A DNA stretch of 44,092 nt, taken from assembly GCA_902793845.1 (NCBI GenBank), contig CADBFE010000003.1, positions 1 through 44,092 of the forward strand, read 5' to 3'. Position 1 is the first letter of the stretch, and each line of letters begins with the position of its first letter. Source of the stretch: an uncultured Lachnospiraceae bacterium. GTDB taxonomy: Bacteria > Bacillota > Clostridia > Lachnospirales > Lachnospiraceae. The notes below the pieces were generated by a model. The model saw nothing but the letters and a program-made list of their open reading frames with translations. It was not told the DNA's origin and did not search any database. This document shows, piece by piece, positions 1 to 44,092 of this stretch. Both the position numbers and the translations under genes were made by a program.

Positions 1-405
1 CATGTACAGGACGGAACCAGATTTCATCATGAGAGATATGACGGCAAGGGCTATCCCGACGGTCTTAAAGGTGAAGAGATACCCCTGTTTGGCCGTATAA
101 TCAGTGTGGCTGATACATTTGATGCCATGACATCAAACCGTGTATATCGTAATCATATGGATACGGATTACGTCATGAACGAGATGAAGAGAGGCCGGGG
201 AACCCAGTTTGATCCGGATGCACTGGATGCATTTCTGCGCCTTATTGATAAAGGCGTTATCAATCTTGAAAAAATTTATGCCCAAAAACGCGCCGAGATA
301 CAGCAGGCAGATCCAAAGGCCCAGGAAGAGCTGGCCCGCCGTGTAGAGGAGGATAAAAAGATTCAGGAAGCCCAGATGAAAGATAAGGAGGGAGAAAAGT
401 CATGA
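1..405 (+). CDS. HD-GYP domain protein, C-terminal part (5' end outside window)
   Basis: The reading frame is open from the first base, so only the last 134 residues are present. They contain the third conserved block of HD-GYP phosphodiesterases, HHERYDGKGYPDG, followed by the usual IPLFGRIISVADTFDAM segment that carries the late metal-binding Asp. Known HD-GYP proteins hydrolyse cyclic di-GMP (some cGAMP) at a two- or three-iron centre. The HD dyad and any N-terminal sensor domain lie upstream and cannot be judged. The tail after about residue 95 is Glu/Lys-rich and probably helical. The stop overlaps the next start as ATGA, so the binding protein downstream is translationally coupled and probably functionally linked. 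Confidence 0.9.
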   Translation, partial: HVQDGTRFHHERYDGKGYPDGLKGEEIPLFGRIISVADTFDAMTSNRVYRNHMDTDYVMNEMKRGRGTQFDPDALDAFLRLIDKGVINLEKIYAQKRAEIQQADPKAQEELARRVEEDKKIQEAQMKDKEGEKS

Positions 406-1598
406 AGAGAGTATATTTAGTGACATTGCTTACATGCCTTATAGTTATGGCCGGATTCATATGGTGCTTCAATTACCTCAATCTCTCCGGGGGAAAGGAC
501 CATCTGACAGTAGGCTTTATTTATGATAACGACGAGAGTACTCCTTATACCTACAATTTTTCCCTTGCAAAAGATGCGGTTGAGAAAAAATACGGTGAAA
601 AAGTTGATATATTAACATGCAGCAACGTACTTGATGATGAGATGGAGGAGCCCTTAAGAGATCTTGCCAAGCAGGGATGCGATATCATTTTCTTTAACGG
701 ATACAGCAGCGCTGTAATGGAACTGGCACCGGAATATCCGGATATAGAGTTTTGCCAGGCATCATATATGGATATGAAAGGCGTAACGGTACCTGACAAC
801 TATCATACTTTTAAAGGCGAAGCCTTTGAAGGCCGTTATGTAAGTGGTATAGCTGCCGGAATGAAGATACAGCAGATGATAGATGAAGGCATCATTACGA
901 GCGATCAGGCTATCGTAGGATTTGTGGCGGCATTTCCAAATTCTGAAGTAATATCGGGATATACAGCATTTTTCCTCGGTGTCCGCTCGGTAGTACCGGA
1001 TGCAGTAATGCGGGTTTGTTACACAGAGACATGGAGCAGTTACGCCCTTGAAAAGAGCGCTGCAGAGCAGCTCATAGAAGACGGATGCGTGATCATATCA
1101 CAGCATACCGACACCATAGGTCCTGCAATTGCATGCGAGGAAGCAGCCGATAAGGACAGGGATGTGTATTTCATAGGATGGGGCCAGAGCATGTCAGAGG
1201 TAGCTCCCGGCTCGTCTATCGTAACGGCCAGGATATGCTGGGAACCATACGTACTCTCTGCTGTAGAAGCAGTCATGTCAAATAAGACAATTGAAAAAGT
1301 GGTTTCAGCCAGAATATTTGGCAGCGATGCAAGTGCCGGATTTGATTGCGGATGGGTGGAAATGATTGATTTAAACGGGCCGATAGCTGCTCCCGGTACC
1401 CAGGAAGCCATGGATAAAGCCATAGAGATGTTTAATAAGGGCAACGGAGACTTTGTTTTTAAGGGAGATTATACGGGAGTATCGATATCCGATCCGTCAA
1501 AGACAATTGATCTTAAAAACGGTTATACAGAAAATGAATACACTTCGTATCCCCTGTTTGATTATGTCCTTGATGATGTGATCACGGTGATAGAGTAA
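402..1598 (+). CDS. BMP/PnrA-family substrate-binding protein, membrane-anchored
   Basis: This 398-residue protein has the layout of the BMP (basic membrane protein, PnrA/Med) family of periplasmic-binding-like proteins: a VGFIYDND opening strand, a DIIFFNGYSSA strand, an EGRYVSGIAAGM helix, FVAAFPNSEVISGY, and a final GWVEM segment. Family members usually bind nucleosides for ABC import or act as the ligand-binding part of regulators such as Med. Here residues about 5-28 form a hydrophobic helix with no clear lipobox before the Cys, so it is probably anchored by an uncleaved helix. No permease or ATPase gene follows; instead it is coupled by a 4-bp ATGA overlap to the HD-GYP gene. A sensory role is therefore as likely as transport. 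The family call is firm; the ligand is unknown. Confidence 0.8.
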   Translation: MKRVYLVTLLTCLIVMAGFIWCFNYLNLSGGKDHLTVGFIYDNDESTPYTYNFSLAKDAVEKKYGEKVDILTCSNVLDDEMEEPLRDLAKQGCDIIFFNGYSSAVMELAPEYPDIEFCQASYMDMKGVTVPDNYHTFKGEAFEGRYVSGIAAGMKIQQMIDEGIITSDQAIVGFVAAFPNSEVISGYTAFFLGVRSVVPDAVMRVCYTETWSSYALEKSAAEQLIEDGCVIISQHTDTIGPAIACEEAADKDRDVYFIGWGQSMSEVAPGSSIVTARICWEPYVLSAVEAVMSNKTIEKVVSARIFGSDASAGFDCGWVEMIDLNGPIAAPGTQEAMDKAIEMFNKGNGDFVFKGDYTGVSISDPSKTIDLKNGYTENEYTSYPLFDYVLDDVITVIE

Positions 1599-1611
1599 AA
1601 AATATAAATCA

Positions 1612-1640
1612 TTGACTTGATTTTGAATATAGCATAATAT
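1612..1640 (+). promoter_or_regulatory. Candidate sigma-A promoter for serC-serA
   Basis: TTGACT at 1612-1617 is followed by CATAAT at 1633-1638 (15-bp spacer) or the overlapping TAATAT at 1635-1640 (17-bp spacer). It lies about 85 bp before serC in AT-rich DNA after the upstream stop. The leader is too short for a large riboswitch and I see none. Confidence 0.55.
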
Positions 1641-1723
1641 TAACACTGTACTTTTATTTGCGTTTTATTCTATATATTTTATATGAAATGATGCGCAAAA
1701 CATATATTTAGGAGGAGACAAAA

Positions 1724-2809
1724 ATGGGAAGAGTTTATAATTTCTCAGCAGGACCTGCGGTATTACCCGAAGAGGTTCTTAAAGAAGCAGCAGAGGAGAT
1801 GATGGATTATAAGGGATCCGGTCAGTCCGTAATGGAGATGAGCCATCGATCGAAAGTATACGATACCATTATCAAGGAAGCTGAAGCTGATCTTAGAGAG
1901 CTTATGAATATTCCTGATAATTATAAGGTACTGTTTTTACAGGGTGGTGCTTCACAGTTCTTTGCAGAGGTTCCTATGAACATGATGAAGAACAAAAAGG
2001 CCGGATATATCATCACAGGCCAGTGGGCAAAGAAGGCATTCCAGGAGGCAAAGATCTACGGTGAGGCTGTAGAGCTTGCATCTTCAGCAGATAAGACATT
2101 CAGCTATATTCCTGACTGCTCTGATCTCCCTATCACAGATGATATGGATTATGTATATATCTGCGAGAACAATACCATTTATGGTACAAAATATAAGAAA
2201 CTCCCTGATACAAAGGGCAAGATCCTCGTATCTGATGTGTCATCATGCTTTTTATCAGAGCCCGTTGATGTGACAAAATACGGTGTTATTTACGGTGGTG
2301 TACAGAAGAATGTAGGACCTGCAGGATGTGTGATCGCTATTATCAGAGAAGACCTCATCACAGATGAGTGTCTCCCCGGAACACCTACCATGCTTAAATG
2401 GAAGACCCAGGCAGACAACGATTCACTTTACAATACGCCTCCCTGCTACACAATCTATATTTGTGGCAAGGTATTCAAGTGGCTCAAGAAAATGGGTGGA
2501 CTTGAAGAGATGAAGAAGCGCAACGAGGAGAAGGCAAAGATCCTTTACGATTTCCTTGATTCTTCAAAGCTCTTTAAGGGTACTGTTGTAAAGGAAGACA
2601 GATCACTCATGAATGTACCTTTTGTAACCGGCGACGAGGAACTTGATGCCAAGTTTGTAAAGGCTGCTACAGAGGCTGGATTTGTAAACCTTAAGGGACA
2701 CAGATCAGTAGGCGGTATGAGAGCATCTATCTACAATGCAATGCCTAAGGAAGGCGTAGAGAAACTCGTTGAGTTCATGAAGAAATTTGAAGCAGAGAAT
2801 GCTAAATAA
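1724..2809 (+). CDS. serC: Phosphoserine aminotransferase
   Basis: The 361-residue product is a class V PLP aminotransferase that converts 3-phosphohydroxypyruvate and glutamate to O-phosphoserine. It opens with the SerC signature VYNFSAGPAVLPEEVL, has the LFLQGGASQFF segment, and carries the PLP Lys in YGGVQKNVGPAG. The C-terminus has the substrate-binding HRSVGGMRASIYNA motif. Length matches the family. The start is set by GGAGGAG eight bases upstream. It is 11 bp from serA, with which it forms the first two steps of serine synthesis. No serB follows. Confidence 0.97.
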   Translation: MGRVYNFSAGPAVLPEEVLKEAAEEMMDYKGSGQSVMEMSHRSKVYDTIIKEAEADLRELMNIPDNYKVLFLQGGASQFFAEVPMNMMKNKKAGYIITGQWAKKAFQEAKIYGEAVELASSADKTFSYIPDCSDLPITDDMDYVYICENNTIYGTKYKKLPDTKGKILVSDVSSCFLSEPVDVTKYGVIYGGVQKNVGPAGCVIAIIREDLITDECLPGTPTMLKWKTQADNDSLYNTPPCYTIYICGKVFKWLKKMGGLEEMKKRNEEKAKILYDFLDSSKLFKGTVVKEDRSLMNVPFVTGDEELDAKFVKAATEAGFVNLKGHRSVGGMRASIYNAMPKEGVEKLVEFMKKFEAENAK

Positions 2810-2820
2810 GGAGTATAAAA

Positions 2821-3984
2821 ATGTTTAAATATAATTGCCTTAATCCAATCGCAAAGGTTGGTCTTGATAAGTTTTCAATCGATTATGCAAAGACAGAGGA
2901 TATGAATGAGGCAGACGGCGTACTTGTCCGTTCTGCAGCAATGCACGACCTTGAGCTCCCGGCATCCCTTAAAGTCATTGCCAGAGCCGGTGCAGGTGTA
3001 AACAATATCCCTCTTGATAAGTGTGCCGAGCAGGGTATCGTGGTATTTAACACACCCGGTGCCAACGCAAATGCCGTTAAGGAACTCGTACTCGCAGGAA
3101 TGCTCCTTGGCAGCCGTGATATCGTAGGCGGTATTGAGTGGGTTAAAGAAAATAAGGTCGATGAAGGCATTGCAAAATCAGCTGAGAAGGCAAAGAAGGC
3201 TTTTGCAGGTACAGAAGTACTCGGCAAGAAACTCGGTATCATCGGTCTCGGTGCCATAGGTGTACTTGTTGCAAATGCAGCCGTAGGACTCGGTATGGAA
3301 GTATACGGATACGATCCCTATCTTTCAGTAAAGAGCGCATGGAGCCTTGATACATCAGTTAAGCATGTGGTAGATGTAAATGATATCTACAAGAACTGTG
3401 ACTATATCACAATCCATGTACCTCTTATGGATGCTACAAAGAATACGATCAACAAGGATGCAGTCCAGATGATGAAGGACGGTGTGATCATCCTTAACTT
3501 TGCAAGAGATTTGCTCTGCGATGAGAAGGCTATCCTCGACGGAATTAAGGCAGGTAAGGTGAGAAAGTATATCTCTGACTTCCCTAATCCTACAACTGCA
3601 GGTCAGGACGGTGTCATCGTAATTCCTCACCTTGGAGCATCTACAGAAGAGGCAGAGGACAACTGTGCAAAGATGGCTGTTGACGAGATGAGAAACTTCC
3701 TTGAGAACGGTAATATCGTCAACTCCGTTAACTATCCTAACTGTGATATGGGTGTATGCTCTACAGCAGGACGAGTTACAATCTGCCATAAGAATACTGC
3801 AAACATGATCACAAAGTTTACAGCTACATTCGGAGACCTTAATGTCAACATCGAAAACATGATGAATAAGTCAAAGGGTGATTATGCGTATACAATGCTT
3901 GATGTTGCAGCACCTGTAACAGATGAGCAGGTTGCCGCTCTTGAGAAGATCGAGGGCGTAATCCGTGTTCGTGTAATCAAATAA
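2821..3984 (+). CDS. serA: D-3-phosphoglycerate dehydrogenase with ACT domain
   Basis: This 387-residue cytosolic enzyme oxidises 3-phosphoglycerate to 3-phosphohydroxypyruvate with NAD+. It has the N-terminal substrate domain (ARAGAGVNNIP at about 57-67), a Rossmann GLGAIG motif at about 142-147, the active-site Arg in NFARDLLCDE, and the catalytic His270 in IPHLGASTEEAEDN. The last 70 residues form an ACT-type regulatory domain, which in relatives can bind serine. The segment that normally carries the catalytic Glu (VFxxEP) reads DFPNPT at 253-258, so that partner is not obvious. A GGAG site precedes the ATG. Co-transcribed with serC. Confidence 0.95.
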   Translation: MFKYNCLNPIAKVGLDKFSIDYAKTEDMNEADGVLVRSAAMHDLELPASLKVIARAGAGVNNIPLDKCAEQGIVVFNTPGANANAVKELVLAGMLLGSRDIVGGIEWVKENKVDEGIAKSAEKAKKAFAGTEVLGKKLGIIGLGAIGVLVANAAVGLGMEVYGYDPYLSVKSAWSLDTSVKHVVDVNDIYKNCDYITIHVPLMDATKNTINKDAVQMMKDGVIILNFARDLLCDEKAILDGIKAGKVRKYISDFPNPTTAGQDGVIVIPHLGASTEEAEDNCAKMAVDEMRNFLENGNIVNSVNYPNCDMGVCSTAGRVTICHKNTANMITKFTATFGDLNVNIENMMNKSKGDYAYTMLDVAAPVTDEQVAALEKIEGVIRVRVIK

Positions 3985-4010
3985 AGTTATATTGTAAATA
4001 CCTAAGGCAC

Positions 4011-4071
4011 AAAAAAGGGGTACACACTGAGCGCACGCTCCACTACGCAATGTGTGTACCCCATATTTTTT
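4011..4071. terminator. Bidirectional intrinsic terminator between serA and the convergent small gene
   Basis: Perfect 11-bp arms GGGGTACACAC (4017-4027) and GTGTGTACCCC (4052-4062) enclose a smaller hairpin GAGCG-CA-CGCTC (4029-4040). An A6 run precedes the stem and a T6 run follows it, so it can act on both strands. The right end lies 18 bp from the stop of the convergent gene. Confidence 0.88.
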
Positions 4072-4088
4072 GCTCATATCGGCACGGA

Positions 4089-4358
4089 TTACGGCATCGA
4101 ATCCCCGTAGGAGTTCATATTGCCCATGGTGCTCTGGAACTTCTTCTCAACATTGACACCGCGCTCTGAAGCCAGATCCATATACCTGATGAACACATCC
4201 TCTACTGCAACGCCTTCCTCGGCTGCAATCTCCTCCATAACAGGCTTTAACTTCTCAAGCTGAAACGAAACCTTGGTCTTCTGGGGATCAATCCCGTCGA
4301 GAACTTTGTCTGCATATTCATTAATTCGGTCAAGAAAGACCTTTTCCTTATCTGTCAT
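4089..4358 (-). CDS. Conserved-looking small protein, unknown function (89 aa)
   Basis: An 89-residue acidic, helical, soluble protein with no motif I recognise. It is credible as a gene because it has a strong GGAGG site seven bases before the ATG on the minus strand, a good minus-strand promoter just upstream, and a terminator immediately downstream. It is convergent with serA and divergent from the DUF1015 gene. The middle (PVMEEIAAEEGVAVEDVFIRY) reads like two amphipathic helices. No signal peptide or membrane segment. Confidence 0.75.
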   Translation of the reverse strand: MTDKEKVFLDRINEYADKVLDGIDPQKTKVSFQLEKLKPVMEEIAAEEGVAVEDVFIRYMDLASERGVNVEKKFQSTMGNMNSYGDSMP

Positions 4359-4391
4359 GATAAAACCTCCGAAATATGTTTTACGAACTAT

Positions 4392-4419
4392 ATTCTATCA
4401 CAACATCATTTTTCGTCAA
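4392..4419 (-). promoter_or_regulatory. Sigma-A promoter for the 89-aa minus-strand gene
   Basis: Read on the minus strand, TTGACG (4419-4414) and TAGAAT (4397-4392) are separated by 16 bp. The -10 lies about 35 bp before the ATG. This is one of the better promoter matches in the window. Confidence 0.7.
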
Positions 4420-4444
4420 AGTTATGGTAAATACATGGTATTTT

Positions 4445-4453
4445 TGATAAAAT
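4445..4453 (+). promoter_or_regulatory. Extended -10 promoter for the DUF1015 operon
   Basis: TG-A-TAAAAT at 4445-4453 is an extended -10 element with no good -35. It lies 22 bp before the DUF1015 start and would give a short leader holding only the GGAGGA ribosome site. Confidence 0.45.
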
Positions 4454-4475
4454 ATTGATTTAATGGAGGATAAAA

Positions 4476-5714
4476 ATGGCACAGATATTTCCTTTTAAAG
4501 CAGTCAGACCGTCAAAAGAATATGCGGATATAATACCCGCACTTCCTTATGATGTTTATTCCAGAGCAGAAGCTAAAGCAGAGGTTGCAAAGCATCCCCA
4601 TTCGTTTCTTGCGATAGACAGGCCGGAAACCAATTTTGACGACAGCAATTTTGATATGTACAGTGACGAGGCTTATGAGAAAGCTGCTTCAATGCTTAAG
4701 GCATGGAAAGAAGAGGGCAGCTTTGTAACTGATGAGGAGCCTCACTATTATGTATACGAGCTCACTATGTGTGGCAGGAGCCAGACCGGTATCGTGGGCT
4801 GTGCATCAATTGATGATTACTTAAACGGTGTCATCAAAAAGCACGAAAATACCAGGAGAGACAAGGAAGAGGACAGAGTCCGCCATGTATATACATGTTC
4901 GGCCCAGACAGGTCCTATCTTTTTGGCATACAGAGGCGATGCAAAATTAAAGCTCGCCATCCAGGAGATCAAAAAAGAGGATTCTCTCTACGACGTGACA
5001 GGTGATGACGGCATCAGACACAGAGTGTGGATCGTCACTGATGAAGCTGATACAGAGCTTATCAAAAAGACTTTTGACAATATGGACAGTATCTATATTG
5101 CCGACGGTCATCACAGATGTGCATCTGCTGTCAGGGTTGGACTCATGAAGAGGGAGGAAAATCCCTCATACGACGGAAGTGAAGAGTTTAACAGGTTTAT
5201 GGCTGTGCTTTTCCCTGATGAAGAGCTCTCCATACTTGATTACAACAGAGTTGTTAATGACCTAAACGGTCTTGATCAGATGGTATTTATGAGCGAGATT
5301 GCAAAGCACTTCTCAATCGGAGATCCGTCATACAAGGCAATCAAACCGTCAAAGAAGGGCGAGATATCAATGTACCTTAAGGGACTCTGGTATCCCCTTA
5401 CGATCAAGGATAATGCTACAAGCGATGATCCCGTGGAGGGACTTGATGTGGCTATCCTGCAGAAATATGTACTTGATGAAATCCTTGATATAAAAGATCC
5501 GACTACAGACAAGAGGATCTCTTTTGTAGGTGGTATCAGGGGACTTGCGGAGCTTGAGAAAAATGTGGCTGCAGGAGCCGCGGTTGCATTTGCGATGTAT
5601 CCCACATCGATAGACGAGCTGTTTCGTGTTGCTGATGCGGGATTGCTCATGCCGCCTAAATCCACATGGTTTGAGCCTAAGCTTAAAAGTGGATTTTTCA
5701 TACATGAATTTTAA
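4476..5714 (+). CDS. DUF1015 family protein
   Basis: A 412-residue soluble protein of the DUF1015 (COG4198) family, recognised from the opening AQIFPFKAVRP, the PYDVYSRAEA segment, HENTRRDKEEDR, and the central ADGHHRCASAVR motif at residues 209-220. The biochemical activity of the family is not established to my knowledge. The DGHHR motif recalls the phosphate-binding DGxHR-type box of ParB/sulfiredoxin/serine-kinase-like folds; that is only a resemblance by eye. It lies close to serC-serA, which lack an adjacent serB, so a role near phosphoserine is a reasonable guess. ATG follows GGAGGA by five bases. The next gene begins 17 bp downstream. Confidence 0.88.
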   Translation: MAQIFPFKAVRPSKEYADIIPALPYDVYSRAEAKAEVAKHPHSFLAIDRPETNFDDSNFDMYSDEAYEKAASMLKAWKEEGSFVTDEEPHYYVYELTMCGRSQTGIVGCASIDDYLNGVIKKHENTRRDKEEDRVRHVYTCSAQTGPIFLAYRGDAKLKLAIQEIKKEDSLYDVTGDDGIRHRVWIVTDEADTELIKKTFDNMDSIYIADGHHRCASAVRVGLMKREENPSYDGSEEFNRFMAVLFPDEELSILDYNRVVNDLNGLDQMVFMSEIAKHFSIGDPSYKAIKPSKKGEISMYLKGLWYPLTIKDNATSDDPVEGLDVAILQKYVLDEILDIKDPTTDKRISFVGGIRGLAELEKNVAAGAAVAFAMYPTSIDELFRVADAGLLMPPKSTWFEPKLKSGFFIHEF

Positions 5715-5731
5715 CTTGGAGGGTTACGAAG

Positions 5732-8068
5732 GTGAGTAAAAAAATTTACGATCTTATGGACTGGGCTGCTATCGAAGAGATAGTATACGGGGAAGCCATG
5801 CATCCTGAAAGACTTCTCGGAGCCCATAATGTAAACAGAAATACACTTGTACAGTGCTTTTTCCCGGGGGCAAAATCGGTATCGCTGATCACAGATGACG
5901 GCGAAAACATAAAGATGGAAAAGCATGATGATGCAGGATTTTTTGCAACTCTTTTGCCCGGCAAGGACAGGAAAGATTATAAATATCATGTATCCGGCAA
6001 CGATAAAAACGAAAGACCAAGGGATTACTATGAGGTTTATACAGGAGAAACACTTTTAAAGGAAAGTGAGCTTGACCTCATTATGTCAGGCAGTGACTTT
6101 GAAGTATATAAAAAACTTGGATCCCACGTGATGACAATAGGCGGCAGAAAGGGAGTACGCTTTTGTGTATGGGCGCCTAATGCCAGAAGAGTCAGTGTAG
6201 TCGGAGATTTCAACGAGTGGAACGGTCTGACTCATCAGATGATAAAGGATGAGAATACCGGTATCTACTCAATATTTATCCCGGGACTGAAAGCGGGAGA
6301 AAAGTATAAATATGAGATGCTGATATCAGGCACGGAGAAAATCTTAAAGCCTGATCCGTACGCTTTCCAGACAGACGGCAGCGATGAGAATGCATCGATT
6401 GTCAGCGACAGATTTTCATTTAAATGGAATGATGCCGATTATATGAAAAATCGCAAAAAGGCCGATTTTTGTTCATCACCTTTAAATCTGTATGAGATTA
6501 ACCCGGAGACAGTAAAGGACGGTGCAGGCCTTAAGAATGCTTCAAAGAGCATAATAACTCATATGAAAAACTATGGTTATACCCACGCAGACCTTATGCC
6601 GGTGCTCGAATATGCGGGAACAAATCCTTATGTACCTTCATCGGTATATGCCATTAGCCATAAGGCAGGGGGCAGCGAGGAACTGGCATTTTTTGTAAAT
6701 GCTCTCCATGAAGAGGGACTCGGTGTCATCCTCCAGTATCCTGTTGGTTCATTTGATCAGGGCAAGGGTGGTATCAGTTTTTTTGACGGTACATGCCTCT
6801 ATGAGCATCAGGATTTCAGAAAGGGAGTTGATCCCAGAACCGGCGCCAAGATATACAGATACGGCGATCCTGTTGTAGATGAGTACATTTTATCCAATGC
6901 AAAATATCTGAAAGAAACATTTCATATAGACGGATTCAAGTTTACCGATGTGAGCAGTATGCTATACCTTGATTATTACAGAGGTGATAATGAGTGGATG
7001 CCCAATATCTACGGAGGTAATGAAAATCTTGAGTCTATCAATTTCATAAAGAGGATAAACAGATCACTTCATGAAGATGACGGATTTATAACAATCGCCG
7101 AGGAAAAGAGCGGATGGCCGTTTATCTCAGATATTAAGGGGATGTCTGAAAAAGACAAGAGTGACTGTCTGCTCTTTGATTTTGTCATGAATAACGGCTT
7201 TAATGAGGACGTTCTGTCATATATGATTAACGACCCCATTGAGAGATACAGACATCATGATGAGCTGACAATGGCATCCGTATATCAGTACAGAGAAAAT
7301 TATATCAGCTATATTTCCCATGAAAATGTCGGGGATAACATTAACTCACTGCTTAATATGATGCCGGGCTCGGAAGAGGAAAAGAGAGCAAACTTAAGGG
7401 CAATGTATGGATATATACTGACCATGCCGGGTAAAAAAGAAATCTTTATGGGCCAGGATCAGATATTTGATACAGACGGCGAGGAGAAAACGGAAAATAA
7501 AGAGTTTTCTGCTTATATGAAAGATCTGCTTAAGCTTGTCGGTACGAGAAAAGCTCTCTCTGTATATGATTTTGATTCCAAAGGATTTGACTGGATCAAT
7601 AATTTCTCAGCCAATGAGAATGTAATCGTTTATACAAGATCCGGCGTAAAGCCGGAGGATACCCTGACGATCATCGTTAACTTTGCAAACGTTACGAGAA
7701 ACAGATACCATATCGGCGTACCTGCTTACGGAAAATACAGAGAAGTATTTTCTTCTGATGACAAGAAATACGGCGGAGAAGGAAGAGGCAATGACCGTGT
7801 ACTTCCTGCCAGAAAAAAAGAGTGCGATGCAAGAGATGACTCAGTCTCCCTGACTCTGCCTCCTCTCTCGATAACCATTCTCTCATATACACCTTTTACC
7901 AAAGCAGAGCTTGAGACCATGGAGAAACAACGCCAGGCCAGAGAGAAAGCTCTGGCTGAGAGAAATAAAAAGCGTGAGCTCTTTATAGCTGAGAAAAAGA
8001 AGATCAGAGAGGAACTCTACGCAGAGCTTGAAAAGCGTATGGCTGAGGCCGAGAAAAAATACAGATAA
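5732..8068 (+). CDS. GlgB-like (GH13/CBM48) protein, probable pseudoenzyme with helical tail
   Basis: The 778-residue product has the architecture of glycogen branching enzymes: an N-terminal module, a CBM48 domain (RFCVWAPNARRVSVVGDFNEW, about 145-240), a GH13 barrel, and a C-terminal beta domain. The scaffold is unmistakable (SSMLYLDYYRGDNEWMPN, YGGNENLESINF), but catalytic blocks are altered. Region I DWVPxHF reads QYPVGSF (335-341). Region II GxRxDAVASM reads GFKFTDVSSM, putting Thr405 where the nucleophile Asp should be. Region III keeps AEE (456-458). Region IV SHDE reads SHEN (529-532). An inactive glycan-binding or regulatory role is inferred. The last 60 residues form a highly charged Glu/Lys/Arg helix, probably coiled coil, absent from ordinary GlgB. 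Start is GTG, eight bases after GGAGGG. Confidence 0.85.
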   Translation: MSKKIYDLMDWAAIEEIVYGEAMHPERLLGAHNVNRNTLVQCFFPGAKSVSLITDDGENIKMEKHDDAGFFATLLPGKDRKDYKYHVSGNDKNERPRDYYEVYTGETLLKESELDLIMSGSDFEVYKKLGSHVMTIGGRKGVRFCVWAPNARRVSVVGDFNEWNGLTHQMIKDENTGIYSIFIPGLKAGEKYKYEMLISGTEKILKPDPYAFQTDGSDENASIVSDRFSFKWNDADYMKNRKKADFCSSPLNLYEINPETVKDGAGLKNASKSIITHMKNYGYTHADLMPVLEYAGTNPYVPSSVYAISHKAGGSEELAFFVNALHEEGLGVILQYPVGSFDQGKGGISFFDGTCLYEHQDFRKGVDPRTGAKIYRYGDPVVDEYILSNAKYLKETFHIDGFKFTDVSSMLYLDYYRGDNEWMPNIYGGNENLESINFIKRINRSLHEDDGFITIAEEKSGWPFISDIKGMSEKDKSDCLLFDFVMNNGFNEDVLSYMINDPIERYRHHDELTMASVYQYRENYISYISHENVGDNINSLLNMMPGSEEEKRANLRAMYGYILTMPGKKEIFMGQDQIFDTDGEEKTENKEFSAYMKDLLKLVGTRKALSVYDFDSKGFDWINNFSANENVIVYTRSGVKPEDTLTIIVNFANVTRNRYHIGVPAYGKYREVFSSDDKKYGGEGRGNDRVLPARKKECDARDDSVSLTLPPLSITILSYTPFTKAELETMEKQRQAREKALAERNKKRELFIAEKKKIREELYAELEKRMAEAEKKYR

Positions 8069-8082
8069 AACCGGATTGAAAA

Positions 8083-9057
8083 ATGTTTAATAATATATCA
8101 GCAGGCTTCGTGAGATTTTTCTCAGAAGCTGTCAGTGAAAATTCCATAAGTGAAGACAGTGTCAGCGAAAATGTCGTACAGCAGGTTCAGACTGTGATCG
8201 CGGAAGAAATCGGTGTGGACAATATCGACGAAAAAGTAAGTGTCATTCAGAATTATTTAAAGGAATGGCCGGATAAGATACTGCGCTTTGGTATCAGGGC
8301 AGGTCTTGCGATACTTATTTTCATTATCGGCTGCAAGCTGATATCGGTTATCAGGAAACTGCTCAAAAAGTCAATGACGAAACACAATTTTGATGCGGGA
8401 GTCATATCTTTCCTGGACTCCTTTGTTAAGGTTGTGCTTTTTATACTGCTGTTCTGGGGACTGGCTTCATACTTTGGTATCCAGACAACAGGTCTCGTGA
8501 CCGTATTTGGTTCTGCCGGTGTTGCTATAGCCCTTGCATTCCAGGGCTCCCTTTCAAACCTTATCGGAGGCTTGCTGATACTTATATTAAAACCCTTCAA
8601 AGTAGGGGATTATATTATCGAGCATACAAAGGATAAAGAGGGAACCGTTATTGATATCAAACTGTTCCACACAAGACTACGTACTACGGATGACAAGATA
8701 ATACTCCTCCCTAACGGTGCACTTGCAAACAGTTCCCTTACAAACCTTAATATGACTCCGATAAGGAGAGTATGTCTTAAATGCGGCATTGCTTATGATG
8801 CGGATATTAAGCTGGCAAAAGAGACAATCGGCAAAGTAATAACCGATTGCGAATATACACTTAAGGACAGTAATGTAGATATCTATGTGGATGAACTTGC
8901 AGACAGTGCAGTGGTGATAGGCTTCAGGTTTTATGTAAAGAATGAGGATTACTGGAAAGCCAGATGGGAGACCCTCGAAAACGTAAAAATCTCACTTGAT
9001 AAAGCGGGAGTCGAGATTCCGTTTAACCAGATGGACGTCCATATTAAGAACGATTAG
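8083..9057 (+). CDS. MscS-family small-conductance mechanosensitive channel
   Basis: A 324-residue membrane protein. Two hydrophobic helices (about 70-92 and 107-132) precede the pore-lining TM3, which has the Gly/Ala-packed pattern GSAGVAIALAFQGSLSNLIGG, followed by LKPFKVGDYI and the cytoplasmic beta domain (TDDKIILLPNGALANSSLTNL). The family opens under membrane tension to release solutes during osmotic downshock. An unusual Ser/Glu-rich, soluble N-terminal segment of about 65 residues (SENSISEDSVSENVV) precedes TM1. It starts 14 bp after the GlgB-like gene, with only a weak ribosome site, suggesting co-transcription and coupling. Confidence 0.93.
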   Translation: MFNNISAGFVRFFSEAVSENSISEDSVSENVVQQVQTVIAEEIGVDNIDEKVSVIQNYLKEWPDKILRFGIRAGLAILIFIIGCKLISVIRKLLKKSMTKHNFDAGVISFLDSFVKVVLFILLFWGLASYFGIQTTGLVTVFGSAGVAIALAFQGSLSNLIGGLLILILKPFKVGDYIIEHTKDKEGTVIDIKLFHTRLRTTDDKIILLPNGALANSSLTNLNMTPIRRVCLKCGIAYDADIKLAKETIGKVITDCEYTLKDSNVDIYVDELADSAVVIGFRFYVKNEDYWKARWETLENVKISLDKAGVEIPFNQMDVHIKND

Positions 9058-9082
9058 TGCTTTTTTCATCGGTTTAAAAGTA

Positions 9083-9111
9083 TTGCAAATAAAACCGAAT
9101 GTTTATATAAT
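9083..9111 (+). promoter_or_regulatory. Promoter of tRNA-Thr
   Basis: TTGCAA at 9083-9088, a 17-bp spacer, and TATAAT at 9106-9111. The predicted start is only a few bases before the mature tRNA 5' end at 9121. Confidence 0.8.
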
Positions 9112-9120
9112 AGGCATGTT

Positions 9121-9193
9121 GCTGAAATAGCTCAGTCGGTAGAGCACTTCACTCGTAATGAAGGGGTCGTGGGTTCGAGTCCCATTTTCAGCT
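9121..9193 (+). tRNA. tRNA-Thr, anticodon CGT
   Basis: A 73-nt cloverleaf. Acceptor arms are GCTGAAA (9121-9127) and TTTCAGC (9186-9192) with a U discriminator. The anticodon stem CTTCA/TGAAG encloses the 7-nt loop CTCGTAA, giving anticodon CGT, which reads ACG. The T loop is GGTTCGAGTCC. CCA is not encoded. A run of seven T follows directly (9193-9199) and may end the transcript. It is a lone tRNA with its own promoter between mscS and alaS. Confidence 0.96.
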
Positions 9194-9254
9194 TTTTTTA
9201 ATGCAAACAGGCATATATATGAAAATTTAATTCATTAAATACAGGAGAGATTCA

Positions 9255-11906
9255 ATGAAAAAATTTACTTCAAAAGAACTGAGAAATACATGGAAAGAGT
9301 TTTATATTAAAAGAGGCCATGTTGATGTAGGTGCAGTATCCCTTGTATCTGACGGTTCTACAGGTGCGATGTTTAATGTTGCAGGTATGCAGCCGATCAT
9401 GCCTTACCTTCTTGGCAAGAAGCATCCACTCGGAACAAGACTCTGCAATGTTCAGGGATGCGTACGTACCAATGATATAGACGGTGTAGGTGATAAGAGC
9501 CACCTCACATTCTTTGAGATGATGGGATCATGGTCACTGGGAGATTATTTCAAAAAAGAAAGATGCCAGTGGTCATATGAACTCCTTACAGAAGTATTTG
9601 GATTTGACAGGGATCATCTTGCGGCTACTGTATTTGAGGGTGACGAGAATGCTCCGAGAGATGAAGAGGGAGCAAAGTACAGGATAGAGTCAGGCTTTAA
9701 GAAAGAAAACGTATTTTTCCTGCCTGCAGAAGATAACTGGTGGGGACTTGAGTATGGTCCCTGCGGTCCCGACTCTGAGATGTTCTTTGTATCAGACCAG
9801 GCTCCGTGTGGTCCCAATTGCAGACCCGGCTGCTCATGCGGTAAATATACAGAGGTTGGAAACGACGTATTTATGCAGTATGACAAGCAAAAGGACGGAT
9901 CGCTCCTGCCTCTTAGTCAGAAGAATGTCGATACAGGATGGGGACTTGAGCGTAACCTTGCATTCCTCAATGGTGTAGATGATGTATATAAGACAGACTT
10001 ATTCACCGGTGTAATCGCTAAGATTGAAGAAAAGTCCGGCATTAAATACGGCGATGATGAAAAGACTACAAAGTCTATGAGGATCATTGCTGATCATCTT
10101 CGTACAGGTGTAATGCTCATAGGTGATGAGGCAAAACTCCTTCCCTCTAACGGAGGTCCCGGATATGTACTCAGAAGACTGCTCAGACGTGCGGTAAGAC
10201 ACGGACGTGCACTTAATCTTTCTCTTGAAAATATGCTTGAAGTAGCAAGCATCTATATTGATGATGTATATGCAGACAGCTATCCTCTGCTTACAAAGAA
10301 TAAGTCATTTATCCTTGATGAGCTTAAGAAGGAAATCGTTCGTTTCGAGGCAACTCTTGAAAACGGTATGAAGGAATTCAAAAAGATTTCGGACGACAAG
10401 AAGTCAGCCGGTGCAAAGGAAATCGACGGTAAGAGTGCATTTTATCTCTATGATACATTCGGATTCCCTGTAGAGCTTACAGTGGAGATGGCTGAAGAAG
10501 AAGGACTCAAGGTTGATGAAGAAGGCTTTAAGTCTGCTATGGAAGAGCAGAAGAAGAGAGCAAGAGAAAACTCTAACTTCTCACAGAAGGCAGTTGATGC
10601 AGACCTCTTCGAGTCACTTGATGAGTCAGTTACTTCAGAGTTTGTAGGCTACGACAAGCTTATACTTACAGAGAATATTGTTGCCATGGCTAATACTGAG
10701 TCTATGGTTGATACATTAAATGCAGGAGATGAGGGAACCCTCATCATGGCTAAAACACCTTTCTATGCTACCATGGGTGGTCAGAAGGGTGACTGCGGTA
10801 TCATCAAAACTGCTACAGGTGTATTTGTTGTAGATGAGACAGTAAAGATCCCGGGCGGAAGAATAGGTCATATCGGTCATGTTGAATCCGGCGTCATTAA
10901 GAAAGGCGACAGCGCAGAGCTTAATGTGGATACAGCTAACAGGGCAAAGACCTGCAAGAACCATACAGCCACTCATCTGCTTCAGGCAGCACTCAGACAG
11001 GTTCTCGGTGATCACGTAGAGCAGCAGGGTTCTAACCAGGACGCAGATCGTACAAGATTTGACTTTAGCCATGGTCAGGCTATGACAAAAGAAGAAATCG
11101 CAAAGGTCGAGGCTATTGTAAATGAAAAGATAGCAGAAGATATTGAAGTCATTACAAATGTAATGTCTATTGATGAGGCAAAGAAGACAGGTGCAATGGC
11201 GCTCTTTGGTGAGAAGTATGGTGACAGCGTCAGAGTAGTATCTGTCGGAGACTTCTCTAAAGAACTCTGTGGTGGTACTCATGTATCCCATACAGGACAG
11301 ATTGCAGCATTTAAGATTCTCTCGGAATCAGGTGTGGCTGCAGGTGTACGCCGTATTGAGGCTATTACGTCAGCAAATGTAACAGCATACTATCAGAAGC
11401 TTGAGGAAGAACTCGATAAGGCAGCTGCAGTTGTTAAATCAAGTCCGGCTCAGCTTGTTGAGAAGCTTACATCAATGATGGCTGAGATGAAGGCTCTTAA
11501 TTCAGAGATAGAATCCCTTAAGTCAAAGGCTGCTAAAGAGGCTCTTGGCGATGTAATGGATAATGTAAAAGAAGTTAAGGGAGTTAAGTTCCTCGCCGCA
11601 AAGATGACGGGAGTAGATATGAACAAGCTCCGTGATCTTGGCGATGACCTTAAAGTTAAACTTGGTGATGGAGTGGTAATCCTCCTCTCAGACTGTGACG
11701 GCAAGGTTTCCATGGTTGCCATGGCTACTGACGGTGCTGTTGCAAAGGGCGCTCACGCAGGCAACATCATCAAGGGAATCGCCGGACTTGTAGGCGGAGG
11801 CGGCGGTGGCCGTCCCAACATGGCTCAGGCCGGAGGCAAGAATCCTGCAGGCATCGACGATGCCATCGCTGAGGCCGAGAAAGTTCTCGAAGGCCAGATT
11901 AAGTAA
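9255..11906 (+). CDS. alaS: Alanine--tRNA ligase
   Basis: This 883-residue class II synthetase charges tRNA-Ala. Visible parts in order: catalytic domain with HLTFFEMMGSWSLGDYF, DTGWGLERNLAFLNG; tRNA-recognition helices; editing domain with HTATH (zinc site half, about 573-577) and CGGTH (zinc site half, about 673-677); and a C-Ala domain ending in a Gly-rich GGGGGGRPNMAQAGG segment. The catalytic domain is of the divergent bacterial subgroup with a Cys cluster C185-x3-C189-x3-C193-x-C195, which could bind zinc. Length is normal. GGAGAG precedes the ATG. No T-box leader is seen in the 61-bp gap after the tRNA. Confidence 0.97.
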   Translation: MKKFTSKELRNTWKEFYIKRGHVDVGAVSLVSDGSTGAMFNVAGMQPIMPYLLGKKHPLGTRLCNVQGCVRTNDIDGVGDKSHLTFFEMMGSWSLGDYFKKERCQWSYELLTEVFGFDRDHLAATVFEGDENAPRDEEGAKYRIESGFKKENVFFLPAEDNWWGLEYGPCGPDSEMFFVSDQAPCGPNCRPGCSCGKYTEVGNDVFMQYDKQKDGSLLPLSQKNVDTGWGLERNLAFLNGVDDVYKTDLFTGVIAKIEEKSGIKYGDDEKTTKSMRIIADHLRTGVMLIGDEAKLLPSNGGPGYVLRRLLRRAVRHGRALNLSLENMLEVASIYIDDVYADSYPLLTKNKSFILDELKKEIVRFEATLENGMKEFKKISDDKKSAGAKEIDGKSAFYLYDTFGFPVELTVEMAEEEGLKVDEEGFKSAMEEQKKRARENSNFSQKAVDADLFESLDESVTSEFVGYDKLILTENIVAMANTESMVDTLNAGDEGTLIMAKTPFYATMGGQKGDCGIIKTATGVFVVDETVKIPGGRIGHIGHVESGVIKKGDSAELNVDTANRAKTCKNHTATHLLQAALRQVLGDHVEQQGSNQDADRTRFDFSHGQAMTKEEIAKVEAIVNEKIAEDIEVITNVMSIDEAKKTGAMALFGEKYGDSVRVVSVGDFSKELCGGTHVSHTGQIAAFKILSESGVAAGVRRIEAITSANVTAYYQKLEEELDKAAAVVKSSPAQLVEKLTSMMAEMKALNSEIESLKSKAAKEALGDVMDNVKEVKGVKFLAAKMTGVDMNKLRDLGDDLKVKLGDGVVILLSDCDGKVSMVAMATDGAVAKGAHAGNIIKGIAGLVGGGGGGRPNMAQAGGKNPAGIDDAIAEAEKVLEGQIK

Positions 11907-11920
11907 ATAAATACTATGAA

Positions 11921-11950
11921 AGAACTTCACATTTGTGGAGTTCTTTTTTT
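11921..11950 (+). terminator. alaS intrinsic terminator
   Basis: Arms AGAACTTCAC (11921-11930) and GTGGAGTTCT (11935-11944), one G-T wobble, ATTT loop, then a T7 run to 11950. It ends 15 bp after the alaS stop. Confidence 0.9.
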
Positions 11951-11952
11951 AT

Positions 11953-12135
11953 GCACGGATAGTACCATCAGGGACGGAATGCTGTTCGCACATTAACTCA
12001 GCCATTCGGATAAGAATGGCAATTCCGAGAAAAACTCGACGCTTCGCGTCTCAAACACCTTTCTCGAAATTGCCTATCCGAATGACGAGTTACTAGTGCT
12101 CTCGCATAATTGTCCCTGACGGTACATATCCGTGC
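11953..12135. repeat. 183-nt imperfect inverted repeat (MITE-like or structured RNA)
   Basis: The two halves are near reverse complements of each other over their whole length. Paired blocks from outside in: GCACGGAT (11953-11960) with ATCCGTGC (12128-12135); GTACCATCAGGGAC (11962-11975) with GTCCCTGACGGTAC (12112-12125), 13 of 14 paired; TAACTC and CATTCGGATA on the left with TATCCGAATG and GAGTTA on the right; GGCAATTCCGAGAAA with TTTCTCGAAATTGCC; and the apex GACGC-TTC-GCGTC (12038-12050). The left arm has a short extra insert. It occupies most of the 371-bp gene-free gap after alaS. No convincing coding capacity, transposase or target duplication is visible. A non-autonomous palindromic element is my preferred reading. 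Confidence 0.75.
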
Positions 12136-12179
12136 CACAGAAAACACAATAATTTCACTATTTGCTGAGCCCTGCGCAA

Positions 12180-12208
12180 TAGACAATTACAACCTTAAAT
12201 GGTAGAAT
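12180..12208 (+). promoter_or_regulatory. Promoter of the rhomboid-like to recO operon
   Basis: TAGACA at 12180-12185 and TAGAAT at 12203-12208 with a 17-bp spacer, each one base from consensus. It lies about 70 bp before the rhomboid-like start and just outside the inverted repeat. Confidence 0.6.
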
Positions 12209-12277
12209 AGTATCTTGGTTGTACTATATTTTGTGGTACGGGAAATGTATTTAATTCTTTGAAAAGGATAAAGATAT

Positions 12278-13231
12278 ATGAACGAATTATTGAGAAATTT
12301 AGAGAAAAAAGTCGGAAAATATGCCATACCAAATCTGTCACTATATATGATTGCATGCTACGGTGTAGGTTATCTGATGAATATGATCAATCCACAGATT
12401 GAACTTGCATTATCCCTCAATCCATATGCTATTTTGCATGGTCAGGTATGGCGTCTGGTTACATGGCTCATTATTCCGCCTGAGACAGACAACCTGTTTT
12501 TCACTTTGATCATGCTTTACTTTTATTTCTCCATAGGCAGATCTCTTGAGCAGGTATGGGGTACGTTTTATTTTAATTATTACATATTCTCAGGCGTGTT
12601 ATTTATGATAATTGCGGCCTTTATCCTGTATTTTATGAATCCGTTATTTTATGATGCTCAGACTATTGAATATATGAGGAGCATGCTTTCGTATACAAAC
12701 GGAGAGTGCAGGGCGGCTTACGGCGGTGACTGGTTTTATGCCTGGAATTCCCTGTATTTTTCAACGTATTATGTATGTATGTCCATGTTTCTCGCATATG
12801 CTGCCACATTCCCTGAGGCAGTCGTATTCCTGTTCTTTATCCTGCCCATCAAGGTTAAGGTACTCGGTGTGATTTTTGCTATAGTTCTTATTTATGACGC
12901 GTGGGGCATGGGATTTACCGGTATGTTTATACTTGGCGCAGCATTCCTCAATTTCATCATATTCTTCTTTACGGCGAGAAAGAATCTCCACGGATTTTAC
13001 TCGTTTACAAATCCGCGAAGGCGAAAGGGATTTGGCGGTAGTCAGAAAAAGCAGGAACCTGAGAAGCCCAAGATGCGGCCTGAGCAGACTGTTGCAAAGC
13101 ATAAGTGTGCTATATGCGGTCAGACCAGTGAGTCTAATCCGGACCTTCAGTTCAGATTTTGCTCTAAATGTGAAGGCAACTATGAGTACTGCCAGGAACA
13201 TTTATTTACACATCAGCATGTAAAGAGGTAA
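12278..13231 (+). CDS. Rhomboid-like membrane protein lacking catalytic residues, with C-terminal zinc ribbon
   Basis: A 317-residue protein with about six membrane helices and the rhomboid landmark GQVWRLVTWLIIPP (about 56-69), then GRSLEQVWG and FPEAVVFLFFILPIKVKVLG, the stretch that follows the catalytic helix in true rhomboids. The GxSG serine motif is not present (that helix reads YYVCMSMFLAYAATF), and the last helix (YDAWGMGFTGMF) lacks the catalytic His. It is therefore a pseudoprotease, like iRhoms or derlins in principle. After a basic linker (residues about 245-272) comes a cytosolic CAICG...CSKC...CQEH zinc-ribbon-like module. First gene of a long operon; the sigma-like gene begins 4 bp after its stop. 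Partner and function are unknown. Confidence 0.82.
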   Translation: MNELLRNLEKKVGKYAIPNLSLYMIACYGVGYLMNMINPQIELALSLNPYAILHGQVWRLVTWLIIPPETDNLFFTLIMLYFYFSIGRSLEQVWGTFYFNYYIFSGVLFMIIAAFILYFMNPLFYDAQTIEYMRSMLSYTNGECRAAYGGDWFYAWNSLYFSTYYVCMSMFLAYAATFPEAVVFLFFILPIKVKVLGVIFAIVLIYDAWGMGFTGMFILGAAFLNFIIFFFTARKNLHGFYSFTNPRRRKGFGGSQKKQEPEKPKMRPEQTVAKHKCAICGQTSESNPDLQFRFCSKCEGNYEYCQEHLFTHQHVKR

Positions 13232-13235
13232 TAAT

Positions 13236-13982
13236 ATGCAGCTTGCAGATCAGGATGAATTCCTTAAAAAACTTGATTCTTTAAAAGAGACAGCATTCCT
13301 GTGCGGGGGAGTGATCACAGAGGAACAGATATCGGAAGTGTTCCCTGAGCTTGATGATGCTAAAAAGAAGTATCTTGAAGAATATTTAAAATCCCAGCAT
13401 ATAGGTATAGGTGAGGCGATAGATCCGGATTCATATATGACAGGAGAGGATATCAATCTCCTTGAGATGTATATGGAGTCACTTGATGAGACTGTGAGAC
13501 TCTCAGATTCAAAAAAGAGAGTCATGATGATGGATGCTTTAAGAGGCGACAAAGGAGCTAAAAATGCCCTTATCAGTCATTATCTCCCTGATGTAGTCGA
13601 TACTGCAAAACTTTATACAGGCCAGGGTGTCAATATAATGGACCTCATCGGAGAGGGCAATGTGGCACTGGCTATAGCCATGCAGTCCCTGGAAGTATGT
13701 GAGGCCATAGAGGACGTGGAACCCCTTGTCATGAAGATGGTCATGAATGCCATGGAGGAGTGTATCGGAGCCGAGGGCAACAGCGAGAGCATAGACGAAA
13801 AGGTCGTTGAGCTCACAAACAAAGTTCTGGCTAAAGCAAAAGAAATGGCAGATGAGCTCCTCAGAAAAGTGACTGTATCCGAACTTGCAAAAGAGGCTGA
13901 TATATCTGAAAAGAGGATAAGGGAGCTCCTTGTGATATCCAAGGAATTAAACGACCTCATTGATGATCCTGACGGAGAGTAA
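13236..13982 (+). CDS. Truncated sigma-70-like protein (regions 1.1, 2.1-2.2 and 3-like only)
   Basis: A 248-residue soluble acidic protein. Residues about 15-65 resemble sigma region 1.1 (GGVITEEQISEVF, LEEYLKSQHIGIGEA). Residues about 100-155 resemble regions 1.2-2.2, including ALISHYLPDVVDTAKLY and DLIGEGNVALAIAMQSLE, the core-polymerase-binding block. The aromatic, DNA-melting 2.3-2.4 block is replaced by acidic sequence. Residues about 215-240 (VTVSELAKEADISEKRIREL) resemble region 3. Region 4 is absent. It may bind core RNA polymerase without recognising a promoter, or act as a sigma competitor; both are inference. AGAGG precedes the ATG and it follows the rhomboid-like gene by 4 bp. 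Confidence 0.72.
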   Translation: MQLADQDEFLKKLDSLKETAFLCGGVITEEQISEVFPELDDAKKKYLEEYLKSQHIGIGEAIDPDSYMTGEDINLLEMYMESLDETVRLSDSKKRVMMMDALRGDKGAKNALISHYLPDVVDTAKLYTGQGVNIMDLIGEGNVALAIAMQSLEVCEAIEDVEPLVMKMVMNAMEECIGAEGNSESIDEKVVELTNKVLAKAKEMADELLRKVTVSELAKEADISEKRIRELLVISKELNDLIDDPDGE

Positions 13983-13985
13983 ACG

Positions 13986-14414
13986 GTGGAGAGTAATTAT
14001 AAAGATATGTATGAGGCCCTGGACCTCAATGAAAATGATTATAAATTTGTATTAAAAGAGACCTCAGCCACCCAGATAGGTGCGAGATATACATATGAGG
14101 AAGCATTATTTAACGAGGATATCCCTTTTAAATTTAGATCTATCATACAGCTGTATGTATTAAAAGAGACTGACGAAAAGAAATGCATAGGCATGCATTT
14201 CCTTGAAGTAAATGAATCGGATTTTATATATCAGGTATTTAAACAGCTCAAAGTAAAGATACAGTTTTATGAGCCTAAAGCAGCCGGCGGATATAAAATG
14301 ATCAGTATGCCGTTTGTTAAATTCAAAAAATACCAGGCGGATAAATGGACCGATAAACATTTCATGCAGAGCTTTACCTTATCAAATCTGGCTCTCATGG
14401 GATTTTCGTTATAA
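13986..14414 (+). CDS. Unknown 142-aa protein
   Basis: A soluble, mixed alpha/beta protein with no family I recognise. It begins with GTG three bases after the sigma-like stop, with GGAGAG positioned about seven bases upstream inside that gene; an ATG at 14009 is a less likely start. It contains alternating hydrophobic strands (FRSIIQLYVL, CIGMHFLEV, LKVKIQFYEP) and ends in a hydrophobic ALMGFSL. No signal peptide or membrane helix. Its tight position between the sigma-like and M16 genes suggests it belongs to the same operon. Confidence 0.7.
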   Translation: MESNYKDMYEALDLNENDYKFVLKETSATQIGARYTYEEALFNEDIPFKFRSIIQLYVLKETDEKKCIGMHFLEVNESDFIYQVFKQLKVKIQFYEPKAAGGYKMISMPFVKFKKYQADKWTDKHFMQSFTLSNLALMGFSL

Positions 14415-14443
14415 ACAGTATAAAAGAGTATAGGAGAATAAAA

Positions 14444-17386
14444 GTGGTAAATACAAAACTTAATCCGGAGAATCTTAAAGAATATGAATTTATAGAGCAG
14501 AAGTATATCGAGGATCTCGACTGCTACTCATCGCTCTTAAAGCATAAAAAAAGTGGCGCGAGAGTAACCATACTTGAAAACGATGATGAGAATAAAGTCT
14601 TTTATATCGGTTTTCGTACTCCGCCCAAGGACTCTACAGGCGTAGCACATATCCTTGAACATTCTGTTCTGTGCGGTTCGGAGAAGTATCCTTCAAAGGA
14701 TCCTTTTGTTGAACTGGCAAAGGGATCTCTTAATACCTTTTTAAATGCCATGACATATCCGGACAAGACTGTATATCCGGTTGCAAGCTGCAATGACAAG
14801 GATTTTAAGAATCTCATGGATGTATATCTCGATGCGGTATTTCATCCCAATATCTATAATGAGAAAAAGATATTCCTTCAGGAGGGATGGCATTACGAGC
14901 TCGATGATATTACTAATGAGCTAAAGATAAACGGTGTAGTTTACAATGAGATGAAGGGAGCGTTTTCATCACCTGACGATGTACTCGCCAGACAGATAAT
15001 GAACTCTCTTTACCCTGATACGGCATACGGTGTTGAGTCAGGCGGCGACCCTGAGGATATACCGAATCTGACTTATGAGAATTTTCTCGATTTTCACAGG
15101 GCGTATTATCACCCTGTAAATTCATATATTTATCTCTACGGTAATGCCGACATGAATGAGAGACTTAAATATCTCGACAGTGAATATCTCTCAAAATATG
15201 ATGCCATCAGCATCGAATCATTCCCCGGCAAGCAAAAGCCTTTTAAAGAGACAAAGTATGTTGTTAAGGAATATCCTATAACTGATAATGAGGAAGTAAA
15301 GAATAATACATATTTATCATATAACTGTGTCATTGAAGACAACCTTGATCCCGAGCTTTATATAGCTTTCCAGCTGATAGATTATGCCCTTGTGGATTCC
15401 CAGGGTACGGTTCTCCGTAAAGCACTCCTCGATGCAGGTATCGGCAATGATATCTTCTCCCAGTATGAGAATGGTATCTATCAGCCATACTACAGCATTG
15501 TGGCCAAGAATGCCAATGAGGAAGACAGGGAAGAATTCCTCCGTATAGTAAAAGAGTGCCTCGTAAAAGTATCGGAAGAAGGTTTTGACAAGAATGCTCT
15601 TGAGGCAGGTCTTAATTCATTTGAGTTCAGATACAGGGAGTCTGATTTCGGTTCTATGCCAAGAGGTCTTGTGATTGGTCTCGGCGCTTTTGACAGCTGG
15701 CTTTATGATGACATGCAGCCTTTTATGCATGTGGTATGCAATCAGTCATTTAAAAATATCAGGGAGAAGATAAAGACAGATTACTTTGAAAATCTCGTAA
15801 AGAAATATCTGATAGGCAATCCTCATTCCTCTGTTGTAACAGTTAAGCCTGTTAAGGGGCTCGGCGCTAAAAAGGAAAAGGAACTTGCGGACAGACTCGC
15901 TGCCTACAAAGATTCTCTCTCCAAGGAGGAACTGGCCGGTATCGAACAGGATAGCACTGCCCTTGTGCTTTATCAGGAGATGCCGGATTCTGAGGAGGTA
16001 TTAAACAAAATACCAAAACTTAAGAGAGAAGATTTAAAGAAAGATGCCATTCCGTTTACCATAGAAGAGTCTGAAGATGACGGACTTAAGTTTATACATC
16101 ATGATATCTTTACAAACGGTATCAGCTATGTGGCTCTTGATTTTGTTGTCACAGATATAGATAAAGAATATCTCCCTTATCTTGGTTTTTTTGCAGAGGT
16201 AATAGGTGCTGTAGATACAGAAAACTATTCATATGAGAATTTCGGATATGAGGCTGACAAGATCACCGGGTCTCTCATAACAACACCTTTAGTCATCTCC
16301 GATGCATATGATATAGATAAATACAGGATATTCTTTGAGGTATCCACAAAGTATTTTGACAATGCGGCAGGTGATGTATTTGAGCTCATTAAAGAGATGC
16401 TGACTAAATCAAAGTATGATGATTCAAAACGTATAAAAGAGATACTCTTTGAGAAAAAATCAAGAAAGCAGAACAGGATCATCTCGGCAGGCCATGTGGC
16501 ATCAATGAGAAGAAACCTCGCTCATATAAATGAAGTGGATGCTGTGGAAGATGAAATCTCCGGAATGGCTTATTATGAATTTCTCTGCAATGCCCAGAAA
16601 GCCTTTGAAAATGATGATGAAAAAGCAAAGGCTGAATTTGTGGGAAAGATGAAAGAACTTGCCGAATATATTTTTGACAAGAGCAGACTTCTGACAGATG
16701 TAGTCGGAAGTAAAGAGGCCCTTGAAAATGTTAAAAATATAATCCGCGGTTTTAAGGAGACACTTCCAAACAGGGGAGTGAAGATGAACGGCAAAAGACC
16801 CGGGGTAGTTAAGGTAAACGAGGCATACAAGACTCCTTCTCAGGTTAATTATGTATGTAAATCAGGCTCATACAGAGGATCCGGACTCAGATATTCCGGC
16901 AAGTTTAAAGTCCTTAAGACAATACTCGGTTATGAATATCTGTGGAACGAAGTAAGAGTCAAGGGCGGTGCTTACGGATGTATGAACAAATTTGACAATT
17001 ACGGTAATATCTCATTTGTATCATACAGAGATCCCAATATGCTAAGGACCATCGAGGTATTTGATAATGCCGCAAAATTTGTCAGCGAGTTCAGCGCAGA
17101 TGAAGATACCATGACAAAGCATATTATCGGAACCATGTCAGAGATGGACGTACCTCTGACACCATACAGAAAAGGACTCCGCTCATATGTGGCATACCTT
17201 AGAGGACTTAAATTTGAGACTGTCCAGCAGGAGAGAGATGACGTGCTGACAGCCACTGATGAGGATATCAGGGCTCTGGCAAAGCATATCAGCAAAGCGT
17301 TTGAGGACGGATGCATATGCATGGTGGGAACAGAGACCGATATAGACAGCAATGTTGATAAATTTGAAGTAATAAAGAATATTTGA
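14444..17386 (+). CDS. M16C zinc metallopeptidase (PreP/insulinase family)
   Basis: A 980-residue peptidase with the inverted zinc motif H69-I-L-E72-H73 in GVAHILEHSVLCGS and the distal Glu region GVVYNEMKGAFSSPDD. The four M16 domains and the size match the presequence-peptidase (PreP, Cym1) subgroup, which degrades short unfolded peptides in a closed chamber. No signal peptide, so it is cytosolic. The start is GTG, preceded by TAGGAG. The C-terminal half keeps VRVKGGAYG, the family's substrate-binding Arg/Tyr region. It overlaps or abuts era. Confidence 0.93.
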   Translation: MVNTKLNPENLKEYEFIEQKYIEDLDCYSSLLKHKKSGARVTILENDDENKVFYIGFRTPPKDSTGVAHILEHSVLCGSEKYPSKDPFVELAKGSLNTFLNAMTYPDKTVYPVASCNDKDFKNLMDVYLDAVFHPNIYNEKKIFLQEGWHYELDDITNELKINGVVYNEMKGAFSSPDDVLARQIMNSLYPDTAYGVESGGDPEDIPNLTYENFLDFHRAYYHPVNSYIYLYGNADMNERLKYLDSEYLSKYDAISIESFPGKQKPFKETKYVVKEYPITDNEEVKNNTYLSYNCVIEDNLDPELYIAFQLIDYALVDSQGTVLRKALLDAGIGNDIFSQYENGIYQPYYSIVAKNANEEDREEFLRIVKECLVKVSEEGFDKNALEAGLNSFEFRYRESDFGSMPRGLVIGLGAFDSWLYDDMQPFMHVVCNQSFKNIREKIKTDYFENLVKKYLIGNPHSSVVTVKPVKGLGAKKEKELADRLAAYKDSLSKEELAGIEQDSTALVLYQEMPDSEEVLNKIPKLKREDLKKDAIPFTIEESEDDGLKFIHHDIFTNGISYVALDFVVTDIDKEYLPYLGFFAEVIGAVDTENYSYENFGYEADKITGSLITTPLVISDAYDIDKYRIFFEVSTKYFDNAAGDVFELIKEMLTKSKYDDSKRIKEILFEKKSRKQNRIISAGHVASMRRNLAHINEVDAVEDEISGMAYYEFLCNAQKAFENDDEKAKAEFVGKMKELAEYIFDKSRLLTDVVGSKEALENVKNIIRGFKETLPNRGVKMNGKRPGVVKVNEAYKTPSQVNYVCKSGSYRGSGLRYSGKFKVLKTILGYEYLWNEVRVKGGAYGCMNKFDNYGNISFVSYRDPNMLRTIEVFDNAAKFVSEFSADEDTMTKHIIGTMSEMDVPLTPYRKGLRSYVAYLRGLKFETVQQERDDVLTATDEDIRALAKHISKAFEDGCICMVGTETDIDSNVDKFEVIKNI

Positions 17387-17391
17387 TTAAT

Positions 17392-18339
17392 ATGTCAGAG
17401 ACAGAAAATACACAGAAAAAATCAGGTTTTGTATCCATAATAGGTCGTCCCAATGTAGGCAAGTCTACGCTGATGAACAGGATAATCGGTCAGAAGATTG
17501 CCATAACCAGCAAGAAGCCCCAGACTACGAGAAACAGGATACAGACCATATATACATCAGATAAAGGTCAGATCATATTTACAGATACGCCGGGAATGCA
17601 TAATGCCAAAAATAAACTTGGCACATTTATGATGTCGGAAGCAAAGAGTACTCTCGGAAGCGGCGATGTGATTCTCTATCTGATAGAACCCTCCGAGTAT
17701 ATCGGCGATATGGACAGGGATATCATCAGGATGCTTAAAACCGTAAACGTCCCGGTGATCCTGGTGATCAACAAGATCGATACGGTGAGCAGGGAGACTG
17801 TTATTAAGGTTATTGACGCATTCAGAAACGAGCTTGAATTTAATGAGATAATCCCGATAAGTGCGTATGAAGGAAAAAATACAGAAGAACTCATTGATAA
17901 TATCTATAAGTATCTCCCATACGGCCCGTATTATTATGATGAGGATCAGGTGACCGATCAACCGATGCGTCAGATATGCGCAGAGATTATCAGGGAAAAA
18001 GCCCTTCATAAGCTTGATAAGGAAATACCTCATGGTATCGCAGTGGTGATCGACTCCATGAAATACAGGGAGACGGTAAAAAAGCCGAATGTTCATTATG
18101 AATATCCCGGTATTTATGATATAAACGCTACTATCATCTGCGAGAGAGATTCTCATAAAGGTATCATAATAGGCAAAGGCGGAGCGATGCTGAAGACCAT
18201 AGGTACCCTCTCAAGACCCGATATGGAAAAGATGCTTGAGGCAAAAGTAAATTTAAAACTCTGGGTCAAGGTAAAGGAAAACTGGCGGGACAGTGATTAT
18301 CTGGTCAGAAACTTTGGATATAAAAAGGACGATGATTAA
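17392..18339 (+). CDS. era: GTPase Era
   Basis: A ribosome-assembly GTPase that binds the 3' end of 16S rRNA. G1 GRPNVGKST, G3 DTPG, and G4 NKID are present, followed by a KH domain with GIIIGKGGAMLKTIG. I chose ATG 17392 (315 residues). A TTG at 17383 overlapping the upstream stop is possible, but has no better ribosome site; neither start has a strong one, so translation is probably coupled to the M16 gene. The stop overlaps the recO start by one base (TAATG). Confidence 0.96.
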   Translation: MSETENTQKKSGFVSIIGRPNVGKSTLMNRIIGQKIAITSKKPQTTRNRIQTIYTSDKGQIIFTDTPGMHNAKNKLGTFMMSEAKSTLGSGDVILYLIEPSEYIGDMDRDIIRMLKTVNVPVILVINKIDTVSRETVIKVIDAFRNELEFNEIIPISAYEGKNTEELIDNIYKYLPYGPYYYDEDQVTDQPMRQICAEIIREKALHKLDKEIPHGIAVVIDSMKYRETVKKPNVHYEYPGIYDINATIICERDSHKGIIIGKGGAMLKTIGTLSRPDMEKMLEAKVNLKLWVKVKENWRDSDYLVRNFGYKKDDD

Positions 18340-19004
18340 TGTCGGGACAATATGTTAATGACAGTGGCATGGTCATCAGGTCTGATCCTTTCAGTGAATT
18401 TGACAGAAGAGTAGTCCTGCTGACTAAAGATCACGGCAAGATAACTGCATTTGCAAAAGGAGCCAGACGCCAGAACAATAAGCTCATGGCGGCTACCGAT
18501 TTGTTTTGCTTTGGCCAGTACAGACTGTATCCCGGCAAAGAAGCATATACCATGGTTGATGCGGTGCCAAAGACATATTTTGATGAAATCAGAAATGACA
18601 TATCCGCTGCGGCATACGGTATGTATTTCCTGGATGTCATGGAGTATCAGACAAGAGAAAACAATGATGAAGAAAAGCTTCTGGTGCTGCTTTATATGGC
18701 ATGCAAAGCCCTCTTAAAACCTGAGATAGACAACAGACTTGTAAAATCTGTCTTTGAACTTAAGACAATCGCGCTTCAGGGAGTATTTGGAGATAAAGAT
18801 GATGATGAGCTTAAAAAAGGTCTCTCGGAATCTGCTCTCTATGCCATAGACCTTGTGGTACATACGGATCCGAAACAGTTATTTACTTTTATGCTTAAGG
18901 ACGGTCCGCTAAACGAGTTTATATCTTTTGTGAATAATAAAAAATCAAAAGTCTTTAACAGACATTTTAACAGTGAAGACATGATAGAAGTACTCAGTAT
19001 GTAG
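18339..19004 (+). CDS. recO: DNA repair protein RecO, short form
   Basis: RecO anneals ssDNA and loads RecA with RecR in recombinational repair. The N-terminal OB fold is clear (DSGMVIRSDPFSEFDRRVVLLTKDHGKITAFAKGARR), followed by the helical domain with FELKTIALQG. At 221 residues it is shorter than the usual 240-260. The four-Cys zinc finger that normally follows FELxxLxxxG is missing; the chain goes straight to FGDKDDDELKKG. Immediately downstream of era by a one-base overlap, the standard order in Firmicutes. Confidence 0.92.
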   Translation: MSGQYVNDSGMVIRSDPFSEFDRRVVLLTKDHGKITAFAKGARRQNNKLMAATDLFCFGQYRLYPGKEAYTMVDAVPKTYFDEIRNDISAAAYGMYFLDVMEYQTRENNDEEKLLVLLYMACKALLKPEIDNRLVKSVFELKTIALQGVFGDKDDDELKKGLSESALYAIDLVVHTDPKQLFTFMLKDGPLNEFISFVNNKKSKVFNRHFNSEDMIEVLSM

Positions 19005-19016
19005 TATTCCTGTTTG

Positions 19017-19045
19017 TTGAAAAAACGTCTGATTTTGTATATAAT
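19017..19045 (+). promoter_or_regulatory. Promoter of the lipoprotein-glyS transcript
   Basis: TTGAAA at 19017-19022, 17-bp spacer, TATAAT at 19040-19045. It would start a very short leader about 17 nt before the lipoprotein ATG. Confidence 0.8.
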
Positions 19046-19068
19046 TCATTTTCGATGCATATATACTT

Positions 19069-19683
19069 ATGAAATTAAGTCAGTTATTTAAAAATATCAT
19101 AAAATGCAGTATGGCGATGACAGTTATCTGTATGATGACCGGTTGCGGGGGCGATGAAACCCTGGCATCCCTGTCGCGAAACAGCATAGTCATCCATGAA
19201 GATCATACAGTTGATACATATATTTCAGAGGATTTTGATACTTCTGTTTATTCAGATATTGAGCTGATGGATTTCCTGAACAAAGAGGTGACGGAATACA
19301 CATCATTAAATCCCGGATCTGTAACTGTAGGTGATACCAGACTTGAGAATAATCATATAAGTCTGAATATCAGTTATTCTTCTATAAAAGCATGCAATGA
19401 CAACATGGACGGTATCCTGTTTATAGGGACTGTCGGAGATGCTTTTGACAACAATGTGGATATGAATGTATCCCTGTATGTTGTGGGCGCCGGGATTAAG
19501 ACTGTCGGCAAACTTGATCTTAAGGATATGAGAGATGAGAAGCTGATAGTCGTAAACGGAAAGTACACGATAAGAGCACCCGGAAAGATAAAATATTATT
19601 CCCAGTGGATGGACCTGCTTGATGATTATACGGTTCAGCCCCTTGAGGATAAGGGAAGCTCGTATTACATAATATATGAATAA
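19069..19683 (+). CDS. Predicted lipoprotein, unknown function
   Basis: A 204-residue exported protein. The N-terminus has basic residues, a hydrophobic stretch, and the lipobox MMTGC, so the mature protein would begin at the Cys near residue 26 and be lipid-anchored to the outer face of the membrane. The mature part is acidic and beta-rich, about 178 residues, with no recognised domain. No clear Shine-Dalgarno site is visible between promoter and ATG. It lies 28 bp before glyS and probably shares its transcript. Confidence 0.8.
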   Translation: MKLSQLFKNIIKCSMAMTVICMMTGCGGDETLASLSRNSIVIHEDHTVDTYISEDFDTSVYSDIELMDFLNKEVTEYTSLNPGSVTVGDTRLENNHISLNISYSSIKACNDNMDGILFIGTVGDAFDNNVDMNVSLYVVGAGIKTVGKLDLKDMRDEKLIVVNGKYTIRAPGKIKYYSQWMDLLDDYTVQPLEDKGSSYYIIYE

Positions 19684-19711
19684 CTTAAGTTAAATATAAA
19701 GGAGTAAAGTT

Positions 19712-21100
19712 ATGGAAAAGACATTAGACAAAATCGTGGCTCTGTCAAAGACAAGAGGTTTCGTTTATCCCGGTTCTGAGATCTACGGAGGTCTCGCAAA
19801 TACATGGGACTACGGTAACCTCGGAGTTGAGCTTAAGAATAATGTTAAGAAGGCTTGGTGGCAGAAATTCGTTCAGGAAAATCCCTACAACGTAGGTGTT
19901 GACTGCGCCATCCTTATGAACCCTCAGACATGGGTTGCTTCAGGTCACCTTGGCGGTTTCTCAGATCCTCTTATGGACTGTAAGGAGTGCCACGAGAGAT
20001 TCCGTGCCGACAACGTAATCGAAGATTATGCAAAGGAGAAAGGCCTCACACTTAAGTCTTCTCCCGATTCATGGTCAAATGAGGAAATGATGGACTATAT
20101 TAAAGAGAACGGTATTCCCTGTCCTTCATGCGGTAAGCATAATTTCACAGACATCAGACAGTTCAACCTTATGTTCAAGACATTCCAGGGTGTAACTGAG
20201 GATGCTAAGAATACAGTATATTTAAGACCCGAGACAGCACAGGGTATCTTCGTAAACTTCAAGAATGTTCAGAGAACATCAAGAAAGAAGCTTCCCTTCG
20301 GTATCGGTCAGATCGGTAAGTCATTCAGAAACGAGGTTACTCCCGGTAACTTCACATTCAGAACAAGAGAGTTTGAGCAGATGGAGCTTGAGTTCTTCTG
20401 CAAGCCCGGTACAGACCTTGAGTGGTTTGAGTACTGGAGAGGATTCTGCCGTGACTGGCTCCTTTCACTCGGTATGAAGGAAGAGAATATCAAACTTCGT
20501 GACCACGCTAAAGAGGAGCTTTGCTTCTACTCAAAGGGAACAACAGATATCGAGTACCTCTTCCCGTTCGGATGGGGCGAACTCTGGGGTATCGCTGACA
20601 GAACAGATTATGACCTTACTCAGCATCAGAACGTATCTAAGCAGGATATGACATACTTTGATGATGAGACAAATGAGAAATATGTACCATACGTAGTTGA
20701 GCCTTCACTCGGTGCAGACAGAGTTGTGCTTGCATTCCTCTGCGAAGCATATGACGAGGAGGAACTCGAGGGCGGAGATATGAGAACAGTTCTCAGATTC
20801 CATCCCGCACTTGCACCTGTTAAGATCGGTATCCTTCCTCTTTCAAAGAAGCTTAACGAGGGCGCTGAGAAGATTTACCAGCACCTTTCAAAGTATTACA
20901 ACTGTGAGTTCGATGACAGAGGTGCCATCGGTAAGAGATATCGTCGTCAGGATGAAATCGGTACACCTTTCTGCATCACATATGACTTTGATTCCGAGAC
21001 AGACAACTGCGTAACAGTTCGTTTCCGTGATTCAATGGAGCAGGAGAGAGTCGCAATCGACAAACTCGATGAGTTCTTTAGAGACAAATTTATGTTCTAA
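19712..21100 (+). CDS. glyS: Glycine--tRNA ligase, single-chain type
   Basis: A 462-residue class II homodimeric glycyl-tRNA synthetase of the eukaryote/archaeal-like type, distinct from the two-subunit GlyQ/GlyS. Motif 2 is in [26 protein letters not shown] with the specific [10 protein letters not shown] run; motif 3 is [11 protein letters not shown]; the anticodon domain starts at [12 protein letters not shown] small Cys pair (CKECH, CPSCGKH) in the N-terminal part may bind zinc. AAAGGAG lies upstream of the ATG. Its codon use is visibly more biased than its neighbours, as expected for a highly expressed gene. Confidence 0.97.
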
Positions 21101-21112
21101 GATATGATTATT

Positions 21113-21144
21113 AAAGAGGGCTGTCTGATGACAGTCCTCTTTTT
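21113..21144 (+). terminator. glyS intrinsic terminator
   Basis: Arms AAAGAGGGCTGTC (21113-21125) and GACAGTCCTCTTT (21130-21142) with one G-T wobble, TGAT loop, and a short T run to 21144. Confidence 0.9.
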
Positions 21145-21146
21145 GT

Positions 21147-21253
21147 ATGACAACGAGCCAAGTACAGATCATCGTGCTTGCACGAAATGAGCTGTATTTG
21201 GCGACTGTAGGACACCGAAAGGCATTGCCTTGAGGTGGACAACAGGTTGTCAT
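21147..21253. other. Three-way-junction-like structured element
   Basis: Between the glyS terminator and the 671-residue gene, the sequence can fold as a closed three-way junction. P1: ATGACAAC (21147-21154) with GTTGTCAT (21246-21253). P2: GCCAAGTACAG (21157-21167) with CTGTATTTGGC (21192-21202), one mismatch, capped by CAT-CGTGC-TT-GCACG-ATG (21170-21189). P3: CTGT (21205-21208) with ACAG (21242-21245), CACC with GGTG, and AAGGC with GCCTT at the tip. No protein frame is convincing. It may be an RNA (leader or independent) or a palindromic repeat. I do not recognise it as a known riboswitch class. Confidence 0.6.
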
Positions 21254-21280
21254 CGAGTAGGAGGATTCCTCCTACTCGAT
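21252..21280. repeat. Perfect 13-bp hairpin
   Basis: ATCGAGTAGGAGG (21252-21264) and CCTCCTACTCGAT (21268-21280) with an ATT loop. It abuts and shares two bases with P1 of the preceding element. No T run follows, so it is not an ordinary terminator. The AGGAGG in the left arm could mimic a ribosome site, though no start codon suits it. Confidence 0.7.
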
Positions 21281-21383
21281 CCTGGAATTATATAGATTTG
21301 TGGGTGCAACAGTTTTGCAACACTTAGTAATTTATAATTTCGTATGTAATTAAGATTTAATTAAGTATAAAAGGAGAATTGTT

Positions 21384-23399
21384 ATGCCATTCAATATTAT
21401 CGAATTTTCAAGAGAAGGAATAAGATCAAAAAAACTGGATGAGGCATACCGCATGACCGGTATGGGTAATGATGTTGCGCGCGTTCGAGGTCTTTTTCTT
21501 ATGTATCTTTTATCTGAGAAGAATCTTTCTTATCAGGATTTAAAAGATATAGATAATGGCACATCCAATTTAACTCAGAATGAAAAAGAACAGCTTTTAG
21601 ATGAGTTTGTTGAAGAAATTGAAAAACGTCCTTTAAAAACAAAAAAGGAAAATGATCCCGGATTAATACCTCATCCCGATGCTGCAAAGAATGCCAAGGA
21701 GTATGCAAAGTGGGTTCATAATGGTGTAAAGAAAATAATGACGGATGTCTGTCCTAAAGCGGATAATATAAAGACTCCAAGGGATGCAATTGCATATCTT
21801 GAGAATTTTTCAATGCTTGAAACTTATGTTAAAGATATTGTTCAGGAATTTGGTGATATGTGGAAACTTCCTGAGACAAGGGGAACCGTCGTATATGAGA
21901 TGGGCGATGAAGAGATGGGAGATTTTGCCAAAGTTGAGGCTCTTGCCATGTACACCGTCGCGTTAAAGGGACTTGTAATGCCGCGATTTGGTGAAAAAGC
22001 AAAAGCGATTACTTATCCTCTCATTAAAGAGTTTATCGATGAAGTTGCCGGAAAGAGTTTTAAAGAACTTGATGCGGAAAAACTTATCAAGATGGCAAAT
22101 TACGTAAATTTTATGGCTACGAATGCCGGCAATTTTTCAAGCGATGAAGAGAAAGACGATCCCAAGTATACTAAATTCCTTGATACAGGGGAGGCTGACT
22201 TTGATGTTAATAATATGAAACTCAGATCCGGTTTTTCAGGTAAGATGATGAATGTTAAGGAAGCCGTAGATGAAATCAAAGTTATGGTAAATCCGCTTCT
22301 CTCCGAAACCTTTAATTCGGATAACATGGATTATGCAAAACTTGTTTCTGCCGATAAGGTAAATGAACTTCTTGATGAACTGCCTGACGAATTAGAGTAT
22401 ACAATCGATGTACCTGAAGAAGAGCGTGAGAAAGTCCGTGATGTATATAAGAATACGGCATGCAGCATGTACGCATATTACAGCAACGCGGTAAATGCCT
22501 CAAAAGGCGCAAAGCAGGAAGATTTATTTACTGTTGACGGTAAATCCATTGCTGCTATTGTTGATGATAAATATCATGACAAGGGGCTTACTCCGGAACA
22601 GAGGAAGGCAGCCATAGAATATGAGTTTGTTTCCGCTCTTAAGGATGATACCGTAAGCGTTGAATATAATCCTTATATACTTGATCCTTCAACCTGTGAG
22701 GTAATTAAAGGCCAGCCTATTAAGGTTACTCAGATGGGAAAAGCAATTGATTATACTTATGATGATTCGATAAATAATCTTTTGAAAAACAATGCAGAAA
22801 TTAAGAACGGTAAACATCTTTTCAAGCTTATAAGCGATGCTGAGAATATGTATCACAAGCTTTATAATGATTCAAACAGGCTTACAGATTCGACAGAGTT
22901 TAAGCAGATGCTTGGTTCATTTAAGGAAATTCATGAAGTTTATCAGACGATGAATGACACGGGACTTTTAGATGAGAATATGTCCGATGAATTATTTAAC
23001 ACCCTTGAGGAAAGAAATAATTATACCAAGGATATGTTTTCAAATCTCTTAAAGGAAACGGCAAAGAACTGTAATGATTACATCAATGCTAAGAATGCAT
23101 CAGGCAAATACAGATCTACCGATAAGGGTAATGACAGACTTATGTGTGCTTCCGGATTCCTTAATGATATTGATGGCAGACTTACAAGAAAGACTTTAAA
23201 GGATATCAAGCTTAAAGATGCCCGGGGCAAGAAGGTTGTAAAAGAAGCGACAACAGATAAGTCAAAGGTAAGGGTATCATTTAAGGATCTTATGAAAGAG
23301 GGCGAAAGCGAGAGAACCCACGTGCAGAAAAAAGCAGATAAAGACGTCAGAGTCAATAAAAAGCGTATGCATCAGAGAATCGACGGCAGAGAGATGTAA
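21384..23399 (+). CDS. Large unrecognised soluble protein (671 aa)
   Basis: A 671-residue, highly charged, mainly helical protein with no signal peptide, membrane helix or motif I can name. It is a genuine gene: long frame, AAAGGAG before the ATG, a possible -10 (TATAAT, 21333-21338), and a terminator downstream. The C-terminal 60 residues are very basic and Lys-rich (KDLMKEGESERTHVQKK), unlike the acidic middle. Codon use is somewhat more AT-rich than glyS beside it. It stands alone as a single-gene transcript following the structured element. It may be an effector, structural or phage-defence protein; nothing in the sequence decides. Confidence 0.75.
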   Translation: MPFNIIEFSREGIRSKKLDEAYRMTGMGNDVARVRGLFLMYLLSEKNLSYQDLKDIDNGTSNLTQNEKEQLLDEFVEEIEKRPLKTKKENDPGLIPHPDAAKNAKEYAKWVHNGVKKIMTDVCPKADNIKTPRDAIAYLENFSMLETYVKDIVQEFGDMWKLPETRGTVVYEMGDEEMGDFAKVEALAMYTVALKGLVMPRFGEKAKAITYPLIKEFIDEVAGKSFKELDAEKLIKMANYVNFMATNAGNFSSDEEKDDPKYTKFLDTGEADFDVNNMKLRSGFSGKMMNVKEAVDEIKVMVNPLLSETFNSDNMDYAKLVSADKVNELLDELPDELEYTIDVPEEEREKVRDVYKNTACSMYAYYSNAVNASKGAKQEDLFTVDGKSIAAIVDDKYHDKGLTPEQRKAAIEYEFVSALKDDTVSVEYNPYILDPSTCEVIKGQPIKVTQMGKAIDYTYDDSINNLLKNNAEIKNGKHLFKLISDAENMYHKLYNDSNRLTDSTEFKQMLGSFKEIHEVYQTMNDTGLLDENMSDELFNTLEERNNYTKDMFSNLLKETAKNCNDYINAKNASGKYRSTDKGNDRLMCASGFLNDIDGRLTRKTLKDIKLKDARGKKVVKEATTDKSKVRVSFKDLMKEGESERTHVQKKADKDVRVNKKRMHQRIDGREM

Positions 23400-23439
23400 T
23401 ATTGGTGTCAGGCACTGTAAACAAAATATGAACAAAGTC

Positions 23440-23466
23440 AAGGACGTCATATATGGCGTCCTTTTT
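23440..23466 (+). terminator. Terminator after the 671-aa gene
   Basis: AAGGACG (23440-23446) and CGTCCTT (23457-23463), extendable through TCATA/TATGG with a wobble, followed by T5. Confidence 0.85.
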
Positions 23467-23491
23467 GTTTTAAATTAAGTGAATAATCGAT

Positions 23492-23497
23492 TATAAT
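23492..23497 (+). promoter_or_regulatory. Candidate -10 for the YccF-like gene
   Basis: A perfect TATAAT 48 bp before the ATG in AT-rich DNA. The matching -35 position reads TTTAAA, so support is modest. Confidence 0.4.
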
Positions 23498-23544
23498 ATA
23501 TAAATATTAGGATAAAAACTGGTGAGAAAAAGAGGAGAATTTTT

Positions 23545-23919
23545 ATGAGAATTTTAGGTAACTTACTATGGATAATACTTGGAGGATGGATTAGCGCACT
23601 TTGCTGGATAATTGCAGGATTGTTATGGTGCGTAACTATTATTGGAATTCCGGTTGGGCTTCAGGCTTTCAAGATGGCTTCTTTATCCTTTAATCCTTTT
23701 GGAAAAGAGGTTGAATACGGGGACAATACATTTTCATTTATTATAAATATATTGTGGATTATCTTATCAGGTGCAGAACTTGCTATTGCCAATTTTTTTA
23801 TCGGCCTGTTTTGGTGCATTACGGTAGTAGGCATACCGTGGGGATTGCAGTATTTCAAAATCGCCAAGCTTGCACTTGCACCGTTTGGAGCTAAGGTTGT
23901 AAGGACTCATATACTGTAA
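23545..23919 (+). CDS. yccF: YccF-domain (DUF307) inner membrane protein
   Basis: A 124-residue protein made of two tandem copies of the YccF domain: LGNLLWIILGGWISALCWIIAGLLWC-type hydrophobic pairs followed by TIIGIPVGLQAFKMASLSFNPFG and then VVGIPWGLQYFKIAKLALAPFG. Four membrane helices in all. The function of YccF proteins is not established. GAGGAG lies seven bases before the ATG. Short single-gene unit between two terminator/promoter regions. The sequence is typical in length and complete. Confidence 0.9.
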   Translation: MRILGNLLWIILGGWISALCWIIAGLLWCVTIIGIPVGLQAFKMASLSFNPFGKEVEYGDNTFSFIINILWIILSGAELAIANFFIGLFWCITVVGIPWGLQYFKIAKLALAPFGAKVVRTHIL

Positions 23920-24001
23920 AACAGGGTTTAAATACATAATATTTTCTTGTTTATTTTCTATAAATATTTTACGCAATTAACTGTATTTTATGGTAAAAAT
24001 A

Positions 24002-24010
24002 TGTTATAAT
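24002..24010 (+). promoter_or_regulatory. Extended -10 promoter of ppdK
   Basis: TG-T-TATAAT at 24002-24010. The -35 position reads TGTATT, a weak match, as is common with an extended -10. Transcription would begin near 24017, giving a leader of about 60 nt. Confidence 0.6.
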
Positions 24011-24024
24011 TTTTGTTTGTATGG

Positions 24025-24047
24025 GGCTTGTGGTTATTGCACATGCC
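24025..24047 (+). promoter_or_regulatory. Hairpin in the ppdK leader
   Basis: GGCTTGTG (24025-24032) pairs with CACATGCC (24040-24047) at seven of eight positions around the loop GTTATTG. It starts within about ten bases of the predicted transcript 5' end and no T run follows, so an mRNA-stabilising 5' hairpin is more likely than termination. Confidence 0.4.
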
Positions 24048-24079
24048 ACGAATAAAATAATAAGAGAGGGAGTTAAAAA

Positions 24080-26707
24080 ATGGCAAAAAAATGGGTTTAC
24101 TTATTCAGTGAAGGCGCAGCAGACATGCGTAATCTTCTCGGCGGAAAAGGTGCAAACCTTGCAGAGATGACCAACCTTGGACTGCCTGTTCCACAGGGAT
24201 TCACCATCACTACAGAGGCATGTACTCAGTATTATGAGGATGGCAGACAGATTAATGATGAGATTCAGGCACAGATTATGGAATATATTTCCAAGATGGA
24301 GGAGATTACCGGTAAAAAGTTCGGCGACCTTGAAAATCCTCTCCTCGTTTCGGTTCGTTCGGGAGCAAGAGCTTCAATGCCCGGTATGATGGATACGATC
24401 CTTAACCTTGGACTTAATGAGGATGTTGTAAATGTCCTTGCCACAAAATCGGGCAATCCCAGATGGGCATGGGACTGCTACAGAAGATTTATTCAGATGT
24501 ATTCCGACGTCGTAATGGAAGTCGGCAAGAAATATTTCGAGCAGCTCATAGATAAGATGAAGTCAAAGAAGGGCGTTACACAGGATGTAGAGCTTGATGC
24601 CGACGATCTTAAAGAACTTGCAAACCAGTTTAAGGCAGAATATAAAAACAAGATCGGTGAGGATTTCCCTACCGATCCCAAGGTGCAGCTCATGGGAGCC
24701 ATCAAGGCCGTATTCCGTTCATGGGATAACCCGAGAGCAAATGTGTACAGAAGAGACAATGATATCCCTTATTCATGGGGTACAGCTGTAAATGTACAGT
24801 CTATGGCTTTCGGTAATATGGGTGATGACTGCGGTACAGGTGTTGCATTTACGAGAAACCCTGCAAACGGAGAGAAGGGACTCTTTGGAGAATTCCTTAC
24901 AAATGCTCAGGGCGAGGACGTTGTAGCAGGTGTACGTACTCCCATGAAGATTGCCGAGATGGAGGAGAAATTCCCTGAGGCATTTGCTCAGTTTAAAGAT
25001 GTATGTAAAAAACTTGAGGATCATTACCGTGATATGCAGGATATGGAGTTTACCGTTGAGCACGGCAATCTCTACATGCTTCAGACAAGAAACGGTAAGA
25101 GAACAGCTCAGGCAGCTCTTAAGATCGCATGTGATCTCGTAGATGAGGGTATGCGTACAGAAGAGGAAGCTGTGGCAATGATCGACCCCAGAAACCTCGA
25201 TACACTCCTTCATCCCACATTTGATCAGAGTGCCATCGTCAGAGCGAGACTCATAGGCAAGGCTCTCGGAGCTGCTCCCGGCGCTGCATGCGGTAAGATC
25301 GTATTTACAGCTGCAGATGCAGAGGAATGGGCTGCAAGAGGTGAGAAGGTTGTACTCGTAAGACTCGAGACATCTCCGGAAGATATCACAGGTATGAAGG
25401 TTTCCCAGGGTATCCTCACAGTGCGAGGCGGTATGACAAGCCACGCTGCCGTTGTAGCAAGAGGTATGGGCGCGTGCTGCGTATCAGGATGCGGTGATAT
25501 CATCATGGACGAGGAAAATAAGAAGTTTACACTCGCAGGCAAGGAGTACCATGAAGGAGACGTGATTTCATTTGACGGTACCACAGGAAATATTTATGAC
25601 GGAGCAGTACCTACTGTTGACGCTCAGATAGCAGGAGAGTTTGGCCGTATCATGGGATGGGCTGATAAGTACAGAACACTCAAGGTACGTACAAATGCTG
25701 ATACTCCTCATGATGCCAAGAAAGCAAGAGAGCTTGGTGCCGAGGGTATTGGTCTCTGCCGTACAGAGCATATGTTCTTTGATGAGGACAGGATCCAGGC
25801 ATTCAGAGAGATGATCGTATCCGATACAGTTGAGGAGAGAGAGGCAGCACTTGAAAAGATCGAGCCTCTTCAGCAGGGAGATTTTGAGCAGCTCTTTGAG
25901 GCAATGGAAGGCAATCCCGTCACCATCAGATTCCTCGATCCTCCGCTTCATGAGTTTGTACCCAGGACAAAAGAGGATATCGAGAAGCTTGCCAAGTCCA
26001 AGGGTAAGACTGTTGAGCAGATCAAGGCCCGTATTGAGGGACTCGTTGAGTTTAACCCTATGATGGGACACAGAGGTATCAGACTTGATGTCACATATCC
26101 CGAGATTGCCAAGATGCAGACAATAGCAGTTATCAGAGCTGCCGTTAATACAAAGAAAAAGCATCCTGACTGGAATGTAGTACCTGAGATCATGATCCCT
26201 CTTGTAGGTGATGCCAAGGAGCTTAAGTATGTTAAGGACATAGTTGTGGCTGCAGCTGATGAAGAGCTTAAGTCAAGCGGATCAGACCTTAAGTACGAAG
26301 TAGGTACCATGATAGAGATCCCCAGAGCTGCCCTTACTGCAGATACTATCGCAAAAGAGGCTGAGTTCTTCTGCTTTGGTACAAATGACCTGACCCAGAT
26401 GACATACGGATTCTCAAGAGATGATGCAGGCAAGTTCCTTCAGGCATATTATGAGAGAAAGATTTTTGAGAACGATCCTTTTGCAAAGCTTGATCGGGAT
26501 GGTGTAGGTGAGCTCATGGATATGGCTATTAAGAAAGGCAAGTCAGTCAGACCTGATATTCACTGCGGTATCTGTGGTGAGCATGGCGGAGATCCTTCAT
26601 CAATCGAGTTCTGTCACAAGATCGGCCTTGATTATGTATCATGCTCTCCTTACAGAGTGCCTATAGCAAGACTTGCAGCAGCACAGGCAGCGATAGCAAG
26701 CAAATAA
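24080..26707 (+). CDS. ppdK: Pyruvate, phosphate dikinase
   Basis: An 875-residue cytosolic enzyme that interconverts pyruvate, ATP and phosphate with phosphoenolpyruvate, AMP and pyrophosphate. In anaerobes it commonly runs toward ATP with PPi. The N-terminal ATP-grasp domain has GGKGANLAEM and VSVRSGARASMPGMMDT; the swivelling domain has the phospho-acceptor His455 in GGMTSHAAVVARGMG, next to the Thr that regulatory proteins phosphorylate in relatives; the C-terminal barrel has GIGLCRTEHMFF, GHRGIRL and the catalytic Cys in CGICGEHGGDP. Full length. Strong promoter, GGGAG site, and strong terminator indicate a monocistronic, well-expressed gene. Confidence 0.97.
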   Translation: MAKKWVYLFSEGAADMRNLLGGKGANLAEMTNLGLPVPQGFTITTEACTQYYEDGRQINDEIQAQIMEYISKMEEITGKKFGDLENPLLVSVRSGARASMPGMMDTILNLGLNEDVVNVLATKSGNPRWAWDCYRRFIQMYSDVVMEVGKKYFEQLIDKMKSKKGVTQDVELDADDLKELANQFKAEYKNKIGEDFPTDPKVQLMGAIKAVFRSWDNPRANVYRRDNDIPYSWGTAVNVQSMAFGNMGDDCGTGVAFTRNPANGEKGLFGEFLTNAQGEDVVAGVRTPMKIAEMEEKFPEAFAQFKDVCKKLEDHYRDMQDMEFTVEHGNLYMLQTRNGKRTAQAALKIACDLVDEGMRTEEEAVAMIDPRNLDTLLHPTFDQSAIVRARLIGKALGAAPGAACGKIVFTAADAEEWAARGEKVVLVRLETSPEDITGMKVSQGILTVRGGMTSHAAVVARGMGACCVSGCGDIIMDEENKKFTLAGKEYHEGDVISFDGTTGNIYDGAVPTVDAQIAGEFGRIMGWADKYRTLKVRTNADTPHDAKKARELGAEGIGLCRTEHMFFDEDRIQAFREMIVSDTVEEREAALEKIEPLQQGDFEQLFEAMEGNPVTIRFLDPPLHEFVPRTKEDIEKLAKSKGKTVEQIKARIEGLVEFNPMMGHRGIRLDVTYPEIAKMQTIAVIRAAVNTKKKHPDWNVVPEIMIPLVGDAKELKYVKDIVVAAADEELKSSGSDLKYEVGTMIEIPRAALTADTIAKEAEFFCFGTNDLTQMTYGFSRDDAGKFLQAYYERKIFENDPFAKLDRDGVGELMDMAIKKGKSVRPDIHCGICGEHGGDPSSIEFCHKIGLDYVSCSPYRVPIARLAAAQAAIASK

Positions 26708-26728
26708 TGTAATCATTTAATAATTTTT

Positions 26729-26768
26729 AACCGGGAAGTGGTACAGAGATATCACTTCCCGGTTTTTT
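26729..26768 (+). terminator. ppdK intrinsic terminator
   Basis: Perfect 12-bp arms AACCGGGAAGTG (26729-26740) and CACTTCCCGGTT (26753-26764), followed by T6. Confidence 0.93.
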
Positions 26769-26808
26769 ATTTAATTAGTTCAACAGTGTTTTATTATTTA
26801 TGATTATT

Positions 26809-26817
26809 TGATATAAT
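26809..26817 (+). promoter_or_regulatory. Extended -10 promoter of the GGDEF gene
   Basis: TG-A-TATAAT at 26809-26817, 57 bp before the ATG. It overlaps a short AT-rich palindrome GATATAATATATATC. The -35 region is not consensus. Confidence 0.5.
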
Positions 26818-26874
26818 ATATATCAAGTATGTAGTGTAAAAGGGATTAGTTGGAATAGGGGAGTTGGTGATTGC

Positions 26875-28044
26875 ATGTATTATGCAAGTATTGGTGTATT
26901 ATCTATAATCATACATTCTATTTTGAATTATGACGCAATGAAGAATCCGAGAGGTGAAGAGAGAACTGAAGCTCATGAGCGATACAGATTCTTTCTTTAT
27001 TCGATCAGTGCCTATTATATTGCGGATATTCTCTGGGGTGTCTTTTATGAAACCCGAATAGTTCCACTTTCATATTTTGATACGGTAATGTATTTCCTGA
27101 CAATAGGATTTACAGTCTATTTTTGGATGAGATTTGTTGTTGCCTTTTTGCGTCAGGATAGTTTGTTTAATAAGATTATTATTTATTCCGGCGTTTTAAT
27201 AATGCTGTTACAGATAATTTTTCTTATTATAAACTTGTTTGTACCGATTATGTTCAGGTTTGCTCCGGATGGACAGTATCTGCCTGCACGGCCCAGATAT
27301 ATATGCCTTGCGCTTCAGATAGTGGTGTTTGCTTTTCTGACTGTCTATTGTCTGATAGTTACTTTCAAGGTTACCAGTTATACAAAGCAGAAATATCATG
27401 CGGTTTGTTTTTCAAGTCTCTTTATGCTGACTTTTATAATACTCCAGACAGCATATCCATTAATGCCTTTTTATTCAGTTGGATGTCTCATCGCCACATG
27501 CATTATACATGCATTTATAGAGATAGGAGTAAAACTTGAGTATTCAAAGAAACTGGGCTCAGTCAGAGAGATAGCATATAAGGATCCTCTTACAAATGTC
27601 AAAAATGTAAATGCCTATGCTGAGATTAAAGATGAACTTGATGAAAAGATCAAAAGAAATAAAATAAGAGAACTCGGTTTAATAGTTTTTGATCTGAATG
27701 ATCTCAAAGCAATAAACGATTCAAAAGGTCATGAAGAAGGAGATGAAGCTTTAAAGGAAGCAAGTAATCTCATCTGTAACGTATTTAAGCACAGTCCTGT
27801 ATACCGTATCGGAGGAGATGAATTCTGTACGATACTTGAAGGCATCGATTTTGATAACAGGGAAGTACTTTTAAATGATTTTAACAAGAGTGTTGACAGG
27901 AATCTCGATTACGGAGGTCCTGTTGTATCAGCAGGAATGGGACTTTATGTATCCGGTGTGGATATGAAATATGATGATGTATTTAAGCGGGCTGATAAAA
28001 AGATGTATGCAAGAAAGGGCGACCTTAAAAAACGCAAGAATTAG
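26875..28044 (+). CDS. Membrane-bound diguanylate cyclase (GGDEF)
   Basis: A 389-residue protein. Residues 1-225 carry about six to seven hydrophobic helices with no recognised sensor domain. A linker (LEYSKKLGSVREIAYKDPLT, where DPLT starts the GGDEF domain) leads to an intact active site RIGGDEF with GGDEF at 313-317. It should make cyclic di-GMP from two GTP. The RxxD inhibitory site that usually lies just before GGDEF reads KHSP, so feedback inhibition is probably absent. Together with the HD-GYP protein at the window start it shows the organism uses c-di-GMP or a related dinucleotide. Start chosen at ATG with GGGGAG 11-12 bases upstream. Confidence 0.93.
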   Translation: MYYASIGVLSIIIHSILNYDAMKNPRGEERTEAHERYRFFLYSISAYYIADILWGVFYETRIVPLSYFDTVMYFLTIGFTVYFWMRFVVAFLRQDSLFNKIIIYSGVLIMLLQIIFLIINLFVPIMFRFAPDGQYLPARPRYICLALQIVVFAFLTVYCLIVTFKVTSYTKQKYHAVCFSSLFMLTFIILQTAYPLMPFYSVGCLIATCIIHAFIEIGVKLEYSKKLGSVREIAYKDPLTNVKNVNAYAEIKDELDEKIKRNKIRELGLIVFDLNDLKAINDSKGHEEGDEALKEASNLICNVFKHSPVYRIGGDEFCTILEGIDFDNREVLLNDFNKSVDRNLDYGGPVVSAGMGLYVSGVDMKYDDVFKRADKKMYARKGDLKKRKN

Positions 28045-28052
28045 TTTTTTAA
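28025..28052 (+). terminator. Weak AT-rich terminator-like stem over the GGDEF stop codon
   Basis: TTAAAAAAC (28025-28033) pairs with GTTTTTTAA (28044-28052); the right arm itself supplies the T run. The stem is almost all A-T, so termination would be inefficient. Confidence 0.3.
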
Positions 28053-28096
28053 TCTTATTTTAATCTTTCTCACATATTTCTTTAAATTTTCATAAG

Positions 28097-28102
28097 TATA
28101 AT
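28097..28102 (+). promoter_or_regulatory. Candidate -10 for the small membrane protein
   Basis: TATAAT about 65 bp before the chosen start. The -35 region (CACATATTTC) is poor. A small hairpin GAAAC-AAAGG-GTTTC (28119-28133) lies in the leader. Confidence 0.4.
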
Positions 28103-28166
28103 GACATCATAATCAATTGAAACAAAGGGTTTCAGGGATGATTTTTAGGACAAAGGAGAAATGATT

Positions 28167-28394
28167 ATGATTACATTAATATTTATGTTTTGTATGTTTG
28201 CCGTATTTGGAAAGATCGCATTATTTGCTCTTAAGGCAGCCTGGGGTGTAACAAAGCTTGTAGTAACCCTTGTATTCCTTCCGGTTACCCTGGTAGTGAT
28301 GGTGGCAGCGGGACTCATTCATCTGGCACTGCCTATCCTTGTTATCGTGGGAATTGTGTCATTATTTTCAAAGACACCTGCAAAAGCATGCTGA
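28167..28394 (+). CDS. Small hydrophobic membrane protein, unknown function
   Basis: A 75-residue protein with two to three membrane helices (ITLIFMFCMFAVFGKIALFAL, shown in part, then a Val/Leu-rich stretch and LPILVIVGIVSLF). I chose ATG 28167 rather than 28161: AAAGGAG ends two bases before 28161 but eight before 28167. No family recognised. It has its own leader and lies 21 bp before rsmJ. Confidence 0.7.
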   Translation: MITLIFMFCMFAVFGKIALFALKAAWGVTKLVVTLVFLPVTLVVMVAAGLIHLALPILVIVGIVSLFSKTPAKAC

Positions 28395-28400
28395 TTAAGG

Positions 28401-28406
28401 TATAAT
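28401..28406 (+). promoter_or_regulatory. TATAAT nine bases before the rsmJ start (possible leaderless mRNA)
   Basis: A perfect TATAAT lies between the preceding stop and the rsmJ ATG at 28416. A -35 would fall on CTGCAA (28378-28383, 17-bp spacer). If used, transcription would begin within a few bases of the ATG. No ribosome binding site is seen. Confidence 0.45.
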
Positions 28407-28415
28407 AAAAGCAGA

Positions 28416-29159
28416 ATGATATATATACTCTGCGATGAAAAAAATGAAAATGAAGCCCGTGAGGTCTCTGAAAGGACCGGCGGCGTAATGACCGATAAAG
28501 CTCCTTGCGGGGAGCTTTATCTTTATGTTTCGGATAAAGGTATATCCATAAATAAAGACGGCCTGTCGTATATGGGGGATTTTACGGCAGAAATCAAGCG
28601 CTTAAAACATAATAATCTGAGTCATGAGATGCTGATTAAGGCCTCAAAAATGAAAGATACAGCCCTAAACCATGAAAAAACTGCCATCGATGCAACTGCA
28701 GGGATGGGAGATGACTCCCTGCTCCTTGCGGCAGCCGGTTTCAATGTATATATGTATGAATATAATCCTGTAATATATACGCTCCTCAAAGATACTGTCA
28801 AAAGAGCACTCCGGGATGAGTTTTTATCGGAAATAGCAGGCAGGATGCATGTGATAAACGGCGACAGTACTGTGATGATGAAAGAACTTGATTTCAGACC
28901 TGATGTGGTCCTCCTTGATCCCATGTTTCCGCAGCGGAAAAAATCCGGCATGATAAAAAAGAAATTTCAGCTCCTTCAGTGTCTGGAGTCTCCATGTGCC
29001 AATGAGACAGAAATGATGGAGAGCGGTTTTGCCACAGGAGCAAAACGCATAATCGTAAAACGGCCTGCAAACGGACCGCTTTTGTCAGACAGAAAACCCG
29101 ATTATCAGATCATGGGTAACTCCATAAGGTATGACTGTTATAATAATTGTTTACACTAA
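28416..29159 (+). CDS. rsmJ: RsmJ-type 16S rRNA methyltransferase (DUF548)
   Basis: A 247-residue class I SAM-dependent methyltransferase. The SAM loop is DATAGMGDDSLLLAAAGF, the acidic strand YMYEYNPV, and the catalytic-type motif DVVLLDPMFPQRKKSGMIKKK, all diagnostic of the RsmJ/YhiQ family. E. coli RsmJ methylates G1516 of 16S rRNA (m2G) in the small subunit head. The N-terminal 70 residues form the family's small extra domain. The C-terminus keeps IVKRPANGP. Length agrees with the family. No Shine-Dalgarno site precedes the ATG. Confidence 0.88.
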   Translation: MIYILCDEKNENEAREVSERTGGVMTDKAPCGELYLYVSDKGISINKDGLSYMGDFTAEIKRLKHNNLSHEMLIKASKMKDTALNHEKTAIDATAGMGDDSLLLAAAGFNVYMYEYNPVIYTLLKDTVKRALRDEFLSEIAGRMHVINGDSTVMMKELDFRPDVVLLDPMFPQRKKSGMIKKKFQLLQCLESPCANETEMMESGFATGAKRIIVKRPANGPLLSDRKPDYQIMGNSIRYDCYNNCLH

Positions 29160-29217
29160 ATTTGAATTTTATTAAAATAAATATGGAAATATAAATAAAC
29201 AGAGGTTGGGATAATTA

Positions 29218-31317
29218 ATGTACTGTAAAAACTGTGGACAGATAGTGCCAAAAGGAATAAAGGAATGTCCTACTTGCGGAGAGCCGGTTAAGAGTAAAGG
29301 AGTCATAGTGGCGGTGCTGATAGCACTTGCGGCTGTGGCTTTTGCTGTTTTTGTAACCGTATTTTTCTTCCTGAAAAAAAGTGAGTTTGATGATGAGCTG
29401 GCCAAGGCAAAAAAGGGTAACAGCACGTCCACATCAGAGTCAAAGAAAGATGACAAGGACAAAGACAAGGATAAAGACAAAGAAAAAGATGATGACGATG
29501 ATGAGGACGATAAGCTGGGTACACCGGCTGAGAGTACAACCATCATGGTCTATATGATAGGAAGCAATCTTGAGAGTGACTACGGTGCAGCTACCGATGA
29601 CCTGGAAGAGATGCTCGATGCCGAATATGAGAATGTAAATATCGTCATTCAGACAGGCGGAGCCAAATACTGGTATATGGATGGTATTTCCAATAAAAAA
29701 GTACAGCGTTTTCATATAGATGACGGAGAACTTACAGAACTTGATAACCTTGGCAAGATGAGCATGAGTACACCGGATGCTCTGACAGATTTCGTTACAT
29801 TTGCTGCAGAGGAATATCCTGCGGAGGAGTATGTGCTGGTACTCTGGGATCATGGCGGCGGTATACCTGTAGGTTTTGGATATGATGAAGTTTTCCCCGA
29901 TGATTATCTTGTTGATGTTGAGATCGGTCAGGCACTTGATGATGCAGGAGTGCATTTTGGCGCCATAGTATTTGATGCATGTAATATGTGTACTCTTGAG
30001 GTAGCACTGTCAATCATGGATAATGCAGACTATATGGTTGCAGCCGAGAGCTATGTAAACGGTATAGGTATCTATTATACAGACTGGATAAATGAGACAA
30101 GTTCCGACCTTGAATACCTCGTACAGGATTACTGTGAGACAATAGTATCAGACTATATGGATTCCCTGGATGAAGAGGGGCTGGTAGGATCCATGTCAGT
30201 CATCAAGCTGTCCAAGATTGATGAAGTATATGATGCGTATGTTGATTATATTGCTTCAGTTGCAGATGCCGTGGATAACGGAGAATACGAGGACTATTAT
30301 GCGGCCAGAGGCAACTGCGGATATTATGAAGGCACTGATTCTGTAGATCTGTGTACTCTCTGCACCCAGTTTGATACCGATTATGCGACGCCGTTATTTA
30401 ACTCAGTTGTAAATGCCGTTGTTTATACAGAAAGTGATATTAATTACGGCCATGGTATTACAGCATATTCTCCTTATGATTACTTTGATTATTATGATGA
30501 GGGAAGGGAATCGCTGGTAACTCTCGGCTATGATGAGGAGATACTTGATTTTTATGATAAGTTTGCCAGCAGACTGTTTGACTATTTTGCACCTGATTAC
30601 ATAGGCGTCTATACAGGAGACTGGTATGTGGATTCGGGAGAATCATCTGCTGACTATTATGTAGGAGCAGGTAAGAAAAATGAAGAACTCGAAGTCTTTG
30701 ACCTGGGTGGATATTTCGGACTCACCCTTGAGGAAGATGAGTGGGATATGATCTACTCAATCGCTGTATGCACATATATTGAAATAGATGATGAAAGCGT
30801 ATGGTGTCTCGGCTCATGTTATCACAGTGAGTTTGATGACGACGGCAATCTGATGATCGTAGATCCTGACGAATGGGTATTTTTAAATGATGAATTTTGC
30901 TACTACGATTGTGTAGATTACTATTATGACGAGGAGACGGGAGACTGGGCTGAGTATGGATATGTATACTGTACTGTAAACGGTTCGGATTCTGTAATGC
31001 TCGTATATTTTGATCAGGATTATACAGACGGAATGATCCTTGGATATTATGACTATGATGCCGTAAATGATGAGATCACATCTGATCAGATGTATTCATT
31101 TAATGATGATGATGAGATCGACCTGATCTATTATGTATATTACACAGATGAAGATACGGGATATATATTTGATAATAATGCTCCGTTTACATACGCTGAT
31201 GCAGTAATCACAAGAGATGATATTGAACTGAGTAATGACAGTACATATCTTTACTATATTCTCGAGGATTATTACGGAAACACGTATGAGACCGAGCTTG
31301 TATATCTCTATATTTAA
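29218..31317 (+). CDS. Clostripain-family (C11) cysteine peptidase, membrane-anchored with zinc ribbon
   Basis: A 699-residue protein with an unusual order: a cytosolic zinc ribbon at the N-terminus (CKNCG...CPTCG, residues 2-22), a membrane helix (about 31-55), an extracellular Lys/Asp linker (about 77-100), then a C11 caspase-like domain. The domain starts TTIMVYMIGSNLES; catalytic His212 is in WDHGGG and Cys255 in FDACNMC. C11 peptidases cleave after Arg or Lys, often after self-activation. The remaining 300 residues are extremely Asp/Tyr-rich (SPYDYFDYYDEG) and probably beta, possibly calcium-binding or surface-exposed. The GH5 gene follows after 26 bp. Confidence 0.88.
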   Translation: MYCKNCGQIVPKGIKECPTCGEPVKSKGVIVAVLIALAAVAFAVFVTVFFFLKKSEFDDELAKAKKGNSTSTSESKKDDKDKDKDKDKEKDDDDDEDDKLGTPAESTTIMVYMIGSNLESDYGAATDDLEEMLDAEYENVNIVIQTGGAKYWYMDGISNKKVQRFHIDDGELTELDNLGKMSMSTPDALTDFVTFAAEEYPAEEYVLVLWDHGGGIPVGFGYDEVFPDDYLVDVEIGQALDDAGVHFGAIVFDACNMCTLEVALSIMDNADYMVAAESYVNGIGIYYTDWINETSSDLEYLVQDYCETIVSDYMDSLDEEGLVGSMSVIKLSKIDEVYDAYVDYIASVADAVDNGEYEDYYAARGNCGYYEGTDSVDLCTLCTQFDTDYATPLFNSVVNAVVYTESDINYGHGITAYSPYDYFDYYDEGRESLVTLGYDEEILDFYDKFASRLFDYFAPDYIGVYTGDWYVDSGESSADYYVGAGKKNEELEVFDLGGYFGLTLEEDEWDMIYSIAVCTYIEIDDESVWCLGSCYHSEFDDDGNLMIVDPDEWVFLNDEFCYYDCVDYYYDEETGDWAEYGYVYCTVNGSDSVMLVYFDQDYTDGMILGYYDYDAVNDEITSDQMYSFNDDDEIDLIYYVYYTDEDTGYIFDNNAPFTYADAVITRDDIELSNDSTYLYYILEDYYGNTYETELVYLYI

Positions 31318-31343
31318 TTAATAAAGATTTTCGGAGCGGATTT

Positions 31344-33146
31344 ATGAAAAATTACCGAGCAGTTTTATCCATAACAATTATTTTTGTACTTTTATCCGTA
31401 TTTGCTTTCGGATGCGGACCGGTTAATGAACTTACGGTTTCATCTGATGGAGTGCAGACACAGGGGGTGACAGATAATACTTTGACACGTTTTTCGGATA
31501 TGGACTTTACTGAGATGGATGCACTGGAGTTTTCAAAATATCTTGGAAACGGAATAAACCTTGGTAATACCATGGAAGCAACCGGACCGGATCTTGCAAC
31601 AGATTTAAGTGTATCTGCATATGAGACATACTGGGGACAGCCGGTGACAACACCTGAAATGATTCAGGGTATGAAAGATTGCGGATTTGATACAATCCGT
31701 ATACCTGTGGCATGGACCAATATGATGGATTATAAAAACGGTGATTATACCATCGACAGTGCATATCTTGACAGGGTAGAGGAGATAGTAAACTATGCCC
31801 TTGATGCAGATATGTTTGTCATAATCAATGATCACTGGGATAAAGGCTGGTGGGCAATGTTTGGCTCATCGGATGAAACAACCGTTCAGGCAGCATTTGA
31901 TCTGTATGAGTCAATGTGGAAACAGGTGGCCGAGCGATTCAAGGATTACTCCGATATGGTCATCTTTGAATCGGCAAATGAAGAGCTGGGCAATTCCCTT
32001 AATAATAATGCGCTTTGGAGCGATTCCGGATCACTGACTGAGAATCAGCAGTATGAGATGACCAATACAATAAATCAGAATTTTGTCGATATCATCAGGA
32101 ATTCCGGCGGCAATAATGATGACAGGTTTTTGCTTATAGCCGGATATAATACGGATTTTGACAAGACACTCGATGACAGATTTGAGATGCCTTCTGATAC
32201 GGTTGATGGAAAACTCCTTGTTTCAGTTCACTATTACACTCCGTGGAATTACTGCGGCGCGGAAACCCAGGCTTCATGGGGCATTAAATCAGAATATGAG
32301 GAGATGAATAATCAGTTTGCAAAGCTCTCGAAATTTACTGATCAGGGATACGGTGTGATCATCGGTGAGTACTCGGCTATCCCTTTATGGAATAATGGAA
32401 ATCCGATTCCAAAGGAAAATACCGTTGAATTTATGACAAACCTCCTTGATAACTGTGACATTTATAATTATGTCCCTGTATTGTGGTCAACAAATGATTT
32501 ATATAACAAATCAACTTGTACCATGATAAATGATGAAATTAAAGAACTCTTTGCCGGCAGATCGTATGCGTCAGAAGTTCAAAAGGCCGATTCATACATA
32601 GAAGAAGCAAAGGAAAGGATGGAGGAAGCTCTGTCAACGGCACCGGACCACAGAGAGGGTACAGTATTTTATGACGAAGGAACACCTGTTGCATGGATCA
32701 TGTGGAACGGAGGCGCAGGTACATACTCTGTCGGGGATGTGTTTAATCCCGATGACAATACGATGGGTATCACTGCCACGAATGCAATAGTTGAGGGAGA
32801 GGGTGAATATACCGTAAGTCTTGATTTTGCCGGAGGTAATGACGGACTCACATTTGCAGCCCTGGCTCTTGCCGACGGAGAGCTCCTGTACCCGGGATGT
32901 ATCTTAAATATTAAAGAGATTACTTATGACGGAGAGCCTGTAGATCTAATAGCAAAGCCGTATACTTCATCTGATGACGGGCTGTGTACGAGAGTAAATC
33001 TCTATAATGAATGGGTAGGCAGCGTCCCGGATGATGCCAGAAGCATGGGGCACGATTTGACAGGTACTTCACCCGTAATAATAGATAAAACAAAGATTAA
33101 CGGCATTAAGAATATCACCATTACATTTGAACTGATAATTCCGTAG
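31344..33146 (+). CDS. GH5 endoglucanase-type lipoprotein
   Basis: A 600-residue exported glycoside hydrolase. The signal ends in the lipobox AFGC (Cys24), so it is anchored to the outer face of the membrane. The GH5 barrel runs from about 50 to 400: GINLGNTMEA, FDTIRIPVAW, ESANEELGN with acid/base Glu213, VSVHYYTPWNY, and IIGEYSA with nucleophile Glu342. GH5 enzymes of this kind cleave beta-1,4-glucans, xyloglucan or mannan; the substrate cannot be told from sequence alone. Residues about 430-600 form a beta-sandwich module of unknown type, perhaps carbohydrate-binding. Co-transcribed with the C11 peptidase. Confidence 0.92.
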   Translation: MKNYRAVLSITIIFVLLSVFAFGCGPVNELTVSSDGVQTQGVTDNTLTRFSDMDFTEMDALEFSKYLGNGINLGNTMEATGPDLATDLSVSAYETYWGQPVTTPEMIQGMKDCGFDTIRIPVAWTNMMDYKNGDYTIDSAYLDRVEEIVNYALDADMFVIINDHWDKGWWAMFGSSDETTVQAAFDLYESMWKQVAERFKDYSDMVIFESANEELGNSLNNNALWSDSGSLTENQQYEMTNTINQNFVDIIRNSGGNNDDRFLLIAGYNTDFDKTLDDRFEMPSDTVDGKLLVSVHYYTPWNYCGAETQASWGIKSEYEEMNNQFAKLSKFTDQGYGVIIGEYSAIPLWNNGNPIPKENTVEFMTNLLDNCDIYNYVPVLWSTNDLYNKSTCTMINDEIKELFAGRSYASEVQKADSYIEEAKERMEEALSTAPDHREGTVFYDEGTPVAWIMWNGGAGTYSVGDVFNPDDNTMGITATNAIVEGEGEYTVSLDFAGGNDGLTFAALALADGELLYPGCILNIKEITYDGEPVDLIAKPYTSSDDGLCTRVNLYNEWVGSVPDDARSMGHDLTGTSPVIIDKTKINGIKNITITFELIIP

Positions 33147-33174
33147 TATTATGGTGAAGTTTACATAAAATCAT

Positions 33175-33202
33175 TTGACTTTTTCGTGATTTTGTCAATA
33201 AT
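33175..33202 (+). promoter_or_regulatory. Promoter of the antiporter operon
   Basis: TTGACT at 33175-33180, 16-bp spacer, AATAAT at 33197-33202. The predicted transcript start is near 33209, just before the terminator hairpin at 33217. Confidence 0.6.
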
Positions 33203-33216
33203 ATACTTGAGTGAGC

Positions 33217-33242
33217 AAGGGGACTTACTGTGTCCCCTTTTT
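33217..33242 (+). terminator. Terminator/attenuator in the antiporter operon leader
   Basis: Perfect 8-bp arms AAGGGGAC (33217-33224) and GTCCCCTT (33232-33239) with loop TTACTGT and a T5 run. It can end the GH5 transcript, but it also lies downstream of the best antiporter promoter and 22 bp before the mrpE start, so it could attenuate the operon. Confidence 0.82.
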
Positions 33243-33264
33243 CTTTATTAAGAGGAATTTAATA

Positions 33265-33768
33265 ATGTATATTTTATTTTATTTATTCTGGATCATATTA
33301 AATGGTCAGATCACTGTTGAAATAGCAGTGACAGGCCTTTTTGTATCCGGTCTTTTGTATGCTTTTATGTGCAAATTTATGGGATGGAGTGTCCGGAGAG
33401 ATATCCATTCTCTTAAATACGCATCCTTTATGATCACATATCTGTTTGTTCTTGTTAAAGAGATAGTAAAAGCTAATCTTGCGACGATTACCATTATATT
33501 TAATGAAAGAGTGATAAAGGAACCTGTTCTGGTTTCTTTTGATGTAGATATTAAATCTCCTATATTAAGGGTACTCCTGGCCAATTCGATCACGCTGACT
33601 CCCGGGACGATCACAGTATCCCTTGAGGATAATCATTACGTGGTACATGCCCTTGATGAGAGTTTTGCTGATGGTATAGAAGATTCTGTATTTGTAAAGA
33701 TGATAAAGAAGATGGAGAGCAGTATCGATTCATGGCAGACACCACCTGATAAAGGAGGGAAGAGATAA
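33265..33768 (+). CDS. mrpE: Multisubunit Na+/H+ antiporter subunit E (MrpE/MbhA-like)
   Basis: A 167-residue membrane protein with two N-terminal helices and the MrpE C-terminal domain (SPILRVLLANSITLTPGTITVSLEDNHYVVHALDE). I chose ATG 33265: AGAGG lies nine bases upstream and the GTG at 33211 would place the start inside the terminator. MrpE is an essential structural subunit of Mrp cation/proton antiporters and is MbhA in membrane hydrogenases. First gene of a ten-gene operon with overlapping or near-overlapping ends. Stop and next start overlap by one base. Confidence 0.94.
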   Translation: MYILFYLFWIILNGQITVEIAVTGLFVSGLLYAFMCKFMGWSVRRDIHSLKYASFMITYLFVLVKEIVKANLATITIIFNERVIKEPVLVSFDVDIKSPILRVLLANSITLTPGTITVSLEDNHYVVHALDESFADGIEDSVFVKMIKKMESSIDSWQTPPDKGGKR

Positions 33769-34121
33769 TGAGCGATTCAATGCATGAACTTATATTGCAG
33801 CATCAGTTTTTATTTGCAGGCGTGCTTGTCATATTATGTCTGCTGCTTTTCTGTTGCCTGCTCAGAGCATTCAAAGGTCCTACAGTTGCCGATCGTCTCG
33901 TATCGGTAAACATGATGGGAACCATGGTAATGGTGATCATAGGTATACTTACTATTATGATGAATGAGGGTTATCTGGCCGATATCGCCCTTATATATGC
34001 GATGCTCTCATTCCTGGCTGTAATACTGCTCACAAAGGTTATGATCGGAATACATAAAGAAGAATCCGTTTCTGAAAACGGAGCGGATGATAATAAGGAA
34101 AACGGAAAGGAGAATTCATAA
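33768..34121 (+). CDS. mrpF: Antiporter subunit F (MrpF/MbhB-like)
   Basis: A 117-residue protein with three membrane helices. The family core LLRAFKGPTVADRLVSVNMMGT and the acidic DIALIYAMLSFLA segment are clear. MrpF is a small structural subunit at the interface of the antiporter module. The charged C-terminal tail is cytosolic. Overlaps both neighbours by one base (TAATG), indicating tight translational coupling. Confidence 0.94.
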   Translation: MSDSMHELILQHQFLFAGVLVILCLLLFCCLLRAFKGPTVADRLVSVNMMGTMVMVIIGILTIMMNEGYLADIALIYAMLSFLAVILLTKVMIGIHKEESVSENGADDNKENGKENS

Positions 34122-34438
34122 TGGAAATAATAAGACTGATTATCGGGTATGCATTTCTCCTTGCGGGACTGGTATTTTTCATAATAGAAGTAGCCGGGGT
34201 ATTTAAACTTGATTATGCCCTTAACAGAATGCATTCGGCGGCTATAGGTGATTCATTTGCACTGGCACTTTCCATGCTTGGACTCGTGATCATCAACGGT
34301 ATTAATTTTGTATCATTCAAGCTCCTGCTTGTACTTGTATTTATGTGGTTTTCATCACCTGCAGCATCACACCTTATAGCAAAGCTTGAGGTGGAGACTA
34401 CAGATAAAAAAGATAAATTCAGAGAGGTGGAAAAATAA
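34121..34438 (+). CDS. mrpG: Antiporter subunit G (MrpG/MbhC-like)
   Basis: A 105-residue protein with three membrane helices. MrpG landmarks: an opening IIGYAFLLAGLVFFIIEVAG, then LNRMHSAAIGDSFALAL, and a third helix ending in SSPAASHLIA. Charged cytosolic tail. In Mrp and Mbh complexes E, F and G (A, B, C) form a compact unit that lines part of the ion pathway. The next gene begins at the base after the stop. Confidence 0.93.
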   Translation: MEIIRLIIGYAFLLAGLVFFIIEVAGVFKLDYALNRMHSAAIGDSFALALSMLGLVIINGINFVSFKLLLVLVFMWFSSPAASHLIAKLEVETTDKKDKFREVEK

Positions 34439-34714
34439 ATGGTAGTAGTAATTAATATACTTTTGGTTTTCCTCCTTGTATGTGCTGTGTGCGTCAGCTT
34501 TACAAAGAATCTGCTTAATACAGTTCTTGTATTTATGTCATTTTCTCTAGTGATGTCGATAGTCTGGATACTCCTTGAGTCCCCCGACCTGGCCATCACA
34601 GAAGCAGCCGTAGGCGCAGGTGTGACGAGTATACTTTTCTTTATCACTCTCAAAAAGATTGAGGCAATAAACAAGAATAATGGGGAGAGTAATAATGAGC
34701 AGAATAAAGAGTGA
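34439..34714 (+). CDS. MbhD-like (DUF4040) antiporter subunit
   Basis: A 91-residue, three-helix protein. The motif SLVMSIVWILLESPDLAITEAAVGAG is the DUF4040/MbhD signature, including the conserved acidic residues thought to lie on the proton or sodium path. In classical Mrp systems this piece is part of the long MrpA C-terminus; here it is a free subunit, as in Mbh hydrogenases. Its end overlaps the next gene by 20 bp. Confidence 0.9.
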   Translation: MVVVINILLVFLLVCAVCVSFTKNLLNTVLVFMSFSLVMSIVWILLESPDLAITEAAVGAGVTSILFFITLKKIEAINKNNGESNNEQNKE

Positions 34715-35651
34715 GGAAGAATTCAGGAAAACAGGTGCATACAGGTTCCTCAGATGGTACAGAGGTACAAAAGATCCCTATATTGATGAAGTCGAGATGC
34801 AGGAAGGAGAGATCCCCGAGCAGAAACTGACTAATGAGGAGATCGAGAGAGACAAGAAGCTTGCCAAGGAGCAGGCATATGAGTACCAGGGTAAATGGTA
34901 CAAGGCATATAATAAGCTTTATTTTCTTGTTTCCATAGTTTTTTGTATAACACTTGCTATTGTCATGCTCTTTATGACAGGCAGACTTCCTAAGATAGGT
35001 ACACCGGACAGACCAAGTAATAATGAGGTTGCTCAGGTTTATATAGAAAACGGTATAGAAGATACAGGCGCAGTAAATATCGTAGCCGGAATGATCCTTA
35101 ATTACAGAGCGTTTGATACCTTTGGTGAGACATGCGTGCTCTTTATAGCTACCACATGTGTAATGATGCTCCTCATGAAAAAGGAGGAGGACATAAGGTC
35201 GGGCAAGATTGCAAATGACAGAATCTATGAGCCCAAAAACGACCAGATACTTCAGAAAGTAGCATTTGTTCTCGTACCGGTGATTTTCATATTCGGTATA
35301 TATGTAATACTTAACGGACATATTTCTCCCGGCGGAGGCTTTTCGGGAGGAGCCCTTATCGGAGCAGGTATGATTCTATATGTATCCGCATTCGGATTTG
35401 ATAAGATGCAGAAATTCTTTAATGAAGAGACGTATAAGGTGGTAAAGGTTGCAGCTCTTTGTACATACTGCGCTGTGATTACATATTACATTTATATGGG
35501 GGCAAATGATCTTGATAATCATATACCGCTTGGCACTCCGGGTATGATCTTTTCAGCAGGCATCATACTCTGGCTCAATATATTTGTAGGTATCGAAGTA
35601 GCATGTACCATGTATGCATTCTATGCACTGTTCAGAAGAAACGGTCTGTAA
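34695..35651 (+). CDS. mrpB: Fused MbhE + MrpB antiporter subunit
   Basis: A 318-residue protein. Residues 1-75 are hydrophilic and unusual. Residues about 76-165 hold a helix and the MbhE-type segment NIVAGMILNYRAFDTFGETCVLF. After another charged stretch, residues about 195-318 are MrpB/MbhF: FGIYVILNGHISPGGGFSGGALIGAGMILY, followed by helices ending in TMYAFYALFRR. In Mbh systems E and F are separate, and in Mrp the E part sits in MrpA. Start at ATG 34695 because GGGGAGAG lies eight bases upstream; that ribosome site is inside the upstream in-frame ATG at 34680. Confidence 0.88.
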   Translation: MSRIKSEEEFRKTGAYRFLRWYRGTKDPYIDEVEMQEGEIPEQKLTNEEIERDKKLAKEQAYEYQGKWYKAYNKLYFLVSIVFCITLAIVMLFMTGRLPKIGTPDRPSNNEVAQVYIENGIEDTGAVNIVAGMILNYRAFDTFGETCVLFIATTCVMMLLMKKEEDIRSGKIANDRIYEPKNDQILQKVAFVLVPVIFIFGIYVILNGHISPGGGFSGGALIGAGMILYVSAFGFDKMQKFFNEETYKVVKVAALCTYCAVITYYIYMGANDLDNHIPLGTPGMIFSAGIILWLNIFVGIEVACTMYAFYALFRRNGL

Positions 35652-35666
35652 AAGGCGGAGGTAAAT

Positions 35667-36044
35667 ATGTTCGGAAATCTTATCACAAATTTTGGAGAAG
35701 CCGTTGCCGTGCTTTTATTCGTAATCGGATTTAAAGACCTCCTGCTTCAGAAAAATCTTATAAAGAAAATTGTCGGCCTTAACTTTATGGACTCCGGCAT
35801 ATATCTTTTCCTCGCGGAAAAGGGATATATTGCAGGTAGGGTAGCGCCTATCGTAACTGATGGTGTGACTGAGGTGACAAAGTATATCAATCCGGTACCT
35901 TCCGGCCTAGTGCTTACGGGTATCGTTGTTTCAGTGTCTTCTACAGCCCTGATGCTGGCACTTACGATAAGGCTTTATGAGAGGTATCACACTCTTAATA
36001 TGGATGAGATATCTACCATCATCAAGAAGGGAGAGATTGAATAA
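35667..36044 (+). CDS. mrpC: Antiporter subunit C (MrpC/MbhG, NuoK-like)
   Basis: A 125-residue protein with three membrane helices, homologous to NuoK. LFVIGFKDLLLQKNLIKKIVGLNFMDSGIYLF and the LVLTGIVVSVSSTALMLAL helix are typical of the family, including the second-helix polar residues. A 40-residue insertion-like stretch with VTEVTKYINPVPSGL links helix 2 and 3 as in other MrpC. GGCGGAGG precedes the ATG. One-base overlap with the next gene. Confidence 0.93.
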   Translation: MFGNLITNFGEAVAVLLFVIGFKDLLLQKNLIKKIVGLNFMDSGIYLFLAEKGYIAGRVAPIVTDGVTEVTKYINPVPSGLVLTGIVVSVSSTALMLALTIRLYERYHTLNMDEISTIIKKGEIE

Positions 36045-37537
36045 TGGAAATTATGCGCAATTTCCCCTGTATCTCAATAATACTTTGTATGTGCAGTGCC
36101 ATTGTATCATCGGCTCTGCCCGGAAAGTGGGCCAGAAGACTTAATGTCACAATTGTACTTGCTGTTATTACTTTATCCGGTGGTACCCTTGTATACTCTC
36201 TGGCAAAGGGTTATGAGACAGTATATAAAATGGGACGTTTCCCTGCACCCTGGGGAAATGAGATAAGATTTGGCGTGCTGGAAGCAATTATGGCACTGTT
36301 TTTCAGTGGGATACTGCTTTTATCAGTACTTGGCGGCAGCAAGAAGCTTAAAGAAGATATAGATAACTTTAAAGAGAATCTGTATTTTGTACTGCTTGAT
36401 CTGCTCCTCAGCTCTTTGCTTGCACTTATTTATACAAACGACCTTTTTACAGCTTATGTATTTGTGGAGATATGCACTATAGCAGCCTGCGGTCTCATTA
36501 TGGCCAGCGAGAGAGGACGGGCTATCGAGGCGGCGACCAGATATATGATCTATGCCCAGATAGGTTCGGGACTTTTGCTTTTTGGTCTCTGTATTCTCTA
36601 TGACATCACAGGCCATCTCCTCATGAGCAATATAAAGACCCAGGTTATTATATTGGCATCATCCGGTCAGTATCATATACCCCTTGTTATTTCCATCGTA
36701 TTTATCGGTACGGGTCTTGCGATCAAGTCGGCCCTGTTTCCTTTCCATGCATGGCTTCCCGATTCATACGGTTATTCACCTGTACCCAGTGCAGCCATAT
36801 TATCAAGCCTTGTATCAAAAGGATATATATTCCTTTTGCTTAAGATATTTTACAGAGTATTCGGTCTTAACATAATACAGGAGAGTCATCTGTTTAACAT
36901 ACTCCTTATCTTTGGTCTTGCGGGTATGATATTTGGTTCAGTATCGGCCATACTTGAGCAGGATATCAGGCGTATGATCGCATTCTCGTCAGTGGCCCAG
37001 ATAGGATATATTTATATGGGATTTGGAATGGGTATCAGATCCGGAATGGTAGCGGCTGTATTTCATATTATTTCCCATGCAGCATCAAAGTCACTTCTGT
37101 TTATATCATCAGCCGGACTGACTGATGCATCAGGTAAAAACAAGACATTTAAGGACCTTACCGGTGCTGCGTACAGAAACAAGATAGCGGGAGCGGCATT
37201 TACAACAGGTGCATTAAGCATGGTAGGTGTACCGCTTTTCTCAGGATTTATCAGCAAGCTTTTATTTGCCAAGGCTGCATTTGAGACTAATGCGATGACT
37301 ATGGTTGCGACTCTTGTATGCCTTGCCATATCGACTATTCTTAACGCGGTTTATTTCCTTAAGACTGTTGCCAGAATATATACACCGGCAACAACGGAAT
37401 ATGAGACCATCAGATTTAAAGACAATATTCCTTTCGGAGTAGCATGTATTTTGTTTATCATACTTAACCTGATCCTCGGACTTGCATCCGATCCCCTCGT
37501 TGAGTTTATAAACAGAGGACTTATGATGTTCTCATAG
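36044..37537 (+). CDS. mrpD: Antiporter subunit D-like 1 (NuoL/M/N family)
   Basis: A 497-residue protein with about 14 membrane helices, the first of four large antiporter-type subunits. Ion-path residues are present: Glu in AYVFVEICT, Lys in LAIKSALFPFHAWLPDSYGYSPVPSAA, a second Lys in SLVSKGYIF, and His/Lys in IISHAASKSLLF. By position after MrpC it corresponds to MrpD/MbhH. Complete. Its stop overlaps an upstream GTG of the next frame, which I do not use as a start. Confidence 0.92.
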   Translation: MEIMRNFPCISIILCMCSAIVSSALPGKWARRLNVTIVLAVITLSGGTLVYSLAKGYETVYKMGRFPAPWGNEIRFGVLEAIMALFFSGILLLSVLGGSKKLKEDIDNFKENLYFVLLDLLLSSLLALIYTNDLFTAYVFVEICTIAACGLIMASERGRAIEAATRYMIYAQIGSGLLLFGLCILYDITGHLLMSNIKTQVIILASSGQYHIPLVISIVFIGTGLAIKSALFPFHAWLPDSYGYSPVPSAAILSSLVSKGYIFLLLKIFYRVFGLNIIQESHLFNILLIFGLAGMIFGSVSAILEQDIRRMIAFSSVAQIGYIYMGFGMGIRSGMVAAVFHIISHAASKSLLFISSAGLTDASGKNKTFKDLTGAAYRNKIAGAAFTTGALSMVGVPLFSGFISKLLFAKAAFETNAMTMVATLVCLAISTILNAVYFLKTVARIYTPATTEYETIRFKDNIPFGVACILFIILNLILGLASDPLVEFINRGLMMFS

Positions 37538-37554
37538 TGCTTAGAGGTATTACA

Positions 37555-39048
37555 ATGATAAATTTTAACATGATTTTAATAGCATCATTTCTGTTTCCGC
37601 TTCTTTCGGGCGTACTCCTTTTTGCCATAAAAGAGCAGGCCGACCGAAAGGTTACATTTGCATATACAGGATTGTCACTTGTGATCACCGGTGTATTAAA
37701 TATGATCCTGCTCTTTGCAGACAGTGCAGAGGTTAAGCTGATAACACTTATGAACGGCATAGATATTGTTTTCAGGCTTGATACACTTGGCAAATATTTT
37801 ATGGGTATAGTCAGCCTCGTATGGATACTGGCAGGGTTTTTCTCATATACATACATGAAGCATGAGAAAAATGAGAAGAGATATTTTGCATATTACTTAA
37901 TTGTATTTGGTGTGCTTAACGGACTCGGTGCAGCCGGCAATCTGATCACGATGTATGCATTCTATGAATTCATGACATTGTCTTCATTTCCGCTTGTCCT
38001 TCATAATCAGAAAAAAGAGTCTGTCATGGCAGCCCTTAAATATCTGTTTTATTCATTCTTTGGAGCGTATATGGCACTCTTTGGACTGTTCTTTATGTGC
38101 AGATACTGCAGGACCCTTGATTTTATACCCGGAGGCGTGATAGATCAGGTCGCCATGTCAGGTCATGAGACACTGGTACTTGTATGTATATGCCTTATGA
38201 TAATGGGCTTTTCTGTTAAGGCAGGTATGTTTCCCCTTCATGCATGGCTGCCCGCGGCTCATCCCGTGGCACCTGCTCCGGCATCAGCAGCTTTATCCGG
38301 CATCATAGTAAAGGGAGGAGTCCTTGCGATACTCCGTGTCATTTTCTATATTGCAGGACCGGAGATTATAAGGGGCACGTTTATTCAATATCTTCTCCTT
38401 ACATTATCCCTTGTCACTGTTTTTATGGGATCGATGCTGGCATACAGAGAGAAAGTATTAAAAAAGAGACTGGCTTATTCCACAGTCAGTCAGCTCAGTT
38501 ATATACTGTTTGGCATCGCCCTTTTAAATCCTGCGGGACTGACGGGTTCACTGCTTCATATGGCGGCTCATGCATTTATTAAGTGTGCACTGTTCCTCTC
38601 AGCAGGAGCCATTATATTTAATACGGGATGTACCAGGGTAGATGAGCTTCGAGGTATAGGAAAGAAAATGCCGGGAGTGATATGGGGATATACCATCGTA
38701 TCCCTTGGCCTTATCGGTATACCTCCAACAGGAGGATTTATCAGTAAGTGGTATCTGGCATCCGGTGCTTTATCAAGCGGGATAAAGGGATTCTCATATG
38801 CAGGTCCCATTGTGCTGCTTATAAGTGCACTGCTCACTGCGGGATATCTGCTTCCTGTTACCATAAACGGATTTTTCCCGGGAGATGATTATGATTATGA
38901 AAATCATAAGACGATAAAGACTTCATTTTACATGATTATGCCAATCATAGTACTTGCCATTTTGTCTGTGCTTATCGGTATGTTTCCAAACGGTCTTACG
39001 GAATTTATCGGAAGCATTACAGGCGAGATTTTTAATACAGGATTTTAG
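37555..39048 (+). CDS. Antiporter subunit D-like 2 (NuoL/M/N family)
   Basis: A 497-residue, about 14-helix protein of the proton-translocating family. It has the Glu in AFYEFMTLSSFPLVLH, Lys in FSVKAGMFPLHAWLPAAHPVAPAPASAALSG, Lys in GIIVKGGVL and His/Lys in MAAHAFIKCALFLSAG. ATG 37555 is preferred because TTAGAGG lies eight bases upstream. It is more similar by eye to the next subunit than to the preceding one (shared KHEKNEKRYF/KHEEHERVFF block and YDYE/FDYE near the C-terminus), so the pair probably arose by duplication. Confidence 0.92.
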   Translation: MINFNMILIASFLFPLLSGVLLFAIKEQADRKVTFAYTGLSLVITGVLNMILLFADSAEVKLITLMNGIDIVFRLDTLGKYFMGIVSLVWILAGFFSYTYMKHEKNEKRYFAYYLIVFGVLNGLGAAGNLITMYAFYEFMTLSSFPLVLHNQKKESVMAALKYLFYSFFGAYMALFGLFFMCRYCRTLDFIPGGVIDQVAMSGHETLVLVCICLMIMGFSVKAGMFPLHAWLPAAHPVAPAPASAALSGIIVKGGVLAILRVIFYIAGPEIIRGTFIQYLLLTLSLVTVFMGSMLAYREKVLKKRLAYSTVSQLSYILFGIALLNPAGLTGSLLHMAAHAFIKCALFLSAGAIIFNTGCTRVDELRGIGKKMPGVIWGYTIVSLGLIGIPPTGGFISKWYLASGALSSGIKGFSYAGPIVLLISALLTAGYLLPVTINGFFPGDDYDYENHKTIKTSFYMIMPIIVLAILSVLIGMFPNGLTEFIGSITGEIFNTGF

Positions 39049-39062
39049 AAAGGAGGCAGAAG

Positions 39063-40538
39063 ATGATCATTTACTTATTACCGATAACAGTTCTGTTTCC
39101 AATACTTGCGTCTGTGCTGATACCTGTAGTGCCGATTAAGAGCAGGAGAGGGATTACATGGTTTATAGAAGCCATTGTGATCGTAAACAGTATTCTCGTC
39201 TGGTATTTATTATGGGGCAGTCCTGACCAGTCTTTTACACTCTTTAAATTTACGGGTAATCTGTCTGTTACATTTCATATAGACGGTATGGCTACGGTAT
39301 TTGCGGGACTGGTATCATTTCTGTGGCCCCTTGCTACATTTTATTCATTTGAATATATGAAACATGAAGAGCATGAGAGAGTATTCTTTATGTTTTATAC
39401 CATGACATACGGTGTAACCTTGGGCATCGCAATGAGTTCAAATATATTTTCGATGTATTTCTTTTATGAACTCCTGACCATCGTTACGACGCCTCTTGTA
39501 ATCCATACTCTTAAAAAAGAGGCTGTGGATGCTGCGAGAAAGTATATTTATTATTCAATGGGTGGAGCGGCATTTGCTTTTATCGGTATGGTATTTATCA
39601 TCCTTTACGGTACTACAGCTGACTTTACATACGGCGGAGTACTTGCAGGAGGAACCTTTGCCAGAAATATTAATGTCCTATATCTGATTTATGTATTTTC
39701 ATTTATGGGATTTGGCGTAAAAGCAGCCATATGGCCGGTATGCGGATGGCTGCCAAAAGCCGGTGTGGCACCTACTCCCGTAACGGCGCTTTTACATGCT
39801 GTTGCAGTCGTCAAATCGGGTGCTTTTGCCGTAATGCGCCTTACTTATTATTGTTTTGGAGCAGACCTTTTACGGGGCAGCTGGGCCCAGTATACCGTTA
39901 TGGCTTTTTCGATTTTTACCATCGTATACGGATGCTCAATGGCTGTAAAGGAGAGACACTTAAAGAGACGTCTTGCTTACTCAACAGTGAGCAACTTAAG
40001 TTATATTCTGTTTGGAGTCACCATAATGACACCCCTTGGCCTTGTGGGAGCTCTGGCTCATCTTGTGGCTCATGCGTTTATGAAGATTACTTCATTTTTC
40101 TGCGCCGGTGCCATTATGTACAAGACAGGCAGAAATTACGTATATGAACTTGACGGCTTTGGCCGAAAGATGCCAAAGACTTTTGCAATATTTACCGTGT
40201 CGGCATTTGCACTCATGGGAGTCCCGGGCCTTGCAGGATTTATATCAAAATACAATCTGGCAATAGCAGCTGTCTACAGCGATAATGTGCTGGCTTATAT
40301 AGGTGTGGGAGCCCTTCTTTGCTCGGCCATACTGACAGCCATTTATATGTTTACTATCATTATCAGGGCATTTTTCCCGAGAGACGACTTTGATTATGAG
40401 ACCATAAAAGATGTGGAGGATCCCAATTATATAATGATCCTGCCACTGACGATTTTTGTGATCGTGATATTTATACTCGGACTTCATCCCCAGCCTCTTC
40501 TCGATATGTTTGTGAAGATAGCTGTCGGAAATCTGTAG
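39063..40538 (+). CDS. Antiporter subunit D-like 3 (NuoL/M/N family), variant motif
   Basis: A 491-residue, about 14-helix protein. It keeps the Glu in YFFYELLTIVTTPLVIH and the Lys residues in FGVKAAIWPVCGWLPKAG and VAVVKSGAF, and the His in LVAHAFMKITSFF. The usual PLHxWLP motif is changed to PVCGWLP, so the conserved His near the transport Lys is replaced by Cys. AAAGGAGG lies upstream of ATG. Likely duplicate of the previous gene. Confidence 0.92.
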   Translation: MIIYLLPITVLFPILASVLIPVVPIKSRRGITWFIEAIVIVNSILVWYLLWGSPDQSFTLFKFTGNLSVTFHIDGMATVFAGLVSFLWPLATFYSFEYMKHEEHERVFFMFYTMTYGVTLGIAMSSNIFSMYFFYELLTIVTTPLVIHTLKKEAVDAARKYIYYSMGGAAFAFIGMVFIILYGTTADFTYGGVLAGGTFARNINVLYLIYVFSFMGFGVKAAIWPVCGWLPKAGVAPTPVTALLHAVAVVKSGAFAVMRLTYYCFGADLLRGSWAQYTVMAFSIFTIVYGCSMAVKERHLKRRLAYSTVSNLSYILFGVTIMTPLGLVGALAHLVAHAFMKITSFFCAGAIMYKTGRNYVYELDGFGRKMPKTFAIFTVSAFALMGVPGLAGFISKYNLAIAAVYSDNVLAYIGVGALLCSAILTAIYMFTIIIRAFFPRDDFDYETIKDVEDPNYIMILPLTIFVIVIFILGLHPQPLLDMFVKIAVGNL

Positions 40539-40553
40539 GAAAGGAGAGAAGAT

Positions 40554-42698
40554 ATGATGATTAATCCTATAGGAATAATTGTATTTATGCCTTTTATCGG
40601 CGCATTCCTGTCATATATCATCGGCCGATTTAATAAGACTGCCCGTAATGTATTTGCAGACGTACTTGTTATAGCCGAACTTTCTTTGCTTGCATATTTA
40701 TTTGCAAACTTCAGTTCCGAGAATCTGATTACTCTCGACGTTGATAAGGTCTGTGGATTCGGACTTCATTTTGTGCTGTCGGGATTCAGGGGAGTGTATA
40801 CTCTTGTGGCTGCACTTATGTGGTGCATGACAACCATATTCTCTGCTGAGTATTTTAAGCATTATCACAACAGAAACAGATACTATATGTTTATGCTCCT
40901 TACCCTTGGAGCAACGATGGGAGTATTCTTATCGGCTGACCTTTATACAACATTTATTTTCTTTGAGATAATGTCGTTTACTTCATATGTATGGGTTGCC
41001 CATGATGAGAAGAAACCTTCAATGAGAGCAGCAGAGACATATCTGGCAGTTGCCGTTATCGGCGGTATGGTCATGCTGATGGGACTGTTTTTATTATGGA
41101 ATAATCTGGGAACTTTGGAGATATCGAGACTCCTAAATGCCGCAGACTATGCAGAAAATAAGAAAGCAATATTTGCGGCAGCTGCATGTATTACAGTCGG
41201 CTTTGGAGCAAAAGCAGGAGCATTTCCCCTTCATATATGGCTTCCCAAGGCTCATCCCGTTGCACCTGCACCTGCATCGGCACTTTTATCCGGTATCCTG
41301 ACCAAATCGGGTATATACGGCATACTGGTTGTTAGCTGCAATATTTTGTATGGCAACGATAAATGGGGCAGCATTATCCTGGTACTGGCTGCCATTACCA
41401 TGTTTATGGGAGCTTTGCTGGCACTGTTTTCAACAGACCTTAAGCGGACCCTTGCCTGCTCATCCATGTCCCAGATAGGCTTTATCATGGTGGGTATCGG
41501 CATGCACGGATTGCTGTCAGAGGTTATCAGCGTACAGACAGGGGGATTGCCCGAGGCGACTTCTTTAATGAAGATTGAAGCATCCCTTCCTGCCGGAGGC
41601 ATCCTTCTCCATATGGTCAATCATTCCGTGATTAAACTGGTTCTCTTTATGGCTGCCGGTGTGGTATTTATGAATCTTCATAAGCTTGACCTTAATGATA
41701 TCAAGGGATTTGGCAGGAATAAGCCGTTCCTTAACATCGTATTTTTACTGGGAACCCTCGGTATAGGCGGCATACCTTTATTTAACGGATATGTCAGCAA
41801 GACATTACTGCATGAAGCAATAGTGGAATATCATGAATATCTGACAGAAGGATTGATGACAGGAGTATTGTCAGCCGGAACCATAAAGCTCATAGAATGG
41901 ATTTTCCTGATATCAGGCGGTATGACTGTGGCATATATGACAAAGCTGTATTTATGCCTCTTTGTATTTAAGAATAATGATCCTGAGGTTCAGAAAAAAT
42001 ATGATGATATGAAATCATATATGAATCCCGTATCAAAGATAGCAATTGGTTTGTCGGCACTCATAATTCCTGTTATGGGATTTTTCCCGGGTAAGGTCAT
42101 GGACTTTATCGCCAATCGCGGAACGGATTTAATGAATGCAGGGTTTGAGATGGGAGAGGTTAATTACTTTTCAGTCGAAAATTTAAAAGGTGCCGCAATC
42201 TCAATAGGACTAGGTGCTTTGATATACTGCCTGTTTATTCTGCCCCTCCTTACAAAGAAAGATGAGAAAGGGCAGCTGGTATACCTTAACAGATGGCCTG
42301 CATGGCTTGACCTTGAGAACCTGATATACAGACCACTCATCGCTGCAGTGTGCTACGTGGCAGGTTTCCTTTGTCGTATACTTGACTGTGCCCTTGATAC
42401 TGTTGTGGTATTTTTAAGAAAGACGATCTATAAAGACTGCCCTCTTAAATTTGAACATGAGGGAGACAGCTTTACATTCTGGCTTGGCACGAGATTAAAC
42501 AACGCCCAGAAGACTGCAGATGATATATTTGACGGTACATATGATGACAATATTGATTTCGTCCATGAATTCTATCTGCAAAAGACCAAGATTAAGGAGC
42601 TGTTCTTCATTCTGACCAGAACCCTTTCATTTGGTATGCTCCTCTGCTGCATAGGCATGCTTGTCGGAATGATATATCTGCTCATGGTTCACTGGTGA
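40554..42698 (+). CDS. Large antiporter subunit (MrpA/NuoL-like) with C-terminal extension
   Basis: A 714-residue protein with the antiporter fold over about residues 1-520: Glu in TFIFFEIMSF, Lys in FGAKAGAFPLHIWLPKAHPVAPAPASALLSG, Lys in ILTKSGIYG, and NHSVIK in place of the usual HAxxK. Residues about 545-714 are an extension with helices (AVCYVAGFLCRILDCAL and FGMLLCCIGMLVGMIYLL) separated by a charged stretch, unlike the MbhD/MbhE region of MrpA, which is supplied by separate genes here. Last gene of the operon; terminator follows. AAAGGAGAG precedes ATG 40554; ATG 40557 is equally possible. Confidence 0.9.
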   Translation: MMINPIGIIVFMPFIGAFLSYIIGRFNKTARNVFADVLVIAELSLLAYLFANFSSENLITLDVDKVCGFGLHFVLSGFRGVYTLVAALMWCMTTIFSAEYFKHYHNRNRYYMFMLLTLGATMGVFLSADLYTTFIFFEIMSFTSYVWVAHDEKKPSMRAAETYLAVAVIGGMVMLMGLFLLWNNLGTLEISRLLNAADYAENKKAIFAAAACITVGFGAKAGAFPLHIWLPKAHPVAPAPASALLSGILTKSGIYGILVVSCNILYGNDKWGSIILVLAAITMFMGALLALFSTDLKRTLACSSMSQIGFIMVGIGMHGLLSEVISVQTGGLPEATSLMKIEASLPAGGILLHMVNHSVIKLVLFMAAGVVFMNLHKLDLNDIKGFGRNKPFLNIVFLLGTLGIGGIPLFNGYVSKTLLHEAIVEYHEYLTEGLMTGVLSAGTIKLIEWIFLISGGMTVAYMTKLYLCLFVFKNNDPEVQKKYDDMKSYMNPVSKIAIGLSALIIPVMGFFPGKVMDFIANRGTDLMNAGFEMGEVNYFSVENLKGAAISIGLGALIYCLFILPLLTKKDEKGQLVYLNRWPAWLDLENLIYRPLIAAVCYVAGFLCRILDCALDTVVVFLRKTIYKDCPLKFEHEGDSFTFWLGTRLNNAQKTADDIFDGTYDDNIDFVHEFYLQKTKIKELFFILTRTLSFGMLLCCIGMLVGMIYLLMVHW

Positions 42699-42738
42699 TC
42701 GTAGACTAGAAGGTTAATTTATAAATAATTATAAATAG

Positions 42739-42775
42739 GCACTTGTTACATCGTATGCTAGCAAGTGCTTATTTT
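42739..42775 (+). terminator. Antiporter operon terminator
   Basis: GCACTTGTTA (42739-42748) pairs with TAGCAAGTGC (42759-42768) including one wobble, loop CATCGTATGC, followed by a T-rich tract interrupted by A. Confidence 0.75.
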
Positions 42776-42811
42776 ATTGTTTATTGTTGATTGTTTTTTG
42801 CCTTGATTGCC

Positions 42812-42840
42812 TTGATTTACAGATGGAAATGCTTTAAAAT
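42812..42840 (+). promoter_or_regulatory. Promoter of the toxin-antitoxin pair
   Basis: TTGATT at 42812-42817, 17-bp spacer, TAAAAT at 42835-42840. The predicted start precedes the palindrome at 42859. Confidence 0.65.
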
Positions 42841-42858
42841 ATTATTAACAACTAATAA

Positions 42859-42879
42859 ACACATACATAATGTATGTGT
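42859..42879. promoter_or_regulatory. 21-bp palindrome, probable antitoxin operator
   Basis: ACACATACAT (42859-42868) and ATGTATGTGT (42870-42879) are perfect reverse complements around one central A. It lies between the promoter and the antitoxin ribosome site. RelB/DinJ-type antitoxins bind such palindromes through an N-terminal ribbon-helix-helix domain. Confidence 0.65.
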
Positions 42880-42908
42880 ATTTCATCAGAATGAAAGGAG
42901 GAGTTGTT

Positions 42909-43214
42909 ATGGCAGAACAGGTATTGGTACAATTTAGAGCAGATAAGTCTTTAAAAGATGAGGTGTCAGATATATACAATAAGTTGGGTATGGATTTACC
43001 CACTGCTTTTCGAATGTTTTTAGCAAAGAGCAAGCAGGTGAGGGGATTACCTTTTGAAGCAACTCTCCCTGCATCCACTTCTATAAGGGAAGATTTTGGA
43101 GAAGCGTTTCATGCATTGCGAGAAGAAGCCTCTGATTTGCCGGAAATGTCCCTTGAGGAAATAAACGCGGAAATATCTGCTTCAAGGGCTGAGCGTAAGA
43201 GGAAGAGCTTATGA
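42909..43214 (+). CDS. RelB/DinJ-family antitoxin
   Basis: A 101-residue protein. The N-terminal 50 residues form a ribbon-helix-helix unit (EQVLVQFRADKSLKDEVSDIY, NKLGMDLPTAFRMFLAKS), followed by GLPFEATLP, the DinJ signature, and an acidic/basic C-terminal helix that would cover the toxin. ATG 42909 follows AAAGGAGGAG by a good distance; frames starting further upstream run through the palindrome. The stop overlaps the toxin start as ATGA, the usual antitoxin-first arrangement. Autoregulation through the upstream palindrome is likely. Confidence 0.9.
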   Translation: MAEQVLVQFRADKSLKDEVSDIYNKLGMDLPTAFRMFLAKSKQVRGLPFEATLPASTSIREDFGEAFHALREEASDLPEMSLEEINAEISASRAERKRKSL

Positions 43215-43621
43215 TTTATGCTGTAATAGATACTAATGTGTTGGTATCATCTCTTCTTACAAAGAAAGAGGATTCTCCTACTGTAAAAGTAATGGATGCT
43301 ATCAGGGACGGATTGATTACTCCTTTGTACCATAAAGATATGATTACAGAGTATATTGATGTTCTAAACAGACCTAAATTTAATTTCAGTAAAGAAAAAA
43401 TTGTTAACACAATCAATAAGATTATTAAATATGGCGTGGAAGTCTTTCCTAAGCCAACAGGTGAGATACTTATTGATATGGATGATTTGATATTTTATGA
43501 GGTCGCTATGGAAAAGAGAGATGATGATGCACACTTGGTCACAGGTAATCTTAAGCATTATCCTATTCGAGATTACATAGTAACTCCAGCAGAGATGATC
43601 GCCATTTTATCAAAAATATAA
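43211..43621 (+). CDS. PIN-domain toxin (PIN_3/COG1569 type)
   Basis: A 136-residue PIN-domain ribonuclease-like protein. Acidic metal-binding residues are in place: Asp in AVIDTNVLVSSLL, Glu in MITEYIDVLNRPKF, and the KRDDDAHLVTGNLKHYP segment with the late Asp residues. PIN toxins cleave RNA, often tRNA or rRNA. Paired with a RelB/DinJ antitoxin instead of the VapB, Phd or AbrB types most often seen with VapC. Overlaps the antitoxin by four bases. Complete; terminator follows. Confidence 0.9.
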   Translation: MIYAVIDTNVLVSSLLTKKEDSPTVKVMDAIRDGLITPLYHKDMITEYIDVLNRPKFNFSKEKIVNTINKIIKYGVEVFPKPTGEILIDMDDLIFYEVAMEKRDDDAHLVTGNLKHYPIRDYIVTPAEMIAILSKI

Positions 43622-43634
43622 ACAATAGATAAAT

Positions 43635-43672
43635 GCCCGGATATGTAAGTGATTTACTATTCGGGCTTTTTT
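43635..43672 (+). terminator. Toxin-antitoxin terminator
   Basis: GCCCGGATA (43635-43643) pairs with TATTCGGGC (43658-43666) with a single mismatch, followed by T6. Confidence 0.9.
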
Positions 43673-43757
43673 AATATCTGAAATTAGTTAATACCACAAT
43701 ATTTTGTATATAAAATAGTATATACAGAAAAGCAATAACATATAAGTAAATTGTTGC

Positions 43758-43786
43758 TTGATTAAATAGTTTTGGTGTATTATATT
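43758..43786 (+). promoter_or_regulatory. Promoter(s) for the T-box leader
   Basis: TTGATT at 43758-43763, 17-bp spacer, TATATT at 43781-43786. A second candidate is TTGAAA (43806-43811), 18-bp spacer, TATATT (43830-43835). Both lie in a very AT-rich stretch (43673-43839) with no coding frame. Confidence 0.55.
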
Positions 43787-43839
43787 AATTGTGTTATAAA
43801 TATGTTTGAAAAAAAATATTTATTAAAATTATATTTATA

Positions 43840-43854
43840 AACGGTGACACCGTT
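43840..43854. promoter_or_regulatory. 15-bp palindrome between promoter and T-box
   Basis: AACGGTG-A-CACCGTT, perfect dyad, immediately downstream of the second candidate promoter and overlapping its predicted start. It could be an operator or a 5' hairpin. Confidence 0.45.
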
Positions 43855-43884
43855 AACAAAATGTGAACAAACTGAATATTAAAG

Positions 43885-44092
43885 ACTATGATGGTGCATA
43901 GTAGTATTGGGATAAAGATGTTTAAAGAGATATCCGCCACCGGCTGAAAGCGGATAAGCGTCTCCTGTTATGAAATTCACACCGGAGTCGGAAGTCTGAA
44001 ACAGCAGTAGGGTTTCCCGTGTAATACGCGTTAAGTATAAATAAGTGCTTCGTATTTTGTGTAATAAATACGTTGAATCAGGGTGGTACCAC
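43885..44092 (+). promoter_or_regulatory. T-box riboswitch leader, cut by window end (probably serS)
   Basis: The T-box sequence AGGGTGGTACC lies at 44080-44090, preceded by a stem III hairpin CGTATTT/AAATACG (44051-44072) and an F-box-like CGCGTTA (about 44027-44033). Upstream is a stem I-like region with arms TATCCGC/GCGGATA and a GGCTG loop. T-box RNAs bind uncharged tRNA and allow read-through into a synthetase or amino acid gene. The specifier triplet is not certain: candidates are AGC (44003-44005) and AGT or TCT within GGAAGTCTG, all of them serine codons. The terminator half and the gene lie beyond the window. Exact 5' boundary is approximate. Confidence 0.85.

Follow-up and report, generated by a model that had tools for sequence, protein, structure and literature searches.

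Why would a bacterium keep a gene for a glycogen branching enzyme (GBE) whose catalytic residues have been erased? This question is raised by a locus of an uncultured Lachnospiraceae bacterium. The window, that is, the whole stretch of 44,092 nucleotides that was analysed, carries at 5732..8068 an open reading frame that begins with a GTG start codon and encodes 778 amino acids with no internal stop; all features given coordinates below lie on the plus strand. From the reading frame, Pfam and NCBIfam matches, alignment and an AlphaFold model, the product can be described as a putative GlgB-derived pseudoenzyme of Type 1, composed of N1, CBM48, barrel, C-domain and C-terminal helix. The GlgB_N domain (N1; PF22019, E = 2.6e-22) occupies residues 11-98 (5762..6025), CBM48 (PF02922, E = 2.3e-28) residues 128-211 (6113..6364), the alpha-amylase C-terminal all-beta domain (PF02806) residues 621-718 (7592..7885), and a charged C-terminal helix residues 724-777 (7901..8062). 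GlgB_N thus stands ahead of CBM48, which is the N1 + N2 architecture by which Type 1 GBEs are defined in the available part of a published classification (PMC6339891). The Pfam alpha-amylase catalytic model has no match in the window protein. In the genus set of 33 sequences, made up of the window protein and 32 relatives, GlgB_N, CBM48 and alpha-amylase C are present in all 33, and the catalytic model is still matched in 28. The branching enzyme model TIGR01515 of NCBIfam gives the window protein 512.8, above its cut-off of 463.95, and an automatic pipeline could therefore name it GlgB; the protein misses the remaining NCBIfam GlgB equivalogs (559.6 versus 741 in one case).

The predicted structure points in the same direction. 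The AlphaFold model, computed from 81 sequences, has a mean pLDDT of 88.2 and a pTM of 0.87, and the solved structures closest to the protein in sequence as well as in fold are those of branching enzymes. In Foldseek the best E-values came from branching enzyme entries of Cyanothece (TM about 0.75/0.77, rmsd about 15.5), and a tighter fit was obtained with GlgB of M. tuberculosis (3k1d), which extends over 730 columns with TM 0.84/0.91, rmsd 3.2 and 31% identity. By prediction, the window protein has a complete GlgB fold, including CBM48, the (beta/alpha)8 barrel and the C-terminal all-beta domain, in line with the preserved fold of the initial annotation, which had proposed superposing a predicted structure on E. 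coli GlgB. Domain order and predicted fold are those of the Type 1 GlgBs of family GH13_9 (E. coli; M. tuberculosis 3k1d). What sets the window protein apart from them is the active site, in which five of the seven conserved residues are replaced.

The replacements were located by alignment, with residues numbered as in E. coli K-12 GlgB. Region I (ILQYPVGSFD, 6728..6757) has Gln in place of D335 and Ser in place of H340. In region II (HIDGFKFTDVSSMLY, 6923..6967) R403 is Lys, the nucleophile D405 is Thr and A406 is Asp. Region III (ITIAEEKSGW, 7088..7117) retains the acid/base E458 (E457 of the window protein), and region IV (ISYISHENVGDNI, 7304..7342) retains H525 (window H530) and has D526 changed to Glu (E531) and E527 to Asn (N532). 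The catalytic triad D405/E458/D526 therefore reads T/E/E, and D335/H340/R403/H525 reads Q/S/K/H, which departs from the region I, II and IV residues of an active GH13_9 enzyme. Nucleophile and transition-state stabiliser are both missing, as are many residues of the substrate groove. The same alignment also contains short GlgB paralogues, a third paralogue and order-level relatives, and these have all seven residues wherever they can be read (regions I and II are unreadable in one short-GlgB row, from G008). The initial annotation, made by eye, had claimed that most GH13 catalytic residues were gone, and the alignment to E. coli GlgB bears it out (D335Q, H340S, R403K, D405T, D526E); its readings of all four motifs, of Lys403 and Thr405, and of the conserved SSMLYLDYY and YGGNENLE are also right. 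Judged by this loss of residues, the window protein almost certainly has no branching activity.

Is the loss a property of a single assembly? Sixty relatives were examined, of which 34 belong to the same genus, one to the same family and 25 to the same order. An orthologue of the long form was found in 32 of the 34 genus relatives, without an internal stop in any match, and the two genomes that lack it (G016 and G033) are 81% and 67% complete. Lachnospiraceae bacterium AB2028 (KK211275.1) is also a member of this genus. Among the 33 sequences, D335 is retained in one, E458 in 14 and H525 in 17, and H340, R403, D405 and D526 are retained in none, so that four of the five residues replaced in the window protein are found in no genus member. 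The intact triad is likewise found in 0/33; two of its acids never occur together, and 19 sequences have none of the three. The residue loss is thus more than chance or a sequencing fault. Position 405 is occupied by Leu (13), Cys (6), Thr (4), Ser (4), Asn (2), Gln (2), Met (1) and Lys (1), and varied replacements such as those at 403, 405 and 526 are expected once catalysis has been lost. In the genus homologues, whose conservation at Thr405 the initial annotation had suggested checking, D405 is absent from all 33 sequences and Thr takes its place in four. A wider comparison used the 259 positions at which 68 intact orthologues show 95% conservation or more; the genus retains 108 of them and has lost 58. 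When the columns with a window residue are sorted by domain, N1 retains 16 of 20 (1 lost), CBM48 25 of 42 (5 lost), the barrel 61 of 175 (50 lost) and the C-domain 6 of 19 (0 lost), and the barrel thus accounts for 50 of the 56 losses.

Position 406 behaves differently from its neighbours. Of 169 rows that are intact or nearly so (161 distinct ones once sample overlap is removed), 168 have Ala here, whereas the genus has Asp in 28 sequences and Glu in five. In other dead copies, where at least one of D405, E458 and D526 is gone, the position is altered in 24 of 25 (Asp 8, Ser 7, Asn 4, Glu 2, Gly 2, Met 1), and one has Ala. An acid next to the lost nucleophile, together with the E458 present in the window protein, would suit an enzyme that still works with Asp406 or another residue as a substitute nucleophile, and the initial annotation had named an active family using Asp406 as the finding that would overturn its view. 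However, E458 is kept in fewer than half of the sequences (14/33), D526, R403 and H340 are kept in none, positions 405 and 526 vary freely, no member has two of the three acids, and no new conserved set of replacements was seen. Asp406 as a replacement nucleophile was rejected, since neither acid/base nor stabiliser is conserved together with it, and we regard a surviving enzyme of this kind as very improbable. The genus-wide loss, its recurrence in the family and the conserved gene order described below, and the Asp or Glu at 406 in all 33 sequences go beyond what was noticed at the outset.

A dead active site could also mark a decaying duplicate under relaxed selection. Indeed, evolution is faster in the long form than in the short canonical GlgB, which has about 650 amino acids and no N1: 12 species pairs gave dN/dS values of 0.030-0.089 for the pseudoenzyme, compared with 0.013-0.047 for their short GlgB, and omega is higher for the pseudoenzyme in 12/12, although the pairs have species in common and several dS values lie above 1 and are approximate. 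Nevertheless, an omega of 0.03-0.09 over the whole protein, and of no more than 0.10 in each segment of five pairs where dS was computable, is low. The gene is kept in nearly all genus relatives without internal stops, and N1, CBM48 and the C-domain are kept in all 33 sequences, which also argues against decay. The long form is under strong purifying selection across the genus; decay was rejected on the low dN/dS and is hardly credible as an explanation. The central statement of the initial annotation, that the fold is preserved and the nucleophile lost without decay of the reading frame, agrees with the genus-wide loss, the purifying selection and the confidently predicted GlgB fold.

The same kind of loss is found outside the genus. 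A first set of named loci consists of the best 80 of 565 matches to the genus profile, a biased set with five genus members and 75 others. At least one catalytic acid is lost in six of the 75 (L106, which is Lachnotalea glycerini, and L127, L130, L145, L170 and L173), and in L155 the changes are limited to H340 and R403. The second sample consists of the best long-form match from each of 105 genomes, taken by top profile score out of at least 198 genomes of other genera. Here 19 of the 105 sampled genera have a dead copy (17/100 plus 2/5) and the other 86 an intact one; eight sequences are common to both samples, none of them dead. Dead copies were also looked for among 15 second copies, and 0/15 were found.

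How often did the loss occur? In a 122-row tree, built by a quick search that gave long-branch warnings, the genus forms a clade with support 100 nested among long forms. FastTree unites 28 dead rows, 16 from this genus and 12 from others, in a single clade (support 95). When the LG+C20 mixture model was applied to 54 rows without the catalytic columns, the dead rows scattered, and the genus was grouped with four single dead rows and with intact orthologues such as L100, L103, L109, L116 and L164; the order of branching in this tree is uncertain, as the search was quick and left 22 of 51 forks open. A single ancient dead clade across genera was rejected on this scatter, and the FastTree clade is read as long-branch attraction. 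State changes number 4 and 5 in the trees of 122 rows, 5 and 8 in those of 220 rows and 11 in that of 54 rows, counts that by themselves do not separate loss from regain. From these sequences we conclude that the active site was probably lost several times independently in Lachnospiraceae, the number of losses being uncertain.

Genomes with a dead long form usually have another GlgB. Short canonical GlgB is present in 33 of the 34 genus relatives, as a fragment in G008 and running to a contig end in G033; the genome in which it is missing (G009) is 72% complete. A second GlgB with all seven residues is present in all 19 genomes with a dead copy in the second sample, although it is split over two contigs in G194 and is itself a long form in G066, G149, G158 and G245. 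All six named dead loci are likewise accompanied by a second copy with 59-64% identity to the short GlgB, and the four of these copies that were examined have all seven residues. Possession of a second GlgB is, however, common among genomes with an intact long form too: it was found in 24/24 dead genomes (a number that includes the partly altered L155) versus 38/43 intact ones (38 from a manual reading of the match list). A tie between active-site loss and ownership of a second GlgB was rejected, since the difference is not significant (Fisher p = 0.15).

The gene order at the locus is conserved. In the window, serC and serA (1724..3984) are followed by a DUF1015 gene (4476..5714), the pseudoenzyme gene and a gene for an MscS-type mechanosensitive channel (8083..9057), then by a tRNA, the only match of an Rfam scan of the window, and alaS. 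The DUF1015 gene ends 17 nt upstream of the pseudoenzyme gene and the mscS gene begins 14 nt downstream; both are conserved neighbours, and serC and serA lie upstream in many related loci too. At 31 of 32 genus loci (the exception, L010, starts at a contig end), DUF1015 precedes the long form on its strand at a distance of at most 400 nt, as it does at 38 of 69 other non-dead loci and four of six other dead loci; mscS is found within 700 nt downstream at 25/32, 53/69 and 3/6, respectively. In these counts the 69 non-dead loci include L155, and many loci are cut by contig ends. In the second sample, 10 of the 19 dead cases have DUF1015 no more than 400 nt upstream in the same orientation, and one more, G214, has it within 0.9 kb. 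The order DUF1015-glgB-mscS is common to intact orthologues, so the window gene corresponds by position to a Type 1 GlgB that has stayed intact in most sampled Lachnospiraceae. A promoter scan (12 matches versus a shuffled mean of 13.6) and a terminator scan (6 versus 3.3) were not used as evidence.

Against a glycogen role stand the neighbours themselves, which are DUF1015, serine synthesis and MscS genes, and no glg gene was found among the 16 other window proteins scanned. The protein may then act outside glycogen metabolism and serve its own operon, as a sensor of glucose polymers or metabolites or as a structural partner for MscS or DUF1015, and in this way couple carbon stores with turgor or with the synthesis of serine. 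The short gaps in the window and the persistence of both neighbours in the genus, in an order shared with many intact orthologues, would fit such a role. But the neighbours are the same beside intact-looking orthologues, so that the linkage is older than, and independent of, the active-site loss. N1 and CBM48 are retained in 33/33, and in eight of the 19 other dead cases DUF1015 lies at a different place or no copy was found in the assembly, both of which speak against it. A search of non-subscription papers for a link between DUF1015 and serine found none. On balance we consider a role confined to the operon unlikely, though by no means negligible.

Retention of glucan-binding surfaces bears on the alternatives within glycogen metabolism. 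The available part of a study of E. coli GlgB lists 12 surface glucan sites (PMC10254366), and two of their tryptophans can be recognised in the window protein, namely W163, which corresponds to E. coli W159 of site IV on CBM48, and W621, which corresponds to W628 of site VI. As far as these published sites go, W628 is Trp in 33/33 genus sequences and 25/25 other dead copies, W159 in 28/33 and 24/25, and W586 of site I in 0/33 and 16/25. Several of the E. coli sites are uninformative, since they are unconserved even in intact Lachnospiraceae copies, and retention of W159 and W628 may reflect structure alone. The donor-side residues W298, Q301, W481 and H530 are altered in most genus members, and together with the change at W586 this means that glucan binding is at best altered.

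The other conspicuous surface is the tail. The initial annotation had described an added charged helix of 60 residues; a single charged helix is indeed predicted at residues 724-777, and the tail measures 56 residues. Charged tails of at least 56 residues are present in 33/33 genus members, with length and composition varying by lineage, but a tail is also present in 68 of the 75 non-genus loci, and long tails are therefore not special to the dead form. The motif LKxELxxK[IVF]xxAE occurs in the tails of 32 of 33 genus members (shuffled mean 0.11), in three of five other dead copies that have a tail (0.01) and in 16 of 65 tailed copies of intact type (0.05); it was widened after inspection and is a lead only. 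The window protein is evidently the one miss in the genus, and it ends with a one-letter variant of the motif.

These features would be in keeping with a stand-alone tether that binds glycogen but no enzyme, the charged tail setting the size or placement of the particle. N1, CBM48 and the C-domain tryptophan are retained, every genus member has the charged tail, and a protein acting alone is compatible with the window genome having a broken short glgB, as described below. The lost donor-groove residues and site I weigh against it, and we find a tether of this kind doubtful.

The preserved locus, fold and selection, combined with an erased active site, suggest a non-enzymatic role in the handling of stored sugar. 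The reading that we favour, at a probability of roughly 0.45, is that a former Type 1 GlgB is now non-catalytic and serves in glycogen binding or scaffolding together with a partner. The protein would hold alpha-glucan via the surface sites on CBM48 (the W159 position) and on the C-domain (the W628 position). The C-terminal helix would oligomerise, or dock on active glycogen enzymes such as active GlgB or GlgA, and the pseudoenzyme might in this way position or tune these enzymes on the glycogen particle as it grows, much as the catalytically dead ISA2 of plants does with ISA1. The initial annotation had proposed a role of this kind too, in binding or regulation, perhaps of glycogen or of a true GlgB elsewhere, with the helix suited to oligomerisation or docking; that part of its reading is a candidate explanation. 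The window genome carries glgA on one contig (C46), and glgC and glgD adjoin each other on another (C15), both above their cut-offs. The genome search for a canonical glgB that had been called for was answered only in part: the short form is nearly universal in genus relatives, and the copy of the window genome itself is interrupted. About 27 codons around the nucleophile are missing and the frame is broken, with no N there. This may be a fault of the assembly, which consists of 146 contigs; if the break is real, the window strain has no partner GlgB.

GlgD, the regulatory subunit of GlgC, works at the step of ADP-glucose synthesis and lies outside the GH13 family. In the available part of a survey it is described as a regulatory paralogue of the glycogen pathway (PMC10395257), the pathway to which we assign the window protein, and glgD is present in the same genome. 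The same source, as far as it is available, reports that some species, Blautia obeum among them, have several copies of glgB (PMC10395257). Another likeness is seen in plant ISA2, a GH13 relative with CBM48 and an extra N-terminal beta-sandwich that has lost its catalytic residues, has an active paralogue retained beside it and, when complexed with ISA1, influences the structure of the glucan, according to the accessible text of one report (PMC12510319). The window protein shares with ISA2, as described there, CBM48, an extra N-terminal domain, the loss of catalytic residues and the retained fold and selection. An active paralogue occurs alongside in 33/34 genus relatives and 19/19 other dead cases, but in the window genome itself such co-occurrence is in doubt, the short copy there being broken. 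By the same account, ISA2 differs in that it belongs to the debranching line (GH13_11) and forms demonstrated heteromers, whereas the window protein is a bacterial branching-enzyme relative with recurrent loss and a proposed partner. In Criblamydiaceae and Waddliaceae, the branching domain of a GlgA-GlgB fusion is described as inactive in the available part of another paper (PMC11046441). That case concerns a gene fusion and a defective GlgC-GlgA pathway; the window protein is free-standing and conserved, and its genome has both glgA and glgC. ISA2 and the chlamydial fusion (PMC11046441, as available) thus already provide examples of a GH13 pseudoenzyme and of an inactive GlgB domain. No report of a conserved, recurrent bacterial GlgB pseudoenzyme was found among the non-subscription papers listed in the literature search.

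On the wider scale, we tentatively propose that in Lachnospiraceae the long Type 1 GlgB, which frequently neighbours DUF1015 and mscS, had already taken on a second, non-catalytic job, for example in scaffolding glycogen synthesis. Its active site would then have been free to vanish wherever another active GlgB covers catalysis, in many separate lineages and with A406 replaced nearly each time, and the products would be recurrent ISA2-like glycogen scaffolds misnamed as branching enzymes. This proposal may hold, although the odds lie somewhat against it. The reason why non-catalytic glucan subunits are selected is stated as not understood in the accessible part of the ISA2 report (PMC12510319). 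A recurrent bacterial counterpart of ISA2, with one candidate in a deposited strain, Lachnotalea glycerini DSM 28816 (L106), would make this question of selection testable by simple genetics. For annotation, a match to 'glgB', even above the TIGR01515 cut-off, is no proof of branching activity, as the best long form is dead in 19 of the 105 sampled Lachnospiraceae genera.

The residue adjoining the lost nucleophile, A406 in E. coli GlgB numbering, is substituted in 57 of the 58 dead GlgB sequences, most commonly by D or E. Also common in the genus is a third paralogue, a GlgB-like protein roughly 630 aa long with about 30% identity, and all seven residues (D335, H340, R403, D405, E458, H525 and D526) are intact in each of the seven copies fetched (loci L088-L094, from genomes G028, G013, G034, G027, G002, G018 and G015). 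In the assembly of the window genome (G000), the short canonical glgB (contig C88, locus L095, 5861-7799) is missing about 27 codons, the nucleophile region among them, and its reading frame is disrupted as assembled. No N bases are found at the missing stretch, and these defects may be an assembly fault or a true loss. In another genome, a 1238-aa open frame (G126:C3, locus L356) contains a GlgB with all seven residues, possibly fused to another GH13 protein.

Upstream of the pseudoenzyme gene, serC, serA and a DUF1015 gene are linked (window 1724-5714). All three are present in 42 of the 75 non-genus loci among the best 80 of 565 genus-profile matches (L097-L176), and together with the window these loci show that the linkage is recurrent across Lachnospiraceae. 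DUF1015, to which Pfam assigns no function, may be part of serine metabolism. Elsewhere in the window, a tRNA gene (9121-9193) lies between mscS and alaS, a GH5 cellulase-family protein (31344-33146) adjoins a clostripain-family (C11) protein (29218-31317), and the genes at 34680-42698 encode MnhB/MbhE domains as well as proton-antiporter (Mrp/complex I-like) ones.
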